DNA of 44,997 nt, from the NCBI GenBank assembly GCA_003228955.1, contig QIGN01000026.1, forward strand, positions 1 through 44,997, written 5' to 3'. Under the pieces are notes generated by a model, which worked only from the letters and a program-made list of their open reading frames with translations, had not been told where the DNA came from and made no database searches. The position numbers were made by a program, and so were the translations under genes. Source of the DNA: Hyphomicrobiales bacterium (GTDB lineage: Bacteria; Pseudomonadota; Alphaproteobacteria; Rhizobiales; Methyloligellaceae). Shown here in pieces: positions 1 to 44,997 of the stretch (within the stretch, counting starts at the first letter, position 1; each line of letters starts with the position of its first letter).

Positions 1-840
1 GAAACGGAGGCGCTTGTGCTCATTCGCGAGCGCACCAAAATTCAAGCGCCCCTGATTGAGCGGCTGCCGAAGCTGAAACTTATCTCCCAGCGCTCCGTCT
101 ACCCGCATATCGATGTGGAGGCCTGCACCCGCAGGGGCGTCATCCTGTCTTCAAGCATGCATCCCGGCACGCCGTCCTATTCGACGGCAGAACTCACCTG
201 GGGCCTGATTATTTCGGCCATGCGGCAAATCCCGCAGCAGATGGCCTCGCTCAAGGGCGGCAACTGGCAGATGGGCGTCGGCAAGTCGCTGCACGGGCGC
301 ACCCTTGGCATTTACGGCTATGGCCGCATTGGCCGCGCCGTCGCCGACATTGGAAAAGCGTTTGGCATGAAGGTCCTGATCTGGGCCAGCGAAGCATCGC
401 GCGCGCGCGCGGGCGCGGACGGCTTTGAGGTTGCCCAAAGCAAGGAGGACTTCTTCGCCCGCTGCGATGTGCTGTCCCTGCATCTGCGACTTTATGACTC
501 CACGCGCGGCATCGTGACGGCAGAAGACCTCGCGCAAATGAAACCGGACGCGCTGATCGTGAACACCAGCCGGGCGCCGCTCATTGAAGAGGGCGCGCTG
601 GTAAACGCCCTGCGCGCCGGACGTCCCGGCATGGCGGCGGTGGATGTTTATGAGCAGGAGCCGCTGCGCGACACAGACCATCCGCTGTTCAAACTGGAGA
701 ATGTCGTGTGCACGCCGCATATCGGCTACGTCACGGAAGATGAATGGGAGATTCAGTTTTCCGATATTTTCGACCAGGTCCTCGCTTACGCGGCCGGCGC
801 GCCGGTCAATGTAGTCAACGCGGAGGTCCTGAAAAGCTGA
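1..840 (+). CDS. D-2-hydroxyacid dehydrogenase, NAD-binding (5' end cut by window)
   Basis: The reading frame is already open at base 1 and continues in frame through a GTG at 16, so the start lies outside the window. It belongs to the D-2-hydroxyacid dehydrogenase family (phosphoglycerate dehydrogenase, glyoxylate reductase and relatives), which interconverts 2-keto and D-2-hydroxy acids with NAD(P)H. The Rossmann glycine motif GYGRIG is near residue 100 of the visible part. The three family catalytic residues are present: Arg in NTSRAPLI, Glu in YEQEP and His in TPHIGY. There is no ACT domain at the C-terminus, which argues against a long-form SerA. The exact substrate cannot be read from the sequence. 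The gene ends 10 bp before the convergent acetyltransferase gene. Confidence 0.88.
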
Positions 841-850
841 GCGCGCATTG

Positions 851-1396
851 CTATATCCGTTTTCTCAGCAGGATTTCATCCTCGCCCTCCACGATGAGAT
901 CATCGAATACGGCGACCTGAACGTATCCCTGACGCTCATAGAAAGCGGCGGCGCGGTGATTGAACGCGGACACGCAAACCCACAGATTGCCGGTGCTGCC
1001 GCTCGCTTCGCGCTCGAACCATGTCATGACGGCAACGCCTATCCCGGTATTCTGAAAGTCCGGAACAAGCCCGAGAAAACGCAAATAGGCGCCATGCAGC
1101 CAGGGCGCCTCAATGCCAACGGCGCCTGCCCGCTCGCCATCGCATTCGATCAGAAAACGCGGTGCGCCGGGCCGGCATTCGCCCAGATATTTTTCCAGCC
1201 GGTCGGCGGGCCAGCTGACACTTTTATCTGTCCTACCGCTGCGCTGTTTGAGGACCCTTTTCCAGGGATCGATGCCGGCGAAAACCGCCGCAAGCTCCCG
1301 CGCGTCTCGGCGCGTGAGGGGCGCCAGACGCAGCTCGCGCCCCAGCCGGTCCAGCCCGAGGCTTTGTGCGCTATTGCTGAAAGGGATTCCATTCAT
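851..1396 (-). CDS. GNAT-family N-acetyltransferase
   Basis: The predicted protein has about 181 residues and the GNAT fold pattern. A central strand (LRFLGLVPDFQNTGIGVAVM) resembles the acetyl-CoA-binding motif A, and a later NHRAAAFYERQGY stretch is the classic motif B of GNAT enzymes. The acceptor is unknown. Two ATG starts are possible. The one at 1396 overlaps the upstream deacetylase stop by 26 bp; one at 1426 has a weak AAGG close to it and would add ten residues. The gene is last in the minus-strand run argD-argF-hslO-deacetylase, so it is probably co-transcribed, but nothing ties its function to arginine synthesis. Confidence 0.8.
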   Translation of the reverse strand: MNGIPFSNSAQSLGLDRLGRELRLAPLTRRDARELAAVFAGIDPWKRVLKQRSGRTDKSVSWPADRLEKYLGECRPGAPRFLIECDGERAGAVGIEAPWLHGAYLRFLGLVPDFQNTGIGVAVMTWFEREASGSTGNLWVCVSAFNHRAAAFYERQGYVQVAVFDDLIVEGEDEILLRKRI

Positions 1397-2426
1397 CGCG
1401 AGGCCTGTTTTTGCGGCGCTGTTCATTCGCCTTGCGCTTGGGTCCACGAGCCCAGCTCTCCGTGTCACCCACGCGCTGGTCGTAACAGCGTGTCTCGATC
1501 TCCGGCGTCCCCGCCTCCAGCAACTCGCTCACCGTAACGAATTCATAGCCGCGTGATTTCAGTTCCGGAACATAGAGCGGCAGGGCTTTGGCGGCATTCC
1601 AGCCACGCCCGTTGGCATGGCCGAGGATGATGGAGCCGGGCCGGATATTTTTGAGGACGCGGCTGGCGATGGCCCGCGCCGACTGTCCACGATCCGGATC
1701 GCCCGTCGCCAGATCCCACTGGATTGCGAGCAAGCCCGCCTCCGCGACGGCTTTCAGCGCGCGCGCATTGCACGTCCCGTAAGGAAACCGCAGCAGGGTC
1801 ATGCGTTCGGGAAGAACCGCATCGGGGGGCAGGCACGCCCGCGCGGCAAGCCCCGCGCGCACTTCTTCATAGGCAGCCTGCGCGAACTCGATTTCGTTGG
1901 TCAAAGAAGCACCCGACAGCGCCTTTAAGTTGGCATGACGCCATCCATGATTGGCCACCTCGATCAGTGGATCGGCGAGGATCTGCCGGGCCCGTTTGGG
2001 GTGAGTGAGCAACCATTTTCCGCTGATGAAAAAGGTCGCCCTGATCTTGTTCTCACGCAGATAATCGACGATGCGTCCGTCATACCCCGCGATCTCGTAG
2101 CCCGCTTCGCCCACATCGAAAGTGAGCGCGATAAGCTTGCGGCCCTCGGGCAGTTTGACCCGGCGGATGGACCCGCGCAGCGGCTCCGGCGTCGGCGGGA
2201 AGGCTTTCAGGACGCGTTTGGGCGGCGCTACCCTTGCGCCGCGCACACCGGCCCTTGGCGCAATCTCGCGCGCCGTTCCCGCCAGTTGCTCCGGCGTCCA
2301 GCATATGAGCGCATCGACCGGGGCAGGTGTCTGGGCAACAGCATTCGGGCCCATGACCGACAACAGCCCCGCACCGGCGAGGAACATGCGCATGAACAAA
2401 CTCCAGGCCGGACCCGTTAGTGGCAT
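1371..2426 (-). CDS. Polysaccharide deacetylase (NodB-like), secreted
   Basis: A 351-residue protein with an N-terminal hydrophobic segment (residues about 9-31, ending near VAQ) that looks like a signal peptide, so it probably acts in the periplasm or envelope. The carbohydrate esterase family 4 (NodB) motifs are present in order: LTFDVGE (residues 101-107), the metal-binding pair in NHGWRH (His160 and His164), RFPYG (213-217) and LGHANG near residue 270. The usual second Asp of TFDD is Val105, followed by Glu107. A similar TFDLCE version is known in alphaproteobacterial homologues, so this may be a subfamily trait and not inactivation. The start is supported by GGAGGAG six bases upstream; it overlaps the hslO stop by 10 bp, suggesting coupling. 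Confidence 0.86.
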   Translation of the reverse strand: MPLTGPAWSLFMRMFLAGAGLLSVMGPNAVAQTPAPVDALICWTPEQLAGTAREIAPRAGVRGARVAPPKRVLKAFPPTPEPLRGSIRRVKLPEGRKLIALTFDVGEAGYEIAGYDGRIVDYLRENKIRATFFISGKWLLTHPKRARQILADPLIEVANHGWRHANLKALSGASLTNEIEFAQAAYEEVRAGLAARACLPPDAVLPERMTLLRFPYGTCNARALKAVAEAGLLAIQWDLATGDPDRGQSARAIASRVLKNIRPGSIILGHANGRGWNAAKALPLYVPELKSRGYEFVTVSELLEAGTPEIETRCYDQRVGDTESWARGPKRKANEQRRKNRPRDEWNPFQQ

Positions 2427-3382
2427 GCAAACTCCTCCGGATCGAAATCGTAGCGGGTGTTACAGAATTCGCAGGTGACGCGAATGCGCCCGCCGCGCGC
2501 CATGTCCGCGACTTCTTGCGCCTCGAAACTCCCCAGCATGGCCTTCACCCGGTCCGGAGAACAGCCGCAAATGAAGGTGAGCGGCTTTGGCTTGAAGGCG
2601 CGCACATTCTCTTCGTGAAACAGCCGGTAGATAAGGCGTTCAGGCGCCAGCAGGGGATCGACGAGTTCAGCGTCCTCGACCGTGGCGGCCAGAATGGAAG
2701 CCCGCCGCCAGCCATCGCCGTCATGGGCAGTGGCGGGCGCATCATGTCCCCCCTCGCGAGTCAGATGTTGCAACATCAGCCCGCCGGCCCTCCAGCTCCA
2801 TTGGTTCTGGTTTCCCTCTCCGCCCGCATTCGCGGCGCTGTAATGGCGCGCCACCGCGGCGCGGATAAAGGTGGGGAGCTGCTCGGACTGGCGAAAGTAA
2901 GCATCCGCCGCCGCATTCAGATCGCTGTTCTCCAGCGCCACAACGCCCTGATAACTCTCCATGTCGGGCCCGCGGTCAACGGTCATGGCCAGATGGCCAT
3001 CCCCGAGCAGTTTGACCGAAGTCCCCTCACCGCTTTCTTCCAGCGCCGCGAGCCGGTCGGCGTCAAACCCCGCATAGCCGCGCAGCTCGCCCGACGAGCG
3101 ATAATTCACTACCAGCATATTGACCGGGCCATCGGTGCTGGTCTGGAAGATGAACTTGCCCTCGAATTTGATGGATGCCCCCAGCAGCGCCGTGAGCGCC
3201 ACCGCTTCGCCCAGCAGCTTGCACACGGGTTCAGGATAGGCATGGCCGCGCAAAATTTCATCGACCGCCGGCCCGAGGCGCACGACACTCCCTCTTGCGC
3301 CGGCCAGATCCGCCTGAAAGGGCAGGATCAGGTCATCGGGTACACTCTGGGTGCCCTGTTTGAGTGATTTTGCAACTGACAT
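2417..3382 (-). CDS. hslO: Hsp33 redox-regulated chaperone
   Basis: A 321-residue protein matching Hsp33, a cytoplasmic holdase chaperone switched on by oxidative unfolding. The C-terminal zinc site is complete: Cys272 and Cys274 in CGCS, and Cys304 and Cys307 in CEFC, the family C-x-C and C-x2-C arrangement. The N-terminal part carries the expected Hsp33 features (DLAGARGSVVRLG, LLGEAVALTALL). It lies after argD and argF on the same strand, an order common in Alphaproteobacteria. A large palindromic repeat (3412-3489) separates it from argF, so its expression may be partly uncoupled from the arg genes. Start at the ATG at 3382. Confidence 0.96.
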   Translation of the reverse strand: MSVAKSLKQGTQSVPDDLILPFQADLAGARGSVVRLGPAVDEILRGHAYPEPVCKLLGEAVALTALLGASIKFEGKFIFQTSTDGPVNMLVVNYRSSGELRGYAGFDADRLAALEESGEGTSVKLLGDGHLAMTVDRGPDMESYQGVVALENSDLNAAADAYFRQSEQLPTFIRAAVARHYSAANAGGEGNQNQWSWRAGGLMLQHLTREGGHDAPATAHDGDGWRRASILAATVEDAELVDPLLAPERLIYRLFHEENVRAFKPKPLTFICGCSPDRVKAMLGSFEAQEVADMARGGRIRVTCEFCNTRYDFDPEEFACH

Positions 3383-3411
3383 TTAGGTCATGATCTTATT
3401 GCTAGAAGCGC

Positions 3412-3489
3412 CCGGCCACCCGCTCCCCCGGCCCAACCACCCGCAGATGGTAAATTCGGGGCGGTTGGGCCGGGGGAGCGGGTGGCCGG
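3412..3489. repeat. Palindromic repeat, copy 1 (31-bp arms, 16-nt loop)
   Basis: Positions 3412-3442 are the reverse complement of 3459-3489 with one mismatch, around a 16-nt loop (3443-3458). The outer arm reads GGCCACCCGCTCCCCC and the inner arm CCCAACCACCC. A second copy with the same arms and the same loop length lies at 6636-6711. It fills most of the argF-hslO gap, which is otherwise empty. As RNA it would fold into a very stable hairpin, so it may attenuate transcription or protect mRNA ends, but recurrence shows it is a dispersed repeat and not just a local terminator. Confidence 0.9.
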
Positions 3490-3506
3490 AAAATCATCGA
3501 AATATC

Positions 3507-4418
3507 CTAGAGTCCAAAGCACCAGGCGAGAATGGCCTTTTGCGCGTGAAGGCGGTTTTCCGCCTCGTCGAACACGACCGACTGCGGCCCGTCGATCACA
3601 CCGGCGGTGACTTCATCCCCGCGATGGGCGGGAAGGCAATGCATGAAGATGGCGTCCCTGGCCGCCGCGCCCATCAGTTTTTCATCCACCTGATAGGGCG
3701 CCAGCAGCTTCATGCGCGTGTCCGCATCCTCATCGCCCATGGACACCCACACATCCGTCACCAGCGCATCGGCGCCATCGGCCGCCTCGCGGGGTGCCTG
3801 CGTCACCTCCACCTTGCCGCCTTCGGCCGCCACCCAGTCGAGCAGCGCCGGGTCGGGAGACAAATCCTTCGGGCACGCGATACGCAACGTGAAGCCGAAG
3901 CGCACGGCCGCATGTGCCCATGAGTTCGCGACATTGTTGGCATCGCCAATCCAGGCCACGGTCCGCCCGTCTATCGGCCCTTTGTGTTCCTCGAACGTCA
4001 GAATATCCGCCATCACCTGGCAGGGGTGGGAGCGCTCCGTCAGGCCGTTGATGACCGGCACGCTGGCATACTCCGCCAGTTCCGTGACATTCGAATGGGG
4101 CCCGGTGCGCAGCATCATCCCGTCCACGTAACGCGACAGGACGCGGGCTGTGTCGGCGATGCTCTCGCCGCGCCCTATCTGCGTCTCGGCGCTGTTGAGA
4201 ACCAGGGTCTGCCCGCCAAGCTGGCGCATGGCCACATCGAACGACACGCGCGTGCGGGTCGAGGGCCTGTCGAACATCAACGCGAGCACGGTTGAAGGAT
4301 CCAGTTTCGGCGTGGTCCCTTTTGGTTCGCTCTCCTTCAGCGCGCGCGCGCTGGCGATCATGGCGCGCAGGGCCGCGCCGTCGAATTGGTCGATATCAAT
4401 GAAATGCCGTAGAGCCAT
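3507..4418 (-). CDS. argF: Ornithine carbamoyltransferase, anabolic
   Basis: A 303-residue enzyme joining carbamoyl phosphate and ornithine to give citrulline in arginine synthesis, in the cytoplasm. The three signature motifs are intact: the carbamoyl-phosphate loop STRTR (residues 53-57), HPCQ (131-134) and the ornithine-site HCLP in [10 protein letters not shown] near residue 268. The frame is open upstream for 24 more codons, but the ATG at 4418 gives the normal family N-terminus and leaves a 20-bp gap after the argD stop. The gene is cotranscribed with argD by position. Confidence 0.96.
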
Positions 4419-4438
4419 CCTGCCTGATCCTGAAATTT

Positions 4439-5617
4439 CTATTTGAGCGAGGCGGAGATACGGCCGCAGGCCGCATGGAGCCGGTCGCACGCCACGCCGA
4501 TATGCTCCGGCTCAACGATGAGAGGCGGCAGCAGCCGCACCACATTGTCGCCGGCCGGCACCGTGAGCAAACGCTCCTCGAACAGCGCCTCGATCAATTG
4601 CTGACTGGGCACGGCGCATTTGAGGCCGACCATCAGCCCCTCGCCGCGCACCTCTTCAATCACATCGGGAAATTCATCGCGCAGACCTGCGAGCTTCTGC
4701 TTCAGAGCGACGGCTGTATCCTGCACCCGAGGCAGGAAACCCGGCGCGAGGACAACATCGAGAACCGCATTGCCGACCGCCATGGCCAGCGGATTGCCGC
4801 CGAATGTGGAGCCATGCGTCCCGGCGGTCAGGCCTTGCGCCGCTTCCTTCGTCGCCAGACAGGCGCCAACGGGAAAACCGCCGCCCAGCCCCTTGGCGAC
4901 CGCCATGATGTCCGGCGTCATGCCCGCCCATTCATAGGCGAAGAGTTTGCCGGTGCGGGCGATGCCGGTCTGCACTTCGTCAAAAATCAGCAAAAGCCCA
5001 TTTTCATCGGCAAGCGCTCTCAAGTCCCGCAGAAATTTCCAGGGTACCGTGAGGATGCCGCCCTCGCCGAGCAACGGCTCAATGGCGATGGCGGCCGTCT
5101 CGCCGGAAATGGCGCCACGCACCGCGTCGAGATCGCCAAGCGGCACGTGATCGAAGCCATCCACGGGCGGGCCAAAGCCCTCCAGATGCTCCGCCTTGCC
5201 GCCGGCGGAAATCGTCGCCAGCGTGCGTCCGTGAAAAGCGCCTTCGAAGGTGATGATCCGGTAGCGCTCTCCCGCGCCCTGGGCCGCATGATATTTGCGC
5301 GCCATCTTGATCGCGCATTCCATGGCTTCGGCCCCGGAATTGGCAAAGAACACCTGATCGGCAAATGTGGCGTCGCAAAGCCGCCCGCCCAGCCTCTCCT
5401 GCCCCGGTATGGAATAGAGGTTCGATGTATGCCACAGGGTCCGCGCCTGATCGCAAAGCGCGCCCACCAGGGCGGGATGGGCATGACCGAGCGAAGCCAC
5501 GGCGACGCCGGCGCCGAAATCGAGATATTTCTCGCCTTCCGCCGTCTCCAGATACACGCCCTGGCCTTTGACAAAGGCGAGGGTCGCGCGCGCATATGTC
5601 GGGACAAGGGCGCTCAT
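4439..5617 (-). CDS. argD: Acetylornithine aminotransferase
   Basis: A 392-residue class III PLP-dependent aminotransferase that converts N-acetylglutamate semialdehyde to N-acetylornithine, probably also serving lysine synthesis. The PLP features are present: [16 protein letters not shown], the IFDEVQTG aspartate motif and the Schiff-base lysine in AVAKGLGGG near residue 246. The open frame runs 89 codons further upstream, but that stretch is low-complexity and unlike the family, so the ATG at 5617 was chosen. It heads the minus-strand argD-argF-hslO run. A second class III aminotransferase at 10674 is only distantly similar. Confidence 0.94.
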
Positions 5618-6027
5618 CGCATCACGCTCGGTTTCTCCAAAACCAAAAAAAGCCACCAGAGCGGTGGCGGATCGGGAAAATTCAACTCTAAGGCATCGGC
5701 GCGGGCTGTCAATCGAGCACGCGCGCGCAAACTTTATGCAGATTTCGTCCACTAGACTCTTTTTTTCTGGGGACAGACGTGGCAGAATCCGATTATTCGG
5801 TGGAAAAGACCGGCGCAGGCAAAGCGGGCGCTTGCCGGGCTTTTCACTGATATTGTAGCCTAGCGGAAGTCGGCCACCATACACGGGTGCTTACCCCATC
5901 TGCGTATTCTCACTGGCCGGCAGTGACCTCACGTAAGAGTTGGCGTTCTAGCGGAGCCGCGTTCGCGGCAACGGATGGATTCTGAGTCGTTAGATTCAAA
6001 CAACCACAATGGAGGAGGGAATAACCC
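5618..6027. promoter_or_regulatory. Divergent argD/gcrA intergenic region with GANTC sites
   Basis: About 410 bp between the divergent argD and gcrA starts. It holds five GANTC sites (GACTC 5755, GAATC 5785, GATTC 5978, GAGTC 5984, GATTC 5993), against about one expected at this base composition. The last three lie within 20 bp and 31-50 bp upstream of the gcrA ATG. GANTC is the CcrM methylation site, and GcrA is known from Caulobacter to bind methylated GANTC promoters. A GGAGGAGGG ribosome site (6011-6019) precedes the gcrA ATG by 8 bp. No further gene was recognised here. Confidence 0.7.
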
Positions 6028-6546
6028 ATGGCGTGGACCGACGATCGGGTCGAAATATTGACGAAACTCTGGGCGGAAGGGCTGAGCGCCAGCCAGATCG
6101 CCGGTCAGCTGGGCGGGGGCGTTACGAGAAATGCCGTTATAGGCAAGGTCCACCGGCTGGGACTTTCCGGCCGGGCAACCACATCGCGGACAAAAGCCCC
6201 GCGCACGCGCCGGCGCACCGCCCACACGCATAACAGGGCGGCAAGACCGCAGTTGCGCAGCCACGGCAATACGGCCCTGAAGCCGGCTTATGATCCGAAC
6301 ACGCAAGAGGAATTGCGGCCCGTTCCGGTCCTTGTCGCGGAGCTTGTGATCCCGCCGGATGAGCGCGCATGTATCCTGACTTTGAGTGAAACCAAGTGCC
6401 GCTGGCCGATTGGCGACCCGGGCGACGAGGACTTCCACTTTTGCGGACGGCATTCGGAATCGGGGGTTCCCTATTGCGAACACCACTCGGCCATCGCCTA
6501 TCAACCGGCGCAATCGCGCCGCAGGAGTTCGCGCCCATCGCGCTAG
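6028..6546 (+). CDS. gcrA: GcrA cell-cycle regulator
   Basis: A 172-residue protein matching GcrA, the alphaproteobacterial sigma70-associated transcription factor that activates promoters carrying methylated GANTC. The N-terminus (MAWTDDRVEILTKLWAEGLS) and the adjoining SQIAGQLG and TRNAVIGKVHRLGL segments form the characteristic helix-turn-helix DNA-binding part. A basic linker (about residues 50-75) follows. The C-terminus contains the conserved CRWPIGDP and the FCGR and YCEHH cysteine/histidine cluster of the sigma-binding domain. The strong ribosome site and typical N-terminus fix the start at 6028. The clustered GANTC sites just upstream suggest methylation-sensitive or self-regulated expression. 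Confidence 0.96.
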   Translation: MAWTDDRVEILTKLWAEGLSASQIAGQLGGGVTRNAVIGKVHRLGLSGRATTSRTKAPRTRRRTAHTHNRAARPQLRSHGNTALKPAYDPNTQEELRPVPVLVAELVIPPDERACILTLSETKCRWPIGDPGDEDFHFCGRHSESGVPYCEHHSAIAYQPAQSRRRSSRPSR

Positions 6547-6576
6547 AAACTGGTCTCTCCATGAAACCGGATATCA

Positions 6577-6606
6577 GGCTACCCGCTCTCCTTTGCGCGG
6601 GTGGCC
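6577..6606. repeat. Short hairpin related to the palindromic repeat
   Basis: Positions 6577-6586 pair with 6597-6606 (GGCTACCCGC and GCGGGTGGCC, one G-T type mismatch) around a 10-nt loop. The arms match the outer part of the larger palindromes at 3412 and 6636, so this looks like a shortened derivative. It starts 30 bp after the gcrA stop and could act as its terminator, although no T-run follows. Confidence 0.65.
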
Positions 6607-6635
6607 GGGTCCTGGCGCATTTTCGAAGTAATCCC

Positions 6636-6711
6636 GGCCACCCGCTCCCCCTTGCCCAACCACCCAGTAACGGTACCCTTGGGGTGGTTGGGAAAGGGGG
6701 AGCGGGTGGCC
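6636..6711. repeat. Palindromic repeat, copy 2 (30-bp arms, 16-nt loop)
   Basis: Positions 6636-6665 pair with 6682-6711 with a single mismatch, around a 16-nt loop (6666-6681). Apart from a TT/GG difference in the middle of the arm, the arms equal those of the copy at 3412-3489; the loop sequences are unrelated. It lies between the convergent gcrA and phosphate-permease genes, where it could also act as a two-way transcription barrier. The conserved arms with variable loop fit a REP/REPIN-like element. Confidence 0.9.
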
Positions 6712-6736
6712 TGGTTTCGGTTTCTTCGAAACCGCA

Positions 6737-8260
6737 CTAGCGCAAAAATGTCAGGGCCGTGTAGATCGCGGCCGAGAGCAGCGCCGCCGCCGGCACGGTA
6801 ATCAACCACGCAGCGACGATGACCGTAAAATGCGACCGGCGGACCAGTTTGCGGCGGCGCACTTCTTCCCTGCTCGGCGCCGCTGCTGTCGTGGACGAGG
6901 GATAGCGGACATGGCTCTTGACGTAAGCGCGCCGGCGTTTTGAATGACTGGTATAGAATTCGCGGAAGAAACCAACGCCGAAGACCGCGCCAACGGTAAT
7001 ATGCGTTGAGCTGACCGGAAGCCCCAGACTTGAGGCGAAAATGACGGTTATCGCGGCGGAGAGCGCGACACAGAAAGCCCGCATGGGATTCATTTTGGTG
7101 ATCTGTTCGCCAACCATCCTGATGAGCCCAGGCCCATAGAGAAACAGACCGAGAGAAATACCAACCGCCCCGATCAGCATCACCCAGATGGGAATACCGA
7201 CCCTGGCGACAATGTCTCCCGACTGGGCGGAGTGCAGTATCGCCGCCAGCGGCCCCACCGCATTGGCCACATCGTTTGCGCCATGGGCAAACGACAGCAG
7301 CGCCGCGGAGCAGATGAGCGGCAGGTGAAACAACGCCCGCAGGGATTCATTGCGGTTTTCCATGCCTTCCGACATTGCCCGAACCCAGGGCCGCAGCAGC
7401 GCCAGAGACACCACGAATATACCGGCCCCGATGGCCAGCACGGTAATGGCATCGGGCCTCCAGACCCGCTTGAACCCCTTCAGCGCCAGATAGCTGGAAA
7501 ACACCGCCGCCATGATCGCCAGCAGCACCGGAACCCAGCGCCTGGCCGCGGCGATCTTGTCGTCCTGATAGATCACATTGATCTTGATGAAGGCGAGAAA
7601 GAGGGCCGCGATAACCCCTCCGAGTATGGGCGAGATGACCCAGCTGGCGGCAATTTTCCCCATGGTCACCCAGTTGACCGTACTGAAACCCACAGCCGCG
7701 ATACCCCCGCCCATGACGCCGCCAACCACCGCATGGGTGGTTGAAACCGGCGCCGCCAGATATGTCGCGAGATTGACCCACAATGCGGACGCCATCAGCG
7801 CCGCCATCATGATCCAGACAAAGGTCTGGGTGTCGGGAACGAGCGACGGGTCGATGATCCCTTTTGAGATTGTGTTGACCACTTCGCCGCCGGCAATCAG
7901 CGCGCCGGCGCTCTCGAAAACGGCGGCGATGATCAATGCGCCGGTGAGCGACAGGGCGCGCGACCCGACCGCCGGGCCGACATTGTTGGCCACATCATTG
8001 GCGCCGATATTGAGGGCCATATATCCGCCCAGCATCGCCGCCACGATGATGAAAACCGCGTTGGGCTGCGCGCCTATGAAGATGCTGGAATAGGCGCCGG
8101 CGGCCGCGAGGAACAGAAGCGCCATTCCAGGCGCGAAAAGCCGCCGCGAGAGAGATCGCGTGGCTTCTTCGACATGGACAAATTTTGTGAGGTCCTTGTC
8201 GAGCGATGGCTTTCCGAGCTGTTGCGCCGGTGCGCCCGGCGATCGATCCGGTTCAGTCAT
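6737..8260 (-). CDS. PiT-family inorganic phosphate permease
   Basis: A 507-residue inner-membrane phosphate (or metal-phosphate) symporter of the PiT/PHO4 family. Both halves of the internal duplication carry the signature: GANDVANNVGPAVGS in the N-terminal half and HGANDVANAVGPLAA in the C-terminal half. Each is followed by a PVSTTHAVVG or PVSSTHITVG motif. Ten or more hydrophobic segments are visible, with a charged cytoplasmic loop near residues 430-470 rich in Arg and Lys. The ATG at 8260 is preferred because GAGG lies five bases upstream; two earlier ATGs are possible. The gene is divergent from ppk2, linking phosphate uptake and polyphosphate. Confidence 0.92.
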   Translation of the reverse strand: MTEPDRSPGAPAQQLGKPSLDKDLTKFVHVEEATRSLSRRLFAPGMALLFLAAAGAYSSIFIGAQPNAVFIIVAAMLGGYMALNIGANDVANNVGPAVGSRALSLTGALIIAAVFESAGALIAGGEVVNTISKGIIDPSLVPDTQTFVWIMMAALMASALWVNLATYLAAPVSTTHAVVGGVMGGGIAAVGFSTVNWVTMGKIAASWVISPILGGVIAALFLAFIKINVIYQDDKIAAARRWVPVLLAIMAAVFSSYLALKGFKRVWRPDAITVLAIGAGIFVVSLALLRPWVRAMSEGMENRNESLRALFHLPLICSAALLSFAHGANDVANAVGPLAAILHSAQSGDIVARVGIPIWVMLIGAVGISLGLFLYGPGLIRMVGEQITKMNPMRAFCVALSAAITVIFASSLGLPVSSTHITVGAVFGVGFFREFYTSHSKRRRAYVKSHVRYPSSTTAAAPSREEVRRRKLVRRSHFTVIVAAWLITVPAAALLSAAIYTALTFLR

Positions 8261-8475
8261 TTGTGCCTCGCCCATCCGAATCATTCCATCCCGCGAGCCG
8301 CAGATAGGCCATTCCCCGCCCGGAATGTAAACACGTTTCTCCAAGTCAAATTTATTAGACTCATAAGTTTTATTGATATCAGATCATATGGATTTCCCGC
8401 TGTTGATTCCTCGAACAACTGTGCATATGGTCCCCGCCCGGCTTAGGGAAACGGCGATGCGCCCAGGGAGAAGAC
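8261..8475. promoter_or_regulatory. Divergent phosphate permease/ppk2 control region
   Basis: A 215-bp gap between the divergent permease and ppk2 genes. Its centre (about 8340-8395) is clearly more AT-rich than the surroundings, as expected for promoters. Two GANTC sites (GACTC 8358, GATTC 8405) are present. A Pho box (repeated CTGTCAT-like units) was looked for and not recognised. The ppk2 ribosome site GGGAGAAG lies just before its ATG. Confidence 0.45.
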
Positions 8476-9354
8476 ATGAGCAGCAAAAAGACCTCCGGAA
8501 CGGGAAAGACAACCGGCCTTTCCGCCTTCGATCTGGAGAACCCCGAATTCCCGGCGGAGATCGGCGAGGTGGCCTTTGCGAGCGGCGGCTATCCTTATGA
8601 TGCGCGCGCGCCGCGCAAGGCCTATGAGAAGGACCTGCACCTGTTGCAGATCGAGCTGCTGAAACTCCAGCGCTGGGTGCGCGATGAGGCAAAACGCATC
8701 GTGATCGTGTTCGAGGGACGCGACGCGGCCGGCAAAGGCGGAACCATCAAACGCTTCATGGCCCACCTCAACCCGCGCCACGCGCGCGCCGTGGCGCTTT
8801 CCAAACCCACTGAAACGGAACGCGGGCAATGGTATTTCCAGCGCTATGTCTCCCATCTTCCGACCGCCGGCGACGTGGTTCTGTACGACCGGTCCTGGTA
8901 CAACCGCGCAGGTGTGGAACCAGTGATGGGATTTTGCACCCCCGAACAGACGCGGCGGTTTCTGGCGGAGGCGCCGGAGTTTGAATCCGCGCTGGTCCGC
9001 GACGGGATCCGCCTGTTCAAATTCTGGCTTACCGTGGGGCAGGAAATGCAACTCAAACGGTTTCATGCCCGCCGGCATGATCCGTTGAAGTCATGGAAAC
9101 TGTCGAAGATCGATCTGGCGTCTTTGTCCAAGTGGGATGACTACACCGCCGCGCGCAACGCCATGTTCGAACGGACCCATACCGATATCGCGCCCTGGAC
9201 CGTCATCCGCTCCAATGACAAACGCCGCGCCAGGGTGAATGTGATCCGCCACATCCTGTCCTCCATTGACTATGCGGAAAAAGACGTGAAACTGGTTTCC
9301 GAGCCGGACTCGAAGATTGTGGGGTCGGACGATCAGTTTTTTTCCGACGCGTAA
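8476..9354 (+). CDS. ppk2: Polyphosphate kinase 2
   Basis: A 292-residue cytoplasmic PPK2 that transfers phosphate between polyphosphate and nucleotides. The Walker A loop is [10 protein letters not shown] (residues 81-90), the Walker B region is [11 protein letters not shown] (134-144), and the lid contains [15 protein letters not shown]. The single PPK2 domain and length fit the class I form, which mainly makes GTP or ATP from polyphosphate, but subclass cannot be fixed by eye. The start has GGGAGAAG upstream. It leads a plus-strand run, with only 20 bp to the amidohydrolase gene that follows, and diverges from a phosphate permease. Confidence 0.95.
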
Positions 9355-9374
9355 ATTCACTCCGGCTTATCCCC

Positions 9375-10616
9375 ATGTCAAAACCCGCATATCCTTTAGT
9401 CAACTCGAAACGCCTGTGGCAGCGCCATCTCGACATGGCGAGGATCGGGGCCACGCCCGGCGGCGGCGTTCACCGCCTGGCGCTGACACCCGAAGATATC
9501 GAGGCGCATCTCCTGCTGGTGAAGTGGGCCGGGGTCCATGGCTTTTCCACCGATCTCGACGCCATCGGAAACATGTTCATCCGCCGGGCGGGGTCGGACT
9601 CTTCCCTCGCGCCGGTCGCCAGCGGTTCGCACACCGATACGCAGCCCCTTGGGGGCCGGTTCGATGGGATCACCGGGGTCCTGGCCGCCTTCGAGGCGCT
9701 GGAAACAATCCATGAGGCGGGTATTGAAACCCGCCATCCGCTGGAGACGATCATCTGGAACAATGAAGAGGGATCACGCTTTATCCCCGCCTGCATGGGG
9801 TCGGCCGTTTATACGGGCGTCGAGAAGCTGAGCGACATGCTGGCGCGCGAGGACAAGAGCGGCGTGACCATGGGCGCCTGCGTCGACGCGCTGAGACAGG
9901 CCCTGCCCCAGGCCGGATCGCGGGAGCTGGGAGCCCCGATTGCGAATTTCATCGAAACACATATCGAGCAGGGCATCGAACTTGAGACCAATGGCAACAC
10001 CATAGGCGCGGTAACCGGGATGCAGGGCTATCGGCGCTTCCAGGTTCATGTCATCGGCGAGGACGCCCATTCGGGCACGACGCCGCGCGCGCGCCGCAAG
10101 GACGCCTTTGCCGCCGCGAGCGACATGACCCACGCGCTGCGCGAGCGGCTTTGGGACGAGGACGACGAGATACGCTATACGATCGGGCGCTTTGAGGTCC
10201 TGCCCGGCGGGATTTCCGTGGTCCCGGGCCGGGTGAATTTCTGTATCGACCTGCGCCATCATGATGAGGGCATCCTGAACGATCTCGGCGACGCGGTGCC
10301 GCGTGTCTGCAAGGCACATGCGGGGCCCTGCGAGATTGAAATCACCGAGTTTCTCAGGTTGCCGCCGATGTCTTTTCCCGAAGCCATGATTGCCGGCGTT
10401 GAAAAAGCGGCCCGCCGCAACGGGTTTCCCCACCAGCGCATTTACTCCTATGCCGGTCACGATGCCCGCCATGTCGCGCGGCTTTGCCCGGCGGGCATGA
10501 TTTTCATCCCCTGCTGGAAGGGCATCAGCCACAATGAATCCGAACGCGCCGAGCCCGGCGATATCGCGGCCGCCGCGCAGCTGATTACGGAGTTGCTCAT
10601 CGACCAGGCCGTTTGA
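9375..10616 (+). CDS. M20-family N-carbamoyl-amino-acid hydrolase / allantoate amidohydrolase type
   Basis: A 413-residue zinc-dependent amidase of the hydantoinase/carbamoylase branch of M20. The binuclear metal ligands are all visible: His86 and Asp97 in GSHTDTQPLGGRFDG, Glu131/Glu132 in NNEEGSRF, His196 in ETHIEQG and His386 in GISHNESE. The dimerisation-domain motif AHSGTTP is also present. Family members hydrolyse N-carbamoyl-L-amino acids, N-carbamoyl-beta-alanine (ureidopropionase) or allantoate; these cannot be told apart here. An aminotransferase follows 57 bp downstream, so a route of decarbamoylation followed by transamination is possible. No hydantoinase or dihydropyrimidinase is in the window. 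Confidence 0.9.
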   Translation: MSKPAYPLVNSKRLWQRHLDMARIGATPGGGVHRLALTPEDIEAHLLLVKWAGVHGFSTDLDAIGNMFIRRAGSDSSLAPVASGSHTDTQPLGGRFDGITGVLAAFEALETIHEAGIETRHPLETIIWNNEEGSRFIPACMGSAVYTGVEKLSDMLAREDKSGVTMGACVDALRQALPQAGSRELGAPIANFIETHIEQGIELETNGNTIGAVTGMQGYRRFQVHVIGEDAHSGTTPRARRKDAFAAASDMTHALRERLWDEDDEIRYTIGRFEVLPGGISVVPGRVNFCIDLRHHDEGILNDLGDAVPRVCKAHAGPCEIEITEFLRLPPMSFPEAMIAGVEKAARRNGFPHQRIYSYAGHDARHVARLCPAGMIFIPCWKGISHNESERAEPGDIAAAAQLITELLIDQAV

Positions 10617-10673
10617 AGGCGGTAACGATTACGGGACAGCCTCCCGCGCAAGGCTCTTCAGGAGACCGCAGCC

Positions 10674-12014
10674 ATGACCACGCATATTCTGCACCGCCAG
10701 ACCAAAACGCCATTGCCGGTCATCGCCGGCGGTGAAGGGGTGTTTTTGATCGATGACCAGGGAAAGCGCTATCTCGACGGCTCCGGCGGCGCCGCCGTGT
10801 CGTGCCTCGGCCATGGCCACCCGAAAATAATCCGGGCGATAAAGGACCAGCTCGACAAGGTTGCCTTTGCCCATACCCGTTTCTTTACCAACCAGCCCGC
10901 TGAAGACCTGGCGGAAAAATTATGCATGACCGCTCCTGGAGATTTCGGGCGGGTTATCTTCGCCGCCGGCGGATCGGAGGCGGTCGAGGCCGCGCTCAAG
11001 GTGGCCCGGCAGGTGCATATGGAACGCGGCGATGACAAACGCGCCCACTTCATTTCGCGCCGCCAGTCTTATCACGGCGCCACCCTGGCCACGACGAGCA
11101 TCGGCTATCACGCACAACGGCGCAAAACCTATGCGCCCATGCTGCTCAGCGAATGCGTGAGCCATATTTCGCCCGCCTACGCCTATCGCCTCCAGCGCGC
11201 CGGCGAGAGCGGCGAGGAGTATGGCAGGCGGGCGGCGCGGGAACTGGAAGATGAAATCCTGAAAATCGGGCGCGAGAAGGTCGCGGCTTTTATCGCCGAA
11301 ACCGTCTCGGGATCCACCATTGGCGCGGTGCCTCCGCCGCCCGGTTATTTCCGCGAAATCCGCCGCATCTGCGACACCCATGGCGTGCTGCTCATTCTCG
11401 ATGAGGTGATGTGCGGCATGGGTCGCTCGGGCACGTTGTTCGCCTGCGAGCAGGACGGCGTCGAACCGGACATCATTGCGATCGCCAAGGGGCTGGGCGC
11501 GGGCTACCAGCCCATCGGCGCCACGCTGGTGGCCACCAAACTCGCCGATGCCATCGTTGAGGGCAGCGGCCTGCTTCAGCATGGTCACACCTATATGGCC
11601 CACGCCGCGGCCTGCGCCGGATCGCTCGCCGTACAGGAGGTGATCGAAGAGGACAATCTGCTGGCGCAGGTCGAAAAACGCGGCGCGCAGGCGATGGAGT
11701 TGCTGAACGCGAAGTTCGGCCAGCACCCCCATGTGGGCGACATTCGCGGGCGCGGGCTGTTCATCGGCGTGGAATTCGTGGCGGACCGCGAAACCAAGGA
11801 ACCCTTTGCGCCTGAACTCGATGTCGCCGGACGCCTGAAAACCGCTGCCTTCGAGAACGGACTGATCTGCTACCCTTCGGGCGGCACCGCCGATGGCATC
11901 AAGGGCGATCACATGCTGCTGGCGCCGCCCTTTATCATTTCGGAGAGCGAACTGGAACAGCTGATCGATATTTTCGGCGAGAGCCTGGCCCAGGTGATGG
12001 ACGCGGTGAATTAA
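10674..12014 (+). CDS. Class III PLP-dependent aminotransferase
   Basis: A 446-residue cytoplasmic omega-type aminotransferase. Class III hallmarks are AAGGSEAVEAALK (phosphate-cup region), SYHGAT, LILDEVMCGMGR (PLP-nitrogen Asp) and the Schiff-base lysine in AIAKGLGAGYQPIGA. Family relatives act on beta-alanine, 4-aminobutyrate, taurine or aromatic amines with pyruvate or 2-oxoglutarate. Its place right after a carbamoylase-type amidohydrolase suggests, but does not prove, that it uses the amino acid that enzyme releases. The start follows a leader with AGGAG (10659-10663), ten bases before the ATG. The gene ends at the edge of a large palindrome. Confidence 0.92.
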   Translation: MTTHILHRQTKTPLPVIAGGEGVFLIDDQGKRYLDGSGGAAVSCLGHGHPKIIRAIKDQLDKVAFAHTRFFTNQPAEDLAEKLCMTAPGDFGRVIFAAGGSEAVEAALKVARQVHMERGDDKRAHFISRRQSYHGATLATTSIGYHAQRRKTYAPMLLSECVSHISPAYAYRLQRAGESGEEYGRRAARELEDEILKIGREKVAAFIAETVSGSTIGAVPPPPGYFREIRRICDTHGVLLILDEVMCGMGRSGTLFACEQDGVEPDIIAIAKGLGAGYQPIGATLVATKLADAIVEGSGLLQHGHTYMAHAAACAGSLAVQEVIEEDNLLAQVEKRGAQAMELLNAKFGQHPHVGDIRGRGLFIGVEFVADRETKEPFAPELDVAGRLKTAAFENGLICYPSGGTADGIKGDHMLLAPPFIISESELEQLIDIFGESLAQVMDAVN

Positions 12015-12029
12015 AAACCCCCGAGGGGA

Positions 12030-12246
12030 TTTTCTCGCTCACGGCTAATCCCGCCTCCGGCGGGGCCTGCGCGGGCGCGCCCTGACCGGGGCGGAGCGCG
12101 TTCGCGCTTGCCTCGCGGCCCTCGGTTTACAGTTCCTGCCGTATAGCACATTAACCGAGCGCAGCGAGGCAAGGCCGAACGGCCGCCGCGCCTTATGGCG
12201 CGCCCTCGCGGAGGCCCGCGAAGCGGATTAGCCGTGAGCGAGAAAA
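12030..12246. repeat. 217-bp imperfect palindrome (MITE-like or REPIN-like)
   Basis: The outer arms 12030-12051 and 12225-12246 are a perfect 22-bp inverted repeat. The inner sequence is also largely self-complementary: 12107-12116 pairs with 12164-12173, 12121-12127 pairs with 12153-12159, and both sides have GGCGCGCC. The element fills nearly the whole 239-bp space between the convergent aminotransferase and TRAP permease genes. There is no open reading frame inside and no T-run placed as in a simple terminator. A non-autonomous mobile palindrome is the likeliest reading; flanking target-site duplications were not evident. Confidence 0.75.
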
Positions 12247-12253
12247 GCGCTCC

Positions 12254-14887
12254 CTAGATCAGTCCAGTCACGCGCCTGCGCCGGATTTGCAGGAACACGA
12301 TCAGCCCCAGCAGCAGCAGAGCCGGAATATAGAACAGCTCTTTGGGCGGGCGGTCGGCGGGCACTTCAAGCCGGGTGACCTCCCAATCGAAATCGACGCC
12401 CTTCTTCTGCGCGAACTTGCCGAACTCCACATTGTCGATAAAGGTCTTGCTCCCCTCATTGCGGAATTCAATGCCGGCATTCTTCAGGAGCCGGGTGGCG
12501 CCGTCTCCCTCCTTGGGACCGAGCGGCAGCGCCACGAAGGTTATTACTCGCTTGCCGGTGGACTGGTCCTCACCGTCGACCTGGATGCGAATGACTCCAT
12601 CCGCTTCCCCCTGGCCAGCGAGCTCCAGCACCTTGGTCGTATCAACCGAAACGAACGGATTCCTCCATTCATCAAGGAAGTAGCCTGGCCGGAACAAGGC
12701 GAAGGCCACCAGGCACAATGCCAGACTTTCCCAGATTCTGCTCTTTGTCAGGAACCAGTTTTGCGTCGCCGCGGCGAACAATAGCATTGCTATGGTTGCT
12801 ATTATGAACACGAATACGCCCTTCGCCAGCCCCACATTGATCAGCAGCAGATCCGTGTTGAAGATGAACAGGAAGGGCAGGATCGCGGTGCGCAGATCAT
12901 AGGTGAAGCCGATGATGCCGGTCTTGATCGGATCGCCCTTCGATATGGCGGCGGCGGCAAAGGCCGCCAGTCCAACGGGCGGCGTATCATCCGCCAGTAT
13001 CCCGAAATAGAAGACGAACATATGCACCGCGATGAGCGGCACGATCAGGCCCGACTTGGCGCCAACCGCGACAATCACCGGCGCCATCAGCGATGTGATG
13101 ACGATATAGGTCGCGGTTGTCGGCAGCCCCATGCCGAGCACGAGGCTGAACAGCGCCACAAAAATCAGCATCAGGATCAAAGAGCCCGCTGAGATCAATT
13201 CGATGAACTCGCCGATAACCTGATGTGCGCCGGTCAGCGATACGGTGCCGACAATAATGCCGGCCGTGCCCGTGGCGATGCCGATGCCGATCATGTTGCG
13301 TGAGCCGGAAATCAGACCTTCAATAAGGTCGGCCCAGCCGCGCCGCATACCGGCCACCAACTTGTTGCCTTCACCGCGGAACATCGCCTTGAGACTATGC
13401 TGGGTGAGCAGAACGAAGATCATGGCGATGGTCGCCCAGAAGGCCGACAGGCCGGGCGAGAAACGCTCGATCATCAGGCACCAGATCAGTACCACGACGG
13501 GCAGCGCGAAATAGTAACCGGTCTTGGCCACCGGGCCGGGGTCCGGCAATTCCATCAGCGGCGCATCGGGATCATCTATTTCAAGATCAGGATATTTGGC
13601 CGCCCAGGATATCAGGACCAGATATGCGATCACGAAAACCACCGCCATGCCGTACATCGTGTAGTCGCCGAAGACACCCTTCAGCCATCCCAGCCCGTAA
13701 TAGGTGACGAGCGCGAGGCCGGAGACAATGGCGATGCTAAAGGCATAGCCCATCAATTTCTGGGCGAGCGTCTTGGCCACACGCTTGCGCTCCAGGCCCT
13801 CCAGGCCCATTTTGCACGCCTCAAGATGAACGATGTACACCAGAGCAATGTAGGAAATAATCGCCGGCAGGAAGGCGTTCTTCACCACCTCCAGATAGGA
13901 AATGCCGACATATTCCACCATCAGGAAGGCGGCCGCCCCCATCACCGGCGGCGTGAGCTGGCCATTGGTCGAGGACGCGACCTCGACGGCGCCGGCCTTC
14001 TCGGCCGAGAAGCCGACTCGTTTCATAAGCGGAATTGTGAATGTTCCCGTCGTCACCGTATTGGCGATCGAGGAACCGGAAATCAGGCCCGTCGCGGCTG
14101 ACGCGACAACAGCGGCCTTGGCCGGCCCGCCGCGCAGATGGCCCATCAGGCCGAACGCAACCTTGATGAAATAACTTCCCGCGCCCGCCTTCTCAAGCAG
14201 CGCGCCGAACAGTACGAACAGAAACACCATCGAGGCTGAGACACCTAAGGCCACACCGAAGACGCCCTCGGTCTGCATCCAGAAATGCCACATGGCCTTG
14301 CCGAACGACGCCCCCTTCCACTGCATCGCATCGGGGATGAATTCCCTGTCGCCGAAGAAGACGTAAACGAGGAACACGGACGCAACGATCACGAGCGGCA
14401 GCCCGAGTGAGCGGTAGGTCGCGATCAGAAGGAGAATGAGTCCGGACGCCGAGATGACGAGGTCGGCGGTTGTGGGCAACCCCGAACGTTCCGCGATCCC
14501 TGTCTGGAAAAACACCAGATAGAGGGCCACGGCAACGCTCCCGATCGCAATTATCCAGTCGTACCAGGGGATATAGTCCCGCGGAGAGCTCTTGAACATG
14601 GGAAAGGCCGTGGCGGCGAGAAACATCGCCAGCGCCAGATGAACCGCGCGCGACGCATCGGAATTCAGAATCCAGAATCCCATACCGGTAATCTCCGCCA
14701 TGAAAAACGGCGCATTGGATGCGATGTAAATCTGGAAAATCGCCCAGAACAGGGCTACGCCGGTAATAAGCTGGCCTTGCCAGTTTGTCGGGTTTCTTGC
14801 ACCGGTATCGAGATCGGCCACCATCGCGGCGGCATCGGTATCGTCACTTTCTTGAGTCGCCGCTTTTGACGCCTTGGCCTTGGCCAT
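12254..14887 (-). CDS. TRAP transporter fused permease, TAXI type, with DUF3394 tail
   Basis: An 877-residue inner-membrane protein in which the small (DctQ-like) and large (DctM-like) TRAP permease parts are fused. The N-terminal 200 residues hold about five membrane segments. The large domain follows, with typical GLISGSSIANTVTTGTFTIP, NGQLTPPVMGAAAF, LGMGLPTTATYIV and ADDTPPVGLAAFAAA motifs. The last 180 residues (soluble stretch then a final membrane helix and RRRR) match the DUF3394 extension. A GGGGAGGG ribosome site supports the ATG at 14887. It lies downstream of its binding protein and is separated from it by a hairpin. The substrate is unknown; TAXI systems are often assigned to glutamate or other organic acids. 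Confidence 0.92.
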   Translation of the reverse strand: MAKAKASKAATQESDDTDAAAMVADLDTGARNPTNWQGQLITGVALFWAIFQIYIASNAPFFMAEITGMGFWILNSDASRAVHLALAMFLAATAFPMFKSSPRDYIPWYDWIIAIGSVAVALYLVFFQTGIAERSGLPTTADLVISASGLILLLIATYRSLGLPLVIVASVFLVYVFFGDREFIPDAMQWKGASFGKAMWHFWMQTEGVFGVALGVSASMVFLFVLFGALLEKAGAGSYFIKVAFGLMGHLRGGPAKAAVVASAATGLISGSSIANTVTTGTFTIPLMKRVGFSAEKAGAVEVASSTNGQLTPPVMGAAAFLMVEYVGISYLEVVKNAFLPAIISYIALVYIVHLEACKMGLEGLERKRVAKTLAQKLMGYAFSIAIVSGLALVTYYGLGWLKGVFGDYTMYGMAVVFVIAYLVLISWAAKYPDLEIDDPDAPLMELPDPGPVAKTGYYFALPVVVLIWCLMIERFSPGLSAFWATIAMIFVLLTQHSLKAMFRGEGNKLVAGMRRGWADLIEGLISGSRNMIGIGIATGTAGIIVGTVSLTGAHQVIGEFIELISAGSLILMLIFVALFSLVLGMGLPTTATYIVITSLMAPVIVAVGAKSGLIVPLIAVHMFVFYFGILADDTPPVGLAAFAAAAISKGDPIKTGIIGFTYDLRTAILPFLFIFNTDLLLINVGLAKGVFVFIIATIAMLLFAAATQNWFLTKSRIWESLALCLVAFALFRPGYFLDEWRNPFVSVDTTKVLELAGQGEADGVIRIQVDGEDQSTGKRVITFVALPLGPKEGDGATRLLKNAGIEFRNEGSKTFIDNVEFGKFAQKKGVDFDWEVTRLEVPADRPPKELFYIPALLLLGLIVFLQIRRRRVTGLI

Positions 14888-14961
14888 GTTGCCCTCCCCT
14901 AAACCGATTATCGCTTCTGAAGCCAGATATTGGCTGCATGTTCCCCGGAAGCCAATTGAAA

Positions 14962-14985
14962 ATGGAGGGGCAGAAGCCCCTCCAT
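14962..14985 (-). terminator. Stem-loop between TAXI binding protein and permease
   Basis: A perfect 10-bp stem (14962-14971 with 14976-14985) and a 4-nt loop. Read on the minus strand it follows the binding-protein gene and ends in TTTTC, so it resembles a leaky intrinsic terminator. This would favour more binding protein than permease. Confidence 0.65.
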
Positions 14986-15003
14986 CTCAAACATTCAAGT
15001 CGA

Positions 15004-15993
15004 CTACATCAGGCCGAGTTCCTTATAGGCCCGGATGGCGCCCTTATGCAGGGGCGCCGACAGGCTGTCCGTGATCATTTTCTTGGGATCAAGTTTGCGG
15101 AACGCAGGATGCAGTTTACGGAAGGCATCCATGTTACCCAGGACGGCCTTGGCAAGCTCGTAGACAACGTCTTCGGGAACATCAGCCGATGTCACGAAAG
15201 TCGCGCCCACGCCATAGGTCTTGATGTCGTTGGGATTGCCGGGATACATACCGCCAGGAATGGTCGCATAGCGATAGAACGAATTTTCCTTGACGAGCTT
15301 GTCGATCTCCGGACCGGTCGCCGGCACGATCAGCGCATCGCAAGCGGCAACGGTTTCCGCCGTTGAGCCGGAGGGATGACCAACCAGCCAGAAGTAACCA
15401 TCGATCTTGTTGTCGCACAGCGCGCCGGCCATTTCGGCGGACTTCATGGAGGAAGCCAGCTTCAAATCGGACCGCTTCCAGCCCATCGCTTTTTCAAACA
15501 CTTCATAAGTGCCGCGCGTTCCCGATCCGGGATTGCCGATATTGAAGCGCTTGCCCCTGATCTCGGTGAGGTTCTTGATACCGGAATCGCGGCGCACCAG
15601 AACTGTCACCGGCTCGGGATGAACCGAGAAGACCGCGCGGAGCTTCTTGAACGGCCCTTTATCCTTGAATTTATTGGTTCCGTTATAGGCATGATACTGC
15701 CAGTCGGACTGGGCAACGCCAAACTCAAGTTCACCGGCGCGGATTGTATTGATGTTGTAGATCGAACCACCGGTTGATTCCACGGAACAGCGAATGCCGT
15801 GTTTCTTGCGGTTCTTGTTGACCAGACGGCAGATCGCGCCGCCCGTCGGATAATACACGCCAGTGACACCACCGGTGCCGATGCTGACAAATTTCGTTTT
15901 CATCTGGGCATTAACGTCTGCTGCCATGAATGTGGCGCCAATCGCCGCTACTCCGGCGAGAGCCACAATTCTACCTTTTACGGTAAATGACAT
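15004..15993 (-). CDS. TAXI-family TRAP solute-binding protein
   Basis: A 329-residue periplasmic binding protein. A cleavable signal peptide is seen at residues 1-29 (hydrophobic core then DVNAQ). The mature start KTKFVSIGTGGVTGVYYPTG is the typical TAXI opening. It is followed by VAQSDWQYHAYNGT and the RGKRFNIGNPGSGTRGTYEV segment. The protein captures the substrate and delivers it to the fused permease encoded next on the same strand. The GGGAGGA ribosome site before the ATG supports the start. The ligand cannot be told from the sequence. Confidence 0.93.
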   Translation of the reverse strand: MSFTVKGRIVALAGVAAIGATFMAADVNAQMKTKFVSIGTGGVTGVYYPTGGAICRLVNKNRKKHGIRCSVESTGGSIYNINTIRAGELEFGVAQSDWQYHAYNGTNKFKDKGPFKKLRAVFSVHPEPVTVLVRRDSGIKNLTEIRGKRFNIGNPGSGTRGTYEVFEKAMGWKRSDLKLASSMKSAEMAGALCDNKIDGYFWLVGHPSGSTAETVAACDALIVPATGPEIDKLVKENSFYRYATIPGGMYPGNPNDIKTYGVGATFVTSADVPEDVVYELAKAVLGNMDAFRKLHPAFRKLDPKKMITDSLSAPLHKGAIRAYKELGLM

Positions 15994-16163
15994 GGGTATC
16001 CTCCCTTACTTTTCTAACGCACCCGCCGTGCCATTACTGGAGCATGAGAATGAACCCGCGATCACACGGCGGTGAAGCTCATTATTAACGGAATTGCACA
16101 GGTGATGTAAACGAGAGTCTTAGGTCAGTCGATTAAAGGTAAACCCGGCCAGAAGGCAGAAAA

Positions 16164-16532
16164 TCACTTTGTCCGGCTCAAACCCTTCGATTCAAGCTCT
16201 TCAAGATATTCCCGCCAGCGTTCCGCGTGGTCTTCGCCAAGTTCATGGAGATACTCCCAGGAGTAGAGCCCGGTGTCGTGCCCATCGTCGAAGACGATCC
16301 TGACCGCATAATTTCCCACCTGCTCAACCGCCTTCACCAGGACGCCGCTCTTGCCCGGCTGGGTTACGCGCTGATCGGGGCTGTGGCCCTGAACCTCGGC
16401 GCTGGGACTCATCACCCGCAGATATTCCGCCGTGTAATCGAATCGGCCCGCGCCATCGAAGGAGACGCTCAATTTATCCTTGCCGGTATTCAGCCGGATT
16501 TCGGTAGGCCAGACTGCGTTCTTTTCCATCAT
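16164..16532 (-). CDS. DUF971 family protein
   Basis: A 122-residue protein matching DUF971, the domain also found at the N-terminus of gamma-butyrobetaine hydroxylase. The family pattern is clear: an N-terminal WPTEIRLN, then LRVMSPSAEVQGH, then VRIVFDDGHDTGLYSWEYL near residues 78-96. Stand-alone DUF971 proteins are often encoded next to mrp-type Fe-S carrier genes; here an mrp gene is in the window but 26 kb away. The biochemical role is not established. The protein may begin at the second Met, which directly follows the first. Confidence 0.85.
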   Translation of the reverse strand: MMEKNAVWPTEIRLNTGKDKLSVSFDGAGRFDYTAEYLRVMSPSAEVQGHSPDQRVTQPGKSGVLVKAVEQVGNYAVRIVFDDGHDTGLYSWEYLHELGEDHAERWREYLEELESKGLSRTK

Positions 16533-16808
16533 GTTCTTCCGCGGAGGTCCCGGGCTGTCAGGATCGCACGATCCTCCGGCGCATCCGTGCGCCGGGCGGA
16601 ACGTTAGAACCAGGCAGGACCAAATGCAATCACCCGCATCACGGGTTGGGCTCCAGTTTCACCAGTTCTACATATTTGTGTTTGGCCAGAAGGAGCGGAA
16701 TGCTGTTAAACAAAAGGTGGCATCGCACGCCCTGCCCTGTCAGGCAGGGTTTGGCCGGCACTGGCTTTCCGGTAAACTCCTTCGGGCGTTAAGGGGAAAT
16801 GACCCTGG
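16533..16808. other. Intergenic region with small hairpins
   Basis: A 276-bp gap between divergent genes. It holds a 7-bp-stem hairpin AGGATCG/CGATCCT (16559-16574), a CGGCGCA/TGCGCCG hairpin just after it, and CCCTGCC/GGCAGGG at about 16730-16749. No gene, tRNA or recognised riboswitch was found. Confidence 0.4.
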
Positions 16809-17717
16809 ATGGCAGGTATCGTGAGAAATTACTTTTTTGGTTTTATGCTGGCGTCGGCGCTTGCCTCGGCTGTCGCGTTTGCCATGCCGGGGGAACCCGA
16901 CATGCCGCCGGGCATGGATCCGGGCGGCGTCGCGGTGGCCATCATCGATTCAGGGGTCAACTACACTTTGAAGGTCGTCGCTTCGCGCCTGGCGCGCGAT
17001 GGCAAAGGAGAAATCCTCGGATACGATTTCCAGGATAACGACCGGCTCCCGTTCGATCTGGTGCCGGGTCAAAAACCGGAAAACGGACGCCGCCATGGCA
17101 CCAAGGTTGCCTGCATCTTCCTGCGCGAAGCCCCGGAAGCCCGACTGGTCCCCTATCGCTATCGCGCGCGTTCATTCGGCACCTTCGCACGTATTGTCGA
17201 AACCATCGCGGAAGGTCCCGCGCGCATTGTGATTATGGCGCTCGGCGGATACCGGAGGGAAGACTGGATCCAATTTGGTATGGCCGCGAAAGCCAACCCA
17301 AACCTTCTGTTCATAATTTCCGCTGGCAATGACGGCCGCAATATCGATCAGAACCCGGTTTATCCATCGAGCTACAGGCTGGAGAATGCGCTGGTCGTTA
17401 CCTCCACCGATGATTTCGGCCGCCTGCCCGCCGCCTCCAACTGGGGCACGAAAACAGTCGATATTTCAACGCCCGGCGAAGACATTGAGACTGTCGATCA
17501 CACGGGATCGAAGATATTCGTTTCGGGGTCGAGTTTCGCGGTGCCGCGTATCGCGGCGCTCGCGGCGCGTTTTCAGGCGGCCAATCCTGACTGGAAGACT
17601 CAGGACATCAAGAAGGCGATCCTCGCCCTCGCCGCCCCCTCGCCCGGCGATCGCACGCCGCGCACGGCATATGGCTGGATTGCCAACCCGGCCATTTCCG
17701 GCCCTCGGGGGGAATGA
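16809..17717 (+). CDS. Small S8 (subtilisin-like) serine protease, exported
   Basis: A 302-residue protein with an N-terminal signal peptide (residues 6-25) and a compact subtilisin catalytic domain. The triad is complete: Asp47 in AIIDSGVN, His96 in RRHGTKVA and Ser242 in VSGSSFAVP. The oxyanion Asn174 is in ISAGNDGRN. The domain is about 260 residues, shorter than many secreted subtilases, and no pro-domain is seen. The start is uncertain: the ATG at 16809 has a distant GGGGAAA, and a GTG five codons later would begin directly at the signal peptide. It converges with a trypsin-like protease gene 9 bp away. Confidence 0.86.
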   Translation: MAGIVRNYFFGFMLASALASAVAFAMPGEPDMPPGMDPGGVAVAIIDSGVNYTLKVVASRLARDGKGEILGYDFQDNDRLPFDLVPGQKPENGRRHGTKVACIFLREAPEARLVPYRYRARSFGTFARIVETIAEGPARIVIMALGGYRREDWIQFGMAAKANPNLLFIISAGNDGRNIDQNPVYPSSYRLENALVVTSTDDFGRLPAASNWGTKTVDISTPGEDIETVDHTGSKIFVSGSSFAVPRIAALAARFQAANPDWKTQDIKKAILALAAPSPGDRTPRTAYGWIANPAISGPRGE

Positions 17718-17726
17718 GTTCATGAC

Positions 17727-18878
17727 CTAGTGAGGCGGAGATTTCAGAAAACTCTTCGCCGCCTCGAGTTGGTCAGGCGTATGTTTTTCGATGAGCGCCA
17801 GCACCTCCCCGATCAACGCCTGATCGTTCGACATTTTGCCGATCTGAAGCGCGATCGGATGAATGGTGCGCTCCTCGGGAATAACATCCAACAGCCAGCG
17901 CACATGTTCCTTTGCTTCCTCCAGCCGTCTTGAAAAGCGCAGCGCGATCACCAGTCCGAGTCGCGAATTGATGGCGTTGGGATCCTTTTCGAGCGAGCGC
18001 TCGAAAAACTTTACGGACATCCCGAGGCGCCGCTGCCGGCCCATCAGCTGCGCCGCAAGATCGAACAGCTGGCGGTTTTCGCTTGCGGTGCATGAGGTCT
18101 CCATATTGGCGGCGATTTTCTCCGGCAATTTGTCGCCGAGCCGTTGCGCCTTTTCCAGCATCAGCGTGCATTCGCGCACATTCTTACCCAGGACCGCGCT
18201 CCTTGCCGCATGACCGGGCCCGCTTTGCGCCTGCAAATCGGCGATCTGGCTTGCCGGCACCGCCTCGAAACGGCCCGCCCCGCCCGAGGCGGAAACGCCA
18301 ATGAGTTCACCGGCCGCGTTCACCAGTGCACCGCCGGAGTTGCCCGGCTGGTTGTAGGCGGTGTGATGCAGCCGGGCATAGGGTTTTCCGGGCGCGGGCA
18401 ACAGCAGCACCTTACCCTTGGGATAGACCTTGATGGCCCGCGCAGAGATATCCTGGCCAATCGACCACAAATCGCCCTTCTTCGCGGCGGCGGCTTTCAG
18501 GACAGGGCCATCGGGCAGCTTTGCGCGCAGCAGAATGAGATCGCCGGGGAATGACGACGCGATGACCGCGCCCTCGAGTTTGCCGCCACCGGGAAGGGAA
18601 ATCCGGACCGTGGTCCGGTCCGCCACGATGTGCCGGCTGGTCACCAGCAGGTCCGGGCCAATCCGCACCGCGCTGCCAACCGGATCGAACGCGGAAATGG
18701 CGAACACGGCGTCGCGCGCGGAACAGACCGGCGCGGGCGCCTTGCAGGACTCCTGCGCGGCAAGGGAAGGCGCGAAAATAAGCAACGCCCACAGAGCACC
18801 CGGACCCGACGCCGCGGTCAGCGTTCTGCGCGGTGGCACATCCGTGCGGGGCGCGCTAAACTCACCGCACCGCGCCAT
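17727..18878 (-). CDS. Trypsin-like (S1C) protease with TPR-like C-terminal part
   Basis: A protein of about 383 residues. A hydrophobic segment ending in SLAAQ (residues about 25-42) looks like a signal peptide. The trypsin-fold domain follows with His83 in TSRHIV, Asp113 in PGDLILLR and Ser181 in QPGNSGGALV. No PDZ domain is visible; the C-terminal 130 residues are helical and TPR-like (FFERSLEKDPNAINSRLGL). The ATG at 18878 was chosen, but a GTG at 18839 would give a shorter, cleaner signal peptide. Its start is 19 bp from the divergent DUF3144 gene. Targets are unknown. Confidence 0.8.
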   Translation of the reverse strand: MARCGEFSAPRTDVPPRRTLTAASGPGALWALLIFAPSLAAQESCKAPAPVCSARDAVFAISAFDPVGSAVRIGPDLLVTSRHIVADRTTVRISLPGGGKLEGAVIASSFPGDLILLRAKLPDGPVLKAAAAKKGDLWSIGQDISARAIKVYPKGKVLLLPAPGKPYARLHHTAYNQPGNSGGALVNAAGELIGVSASGGAGRFEAVPASQIADLQAQSGPGHAARSAVLGKNVRECTLMLEKAQRLGDKLPEKIAANMETSCTASENRQLFDLAAQLMGRQRRLGMSVKFFERSLEKDPNAINSRLGLVIALRFSRRLEEAKEHVRWLLDVIPEERTIHPIALQIGKMSNDQALIGEVLALIEKHTPDQLEAAKSFLKSPPH

Positions 18879-18897
18879 TGTCCTGGGAGAGCCCGTC

Positions 18898-19218
18898 TTG
18901 GAAGAACCAAAAGCAGATACAAGAAGCCGCAACGAACGCCGCGCCGCGCGCAAGGAGGGAGAGCTTGATTCAACAGCTTTTTTGAAACTCGCGGATAAAT
19001 TCATCGATCTCGCCAATCGGGAAAACGCCCAGGTCAAGGCAACACAGCTGCATATGGCATTCCTGTATGCCGCCGCACGATACAGCGCCTATGTGGCCAA
19101 GTCAGTCAGCAATGTCGGGGAACATGAAAAATTCGTGCAGCATATGGTCGGGCAGTATCAGGAGATGCTGCGCCAGCATCTGGCCGACGAAAGTCTGGAG
19201 ACGCCAAAGAAATCCTAA
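18898..19218 (+). CDS. DUF3144 family protein (TTG start)
   Basis: A 106-residue protein whose core (ADKFIDLANRENAQV, then LHMAFLYAAARYSAYVAKS, then FVQHMVGQYQEMLRQHLADES) fits DUF3144, a small uncharacterised proteobacterial family. The best start is a TTG at 18898 with GGAGAG seven bases upstream; longer versions would run into the divergent protease coding region. The basic N-terminal 20 residues are not typical of the family. It faces the EptA-like gene in convergent orientation. No function can be assigned. Confidence 0.72.
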   Translation: MEEPKADTRSRNERRAARKEGELDSTAFLKLADKFIDLANRENAQVKATQLHMAFLYAAARYSAYVAKSVSNVGEHEKFVQHMVGQYQEMLRQHLADESLETPKKS

Positions 19219-19267
19219 AAGCGCAAGTCATCGGTTGATCCCGGCAAAAGCTGACGGCGAATAGGCC

Positions 19268-20902
19268 CTACCAGGTCTCCGTAGCCGAGTCGCCGAGAAT
19301 ATCCATTTTCGGATCGTAGGCCGCCGAGCGTATTTCGAACAATCCCAGAAGGGTTGAAAATACATTGTCCTGGGACAGGCGTTTTTTGCGCGTCTCGTCG
19401 ATCTTGGCCAGATTCTCCTTATCGAAGTTCTTCCCGAACCACATGACGGCGGGCACGTGTTTTTGGGCATCGGGCGCCAGGAAATACGGCAGGGCGTGGA
19501 GATACAACCCGTTTTCACCCAGAGATTCGCCATGGTCGCCGACATAGAGCATCGCGGTCTCGAATGCATTGTCGTTCTGCTTCAGGAGTTTGATGATTTT
19601 TGACAGAAAATAGTCCGTGTAGAGGACAGTGTTATCGTAAGCGTTCACGATCTCCTGTTTGCTGCATGCCCCCATGTCACTGGTCTTGCAGACGGGCTTG
19701 AATTTTTCGAACGCCGCCGGGTAGCGTTTGTAATAAGCGGGCCCGTGATTTCCCATCTGATGGAGAACGACCAGGATATCCCCGGCCGGGCGCTCATCGA
19801 TGTATTTCTGCAAACCAACCAGCATGCCCTCGTCCCGGCACTCGGGATTGCAGACCGTATTTGTCTCCGGCGACTGAAAGCTTTCATAGGTGACCCGATC
19901 GGCAACGCCTTTCGAACTCGAATTATTGTCCCGCCACAGGACACTGACGCCGGCGCGACTCAGAATATCGAGCGCATTGTCGGCAGCTTTCGCCTTGCGC
20001 CGGTCAAATTCCTTGCGGGTATAATGCGAGAAAATACATGGTACGGACTGCGCGGTGGTGGTTGCGCAGGACCAGAAATCGGGGAAGTTGACGACTTTCT
20101 CCCGGCTCAGCAGGGGATTGGTTTCGCGCTCATATCCGTTGAGCGAAAAATGATCCGCGCGGACACTTTCGCCAACGATCATGATGACGAGCTCCCTGTC
20201 AGTGTCGCGTTCCGGAATCTTGGCGTCCGCGCCCACGATCAAGGCCGGGTAGGAGGTGGATTTGATCGCGATCCGGGCGAGTTTGCCGACGGAATAAATC
20301 GCGTGCGTGGGATTAACCTGAGCCCAAAGCCCCCTCTGCATCCGGAACGAAGACGCGTATTGGGCGCTGAAAGCGAGGGAGACCGTGACCATCACGAATA
20401 TCGATGCGCCCGCCAGCTTCAGCCGTGAAATCCCCTCGGCCCGGCGCGCCGGACGGCGCAGTTCCACGTGATAAATGAACAGGGACGGCAGGACCCCGAG
20501 AATGGCCACATATCTGACCAGCGGAAAACTGATGAGATCGCGCACTTCGGCGGCGTTGGTCTCAAGGACATTCTCAATCATCCTGAAATCTATAATCGCG
20601 CCATACTGATTCATGAAATAGGCGATCAGTGAACTCAGGAGAAGGAAGGCAATGAGGAAGGGTTTTACGAAAACACCATGGCAGACAACCGAGAGCATGA
20701 TGATGAATACGGCCGTTATGCGCGCGAACGCGGAGAGAAGGAACAGGATATTCTGCGCGTCGAGATCGTAGATTTTTGCGGCGCTGGTGAAGAAAGCCGA
20801 GTTGGAAAACAACGCGACGAAGAGGGACACGATGACAATCAGCTCGGTGCTCGAGAACGCCCTGACTGCCGGAAAGCTGAATCTTTTCATGTCCTGACTC
20901 AT
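19268..20902 (-). CDS. Lipid A phosphoethanolamine transferase (EptA-like)
   Basis: A 544-residue inner-membrane enzyme with about five N-terminal membrane helices (to residue 200) and a periplasmic sulfatase-fold domain. Zinc and catalytic motifs of the EptA/MCR family are present: VGESVRADHFSLNGYERETN, the Thr nucleophile in SCATTTAQSVPC, NHGPAYYKRYP and YVGDHGESLGENGLYLHALPY. Such enzymes add phosphoethanolamine to lipid A or core sugars, which lowers surface charge and can give resistance to cationic peptides. The frame is open 18 codons upstream; the ATG at 20902 is preferred for length. The acceptor in this organism is not known. Confidence 0.92.
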   Translation of the reverse strand: MSQDMKRFSFPAVRAFSSTELIVIVSLFVALFSNSAFFTSAAKIYDLDAQNILFLLSAFARITAVFIIMLSVVCHGVFVKPFLIAFLLLSSLIAYFMNQYGAIIDFRMIENVLETNAAEVRDLISFPLVRYVAILGVLPSLFIYHVELRRPARRAEGISRLKLAGASIFVMVTVSLAFSAQYASSFRMQRGLWAQVNPTHAIYSVGKLARIAIKSTSYPALIVGADAKIPERDTDRELVIMIVGESVRADHFSLNGYERETNPLLSREKVVNFPDFWSCATTTAQSVPCIFSHYTRKEFDRRKAKAADNALDILSRAGVSVLWRDNNSSSKGVADRVTYESFQSPETNTVCNPECRDEGMLVGLQKYIDERPAGDILVVLHQMGNHGPAYYKRYPAAFEKFKPVCKTSDMGACSKQEIVNAYDNTVLYTDYFLSKIIKLLKQNDNAFETAMLYVGDHGESLGENGLYLHALPYFLAPDAQKHVPAVMWFGKNFDKENLAKIDETRKKRLSQDNVFSTLLGLFEIRSAAYDPKMDILGDSATETW

Positions 20903-21058
20903 ATGCGCAAAGCCCTGTTCAGGCCGCGTGATACCCGCTGTCCGCACCTTGAGCAATACTGCGAAGGGCGGAGCGGCAGGGCATACGCCGTTACGCCGGA
21001 ATAAAGGCCAATTGTTGGTAGCCCAGGATGTAATTTCCCCCCCGGGGGGAGGTCAAAA

Positions 21059-22729
21059 TTAAAGTTCCACCGAAAGAGCTTCCGGCGTATCGACCGCATA
21101 GACCGTGATCGCGCCATCGCGCCCCTTCACCTGAATCTTGTGTTTGGGGAATTTCGAAAAATCAATTCCGCTGTACCGCGCCGTATCGGCGGATACGACG
21201 AGTGGCACGCCAAATTCCTTGGTCTGGGATTCGAGGCGCGCCGCCACATTGGCGTTGTCGCCAAGCGCGGAAATGATGGGTGACGCGGGCGGACCCATCG
21301 AGCCGACAATGGCCTCGCCGGTATGGATGCCAATGCCTATCTTGAGCTCTTCACTCAACTCGTCCCCGAGCTTCTCGTTGAGTTGAGACAGACGCCGCAG
21401 CATGGCTTTCGCTCCGGCGATTGCCTCCGCGGCGCCCTTTTCCGCGCCCGAGTCCAGTCCATAGATGGCCATCAGGCCATCGCCGTTGAACTGGGCATAA
21501 TGGCCATCGGTTTCGGTTAGCGCCTGCGCCAGTTCGGCGAAGAACTGGTTGAGCACGAACACCACGTCGAAAGGAAGGCGGCCCTCGCACAGCTTTGTCG
21601 AGCCGCGCAAGTCAACGAAAAGTATCGCAACCACCTGTTCCTTGCCCTGCTGGTAGCCCGGTTTGGCCAGGGCCTCGCTGGGTCCGGCGTGGTCCGGAAC
21701 CAGCGCAACGACCTGGATATTGGACGTTGGCCGTATCTGGCACGCCAGACGCACGGACGGTGAATCCGACACCCGGGCAAGGACAGTCTTCTCCGCCTCG
21801 TCAGGCGGGAGGAGATTTTCAGCACCCTCTCCAATGCGCACCCGGCAGGTGGAGCAGCGCCCCCGCCCGCCGCAAATGGAGGCATGGGAAATACCCGCGG
21901 TGCGGATCGATTCAAGGAGCGTCGCACCGGGAAGCAAATCGGCCGAATGGCTGCCGGGAGAATAAATGAGGCGGGGCTTGTCGTGTCTGGCGGGATAAAA
22001 GTAAACAGCGGCGCGGGCGGCCACGAGCAGCAAAATGAAAGCGATGACATAGAATTCCGTGCCATAGACAAAATCCACCATCCACGGCTGCACACGGGAG
22101 GTGTAAACCGCCTGCAAGCCACCCGGCTCCTGCGCCAGCACCCTCACGCGCATGGCCGCCGCCAGGTAACCGGACAACGCCAGCGCCGGCAGGATCAGTG
22201 CCACTGCAAACGCCATCGGCTGAAACCGCGCATACCAGGGCTGGAGGCGAAGCCAGCTATGCAGGCCAACGCAGCCATGCGTCCAGACCACCAGTAGAGT
22301 CAGACCCATGACCACGCCCCGCACGGGCGAGTAGACGGCAAAGGCGGAGAGGGTCGCGACATATGTGCTGTTATAGTCACTGATCGCGGATAGAACGCCA
22401 TTGGCGGCGACATGCGCGGCAAGAAGGGGGGGTATGGCGAGGCCGAAACCGAGCTGTACGGCTTCCCACTTTTTCAGCTTGAAACTGCGCCGGGTCCAGA
22501 AAGCCCACAGTCCGACACCGGCATGGACGAGCAATGCACCCACGAGCAATACTATTCCGGGCCACGTTCGCCAGGGGTCGAGGAACACCGCCGTCGCCGA
22601 CTGCATCACCGGAATCGAGATGAGCCCCATTGTGTGATTGAGCAGATGACCAGTGACGTAAACGAACAGGATGACGCCACTGGTAAGCCGCAGTCTGTTT
22701 CGCATCATCTGTCCTTCGGGCGACACCAT
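21059..22729 (-). CDS. Membrane [2Fe-2S] ferredoxin-class III nucleotide cyclase fusion
   Basis: A 556-residue protein with three parts. Residues 10-245 form a multi-helix membrane domain resembling the cytochrome b anchor of succinate dehydrogenases, with histidines in helices (His28, His32, His69, His106). Residues 250-345 are a ferredoxin with Cys286, Cys292, Cys295 and Cys330, the C-x5-C-x2-C-xn-C pattern. Residues 365-545 are a class III adenylate/guanylate cyclase with metal Asp373 (FVDLRGS) and Asp417 (NGDG) and GDNANVAARLE. The usual base-recognition Lys before the second Asp is Gln413. It probably makes a cyclic nucleotide under redox control. An ATG at 22705 with AGGA upstream may be the true start. 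Confidence 0.88.
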   Translation of the reverse strand: MVSPEGQMMRNRLRLTSGVILFVYVTGHLLNHTMGLISIPVMQSATAVFLDPWRTWPGIVLLVGALLVHAGVGLWAFWTRRSFKLKKWEAVQLGFGLAIPPLLAAHVAANGVLSAISDYNSTYVATLSAFAVYSPVRGVVMGLTLLVVWTHGCVGLHSWLRLQPWYARFQPMAFAVALILPALALSGYLAAAMRVRVLAQEPGGLQAVYTSRVQPWMVDFVYGTEFYVIAFILLLVAARAAVYFYPARHDKPRLIYSPGSHSADLLPGATLLESIRTAGISHASICGGRGRCSTCRVRIGEGAENLLPPDEAEKTVLARVSDSPSVRLACQIRPTSNIQVVALVPDHAGPSEALAKPGYQQGKEQVVAILFVDLRGSTKLCEGRLPFDVVFVLNQFFAELAQALTETDGHYAQFNGDGLMAIYGLDSGAEKGAAEAIAGAKAMLRRLSQLNEKLGDELSEELKIGIGIHTGEAIVGSMGPPASPIISALGDNANVAARLESQTKEFGVPLVVSADTARYSGIDFSKFPKHKIQVKGRDGAITVYAVDTPEALSVEL

Positions 22730-22874
22730 TTCCGGCGCCGGTTTTGCCAGGCCTCCCGCTGTATTCGTTTGTCACAATGGCCGAGGATCAGGGCATCAGC
22801 AACAGCGCAGGTCAAATGGCAGAGCATTCACGAGAGATGCGTCACGGCGCAAGACTTCGCCCGGTTTCATATCT

Positions 22875-24092
22875 TCAGATTCGCCGCTCCAGCCGGTCGG
22901 CGATTTCCTCATGGCCGGCCATTCGCGCCGCGGCCCCCGCCGTCCACCCGTCATCGGCCACCAGCGCCGCGTTCGCGCCGCGTTCGATGAGCAATTCGAC
23001 GATTTTCCGGTGCCCGTTATTCGCCGCCCACATCAAGGCCGTCGACCCGTCTTTGGCGTAGCGCGCATTGACCTTTGCGCCCTTGTCCAGCAGCAGCGAG
23101 ACAATCGTCTCAAATCCGCCGCGCGCCGCCAGCATGAGCGGCGGCCTCCCGTCGGCCGCGCTCCGGTTCGGATTTGCGCGGGATGCGAGCAGAAACTCGG
23201 CCGCCTCATGCGCGCCGACGCGTATGGCCTGCGTCAGTGCGGTATATTTTCCCGAGCCGCCGTCCGCGACCGCGCCCGCTTCAAGCAGGTATTTCACCAT
23301 TGCACCATGACCGTTGCCCGCCGCGATGGTCAGCGCCCGGCGCCCGTCCGTGGTTTCGGCCTCCACTTTCACCCCCTCCGACAGGATCAGGGAGGCCTTG
23401 GCGACTTTTCCCGAGTCGACCCCCGCCATCAGCGGCGTATAACCGTCGTTTCCCCTGTGGTCCGGGTCGGCGCCGGCCACGAGAAGTTCCGCGGCAATCC
23501 CGGTCGAGGAAAATTTTCGGCTTGCCAGGGCATAATGGAGCGCGGTGCGGCCGCGTTTCTTGTCGCTCGCCCGGGGATCGGCTCCGGCGCCAAGCATGGC
23601 GGTGACGCTGAGTGTCCGGTCGCCCCTGGCCGCCACCATGAGCGGCGTCAGGCCGTTGACATTCTCCCAGACGTCGAACCGGGCGCCCGCTTTGACAAGG
23701 CGCTCCACCATCCTGTCTTCATCGCGCCGGGCCGCTTCCATGAGCGCGGTGCGCCCCGCCTCATTGGCCTTGTTGACGTCGCCGCCGCGGGTCAGCAGCA
23801 GATCGACGACGCCCGCATTGCCGCGCGCCGCCGCCACGATCAGCGCCGTGGTTCCGTCGCGTGCGGTAGCGTTGGGATCGAGACCCCTTTTGAGGAAATA
23901 GAGAACCACATCGACGCGGTTGGCCTCCGCGCCGGCCATCATCATTTCCACCTCGTTCAGGACGCGGGCCTGGGATTTCTTCTGATTGACCTGGGTGTAG
24001 GCGAGAGAACTCCAGGCCACGAAAATCAGGCCGAGCAAGATGAATAAAGCGGAGGCTCTAGGCCGTCCCATCTTTGCCGGAAGCTTTCTCAT
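22875..24092 (-). CDS. Ankyrin-repeat protein with N-terminal membrane anchor
   Basis: About 405 residues. A single hydrophobic segment near residues 13-32 (SALFILLGLIFVAWSSLAY) is a signal anchor or signal peptide. The rest is roughly ten ankyrin repeats, each with recognisable TALxxAAxxG and VDLLLxxGAxxN elements. Ankyrin arrays bind other proteins; no enzyme domain is present. The ATG at 24092 has GAGG nine bases upstream and overlaps the DUF3306 stop by 35 bp; an ATG at 24071 is the alternative. It is third in the DUF3305-DUF3306-ankyrin run, tying it by position to the FDH accessory genes. Confidence 0.85.
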   Translation of the reverse strand: MRKLPAKMGRPRASALFILLGLIFVAWSSLAYTQVNQKKSQARVLNEVEMMMAGAEANRVDVVLYFLKRGLDPNATARDGTTALIVAAARGNAGVVDLLLTRGGDVNKANEAGRTALMEAARRDEDRMVERLVKAGARFDVWENVNGLTPLMVAARGDRTLSVTAMLGAGADPRASDKKRGRTALHYALASRKFSSTGIAAELLVAGADPDHRGNDGYTPLMAGVDSGKVAKASLILSEGVKVEAETTDGRRALTIAAGNGHGAMVKYLLEAGAVADGGSGKYTALTQAIRVGAHEAAEFLLASRANPNRSAADGRPPLMLAARGGFETIVSLLLDKGAKVNARYAKDGSTALMWAANNGHRKIVELLIERGANAALVADDGWTAGAAARMAGHEEIADRLERRI

Positions 24093-24813
24093 CTCCGTCA
24101 GCCTCTTCGCCCTCGGGCGCGGCCGATGCGATTGCGTCGTCGTCGCCGGACCCCTCGTCGTCCATGTCCTCAACGCCCGAATCGTCCGGATCGTCTTCAA
24201 CCGGTTCAGGACCGGCCTTGCGCGCTTCCTCGCTGTAGCTGGCGATGCGCTCTTCCTCGGTCAGATAACCGGTGCCGGGCTTGTAGTTGGAAGAAAGTAC
24301 CTTCACCGCGAGGGCCGCGTCGGTAAAATCCTCGTCATAATCGTTGAGGCCGTCGATATTGGCGAGGATGGGATTGGACGACCACAACATTCGCAGCGCG
24401 CGACGGCGAATGGCTTCGGGAACGCCGTCCTTCATGAAACGGGAATAGTCGGAGGCGTAATTGAGCTTGTCGAAGTCGACATCGTCGAACTCGCCGGGCT
24501 GGTAGTTTTCCGGCGTGTCCTCTTCACCAGCGTCCTGCGCTGCTTCTCCGGCTCCTTCGCCATCCTGTATTTCGGCAGGGGCCTGCCCCTCGCGCAGGGA
24601 AGCCTCACGGACGAGGGGAATTTCAGCTTCGCCGCCCGCTACGGCTTCCCCAGGCTGTTCGATTTCCGCCACGACGGCCTTGGGCTCCGGCGCATCGGTG
24701 CGCATCCGCCCCGGCTTGAGCGCGGGCGCTTCCTTTTTACGCAACCCTCCATCGCGCAGTTCCGCCTTGCGGCGGGACCAGCGGGTTAGAAAATCATCGT
24801 CTTGCTCGTTCAT
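24058..24813 (-). CDS. DUF3306 family protein
   Basis: A 251-residue, very acidic protein. The N-terminus FLTRWSRRKAE and the later core RRRALRMLWSSNPILANIDG and LNDYDEDFTD are the DUF3306 signature. The middle (residues about 45-105) and the C-terminal 55 residues are low-complexity and rich in Glu, Asp, Ala and Pro, likely disordered. DUF3306 genes usually lie with DUF3305 and formate dehydrogenase genes, as here. The biochemical role is unknown. It starts 6 bp after the DUF3305 stop. Confidence 0.88.
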   Translation of the reverse strand: MNEQDDDFLTRWSRRKAELRDGGLRKKEAPALKPGRMRTDAPEPKAVVAEIEQPGEAVAGGEAEIPLVREASLREGQAPAEIQDGEGAGEAAQDAGEEDTPENYQPGEFDDVDFDKLNYASDYSRFMKDGVPEAIRRRALRMLWSSNPILANIDGLNDYDEDFTDAALAVKVLSSNYKPGTGYLTEEERIASYSEEARKAGPEPVEDDPDDSGVEDMDDEGSGDDDAIASAAPEGEEADGDEKASGKDGTA

Positions 24814-24819
24814 ATCCGC

Positions 24820-25362
24820 TCACTCATGCCCGTTCACCGGCCCCATGCGCTTGCGCATCTCGAAGATGGGTTCCTGACCGAATTTGTACTCTTCCGGCCT
24901 GACCTTTGTGTTCTTCCGCTTCTTGAATTTCTCTTCCACATGGTGCTTTTCGACAAAGTCACTCACAAAGGCTACCAGCTCGGGCGGCATTACCACCGGC
25001 TCGACGATCAATTCCCCCGAGTCCAGATAGTCGGCGGCCTCATAGGGCGACGCGGTCACCAGATGCACGCTTACCGGGTTCTCGCTCTCGTCATCATCGT
25101 CGCTCAGCACGACATAGACAACCGGTTCGCGCCCTTCCAGATTATATTTGTAACTGTGAGTTTCCTTGCCAAACAACTCCATCGGCACGGTGTCCGCGTG
25201 GTAGTGCTCCCAGCCCTCGCCGCGCCCGATCTCTATCCAGGCGTCGATTTCGCCCGCGCCGGGCAGCACGGCGATGGGGCGCCAGACATGGTCCTCCCAT
25301 TTGCTGTCGACATCCTCGCGCGCGATGACAACGCCAATCGGGACTGAAACGGTTACAGTCAT
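24820..25362 (-). CDS. DUF3305 family protein
   Basis: A 180-residue protein with the DUF3305 pattern: VPIGVVIARE, KWEDHVWRPIAVLPG, and a WEHYHADTVPMELFGKET segment, then a basic C-terminus. An upstream TTG in frame exists, but the ATG at 25362 gives the usual family start. It is the first gene of the DUF3305-DUF3306-ankyrin run and is divergent from the four-cluster ferredoxin gene, so both units may share one control region. Family members occur next to formate dehydrogenase operons, but no activity is established. Confidence 0.88.
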   Translation of the reverse strand: MTVTVSVPIGVVIAREDVDSKWEDHVWRPIAVLPGAGEIDAWIEIGRGEGWEHYHADTVPMELFGKETHSYKYNLEGREPVVYVVLSDDDDESENPVSVHLVTASPYEAADYLDSGELIVEPVVMPPELVAFVSDFVEKHHVEEKFKKRKNTKVRPEEYKFGQEPIFEMRKRMGPVNGHE

Positions 25363-25540
25363 TCGAGCATCGTTCCTGGTTAACACCGCCACCCTTGCCA
25401 AAGCAGTTAAAGCTCCCCGCCTGTAGCGGATGGATGCAAATTATAATACGCTTTGCACGTGTGCGCACCAGATTTGGAACAAACACTCCGATAATATTTT
25501 TATTGATTGTTTATCAATGGGTTAAAAGAGAAGGAACGTC
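25363..25540. promoter_or_regulatory. Divergent control region with ATTGAT-N5-ATCAAT palindrome
   Basis: This 178-bp region separates DUF3305 from the divergent ferredoxin gene and is much richer in A and T than its neighbours. A perfect 6-bp-arm palindrome with a 5-nt spacer lies at 25502-25518, 22 bp before the ferredoxin ATG. It resembles an FNR/FixK box (TTGAT-N4-ATCAA) but has one extra spacer base. A TATAAT hexamer is at 25442-25447 without an obvious matched -35. AAGGAA at 25531 is the ribosome site. Confidence 0.5.
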
Positions 25541-27598
25541 ATGTTTCTGAAGGTCAAAAACCGCCGCCTGATGGTCTGCGACTGCGAAAAAACCATGGCG
25601 CTGGATGCGGGCAGGCTCAAGGCGTGTCTGGGCGGCGAAGGTGAACTCAAAGTCTACTCCAATCTGTGCCGCACACAGGTTGAGTCCTTCGCCGGCGCGC
25701 TTGACGACGAGACGCCCCTGATGGTCGCCTGCACCCAGGAAGCGCCGCTGTTTCGCGAGATTGCCGAGGAAAAAGGCGGGCGTGATATTGCCTTCACAAA
25801 CATCCGCGAACGCGCGGGCTGGAGCAGCGCCAAAAAGAAGGCGCTGCCGAAAATCGCGGCGCTTCTGGCCGAAGCGGCCCATGACTCAAAACCCGCCGGC
25901 ACGACACCGATCGTGTCGCGGGGGGTTTGCCTGGTTTATGGCGCGGGACAGGCGGCGATGGACGTTGCCGGGCAACTGGCGGGCCGGCTGAATGTCTCGC
26001 TGATGCTGAGCGATGCGGACGGCATCCTCCCCCCCGCGATGGTCAATGTGCCGATCTACAAGGGACGCGTTACGGGCGCCCGGGGCACACTCGGCAATTT
26101 CGAGATCAGCGTCGACGGCTACGCGCCGGCCACGCCTTCCTCAAAGAAGGAACTCGGTTTCCTGATGGAGCGCGACGGGGCAAGCTCGCGCTGCGATGTC
26201 ATATTCGATATGTCGGGCGGCACTCCGCTGTTCCCTTCCGCCTCGCGCCGCGACGGATATTACCATGTGGACCCGAACCATCCGGCCGGTGTCGCCACGG
26301 CCATGTTCGAGATTTCAGACATGGTGGGCGAGTTCGAAAAGCCTCTCTATGTCACCTATAATGCGGATATCTGCGCCCATTCACGCAGCGGTCTGACAGG
26401 TTGCAGCAATTGCCTCGACAATTGCCCGATGTCGGCGATCACGCCGCAGGGCGATGGCGTGGAAATCGACACGGGCATCTGCGGCGGTTGCGGCAGTTGC
26501 AGCGCCACCTGCCCGACAGGCGCGGTCAGCTATGCGTTCCCGGAGCGGGGCGACCTCATCTCCCGCATCCAGATTCTCGCCGAGACCTATGCCAATGCGG
26601 GCGGCAAGAACCCGGTTCTGCTGATCCATGACGAAATCCACGGCGCGGGGCTGATCTCCGCGATGGCGCGCTTCGGCAAGGGGTTGCCTGCGAATGTGCT
26701 GCCGGTCTCGCTCTACGCCGTCACCCAGGCGGGTCACGATATTTTGCTCGGCGCGGCGGCGTCGGGCTTCGGCCAGATCGTGGTGCTCGGCCCTCCGGAC
26801 AGGGCCGATGAACTGCCCGCGCTGGAGGGACAGATCGCGCTGGCCAATGCGTTTCTTGAAGGCCTTGGCCATGGCGAAGAGCCGCGCATAACCCTCATCG
26901 TCGAGCAGGACCCGGACGTGGTCGAAGCGGTGCTCCATAAGTTGCCAAAGGTGAAGGCGATACGCGCCGCGGCCTTCACGCCCGCCGGGGGAAAACGCGA
27001 AATTTCCCGCACGGTCCTCGCCAATCTCAATGACGCATCGAAACAGAGCGTTGAGGTGCTGGAGCTTCCGCAGGGCGCACCCTATGGCCGGCTGAAAATC
27101 GACATCAAGGGCTGCACCTTGTGCCTGGCCTGTGTCAGCGCCTGCCCGGCGGATGCGCTGAGCGACAATCCCGAGCGTCCCGAATTGCGCTTTACCGAAA
27201 GCGCATGCGTGCAGTGCGGGCTGTGCCGGACCACCTGCCCTGAGAGCGTCATCACCCTGGAGCCACGGTACAATTTCTCGCCCGAAACCCTGTCGCCGCA
27301 AATCCTGAACCAAGCCGAACCCTTTGAATGCGTCTCCTGCGGCAAGCCCTTCGGCTCCAGGGCGGCGATCGAACGGGTCTCACGGCAGCTGGAGGGCAAG
27401 CACCGGATGTTCCAGGATTCCGAGCAGGCCAAGCTCATCAAGATGTGCGACGACTGCCGGATACAGGCCCTGTCGGAACTCGGCGACGATCCCTTCGCTT
27501 CAGGATCGCGTCCCAAGATACGCACCACGGACGATTATCTGGCCGCCGAGAAAAAAGCGCGCGAGACCGGCAAGAGCGTGGATGATTTTCTCGATTAG
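25541..27598 (+). CDS. FDH-associated 4Fe-4S ferredoxin-type protein (four clusters)
   Basis: A 685-residue cytoplasmic protein. Two adjacent ferredoxin motifs occur in the middle (CSNCLDNCPMS and CGGCGSCSATCPTGA) and two near residue 530-570 (CTLCLACVSACPADA and CVQCGLCRTTCPESV), so four [4Fe-4S] clusters are likely. The C-terminus has a further CVSC...CDDC pair, resembling a zinc or Fe-S site. The parts between clusters have no recognised enzyme motif. Homologues are found in alphaproteobacterial FDH loci; a role in electron transfer or FDH maturation is inferred. It is divergent from DUF3305 and convergent with DUF6352. Confidence 0.85.
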   Translation: MFLKVKNRRLMVCDCEKTMALDAGRLKACLGGEGELKVYSNLCRTQVESFAGALDDETPLMVACTQEAPLFREIAEEKGGRDIAFTNIRERAGWSSAKKKALPKIAALLAEAAHDSKPAGTTPIVSRGVCLVYGAGQAAMDVAGQLAGRLNVSLMLSDADGILPPAMVNVPIYKGRVTGARGTLGNFEISVDGYAPATPSSKKELGFLMERDGASSRCDVIFDMSGGTPLFPSASRRDGYYHVDPNHPAGVATAMFEISDMVGEFEKPLYVTYNADICAHSRSGLTGCSNCLDNCPMSAITPQGDGVEIDTGICGGCGSCSATCPTGAVSYAFPERGDLISRIQILAETYANAGGKNPVLLIHDEIHGAGLISAMARFGKGLPANVLPVSLYAVTQAGHDILLGAAASGFGQIVVLGPPDRADELPALEGQIALANAFLEGLGHGEEPRITLIVEQDPDVVEAVLHKLPKVKAIRAAAFTPAGGKREISRTVLANLNDASKQSVEVLELPQGAPYGRLKIDIKGCTLCLACVSACPADALSDNPERPELRFTESACVQCGLCRTTCPESVITLEPRYNFSPETLSPQILNQAEPFECVSCGKPFGSRAAIERVSRQLEGKHRMFQDSEQAKLIKMCDDCRIQALSELGDDPFASGSRPKIRTTDDYLAAEKKARETGKSVDDFLD

Positions 27599-27646
27599 GC
27601 GGAGTATCCCCGCGCCCTCACTTTTATCCACCCCTCGACCACCTGA

Positions 27647-27738
27647 CGTCACACCGGCTAAAGCGGGGGTCCGGAAAACAACCTCCGCGATATTCATTTT
27701 TGACTCCAACTGGATTCTTGGCTTTCGCCGGAATGACG
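27647..27738. repeat. Degenerate inverted repeat between convergent genes
   Basis: Left arm 27647-27672 (CGTCACACCGGCTAAAGC...TCC) is an imperfect reverse complement of right arm 27712-27738 (GGA...GCTTTCGCCGGAATGACG). The right arm has the look of the GTCATTCC-type palindromic repeats common in proteobacterial intergenic DNA. It may end transcription from both sides. Confidence 0.5.
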
Positions 27739-27748
27739 AATGCTGCTC

Positions 27749-28762
27749 TCAGGCCTCGCGCGGCAGCGGCATGTTGGTCAGCAGATTCTGCGGTTTCATC
27801 CTGATGATTTTTTTGGCCGTCATGGCCAGGCCGAGATAGATCGGCTTGCCCCGCATGGTATCAATCAGCGCGCTGTCGTCCTCGACCCGCATCCGGAACA
27901 GGCCGATCAGCTGCTCATCGTCCCCCTGTCCCAGATCCTTGCCCTCATAGAGCAAATTCAAAATCCGGTTCGATTCCACGTCCATCCCGATATGCCAGGT
28001 CCATTTTTCGTCGCTGATTGACTGGCGCGGTTCAACCCGCACCTTCAGCCGCAAAAAGTGTTCAATCCAGGCCTCCAGCACCCGGGCATAGGCGTCGAGC
28101 GCGGGCTGGGTGAAGCGGAAATCCACCACCATGTCGAACCGGTCCGAGCGCTCCCAATAGGCGTTTCTGCTGGTCTCATCGAGCACATCGAGCTCGACCT
28201 TGCGCAGGGGCGTCTCGTTTTCGACCAGCAGCTGGCCAAGCGACCCCAGCCCGCCGGTTGCCGAATGCATGGAAACGACTTCCTCATCCGCCAGCATCAC
28301 ACGCCCGTCATCGGTGCTGACGCTCTGCTCGCGGAAGAATATCTCCCCGGCGCGCAGCCGGATCGGGTCCTCGCAGTTTGTGAGGATATTGCGCATGATC
28401 AGATGCACGAGCTGGGCAACGAACACCGGGGGAAAGTCGAGTTCGCGGGCGCGCACCATTTTGAGGTACGCTCCTTCAAGGGTGCCCGCCCCGGTCAGAT
28501 GAGCGCGAAACGCGAGCACGGCGCTGTAGTTAAAGGCCGCGTCCTGATCGGCCAGCGACGCCAGCCGCTCCTTCTTCACCTCCAGGAAAGGATCGGCCAT
28601 CAGGTCCTCGAACAGAGCCTTCTCTTCGGCGCAGGAAGTGTCGATGGGATGCACTTCGGGGCGGGTATAATAGGCGCGCAGAAAATCGGGCGTGACGTCG
28701 AGCCATCCATCGTCGTTGACCTCGACGAGATGCATCCCGGCCGATTTCCAGAAATCATTCAT
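27749..28762 (-). CDS. DUF6352 family protein
   Basis: A 337-residue soluble protein starting MNDFWKSAGMHLVEVNDDG, followed by TPDFLRAYYTRPEVHPIDTS, which fits DUF6352, an uncharacterised family of FDH loci. No signal peptide, membrane helix or metal motif is seen. The frame is open for 85 codons upstream, but that stretch is Arg/Ser/Pro-rich and overlaps DUF6505, so the ATG at 28762 was chosen. It overlaps the DUF6505 stop by 8 bp, implying coupled translation. It is the last gene of the long FDH transcription direction. Confidence 0.82.
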   Translation of the reverse strand: MNDFWKSAGMHLVEVNDDGWLDVTPDFLRAYYTRPEVHPIDTSCAEEKALFEDLMADPFLEVKKERLASLADQDAAFNYSAVLAFRAHLTGAGTLEGAYLKMVRARELDFPPVFVAQLVHLIMRNILTNCEDPIRLRAGEIFFREQSVSTDDGRVMLADEEVVSMHSATGGLGSLGQLLVENETPLRKVELDVLDETSRNAYWERSDRFDMVVDFRFTQPALDAYARVLEAWIEHFLRLKVRVEPRQSISDEKWTWHIGMDVESNRILNLLYEGKDLGQGDDEQLIGLFRMRVEDDSALIDTMRGKPIYLGLAMTAKKIIRMKPQNLLTNMPLPREA

Positions 28763-29243
28763 GGTCTTCGGCAACGCTCCAGATGCGGGTGTGTTTGGGC
28801 GTAGAGTCGGGGGCCTGAATGGTGCGGAATTCCTCCCTGATCTCGCCGTCATCGTCAAAGCTCCGGCGCACGGTGAAAATCGTGTTGATGAGCGGCGTCG
28901 TGCACAGATCGAGGATGAAGCGGGTCTCCTCGCGCGCGGCGCCAAGCGCGGCGTCTTCATCGGGCGCGCCATGATGTTCGATGAAGTGCGCCGCCAGGAT
29001 GCGTTCGATTTCGGCAAGATCCTCTTCGCCGCATTCCGCCACGGAGGTAAAGGTCGACCGGCCGAAAGAGCCGAGCCCGAGAAAGCCGTTGGCGAAGGCC
29101 TGTCTGGTTTTCCCTTTCACGTCATCGGCGGTGAGACCGGAAAAAGAAAATCCGCCCGACACCGCCCATTCATCGGGCGCCGCCGCCCGCTCAAACACAT
29201 GATCGTCTGAAAGATCGAAGCGGATGGTCTTGAGGAACTTCAT
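28755..29243 (-). CDS. DUF6505 family protein
   Basis: A 162-residue protein starting MKFLKTIRFDLSDDHVFERA, then DEWAVSGGFSFSG and NGFLGLGSFGRSTF, which fits DUF6505. It is mostly acidic and soluble, with no catalytic motif recognised. A GTG three codons earlier is possible. It lies 15 bp after the ligase-like gene and overlaps DUF6352, so the three are almost certainly one operon. The function is unknown; the recurring neighbours point to formate dehydrogenase assembly or regulation. Confidence 0.8.
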   Translation of the reverse strand: MKFLKTIRFDLSDDHVFERAAAPDEWAVSGGFSFSGLTADDVKGKTRQAFANGFLGLGSFGRSTFTSVAECGEEDLAEIERILAAHFIEHHGAPDEDAALGAAREETRFILDLCTTPLINTIFTVRRSFDDDGEIREEFRTIQAPDSTPKHTRIWSVAEDHE

Positions 29244-29258
29244 GGGCGGCACCGGCGT

Positions 29259-29999
29259 TCACTCATCGGGAAACTCAAAGTAATCCATGAGAAGCGCCGC
29301 GCTGGTGTCCTCGCCGTGCTTCAGAAGCAGATTGCCATTGTCGTCGAGCCCCTGGAAAATCCCGGTGCGAGCCTTTCCGCCAAGTTCGATAACCATCTCC
29401 TTTTCCCTTTCATGGGCCCGGAACAACCAGGAGGCATGAACGGATTCAAAACCGTCCTCGTTCCACGAGTTGAGCCAGGTGAGGAAGTGGCGGGAATAGG
29501 ATTCTATGATTTCGGTGCGGCTCAGATCCGTGCAGCCTTCCTCCGACAGCCAGGTCTGGTCCGGCACATCGCCCGGTTCGGGTTCGGTGTTTTCGCGTAT
29601 ATGGCGCAGCCACAGACCCAGTACCATCCAATCGGGCACCGCGCTCGTATCGCGTGCCCCCCCCGCCGCCGCCTTCATCGCTCCGCATAACGCGCCGTTG
29701 ACGCGAATATCGCCCGGCCATGTGAAGGTCAATCCAACCTGAGGCGGCGTGAGCACGCCGAGACAGTCGCCGATCGCCACCATCGAGAGCGGCAGCATCT
29801 GCACCGCCGTTTCAAGGGGGACTTCCGGCTCAAGAATAATGGCGATGCCGATACGCGACGCGTGCCGGCTCCACACCACATCTCCCGCGCCCAGCTCCCC
29901 GGCCGACGCCCGGGTGCAAGCCACGTCAAACGCACTCCCGGCGCCCGGTATATCGTGGCCCTTGAGGAGCGGGGGAAATGTAGGGTCAGGTTGATGCAT
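29259..29999 (-). CDS. Biotin/lipoate protein ligase-like protein (probable non-catalytic)
   Basis: A 246-residue protein whose N-terminal 170 residues resemble the biotin/lipoate ligase fold (BPL_LplA_LipB-type). FTWPGDIRVNGALCG near residues 93-107 corresponds to the WPND...NGKK-AG motif of biotin ligases. The lysine expected in that motif is not there, so ligase activity is doubtful. The C-terminal part (SYSRHFLTWLNSWNEDGFE, then a small beta-rich tail with GIFQGLDDNGNLLLKHG) is like the ligases' C-terminal domain or DUF4444. It is encoded within the FDH satellite operon. A role in binding or modifying an FDH component is conjecture. Confidence 0.75.
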   Translation of the reverse strand: MHQPDPTFPPLLKGHDIPGAGSAFDVACTRASAGELGAGDVVWSRHASRIGIAIILEPEVPLETAVQMLPLSMVAIGDCLGVLTPPQVGLTFTWPGDIRVNGALCGAMKAAAGGARDTSAVPDWMVLGLWLRHIRENTEPEPGDVPDQTWLSEEGCTDLSRTEIIESYSRHFLTWLNSWNEDGFESVHASWLFRAHEREKEMVIELGGKARTGIFQGLDDNGNLLLKHGEDTSAALLMDYFEFPDE

Positions 30000-30035
30000 G
30001 AGGTGCGATCTGAAGCTGGTAAAGTGGAATTGACC

Positions 30036-30230
30036 CTAACCGGTCTCGATTTCGCCCTCGACGGTGTGATTCAAATCCGTTCCTTCCGCACTCAGCACCA
30101 TTTTCACCCTGAAGGAGGCGGCATCTCCCGCCCGCCCTTCACGCACGATCTTTTCGATCTGCTGCTGTGAGGTCACACCGACCTGTTTGAGGAATTTTCG
30201 CAGTGACATGTTGAAACGGTCTTCATCCAT
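30036..30230 (-). CDS. DUF6494 family small protein
   Basis: A 64-residue protein beginning MDEDRFNMSLRKFLKQVGVT, followed by SQQQIEKIVREG and ending with VEGEIETG. This matches DUF6494, a short soluble family seen beside formate dehydrogenase genes. The start is secured by AGGAGGT five bases upstream. It lies between the HtrA-like protease (30-bp gap) and the ligase-like gene on the same strand. No activity is known. Confidence 0.82.
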   Translation of the reverse strand: MDEDRFNMSLRKFLKQVGVTSQQQIEKIVREGRAGDAASFRVKMVLSAEGTDLNHTVEGEIETG

Positions 30231-30260
30231 CTTAACCTCCTGTTTTTTTCCCAGAGCTTG

Positions 30261-31187
30261 TTATTTCACGAGGCGAAGCGTTTGTTTCGAACCGCCGCGG
30301 TCAATTTCGATTTCCAGTGCATCGGCCCGCAACAGGCGCGACATGGCGCTGACAAAATCGGCCGGTTTACGGACCCGTCTGCCGCCTGCCCGCAAAATAA
30401 TATCGCCCTCCTTCAGACCGGCCCGTTCGCCCAGCGACCCGGGTTTCAGGGCGGCCACGCGCGCGCCGAGCCTGCCTGTTTCTCCCTTGCCCGGCACCGC
30501 TTCAAGGCGCAGCCCGCTGATCGGCCTCCTGACCCGGCCGGTGCCGCGAAGCTGACGCGCCACATCGCCGGTGAGCGCGGCGGACACCGCAAAATTGACG
30601 CCAATATTTGCGTCGGACTTCTTGGTGAAAATAGCCGACAGCATTCCTACGAATTCTCCGTCCCCGGTGACAAGCGCCCCCCCCGAAGCGCCCGGATTAA
30701 CGGCCGCATCGGTCTGTATGAAATCCTCAATCCTGTTAAACCCCACGCCGGCGCGGTTGATGCCGGAAACCACGCCGCAGGCCACTGAAAGTCCAAGCCC
30801 GAAGGCGTTCCCGATGGCGCAGACCTTTTCACCCAGACGCGGCTCTCTTTTTGCCAGCGCCAGCGCGGGAAGCACCGTGTCAATCGCCAGAATGGCGATA
30901 TCGCTTGCCCTGTCGCGCCCCGACAGCCGGGCCGGGAAAATATCGCCCTGAAGCGTTCTGACGCGGATGGATAGAGCCTTGTCCACCACATGCAGCGCGG
31001 TGACAATGGTCTTGCCGTCAAGCATGACCACGCCGCTGCCTTCGGGTTCTTCAAGGCGCCGCGCGTCGCGTGGCCATTCGGGCAGCACGCTGACGACGGA
31101 TTTCATGGCCCGGTCGATGGGCTGCGCGGCGGCCGGAAAAGGCAGCAGGGCAACCACGAAACCGGCGATCCAGCGCATGACTTTCAT
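30261..31187 (-). CDS. HtrA/DegP-like periplasmic serine protease with PDZ domain
   Basis: A 308-residue S1C protease. Residues 1-22 form a signal peptide ending in AAAQ. The trypsin-like domain has His66 in TALHVV, Asp96 in SDIAILAI and Ser168 in NPGASGGAL. A single PDZ domain follows (about residues 205-305, with LKPGSLGERAGLKEGDIILR), so it is shorter than DegP and resembles single-PDZ DegS-like proteases. The start at 31187 was chosen because it begins the signal peptide, although the frame stays open upstream. Its place among FDH genes suggests quality control or processing of periplasmic FDH parts, which is inference. Confidence 0.88.
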   Translation of the reverse strand: MKVMRWIAGFVVALLPFPAAAQPIDRAMKSVVSVLPEWPRDARRLEEPEGSGVVMLDGKTIVTALHVVDKALSIRVRTLQGDIFPARLSGRDRASDIAILAIDTVLPALALAKREPRLGEKVCAIGNAFGLGLSVACGVVSGINRAGVGFNRIEDFIQTDAAVNPGASGGALVTGDGEFVGMLSAIFTKKSDANIGVNFAVSAALTGDVARQLRGTGRVRRPISGLRLEAVPGKGETGRLGARVAALKPGSLGERAGLKEGDIILRAGGRRVRKPADFVSAMSRLLRADALEIEIDRGGSKQTLRLVK

Positions 31188-31287
31188 CTTCTTCGGGAGG
31201 GTCGCGCTGTGAGAGACAGGCCCTTTCCATCCTTGGCCGAAGCGCCCGCGCGAGTTGCGCGAAGACCCGGCCAATTGCGAAAGCACC

Positions 31288-31416
31288 CTACAGCCGGACG
31301 TTACCGCTCGTCGACGAATAGATGTCCGCGGCCGACATTTCGATCGCGCCAAGACCGATGGCTGCGATCACGGTGATCGCGGCCAGACCGATCATGCTTA
31401 TTACAAAGGCTTTCAT
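31288..31416 (-). CDS. 42-residue membrane or secreted peptide
   Basis: A 42-codon gene, MKAFVISMIGLAAITVIAAI and onward, ending SSTSGNVRL. It is one hydrophobic helix (residues 4-24) with a short polar tail. AAGGAG lies eight bases before the ATG, and the gene starts just 1 bp after the cytochrome c stop, so it is probably translated as part of that operon. Similar tiny proteins with a serine-rich NVRL-type end appear in other FDH loci by recollection. It could be a small subunit or anchor; no function is known. Confidence 0.75.
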   Translation of the reverse strand: MKAFVISMIGLAAITVIAAIGLGAIEMSAADIYSSTSGNVRL

Positions 31417-31417
31417 A

Positions 31418-32965
31418 TTACTGCTCCTTGGAAATTTCTTTTCCTGTCTTGCCGTCCTTTCGGCTCTTGTCTTCACTCTCTCCATCGCTGGCAATTTTCA
31501 AATAGGCAATCAGCGCTTCGCGTTTCTTCGGGTCCGCTATTTTCTGCAACGGCATCTTGGTGCCCGGCAAATAGTGATTGGGGCCAAGGCCGAAAAGCAA
31601 TTCAATGGTCTCCGCACTCCATACTATATCAGAATTTTTCAGGGTATCGGAATAGGGATAGCCGGGTAGCGTGCCGGCCTTGCGGCCGAACAGCCGGTAG
31701 AGGGTCGGCCCGGCCCGGTTGCCGCCATTCGACGTCAGGGTATGGCAAAGGGAGCATTTGCGCGCAAATTGCAGTTCACCCTGATCCTTGATGTTCTTCA
31801 CCTCGAAGCGCCGTGGTATCGGCCCGGAAACCGTTTCAAACGCCCTGCGCGGGCTGACCTGCCAGACGGTCACGTCGTCGTCTTTTCCTCCATAGTAGAT
31901 TGTCGCCCCGATGGCGCCGAAATCCATCGCCCAGATCGGTCCGCGCGGGTCTTCGTATTCCTCGATTGGCGCCCAGTCGCCAAGGCGGAATACGTGAATG
32001 AACCCGGCAATGCCGCTGCCCTTTTTCTCAAAACCCGAAAGAGCCAGCAGGCCCGGTTTCTCCTGAATTGCGTTCGCCAGATACGGGCCTTGCCGCTCCT
32101 TGAACTGATGAACCCGTTCGCCGGTTGTGCCATCGATGACAAGCGCGCGGCCATCGAGCGCGCCAAACACCAGAAGCTCCTTCCCGCCCGGCAGGCGCGC
32201 CATGGTGTTGATGCCCAAACCATGGCGGTAAAGGATGCGTTTGAATTTCCCGCTGCCGCTTTCCCAGCTGCGAATGGTCCCGTCATAGCTGGCGGAATAA
32301 AGGGTCTTGCCATCGGAAGAAAATGCGACGGCGTTGACCGGCCCCTTATGCCCCTTGAGCACCGGTCCCGCTTTCCCGGTCTCAAGATTCCAGAGCCTCA
32401 CGGTACGGTCGCTGCTCGCGGAGGCCGCCCATCTGCCGTCCGGTGACAGGGCAATCGCGGAAATTTCAGCACTGTGTCCCCTGAACTGATACAGGGCCTC
32501 GCCGGACTCCGTATCCCAGAGCCAGATGGCTCCCCCCCCGGCGGAAAGTGCGCGGCGGCCATCGGGGTGAAGGGCGACGGCCTTGACCCATCCGTCATGT
32601 TTGTCAAAGCGCCGAATTTGCTTCGGGGGCTTTGCACTCAGGTCCCAGAGGATCGAGGAATAGTCGAAGCTGCCGGTGAGCGCGCGGGTTTTTGTTTCGT
32701 TGAGGTCAATGGCGTGAACCGGCCCGCCATGGCCCCGGAGGCTGGGATCAAATGGCCCCGCCGGACGGGATGCGTCACTTGAGGCGTCCGCTTTCGCAAC
32801 CGGGGCCGTGGCCGCCCCGCCATTCTCCGCGGCGCCGGCATCGATTTCCACCCCATGCCAAACCGGCTGCATCAGAAGAAACGCGCCCAGCCCAAAGATC
32901 AGTGCGCGCATCTGGAGGCTTTGCGGCCAAAACCACCCTGGATTTTTCTTATCCTTGCCCGGCAT
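31418..32965 (-). CDS. WD40 beta-propeller fused to c-type cytochrome
   Basis: About 515 residues. An N-terminal hydrophobic segment (MRALIFGLGAFLLMQPVWHG, about residues 19-38) is a signal peptide or anchor. The centre is a run of WD40 repeats (for example GHSAEISAIALSPDGRWAAS and GHKGPVNAVAFSSDGKTLYS). A C-terminal cytochrome c domain carries CSLCH for heme attachment and a distal Met in GTKMPL. The protein should be periplasmic. It sits right after the cytochrome b subunit of FDH, so it may accept electrons or organise the complex. The start is uncertain; an ATG at 32911 is the alternative. A Lys- and Glu-rich tail ends it. Confidence 0.85.
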   Translation of the reverse strand: MPGKDKKNPGWFWPQSLQMRALIFGLGAFLLMQPVWHGVEIDAGAAENGGAATAPVAKADASSDASRPAGPFDPSLRGHGGPVHAIDLNETKTRALTGSFDYSSILWDLSAKPPKQIRRFDKHDGWVKAVALHPDGRRALSAGGGAIWLWDTESGEALYQFRGHSAEISAIALSPDGRWAASASSDRTVRLWNLETGKAGPVLKGHKGPVNAVAFSSDGKTLYSASYDGTIRSWESGSGKFKRILYRHGLGINTMARLPGGKELLVFGALDGRALVIDGTTGERVHQFKERQGPYLANAIQEKPGLLALSGFEKKGSGIAGFIHVFRLGDWAPIEEYEDPRGPIWAMDFGAIGATIYYGGKDDDVTVWQVSPRRAFETVSGPIPRRFEVKNIKDQGELQFARKCSLCHTLTSNGGNRAGPTLYRLFGRKAGTLPGYPYSDTLKNSDIVWSAETIELLFGLGPNHYLPGTKMPLQKIADPKKREALIAYLKIASDGESEDKSRKDGKTGKEISKEQ

Positions 32966-33033
32966 GAGGATCGGCTGAATTTGCGCGAGGGGGGGCGGAA
33001 AACCGGTTTGGTTTCCCGCCCGCAAACTTCGCG

Positions 33034-34140
33034 CTACTCCGCTGGCGCGGCCCTGGTCTTGCGCCCGCGTCTGGGTTTGGATTTGGATTTAGAGACTTCC
33101 TTGGCCCAGATGGAGTGATGCTCCTTGGCCCAGTTCTCGTCAACCTCACCACTGCCCATGGCATCAAAAGCGCCTTCCATACCCATCGTGCCGATATAGA
33201 TATGGGCGATAACAACGACTGTCAGGACAAGTGCGATGATCGCGTGCCACACGGTCGCGAACTGCATCTGCTGGACCGGTTCCATCCCCGCGGGAAAGTC
33301 GATCTGGAACGGGAACAGCAGGGCAATACCGGTCAGGCTCAGGCCCAGGCCACCCCAGATCACCAGCCAGAAGAGAATCTTCTGACCCGCGTTGAATTTA
33401 TTCGCCGGCGGGTGAACACCCCTGGTGAACATGCCGCCCCCTTTGGCAAGCCAGATGAAATCAGCTTTGGTCGGGAAATTATCCTTGATCCAGATAACCA
33501 GGATGATCACCAGCCCGGCCATGAAAGCAAACGCCACATAGTTGTGCAGCCATTTGCCGCCCGCCGATATGGCCGCAAAGGCGGATTTGCCAAGAATCGG
33601 CAGCAGGAAATATTTGCCATAGATGATATTCAGTCCGGTGAGCGCGAGAATGATGAAGGACACGGCCAGCAGCCAGTGAGCCATCCGCTCGATATCGGCA
33701 AAGCGCGTAATTGTACGCCCGCTCATGCCGTGATCCACAAGGATTTTACCGCGGACAAGGTAAAAAAGGGCAAGCAGCGAGACCATGCCCGCCAAGCCGA
33801 TGGCGCCCCAGTTCGTGATCGGACCATTCCTGATTGCCCGCCAGGAATCACCCTCTGACTGAACCAGAATCCCCGCCTTCTTGTCGGGAATCGAGACCGT
33901 GCCCTTAACGCCCTTGCGCACGGCGCGCCAGATCTCGGAGGCGGATTCGCTGCTCCGCGACATGCCCGGAACAGTTCCCCCCGTTACATTTGTGGTGGCG
34001 TTCGCCGGCGGGCGCACACTGCTCTGCGCCTGGGCATTTTGCGGATCAAAAATTTCGAGCGCAAAAGTCGTTCCCAGGGCGATCAGCGCGAGAATGGCGA
34101 GTTGCGCAACCCAGCGCCTGCATCCTGAAATCGCCGTCAT
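33034..34140 (-). CDS. Formate dehydrogenase cytochrome b subunit (gamma)
   Basis: A 368-residue membrane subunit that takes electrons from the FDH Fe-S subunit to quinone. Residues 1-38 form a signal peptide. A periplasmic stretch and one helix (about 110-130) are followed by the cytochrome b561-type domain with RMAHWLLAVSFIILALTGL, GGKWLHNYVAFAFM and ATVWHAIIALVLTVVVIAHI, whose histidines are the expected heme ligands. The C-terminus is basic (SKSKSKPRRGRK). A GGGAGGT ribosome site supports the start. It is encoded after fdhB and the small lipoprotein and before the WD40-cytochrome c gene. Confidence 0.93.
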   Translation of the reverse strand: MTAISGCRRWVAQLAILALIALGTTFALEIFDPQNAQAQSSVRPPANATTNVTGGTVPGMSRSSESASEIWRAVRKGVKGTVSIPDKKAGILVQSEGDSWRAIRNGPITNWGAIGLAGMVSLLALFYLVRGKILVDHGMSGRTITRFADIERMAHWLLAVSFIILALTGLNIIYGKYFLLPILGKSAFAAISAGGKWLHNYVAFAFMAGLVIILVIWIKDNFPTKADFIWLAKGGGMFTRGVHPPANKFNAGQKILFWLVIWGGLGLSLTGIALLFPFQIDFPAGMEPVQQMQFATVWHAIIALVLTVVVIAHIYIGTMGMEGAFDAMGSGEVDENWAKEHHSIWAKEVSKSKSKPRRGRKTRAAPAE

Positions 34141-34158
34141 GATAATTACCTCCCGTTA

Positions 34159-34335
34159 TTACCTCTGAAGAGCGCCCCTGTGGCGCAGGGCTTCAACTTG
34201 GTTAGCCGTTAATTTGGGTTCGGCCTTGCCGGCGTACACACCCTTGTCATAGCTCAAGGGCCGGTCACTGCTGTCCTTGCAACCAGTGAGGACCAGCGTC
34301 CCCGCCAGGATAAAAGAGATAGAAATAACTCGCAT
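34159..34335 (-). CDS. Small lipoprotein of the formate dehydrogenase operon (58 aa)
   Basis: A 58-codon gene that is easily missed. It begins MRVISISFILAGTLVLTGC, a signal peptide ending in the lipobox LTGC (lipidated Cys19). The mature 40 residues (KDSSDRPLSYDKGVYAGKAE and onward) are polar. GGAGAG lies seven bases before the ATG at 34335. The gene sits between fdhB and the cytochrome b gene, 18 bp before the latter. It would be anchored to the envelope facing the periplasm. A structural or assembly role in the FDH complex is possible; none is known. Confidence 0.75.
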   Translation of the reverse strand: MRVISISFILAGTLVLTGCKDSSDRPLSYDKGVYAGKAEPKLTANQVEALRHRGALQR

Positions 34336-34486
34336 AAAATCTCTCCGTTTTTACGAGACCAGCCGGTCCAATAGCTCACCGGTTGCCATCTCGCACCTCA
34401 GGGTTCGGCCCAAGGTTACCGCTAAATTCAATAAAAAACCAAGCCTAAGCCTGTTTGAAATCGGATTTCTGGCAATATGAAAAGAG

Positions 34487-34512
34487 GGGGCGGCCCCGAA
34501 AAAGGCCGCCCC
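34487..34512 (-). terminator. Hairpin downstream of fdhB
   Basis: A perfect 9-bp GC stem (34487-34495 with 34504-34512) with an 8-nt loop. On the minus strand it comes right after the fdhB stop and is followed by CTCTTTTC. It looks like a partial intrinsic terminator inside the FDH operon, between fdhB and the lipoprotein-cytochrome b genes. It would lower expression of the downstream part. Confidence 0.6.
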
Positions 34513-34528
34513 GCCCTGGTATTGCTGC

Positions 34529-35122
34529 TTACGCGCCTTGTCCGGGGTATGCCCGTCCCCAGCCCCAGGCGCCGGAGCCGAAGCCGCGCGATACCACGCG
34601 CTCACGGTAGATGTCGGAAACGACATCGCCGTCACCGGCAAGCAGAGCCTTGGTCGAGCACATCTCGGCACAAAGCGGCAGCTTGCCTTCCGCAAGACGG
34701 TTACGGCCATACTTCTTGAACTCAGCGTCGGACTTGTCGGTCTCGGGACCACCGTTGCAGAAGGTACATTTGTCCATCTTGCCACGGGAACCGAAGTTTC
34801 CGACCTGCGGAAATTGCGGCGCGCCGAACGGGCACGCATAGAAGCAATAACCGCAACCGATGCAGAGATCCTTGGAGTGAAGCACGACACCTTCGTCGGT
34901 CTCGTAAAACACATCCACGGGGCACACCGCCATGCAGGGCGCGTCGGAACAATGCATGCAGGCGACCGAGATCGATCTCTCACCCGGCTTGCCGTCATTG
35001 ATCGTCACCACCCGGCGGCGATTGATGCCCCAGGGAATCTCATTCTCGTTCTTGCACGCCGTAACACACGCGTTGCATTCGATGCAGCGTTCTGCATCAA
35101 CGAGGAACTTCATCCTAGCCAT
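34529..35122 (-). CDS. Formate dehydrogenase iron-sulfur subunit (beta)
   Basis: A 197-residue ferredoxin-like subunit with cysteine motifs for four [4Fe-4S] clusters: CIECNACVTACKNEN, CMHCSDAPCMAVCP, CIGCGYCFYACPFGAP and the CTFC...CAEMC set. It passes electrons from the catalytic subunit to cytochrome b. There is no own signal peptide, as expected for a subunit carried across the membrane with the Tat-exported alpha subunit. It lacks the C-terminal membrane helix of E. coli FdnH. GGAGG six bases before the ATG supports the start; the alpha-subunit stop is 12 bp upstream. Confidence 0.94.
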   Translation of the reverse strand: MARMKFLVDAERCIECNACVTACKNENEIPWGINRRRVVTINDGKPGERSISVACMHCSDAPCMAVCPVDVFYETDEGVVLHSKDLCIGCGYCFYACPFGAPQFPQVGNFGSRGKMDKCTFCNGGPETDKSDAEFKKYGRNRLAEGKLPLCAEMCSTKALLAGDGDVVSDIYRERVVSRGFGSGAWGWGRAYPGQGA

Positions 35123-35134
35123 CGCGTGTCCTCC

Positions 35135-38032
35135 CTATGCCTTGTAAACCTTGCAGAGAGACACTTTTGTCTCCTGCATGTTGGTTACGGAGTCATACCC
35201 GTAAGTGAAGGCAACATTGGCTGCCTCGCCGAGTACATATGGATCGGCGCCCTCGGGGTATTTGTCCCTGAGATCTCTGCCCTGGAAATGACCACCCCAG
35301 TGGAATGGCAGGAACACAGTGCCCTTGCCGACCCGCTCGGTAACCATGGCCATAACCTTGAGCTTCGCCTTTTCGGCGCCTTCCACCCAGACCATCTGGC
35401 CATCCCTGACGCCCAGATTGTTTGCATCAACCGTATTGATTTCAACAAACATGTCCTGCTGAAGTTCCGCGAGCCACTTGTTGGACCGGGATTCGTCACC
35501 GCCGCCCTCATATTCAACGAGGCGCCCCGATGTCATGATGAGCGGATACTCTTTGGAGAAATCCTGCTCCTGAATCGAAGCGAAGCGGGTCGGAAGGCGA
35601 TACATCTGCCGGTCGGAATACGTAGCGTATTTGTCCAGAAGATCACGCCGGGGTGTGTAGAGCGGCTCACGATGGAGCGGAACAGGATCCGGGAAGTTCC
35701 AGACCACGGTCCGTGCCTTCGAGTTGCCGAAAGGCGCACAGCCATGCTTGATCGCGACGCGCTGGATACCGCCCGAGAGGTCGGTCTTCCAGTTGGTCTT
35801 GTCGCCAGCGACCTTTTCGATGGCTGCTTTCTCATCCGCCGTGAGATCACCATCCCAGCCAAGCTTCTTCAGCATGGCCATGGTGAACTCGGGATGCCCG
35901 TCCTTCAGCTCGTTGCCGACAGGATAGGACACGCCCTCGTTGCCGCCTTCCGCCAGCAGGCTTGCACCGCCCCACTTGTCCGGCGCCTTCACACCGAAAC
36001 GCGCGCGGAAGTTCAAGCCGCCTTCAGCGACAGGCTTGGACGGATCGTACAGGTTGGGTGTGCCCGGGTGCTTCATAGCCGCAGTACCCCAGCACGGCCA
36101 TGGCAGACCGTAATACTCACCGTCGGCCGGACCGCCCCTCGCCTGAAGCGTGGTCTTGTCGAAAGTGTGCTGGTTGGCCATGTGCAGTTTCAGCCGGTCC
36201 GGAGACTGGCCCGTGTACCCGATCGTCCACATGCCCTTGTTGAATTCAAGGGTTGTTTCCTCGACATTCGGCTCGTCTTTCTCGACCTTGATGTTCTTGA
36301 ACATCTCGTCCGCGAAACCGAGCTTCTTTGCCATTTTGTACATGATCGTCTGATCGGGCAGGCATTCGAAGAGAGGTTCAACCACCTTCTCGCGCCATTG
36401 CAGCGAACGGTTCGAAGCGGTGACGGACCCGTAAGTCTCATACTGCGTCGACGCCGGCAGCAGATACACACCATCGGTGCGATCATGCTGAACCGCGCTC
36501 ACCGTCGGATAGGGATCGATGACCACGAGAAGATCGAGCTTCTCGAACGCCTTCTTCATCTCTATGCCACGGGTCTGCGAGTTCGGTGCGTGGCCCCAGA
36601 ACACCATGGCCCGGAGATTGTCCGGCTGGTCTATCTTGTCCTTGGCTTCCAGAACACCGTCCACCCAGCGTGACACGGGAATGCCCTTCGACTGCATCAG
36701 CTTTTCGGATGCAAACTGGCTCTTGAGATAGTCATAGTCGACATCCCAAACGCGCGCCCAATGCTTCCATGAGCCTTTCTTGAGGCCGTAATAGCCCGGC
36801 AACGAGTGCGAGAGAATACAGAAGTCCGTCGCTCCCTGAACGTTGTCGTGGCCACGGAAGATATTGGCGCCACCACCTGAACGGCCGATATTGCCGAGCG
36901 CCAGTTGCAGAATGCAGTAGGCACGGGTGTTGTTGTTGCCGGTCGTATGCTGCGTGCCGCCCATGCACCAGACAATCGTGCCTGGCTTGTTGGTGGCGAG
37001 TGTGCGTGCAACACGGCGCATCTGTGAACCAGGGATTCCGGTGACCCGTTCGGTCTCTTCCGGGTTCCATTTCTTCACTTCCTCGCGGATGTATTCCAGG
37101 CCCCAGACGCGTTGCCTGATATACTCCTTGTCCTCCCAGCCATTCTCGAAGATGTGCCAGAGAATGCCCCAGATGAGGGGAACGTCCGTACCCGGACGCA
37201 ACCGGACATATTCCGTTGCGTGGGCGGCAGTCCGTGTGAAGCGCGGATCGCAAACGATCAGCGCGGCGTTGTTCTGCTCTTTCGCCCTCAGGATATGCTG
37301 AACCGCCACGGGATGTGCCTCAGCGGGGTTCGACCCGACAAGAATCATCGCCTTGGAGTTGTGCATATCGTTGTAGGAGTTGGTCATCGCGCCATAACCC
37401 CAGGTGTTCGCAACACCCGCGACCGTGGTCGAGTGACAGATACGCGCCTGGTGATCACCGTTGTTCGACCCCCAGAATGCGTAGAATTTGCGGAACAGAT
37501 AAGACTGCTCGTTACTGAACTTGGCGGAACCAAGCCAGTAAACCGAATCCGGGCCGGACTCTTTACGGATGGCGAGCATCTTGTCGCCAATCTCGTTAAT
37601 CGCGTCGTCCCAGCTGATCTTTTTCCATTTGCCGCCCACGAGCTTGGTCGGGAACTTCAGACGCCGCTCGCCATGAGCGTGTTCGCGCACCGAAGCGCCT
37701 TTGGCGCAATGAGCGCCAAGGTTGAACGGGCTGTCAAAGCCGGGCTCCTGCCCGATCCAGACGCCATTCTGTACCTCTGCCAAGACCGTGCAGCCCACCG
37801 AACAATGGGTGCAGACCGATTTTCTGATCTCGATCGCACTGCCGCCGGCTGTCTGAGCCTCTGCTTTGGTGACCATTCCACTGCGCAGGCCTGTTACAGC
37901 CGCGAGACCGCCAATTGCCAGTCCCGAATTGCGCAGGAAGGTACGCCGATCAACGGCGCCACCGGTCAGCTCGCTTATGGCAGACGATAAGCGGGGGCCA
38001 TTCGCAACCCCGTTTACCTTCTTCCTTAGCAT
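35135..38032 (-). CDS. Formate dehydrogenase catalytic subunit (alpha), Cys active site
   Basis: A 965-residue molybdopterin oxidoreductase oxidising formate to CO2. A Tat signal with DRRTFLR at residues 28-34 directs it to the periplasm. The N-terminal [4Fe-4S] site uses Cys74, Cys77, Cys81 and Cys109. The active-site pair is Cys199-His200 in ARICHSTT; the codon is TGT, so this is the cysteine and not the selenocysteine form. Further DMSO-reductase family motifs (GSNPAEAHP, NNTRAYCILQLALGNIGR) and the C-terminal molybdopterin-binding domain are complete. An AAGGAGG ribosome site precedes the ATG. FdhB follows 12 bp downstream. Confidence 0.96.
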   Translation of the reverse strand: MLRKKVNGVANGPRLSSAISELTGGAVDRRTFLRNSGLAIGGLAAVTGLRSGMVTKAEAQTAGGSAIEIRKSVCTHCSVGCTVLAEVQNGVWIGQEPGFDSPFNLGAHCAKGASVREHAHGERRLKFPTKLVGGKWKKISWDDAINEIGDKMLAIRKESGPDSVYWLGSAKFSNEQSYLFRKFYAFWGSNNGDHQARICHSTTVAGVANTWGYGAMTNSYNDMHNSKAMILVGSNPAEAHPVAVQHILRAKEQNNAALIVCDPRFTRTAAHATEYVRLRPGTDVPLIWGILWHIFENGWEDKEYIRQRVWGLEYIREEVKKWNPEETERVTGIPGSQMRRVARTLATNKPGTIVWCMGGTQHTTGNNNTRAYCILQLALGNIGRSGGGANIFRGHDNVQGATDFCILSHSLPGYYGLKKGSWKHWARVWDVDYDYLKSQFASEKLMQSKGIPVSRWVDGVLEAKDKIDQPDNLRAMVFWGHAPNSQTRGIEMKKAFEKLDLLVVIDPYPTVSAVQHDRTDGVYLLPASTQYETYGSVTASNRSLQWREKVVEPLFECLPDQTIMYKMAKKLGFADEMFKNIKVEKDEPNVEETTLEFNKGMWTIGYTGQSPDRLKLHMANQHTFDKTTLQARGGPADGEYYGLPWPCWGTAAMKHPGTPNLYDPSKPVAEGGLNFRARFGVKAPDKWGGASLLAEGGNEGVSYPVGNELKDGHPEFTMAMLKKLGWDGDLTADEKAAIEKVAGDKTNWKTDLSGGIQRVAIKHGCAPFGNSKARTVVWNFPDPVPLHREPLYTPRRDLLDKYATYSDRQMYRLPTRFASIQEQDFSKEYPLIMTSGRLVEYEGGGDESRSNKWLAELQQDMFVEINTVDANNLGVRDGQMVWVEGAEKAKLKVMAMVTERVGKGTVFLPFHWGGHFQGRDLRDKYPEGADPYVLGEAANVAFTYGYDSVTNMQETKVSLCKVYKA

Positions 38033-38080
38033 CGCTTCCTCCTTCCAAAAGTTATGCCCCGAAACGTTCAGAGCTCTTTA

Positions 38081-38097
38081 CCCCGCAAACGGCGGGG
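38081..38097. other. GC hairpin between the small Tat gene and fdhA
   Basis: A 6-bp stem CCCCGC/GCGGGG with a 5-nt loop lies in the 89-bp gap before fdhA. No T-run follows on the minus strand, so it may act in mRNA stability or processing, not in termination. Confidence 0.35.
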
Positions 38098-38121
38098 CGG
38101 ATCCTGTTACGGTCTTAAGCC

Positions 38122-38319
38122 CTAGAAACGGGCCAGCTCGTAATAGGTTTTGATGTGGTCGGTCTCTTTGTAGATACGACCGGTTTCATTGGCAGCCGTG
38201 CCTGCTTCTGCCACGTTCTCGCCACTCACGAGAGCAACACCGCCAACAGCGGCGCCAACACCCGCAAGCTTCAAGAAGCCGCGGCGATCAGCATTCACAC
38301 GATCACATTTCGCTTTCAT
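38122..38319 (-). CDS. Small Tat-signal protein of formate dehydrogenase region
   Basis: A 65-residue protein starting with a twin-arginine signal: ADRRGFLKLAG at residues 10-20, then a hydrophobic run to about residue 40. The remaining 25 residues are ETGRIYKETDHIKTYYELAR. This fits the 'formate dehydrogenase region TAT target' family (TIGR02811), encoded just before FDH alpha genes. AGGAGG before the ATG fixes the start. Its role is not established; it may be a small partner or export helper for FdhA. Confidence 0.88.
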   Translation of the reverse strand: MKAKCDRVNADRRGFLKLAGVGAAVGGVALVSGENVAEAGTAANETGRIYKETDHIKTYYELARF

Positions 38320-38378
38320 GCTCTGCCTCCTTTGATTGGACGGGCGGCCTTACGCAACACCCGCCTTCCCCGGCTCCG

Positions 38379-38993
38379 TCAGGACATCGAAAACGCCGTC
38401 GCTTCAATTTCCATGAAGCTCCGGCCGATGCTGCCCAGCGCAGCGTAGAGAACTGATGTCTTCGCACCTTCAAGGTCGGCGAAGAAATGACTTGCCCAAC
38501 TGGAAATATGGGCTTCGAAAAATGCTTTTTGACCGGCAAGCGGCGCGGGATCGCCAAACTCGCCGGCGATCAACCCGGCCATCATGTCCAGGAGCGACGC
38601 AATATGGTCTTCCGGCTCCTTGCGGTCCTCGCCACGGGCGATGCCAAGCTGGGCCATGTCGTTGCGCAATTTGGCCAATGGTTTTTCGTGAAGAAATCCG
38701 GTCAGATAGTAAGAACCGTAGGGGAGCAATTCGCCCCGGCCGACTCCAATGAAAAGATCATGATATTCCTGGTCCGCCCGCGCCAGGTCGGTTTTCGCGG
38801 CCAGCTTGCCAAAGGACAGCATGGCCTTGCCCAGATCGGTCTCGTCGCCCTTCAGCCCGGCAATGGTTTTCAGCAAGGCCCCGTCGGGCGGAGCGGCCAG
38901 AAGCCGCGCCAGAAAGCGATACATTTGCGCTCGCAGCGCATCTTCCTGTGCAAGAGCGTCAGGCGCCTCGCGCGCAGCCTCTTTTACGGGCAT
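38379..38993 (-). CDS. TorD-family molecular chaperone for formate dehydrogenase
   Basis: A 204-residue, all-helical cytoplasmic protein of the TorD/DmsD family of redox-enzyme maturation chaperones. Family signs are the EYHDLFIGVGRGELLPYGSY segment near residue 76 and EDHIASLLDMMAGLI near residue 125. It should bind the FdhA signal or guide cofactor insertion. The frame is open upstream to 39035, but the ATG at 38993 (with GGAGGG 13 bases before it) gives the better start. It is first in the minus-strand FDH direction and diverges from moaA. Confidence 0.88.
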   Translation of the reverse strand: MPVKEAAREAPDALAQEDALRAQMYRFLARLLAAPPDGALLKTIAGLKGDETDLGKAMLSFGKLAAKTDLARADQEYHDLFIGVGRGELLPYGSYYLTGFLHEKPLAKLRNDMAQLGIARGEDRKEPEDHIASLLDMMAGLIAGEFGDPAPLAGQKAFFEAHISSWASHFFADLEGAKTSVLYAALGSIGRSFMEIEATAFSMS

Positions 38994-39426
38994 TTCAATT
39001 TTTTTACCCTCCCAAGCGGAACTAGGGGTCCGCATTGGTCATAGTGTGCAAGCTGGATGGCCCAAAGGCAATGGATGAGTTTCAATCTGGCGTAATAAGT
39101 GTCGTGCCCCATGCGAAACAATAGCGGGCGACTCCCGCCTGCCGGAGCCGTCCGCTGGCAGGCCCCCGGAGAGCCGTTTATCTAATATGCATCATTGGTT
39201 TAGAGGCAACGGGCGTGTGGCTTTTCAGCAAGGTCAGATCCGCAATACACAGTCTGCCCAGGGGAGTATTTTTTCCCCTGCCGGACGGGCTTGATCGCGC
39301 GGCCACCACTGCTAAGGTGGAGGATATCGCGGCGGGATCGTGGTTTTTCCCCGATACCCGGGAAGGACAATCCGGATTCACGGCAGGAATTGCGTCTGTT
39401 TTGAATGCTTTAAGAGGTAATGCGTG
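38994..39426. other. Long torD/moaA intergenic region with hairpins and a possible small ORF
   Basis: About 430 bp separate torD and moaA. A hairpin GCCTGCC/GGCAGGC (39137-39163, 13-nt loop) and a CAGGGGA/TCCCCTG hairpin near 39257-39280 are present. A 70-codon GTG ORF (39215-39427) ends in a TGATG overlap with the moaA ATG, which would suit translational coupling, but its product has no recognised family and mixed codon use. Leaders of moaA genes in other bacteria can hold a Moco riboswitch; its consensus was not recognised here. Confidence 0.35.
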
Positions 39427-40455
39427 ATGACATATTCTGCTCCCCTGAAAGCCGATGCGCCGCCGCTGATCGATCCGTTTGGCCGCCACGTCAGTTATCT
39501 GCGGGTTTCAGTGACCGACCGGTGTGATTTCCGCTGCGTCTATTGCATGTCGGAAAACATGACGTTCCTGCCGAAAAAAGATTTGCTGACCCTGGAAGAA
39601 CTGGACCGTCTGTGCACCGCCTTCGTGGCCAAGGGCGTCCGCAAACTCCGCATTACCGGCGGCGAGCCGCTGGTGCGCAAGAATATCATGTGGCTGTTCG
39701 AGGCGCTTTCGCGCCACCTGAAATCCGGCGCGCTCGACGAGCTGACCCTCACCACCAATGGCAGCCAGCTGCCCAGATTTGCAAAGCAGCTGGCGGATTG
39801 CGGCGTTAAACGCGTGAATATATCCCTGGACACATTGTCAGCGGAAAAATTCAGGGAAATTACCCGCTGGGGCAACTTCGATCAGGTCATCGCGGGCATT
39901 GATGCGGCCCGCGAGGCCGGGCTGCATGTCAAGATAAACGCGGTAGCGCTCAAGGGCGTCAACGAGCACGAATATGACGAGATGATCCGCTGGACGCATG
40001 GCCAGGGCATGGACCTGACCCTCATAGAGGCCATGCCCATGGGCGACATTGATGGCGACCGTTCGGGCCAGTATCTGCCGCTCTCGCTTGTTCGCGCCCG
40101 GCTGATGGACGCCTGGACATTGGAAGATATTCCCTACAAAACCGGAGGGCCGGCGACTTATGTGAAAGTTGCCGAAACCGGCGGCCGCATCGGGTTTATC
40201 ACTCCCCTGACCCATAATTTCTGCGAGTCCTGCAATCGCGTCAGGGTGACATGCACCGGCACGCTTTATATGTGCCTCGGCCAGGACGACGCGGCCGACC
40301 TGCGCACGCCCCTGCGGGCGGCCGAAAATGATGGCCTGCTTGGCGACGCCATTGACGAGGCCATTTCCCGCAAGCCGAAAGGACATGATTTCATCATTGA
40401 GCGCGGCGCCAGCCGCCCGGCGGTTTCACGGCATATGTCGGTCACCGGCGGCTGA
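39427..40455 (+). CDS. moaA: GTP 3',8-cyclase, molybdenum cofactor synthesis
   Basis: A 342-residue radical-SAM enzyme catalysing the first step of molybdopterin synthesis, from GTP. The SAM cluster motif is Cys33, Cys37 and Cys40 (CDFRCVYC). The second, substrate-binding cluster is in [14 protein letters not shown] near residue 265. The protein ends in the conserved VTGG double glycine. AGAGG lies about ten bases before the ATG at 39427; a GTG one codon earlier is possible. Its product feeds the molybdenum or tungsten cofactor needed by the adjacent formate dehydrogenase. Confidence 0.96.
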
Positions 40456-40582
40456 TACCCACGCTCGGCCCCGGAGCGAAAGTTTTCGCTAATACACCCC
40501 ACCGAACTCAACTCAAGTTTGCAAAATTCCACACAGCTTCAATCTTGCGTTAAGCACGCTTCTTAGGTGGGTATTTACTGGC

Positions 40583-42592
40583 ATGTCTTATCTCTGGCCC
40601 ACTGTTGAGGAGCAGTGGGGGCGGACAGGAATGTCCAAAATTATATCGATCAAACGGGACCTCAAGACCATATTGGGACTTGTCATTCTGGGCATATCCA
40701 TGCTCGGCCTTGGCATGCTCTTGGCTTCCACCGTCAAAGATATCCAGCTCATGAATGACGGCAAAGCAGAGGCTAAACGGTGGGCAAGATCGCTGATCAA
40801 TGGTCCGGCCGATGCCACTGACGCCTTCAACAACCAATCTTTCTTTCTGAAACAAAGCGGTTCCGTCTCGCGCGTATTCGTTTTTGACGTCTTCGATAAA
40901 AATGGAAATCTGTTCCATTCCACCGGACTATCGGACTGGCACCCGTCTGAACAAATTTCAGACCTTCTGAATTCGCCCGTGACTCTTAACCGCCGCGATA
41001 AGAAGCAACTCACTGTGCAATTGCATGCCGGCGAGGGTGACACACCGACCACAAACTATGCATCGGTTGCAATCCCGCTCTATTCAGCAAGCGGCTATAT
41101 TGGATCGATCATCGCAATCGTTGATCAGGCCGAGCAGGCCAGATACCTGACGCAATCGTTCCAGATCATCGTCGGCATATTGCTGCTGATTGCCATTGGA
41201 ATTCCATCAGTTCTGGTGATTTTCCGGACCAGGGAGCAGGTCAAGGCGGAGGAACGCGTTCGATATCTGTCGGGCCATGACGAACTGACGGGCCTGCCCA
41301 ACCGGTCTTCCTTCAACGCTCATCTGAGCGAAGCCCTGGATGCCTGCCTGGAAACGGATAAGCACCTTGCCGTGGTGATCATCGACATAGACCGGTTCAA
41401 GCAAATCAATGACGCGCTGGGGCATAATGCCGGAGACACCGTTCTCAGACGTGTCACGGCTGTTCTGAACTCCAACATTCGCGAAAATGGCTTCGCCGCC
41501 CGCATCGGCAGCGATCAGTTCGCATTGACCCTGTCGGCATTTCAGCGCCGCGAACAGGCGGCTGTTTTCGTCGCGACATTGAGCGACGCATTGTCGGAGC
41601 CCTTGTGGGTCAATGGCGAACAGATCACCTGCGCCGTCTCCCTCGGCGGCGCGGTTGCGCCGGTTGACGCCGACGACGCGTCCACCTTGATGCGCCAGGC
41701 CAACCTGGCGCTCGGCTGCGCCAAGGCCGAAGGCGGCAAGACATTCAAATTCTTCGAGCAGGGAATGGACACGGCGTTCATTAGCCGGCACGAACGTGAG
41801 AATGATTTGCGGCGCGCGCTCGACGCCGATCAATTCGAGTTGGCCTATCAGCCGCAAGTTGACTGTGAGAGAGAAGAGATTTGCGGATATGAAGCTCTGC
41901 TGCGCTGGAACCACCCCAGGGACGGAAGCATTTCACCGGCCATCTTCATTCCCATGGCCGAAGAGACCGAACTGATCGTACCGATAGGCGAATGGGTTCT
42001 GCGGCGCGCCTGCCAGGAGGCGGCGGCCTGGCCGAAGCCTCTCAAAGTTGCGGTCAATCTGTCACCGGTTCAGTTCAAGCCCGGCAACATCGTCGCCCTG
42101 GTGAAGGAAATCCTTGAAGAGACCGGCCTTGAGCCGAACCGGCTGGAAGTTGAAATCACCGAAAGCCTGCTCATCAGCTCTACCGGCAAAGTGGCCGAAT
42201 ATCTTGATGGCCTGCGCGATCTGGGTGTATCGATCGCCATGGACGATTTCGGAACCGGATATTCGAGTCTGAGCTATATTTCCTGCTTCCCGTTCAACAA
42301 GATCAAGATCGACAAGTCCTTCGTGCAGTCAATGACCAAGGACACCGCCATTCTCAGCATCGTCAAATGCATCATCGCCATGGGAAGTTCGCTCGGCGTA
42401 ACCATCGTCGCGGAGGGTGTGGAAACAGCCGAGCAAAACCGCATCCTCAGGAGCATGGGCTGCCAGCTGGTGCAGGGCTATATTTATGGCCGTCCCGTCA
42501 GTGGCGCCAAGTGCAAGAAGCGGATCGGCAAACCGCTGAAAATCACTCCGCTGAAGCAGACCAAGGCCCCAAAGGCCCTATCGGCCGCCTGA
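40583..42592 (+). CDS. Membrane GGDEF-EAL protein, probable c-di-GMP phosphodiesterase
   Basis: A 669-residue inner-membrane protein. Two helices (about residues 28-50 and 193-214) frame a periplasmic sensor of about 140 residues with no family recognised. The GGDEF domain follows (HDELTGLPN at 232-240), but its signature is degenerate: GSDQF at 309-313, so cyclase activity is unlikely. The EAL domain looks active, with YEALLRWNHP (EAL at 437-439), MDDFGTGYSSLSY and VAEGVET. It should break down cyclic-di-GMP. The start could instead be the ATG at 40631. The C-terminus is Lys-rich. It is flanked by moaA and convergent mrp with no evident functional link. Confidence 0.9.
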   Translation: MSYLWPTVEEQWGRTGMSKIISIKRDLKTILGLVILGISMLGLGMLLASTVKDIQLMNDGKAEAKRWARSLINGPADATDAFNNQSFFLKQSGSVSRVFVFDVFDKNGNLFHSTGLSDWHPSEQISDLLNSPVTLNRRDKKQLTVQLHAGEGDTPTTNYASVAIPLYSASGYIGSIIAIVDQAEQARYLTQSFQIIVGILLLIAIGIPSVLVIFRTREQVKAEERVRYLSGHDELTGLPNRSSFNAHLSEALDACLETDKHLAVVIIDIDRFKQINDALGHNAGDTVLRRVTAVLNSNIRENGFAARIGSDQFALTLSAFQRREQAAVFVATLSDALSEPLWVNGEQITCAVSLGGAVAPVDADDASTLMRQANLALGCAKAEGGKTFKFFEQGMDTAFISRHERENDLRRALDADQFELAYQPQVDCEREEICGYEALLRWNHPRDGSISPAIFIPMAEETELIVPIGEWVLRRACQEAAAWPKPLKVAVNLSPVQFKPGNIVALVKEILEETGLEPNRLEVEITESLLISSTGKVAEYLDGLRDLGVSIAMDDFGTGYSSLSYISCFPFNKIKIDKSFVQSMTKDTAILSIVKCIIAMGSSLGVTIVAEGVETAEQNRILRSMGCQLVQGYIYGRPVSGAKCKKRIGKPLKITPLKQTKAPKALSAA

Positions 42593-42644
42593 CCCCTGCA
42601 GTGCTTCGGGAATAAGGAAACCGGTTTTTGCGAAATGACGCCCG

Positions 42645-43838
42645 TCAGTTCTCGATGACGATTTGCGGCGCGGCGCGGGCGGACTCTTCCTGCTCGACAC
42701 CCGCCCAGGCTTTCGCGGCAATCTCGCGGTAAACCTCCGCCCGCGAGGATTTGGGATCGGACATGACGATCGGCTGCCCGCTGTCGGATTTCTCACGAAT
42801 ATCCATATGCAGCGGAACCTCGCCCAGAAAGGGCACACCGAGTTTTTCTGCTTCGGAACGCGCGCCGCCATGGCCGAAAATATCGGACCGTGTCCCGCAG
42901 CCGGGGCACTCGAAATAGCTCATATTCTCGACGATCCCCAGCACCGGCACATCCACCTTGCGGAACATATTCAGCCCCTTGCGCGCGTCGATGAGCGCCA
43001 GATCCTGCGGCGTGGAGACGATGATCGCGCCGGCCAGCGGCACCTGCTGCGCCATGGTGAGCTGGGCGTCGCCGGTACCGGGCGGCATGTCCACCACCAT
43101 CAGATCAAGCTCGCCCCAGTCGACCTCTTTCAGCATCTGCGTAATCGCCGACATGACCATGGGGCCGCGCCAGATCATCGGTGTGTCTTCTTCCACCAGA
43201 AAGCCCATGGACATGACTTTCAGCCCATAGCCTTCCATGGGTTTGAGGATATTGCCCTGAGTTGGCTGCGGCCGGCCGGTAATGCCCAGAAGGCGCGGCA
43301 TGGAGGGGCCGTAAATGTCCGCATCCAGCACGCCAACCTTGAGACCCTGGTCCTGAAAGGCGAGCGCCAGATTGATCGCCGTCGTCGATTTCCCGACCCC
43401 GCCCTTGCCGGACGCTACCGCGATGATGTGCTTCACGCCGGGAACGCCGGCGGGCCCTGCCGCTGCCCCCGCGCCTCCCCCGGGACCTCCCGCTGGACCT
43501 GACGGGGCGGCCGCGGGCGGCGGACCATTCGGCCCCGGAGACGCCGCCGCGCCGGCCTCGCGATCCGCCGTCAATGTGACCGTGGCCGAAGTCACGCCGG
43601 GAAGTTCCTGAACCACATTCTCCGCCGCCTGGCGCAGCGGCTCGAGTTCTTCGGCACGCGCCGGATCGACGGAAATGGCGAAATACACCTTGTCCTTGTG
43701 GATGACGACTTCGGAGACGAGACCCAGTTCAACAATATTGTCGGAAAGATCCGGGCCCTTTACCCGCTCAAGCTCTTCAAGCACCTGCTCTTTTGTAACC
43801 GCCGCCTTGGCGGGTTTCTTGCTCGTTTTCTTTGCCAT
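42645..43838 (-). CDS. Mrp/ApbC iron-sulfur cluster carrier ATPase
   Basis: A 397-residue cytoplasmic P-loop ATPase that delivers Fe-S clusters. The N-terminal 90 residues are a DUF59/MIP18 domain. A Gly/Pro/Ala-rich linker (about 95-133) follows, then the ATPase domain with deviant Walker A SGKGGVGKST (143-152) and the Cys311-Pro-Gly-Cys314 cluster-binding motif in YFECPGCG. The ATG at 43838 gives the usual start; the frame stays open upstream. GAGGAAG lies ten bases before it. The formate dehydrogenase here needs many Fe-S clusters, but Mrp is a general carrier. Confidence 0.93.
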   Translation of the reverse strand: MAKKTSKKPAKAAVTKEQVLEELERVKGPDLSDNIVELGLVSEVVIHKDKVYFAISVDPARAEELEPLRQAAENVVQELPGVTSATVTLTADREAGAAASPGPNGPPPAAAPSGPAGGPGGGAGAAAGPAGVPGVKHIIAVASGKGGVGKSTTAINLALAFQDQGLKVGVLDADIYGPSMPRLLGITGRPQPTQGNILKPMEGYGLKVMSMGFLVEEDTPMIWRGPMVMSAITQMLKEVDWGELDLMVVDMPPGTGDAQLTMAQQVPLAGAIIVSTPQDLALIDARKGLNMFRKVDVPVLGIVENMSYFECPGCGTRSDIFGHGGARSEAEKLGVPFLGEVPLHMDIREKSDSGQPIVMSDPKSSRAEVYREIAAKAWAGVEQEESARAAPQIVIEN

Positions 43839-44028
43839 GTTCGTGTGCTTCCTCGCGTGCCGGCCCCCGCAGCGAGCCGAGCCGGGACGCTTTATCTTCC
43901 TTGTGATTGCGTTGCGGGCATTTAGCACAGTTTCACGGCGCGCAACAATTAGACTGCGAGTCTGCCACATTGCCGCACTGGCGCCTTGCGCGCGCGCGGG
44001 AACAAGTTCTAGTTTCTATTGAAATTGC

Positions 44029-44946
44029 ATGGCCATACGCCCGCCAAACCTGGAGCCGCACCCGTTGAAAGAGTTCACCCTCCAGCCCGACCCGGACGAC
44101 CCGAAACTCTCGGTCCCTGTCACCGGCCGCGATCAGGCCGGCGTGGAGATCGAAACCTCCGTCGTCACCGAGCGGCCCCTGACGCTGTTTCTGAACGGCC
44201 AGGAGATCGTCACCATGATGACGATCGGCGATCATCCCGATTTGCTGGCGGCGGGGTATCTGTTCAACCAGAACATGCTGCGCGCCGATGATGTGATTAC
44301 CTCCATCGATCATGACGAGGACCTTGACGTCGTCGTGGTGCGGACGGAGCGCGAAACCGATTACGAGGAAAAACTCAAAAAGAAGGTGCAGACGTCAGGC
44401 TGCGCGCAGGGCACCATGTTCGGCGATCTGATGGAGGAGTTCGAGGACGCTGAACTGAACGCGCAAGCGAAAATTCACACCTCCTGGCTTTACGCCCTGC
44501 AAAAGAAAATCAACACCGTGCCCTCGCTCTACCTGAAAGCCGGGGCGATCCATGGCTGCGTGCTGTGCAAAGGAGACAAGCCGCTGCTTTATGTGGAAGA
44601 TGTCGGGCGCCACAACGCGGTCGACAAGATCGCCGGTTACATGCTGCTGAACAAAATCGCCGCCGATGACAAGAGCTTCTACACCACCGGGCGCCTGACA
44701 TCGGAGATGGTCATCAAGACGGTCAAGATGGGCATTCCCATATTGTTGTCGCGGTCGGGCTTTACCGCCTGGGGGGTGGATCTCGCCAGACAGGCCGGAC
44801 TGACCCTCATCGGACGTATGCGCGGCAAGCGCTTCGTCGTTCTCGCGGGCGAAACCCGTGTCGTCTATGACGCGGACCTGGCCCATGTGGCGGACGAACC
44901 GGCCAAACACGCCCGCAAGGCGGGCCAGCGCGAAAAGGCTGTTTGA
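44029..44946 (+). CDS. fdhD: Formate dehydrogenase accessory sulfurtransferase FdhD
   Basis: A 305-residue protein matching FdhD, which in E. coli transfers sulfur from IscS to the molybdenum cofactor of formate dehydrogenase. The family core is clear: GDHPDLLAAGYLFNQ, KAGAIHGCVLC, VEDVGRHNAVDKIAGY and TTGRLTSEMVIK. The usual CxxC loop is replaced by TSGCAQGT, leaving only one Cys (Cys125) there. No good Shine-Dalgarno site precedes the ATG at 44029. It is a needed partner of the FDH encoded at 34-38 kb. Confidence 0.95.
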   Translation: MAIRPPNLEPHPLKEFTLQPDPDDPKLSVPVTGRDQAGVEIETSVVTERPLTLFLNGQEIVTMMTIGDHPDLLAAGYLFNQNMLRADDVITSIDHDEDLDVVVVRTERETDYEEKLKKKVQTSGCAQGTMFGDLMEEFEDAELNAQAKIHTSWLYALQKKINTVPSLYLKAGAIHGCVLCKGDKPLLYVEDVGRHNAVDKIAGYMLLNKIAADDKSFYTTGRLTSEMVIKTVKMGIPILLSRSGFTAWGVDLARQAGLTLIGRMRGKRFVVLAGETRVVYDADLAHVADEPAKHARKAGQREKAV

Positions 44947-44956
44947 GTGCGCCGCA

Positions 44957-44997
44957 ATGTCCGACAATCCTGAACCAAATCCGGAACACATCGCCGG
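44957..44997 (+). CDS. Start of next gene, possibly mobA (cut by window end)
   Basis: The ATG lies 10 bp after the fdhD stop, and 14 codons are seen (MSDNPEPNPEHIAG). MobA proteins, which attach GMP to molybdopterin, often open with IAG followed by an LAGG nucleotide loop, and mobA is often beside fdhD. The visible part is too short to be sure. Confidence 0.45.
   Translation, partial: MSDNPEPNPEHIA

Follow-up and report, generated by a model that had tools for sequence, protein, structure and literature searches.

Cyclases that join a redox-active membrane module to a class III catalytic domain have been described before. Cluster 1 of the six-transmembrane (6TM) cyclases, an isolated set of 30 class IIIb enzymes from alpha- and beta-proteobacteria, features a ferredoxin between the membrane and catalytic domains and succinate dehydrogenase/fumarate reductase (SDH/FRD)-like anchors with four spaced histidines, for which two hemes were predicted (PMC4821796). 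The 6TM domain of S. meliloti CyaC (SMc01818) is reported to bind two heme B, which are oxidised or reduced by ubiquinone with an effect on the cyclase (PMC10463352, citing Wissig 2019); the diheme statement is repeated in a second paper (PMC9552081). Further, oxidation by quinones can activate this cyclase, a [2Fe-2S] cluster is named in the published scheme, and replacement of K410 and T484 inactivates the enzyme (PMC10463352). The redox-coupled diheme/ferredoxin cyclase design is already published, and the mechanism that a sequence-only reading had proposed for the present locus is not new. Since such a redox-coupled cyclase is known, the headline of that reading would be no surprise to a specialist.

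We analyzed a stretch of 44,997 nucleotides from a Hyphomicrobiales bacterium (the window), in which the minus-strand ORF 21059-22729 has an ATG start and codes for 556 aa followed by a stop. The ORF call, Pfam, the predicted fold and the family matches bear out the earlier proposal that a 6TM anchor, a [2Fe-2S] ferredoxin and a class III cyclase are joined here in one protein. Alignments of most relatives in the genome samples begin at query residue 5-13; hence, the true start could be Met1, Met8 or Met9. The full-length gene is retained across Alpha- and Gammaproteobacteria, which argues against a chance architecture, and its full-length AlphaFold2 model has a mean pLDDT of 92.3. In an alignment of 93 sequences, the residues His28, His69, His106, His151, Cys286, Cys292, Cys295, Cys330, Asp373, Asp417, Asn494 and Arg498 are invariant, with the window protein about 33-45% identical to the members of the Lys-type (Lys at residue 413). 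Judged by its anchor, the predicted fold of that anchor, the position of the ferredoxin and the cyclase residues, the protein is very probably a CyaC-type, or cluster 1, redox cyclase.

The makeup predicted for the window protein matches that of S. meliloti CyaC, in which a 6TM anchor with two heme B is joined to a [2Fe-2S] cluster and a class III cyclase. Even the two substrate positions lie 74 residues apart in both, namely K410 and T484 in CyaC (compared by its published numbers) and Q413 and S487 here. However, the former displays a Lys-Thr pair and the latter a Gln-Ser pair. The settings also differ: S. meliloti cyaC sits after the TetR gene cycR, whereas the window gene adjoins ankyrin-repeat and EptA-like genes. 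The class IIIb enzymes of 6TM cluster 1 (e.g., R. palustris Q132R4) likewise combine a four-His SDH/FRD-like anchor and a ferredoxin with the cyclase, but the passages of PMC4821796 that describe this cluster mention no substrate-site sub-branch comparable to the Gln branch presented below.

The predicted anchor spans residues 4-244 (22720 down to 21998, minus strand) and comprises six helices in the FrdC/SdhC-like diheme cytochrome b fold, as indicated by AlphaFold2 and fold matching. Because the best 50 fold matches of the full-length model were cyclases only, the anchor was modelled separately: residues 1-250 yielded six long helices with a mean pLDDT of 93.4. When this model was compared with 991 chains using VIA-align, the six best entries were all fumarate reductase or succinate dehydrogenase cytochrome b, with Z scores from 14.8 to 11.8 (W. 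succinogenes FrdC, 14.8; D. gigas, 14.4; Chloroflexus SDH, 11.8). Among the matches listed, the next were formate dehydrogenase and cytochrome b561 chains with Z ≤ 6.8. A plain Foldseek search with the anchor model gave a single credible match (E 0.017), which VIA-align made clear.

W. succinogenes FrdC carries two heme b, with His44, 93, 143 and 182 as the heme ligands. Residues 3-210 of our model align with residues 19-248 of the FrdC chain, a range compatible with His28, His69, His106 and His151 as ligands. These four proposed heme ligands (codons 22646..22648, 22523..22525, 22412..22414 and 22277..22279, minus strand) lie respectively in helices 1 to 4 of the model (residues 4-36, 56-79, 87-116 and 135-160), and the sequence-only reading, which had called the anchor cytochrome b-like with helix histidines, was right on this point. 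All four histidines were also found in 112 of the 112 places holding the anchor region in the class sample (115 places examined, window excluded). The likeness in fold to FrdC (1qlb, 2bs3) extends over 197-201 residues at Z 14.8 but at only 15-17% identity, and FrdC is a subunit of a respiratory enzyme, whereas the window protein is a signalling one. No Pfam family matches the anchor of the window protein at E 0.01, a Pfam scan of 41 family anchors found one that touches Sdh_cyt (E 0.055), and the anchor profile had no match to PDB sequences up to E 1. Thus, the assignment of hemes draws on the fold together with the conserved histidines. The anchor might instead be a mere membrane tether or bind a lipophilic ligand, with no heme and the ferredoxin alone sensing redox state or oxygen. 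The missing sequence match to solved cytochromes would fit such a role, as would the report that other 6TM cyclase anchors had no known ligand (PMC4821796); however, the invariance of the four helix histidines (n = 93), a predicted fold that singles out FrdC/SdhC and the two heme B reported for CyaC (PMC10463352) make it quite improbable.

The predicted diheme anchor is followed by a Fer2 domain (residues 267-335, 21931 down to 21725, minus strand; Pfam PF00111, E 7e-9), placing the [2Fe-2S] ferredoxin between anchor and cyclase. Its four invariant Cys (286, 292, 295 and 330; codons within 21740-21874) recur in 113 of the 113 places of the class sample that hold the region (115 places examined, window excluded). 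The linker to the cyclase (residues 336-362, 21724 down to 21644) includes the lowest-confidence part of the model, with block pLDDT values of 73 for residues 341-350 and 52 for 351-360.

The class III cyclase domain, likewise recognized in the sequence-only reading, covers residues 363-544 (21643 down to 21098, minus strand; Pfam PF00211, Guanylate_cyc, E 3.4e-19). By class III cyclase precedent, we take the invariant Asp373 and Asp417 to be the metal ligands and Asn494 and Arg498 the transition-state residues. In the class sample, this Asp/Asp/Asn/Arg set is complete in 107 of the 115 places examined (window excluded), while five have His or Ser for the Asn and three are fragments. Three genomes of one genus each code for two copies (L208-L210 and L213-L215) with unchanged sensor His and Cys: one copy has Ala413 and Thr487 with His for the transition-state Asn, and the other has Gly413 and Gln487. 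The solved cyclase folds nearest to the full-length model are the ATP-analogue-bound Spirulina CyaC (1wc0/1wc1) and the guanylyl cyclase Cya2 (2w01). The latter is also the top sequence match among solved chains (phmmer, E 5.7e-21, residues 362-544), but Cya2 of Synechocystis differs in its Glu-Gly substrate pair and its CHASE2 sensor (PMC4215837, PMC5995499).

Taken together, the sequence, the models and the analogy with CyaC indicate that the window protein is very probably a CyaC-type redox-regulated membrane class III cyclase, with a diheme anchor and [2Fe-2S] cluster under quinone control and a modified substrate site, that most likely makes cAMP. It would act as a homodimer in which every four-histidine anchor binds a pair of heme b and each protomer carries a single [2Fe-2S] cluster facing the cytosol. 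Electrons would pass between the hemes and quinone or quinol, and the heme redox state would be relayed to the [2Fe-2S] domain, possibly by an electron path through the cluster itself. From there, a change passed through the linker might alter the geometry of the cyclase dimer, and an oxidised quinone pool would turn the cyclase on, as in CyaC. We infer cofactor loading, the quinone response and the direction of that response from the S. meliloti enzyme, and homology to it (PMC10463352) lends good support to the earlier suggestion of a redox-controlled cyclic-nucleotide output.

The departure from CyaC lies in the substrate site. Gln413 (codon 21491..21493, minus strand) occupies the purine-selecting Lys/Glu position: in phmmer alignments, it stands opposite the Glu of Cya2 (2w01) and the Lys of engineered Cya2 (6fht), and the sequence-only reading had correctly seen it in the place of the adenine-selecting Lys. 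Ser487 (codon 21269..21271), at the second purine-selecting position, stands opposite the Gly of Cya2 and the Thr of Spirulina CyaC (1wc0); most relatives have Thr. Hence, the window protein features neither the canonical adenylyl cyclase pair of Lys with Thr or Asp nor the Cya2-type Glu at the first position. Residue 413 in a set of 108 rows was Lys in 78, Gln in 26, Asn in two and Glu in one, with one fragment lacking the residue; as these rows are mostly the best-scoring loci, the share of Gln is biased upward. Among the 114 places of the class sample with this residue, it was Lys in 93, Gln in 11, Ala in three, Gly in three, Ser in two, Glu in one and Asn in one. A stray or erroneous residue can be ruled out, as Gln is found in 26 of the 107 rows that hold residue 413. 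One locus (L014) combines Glu413, the residue typical of guanylyl cyclases, with Thr487.

We then placed these residues on trees, all of them quick trees. The window protein sits in a 21-row branch with Gln at 413 in 19 rows and Asn in two, which received SH-aLRT values of 100 for the whole protein, 99 with the substrate loops removed and 98 for the cyclase domain only. The tree of anchor plus ferredoxin did not recover this branch, and on it Gln requires six changes, at least two of them forced by starred branches. A second Gln group of seven rows (family f3, same order) is separate from the 21-row branch in the full trees. Thus, the Gln rows do not form a single clade throughout, as both the anchor-plus-ferredoxin tree and this separate group show. 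In cyclase-domain trees, a single origin of both Gln groups was not rejected (p-AU 0.872); the tree held to a single origin outscored the free quick tree, showing that the quick search was not exhaustive. Five additional Gln rows from the class sample (L142, L147, L169, L203 and L217) lie outside all trees, and two of them (L147 and L169) keep Phe377 and Thr487, making further origins of Gln possible.

The replacement of Lys is accompanied by other changes. Defining a branch-specific position as one where at least 15 of the 19 Gln rows share a residue found in less than 15% of the 78 Lys rows, we found 19 such positions, all in the cyclase half, among which 413 and 487 are the two known substrate positions; the same comparison yielded none before residue 350. 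Ser377, Phe396, Ala412, Tyr423 and Ala497 are present in 19 of 19 Gln rows, against Phe (78/78), Tyr (67/78), Asp (78/78), Phe (76/78) and Ser (72/78) in the Lys rows, respectively; Asn415 (16/19) and Ser487 (17/19) stand against Ile (65/78) and Thr (76/78). The second Gln group has Ser377, Phe396, Gln413 and Ala497 in common with the branch and retains Phe423 and Thr487. Two readings fit this pattern: the catalytic half may have been re-tooled beneath a constant sensor, or the whole cyclase domain may have been exchanged in the distant past, a possibility raised by the absence of the branch from the anchor-plus-ferredoxin tree. In the passages on the CyaC-type family that we consulted, we found no account of a Gln-type branch.

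What such a site produces has precedents on both sides. M. tuberculosis Rv0386 has a Gln-Asn pair and yet mainly makes cAMP; Gln at the selecting position, therefore, does not by itself exclude the use of ATP. The E488K change at the same place converts Cya2 from a guanylyl cyclase into an adenylate cyclase (PMC5995499). The Gln branch might accordingly make cGMP, or cAMP along with cGMP, and report respiration by another messenger than CyaC does. The replacement of the selecting Lys by Gln (19/21) or Asn (2/21) across a supported branch, the confinement of its 19 branch-specific positions to the cyclase half with none found in the sensor half, and the side-by-side presence of Gln-type and Lys-type copies in six genomes (G386, G389, G390, G211, G379 and G105) are all consistent with this. 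However, the guanylyl cyclases feature Glu-Gly (Cya2) or Glu-Cys (mammalian) rather than Gln-Ser (PMC4215837), structural placement among the branch-specific positions covers 413 and 487 only, and the restriction of the changes to the cyclase half, along with the branch unrecovered from the sensor half, could instead reflect an old exchange of the cyclase domain. With Rv0386 also pointing the other way, we view a cGMP or mixed product as a possible but unlikely outcome. Far less likely is a catalytically weak or inactive Gln branch acting as a redox-controlled binding protein. Replacing cyclase substrate residues has often reduced activity (PMC4215837), and in one Gln row from the class sample (L203) the transition-state Asn is replaced by His; but all 26 Gln rows of the 108-row set retain the two metal Asp residues together with the Asn and the Arg, and a consistent set of further residues accompanies the Gln. 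The product of the Gln-type enzyme is, thus, most likely cAMP, perhaps with a relaxed choice of purine.

The gene neighborhoods offered no guide to the target of the cyclase. In the window, its same-strand neighbors code for an ankyrin-repeat protein and an EptA-like protein. In a comparison of up to about 7 kb on either side of 23 Gln/Asn-type loci (window included) and three Lys-type loci, no ORF family was common to most, and a conserved partner gene was accordingly rejected. The recurrent neighbors, namely a short-chain dehydrogenase (seven loci), an AsnC/Lrp regulator (four), an ABC-transporter ATPase (four), an ABC permease (three) and a response regulator (three), belong to common families and mostly lie kilobases away from the cyclase. 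Within 14001-30000 of the window, the cyclase is the only ORF that falls into a group with ORFs of other loci; hence, the ankyrin and EptA neighbors are not kept even in the five loci from the same genus. No conserved neighbor in the branch loci examined points to a target.

Some individual contexts deserve mention. The adjoining ankyrin-repeat protein (441 aa, 22875-24200, minus strand) was not found paired with the cyclase in the relatives examined. A molybdopterin oxidoreductase cluster (24058-39035), which we infer to be formate-dehydrogenase-like, has its main subunit about 12 kb from the cyclase gene; it codes for the Mo enzyme, a cytochrome b561 type subunit, a 685-aa 4Fe-4S protein, DUF3306 and DUF6352 proteins, a WD40 protein, a trypsin-PDZ protease, a member of the biotin/lipoate ligase family and a nitrate-reductase-delta-like chaperone. 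In the two closest relatives, G390 and G389, the cyclase is separated from an ORF of the response-regulator group (family named from L008; L112 6232-6792 and L113 8619-9179) by 165 and 64 bases, respectively; this group has no member among the ORFs near the window gene. In G386, a second cyclase of 439 aa (L116 8838-10154, plus strand) is the direct neighbor of the Gln-type gene at 268 bases. The genome of the window itself (2.96 Mb, 194 contigs) has nine cNMP-binding domains and two further class III cyclase matches: one is a CHASE2 cyclase in which the 413-equivalent is Lys, and the other is a cyclase of 439 aa in which it is Gln. The latter (L002 715-2034, contig C74 of G000) is a membrane cyclase with the motif QFQGD and Guanylate_cyc as its sole Pfam domain.

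The CyaC-type redox cyclase family is common in the class. Relatives were found in at least 112 of 385 genomes of the class and 18 of 61 near-relative genomes at E 1e-40, and in at least 44 of 398 genomes of the phylum and at least 81 of 297 genomes of the order at E 1e-60. The genome of the window is part of all four counts, the samples overlap, and the class, phylum and order figures are lower bounds because three or four candidates were scored per genome. Matches were also present in 167 plasmid records, 142 of them from Rhizobium, and named relatives include Rhodospirillales MAGs, Motiliproteus, Neptunomonas, a gammaproteobacterial MAG and a MAG labelled Asaia.

Within this widespread family, the change in the substrate site is the less ordinary part and worth following. 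For the Gln-type enzyme, cAMP is likelier than a different or mixed product, and it is rather doubtful that in a whole branch of diheme/ferredoxin cyclases the substrate site has been rebuilt beneath a retained quinone sensor, so that cGMP is made in place of cAMP or in addition to it. If true, genomes with both Lys-type and Gln-type copies would report one quinone pool through two messengers. With a differing product, the branch would be a rare case among bacteria in which the respiratory chain drives a cGMP or mixed-messenger output, through a sensor that work on CyaC has already examined. The Gln branch is a natural experiment in which a single sensor is joined to two kinds of substrate site, sometimes within one genome.
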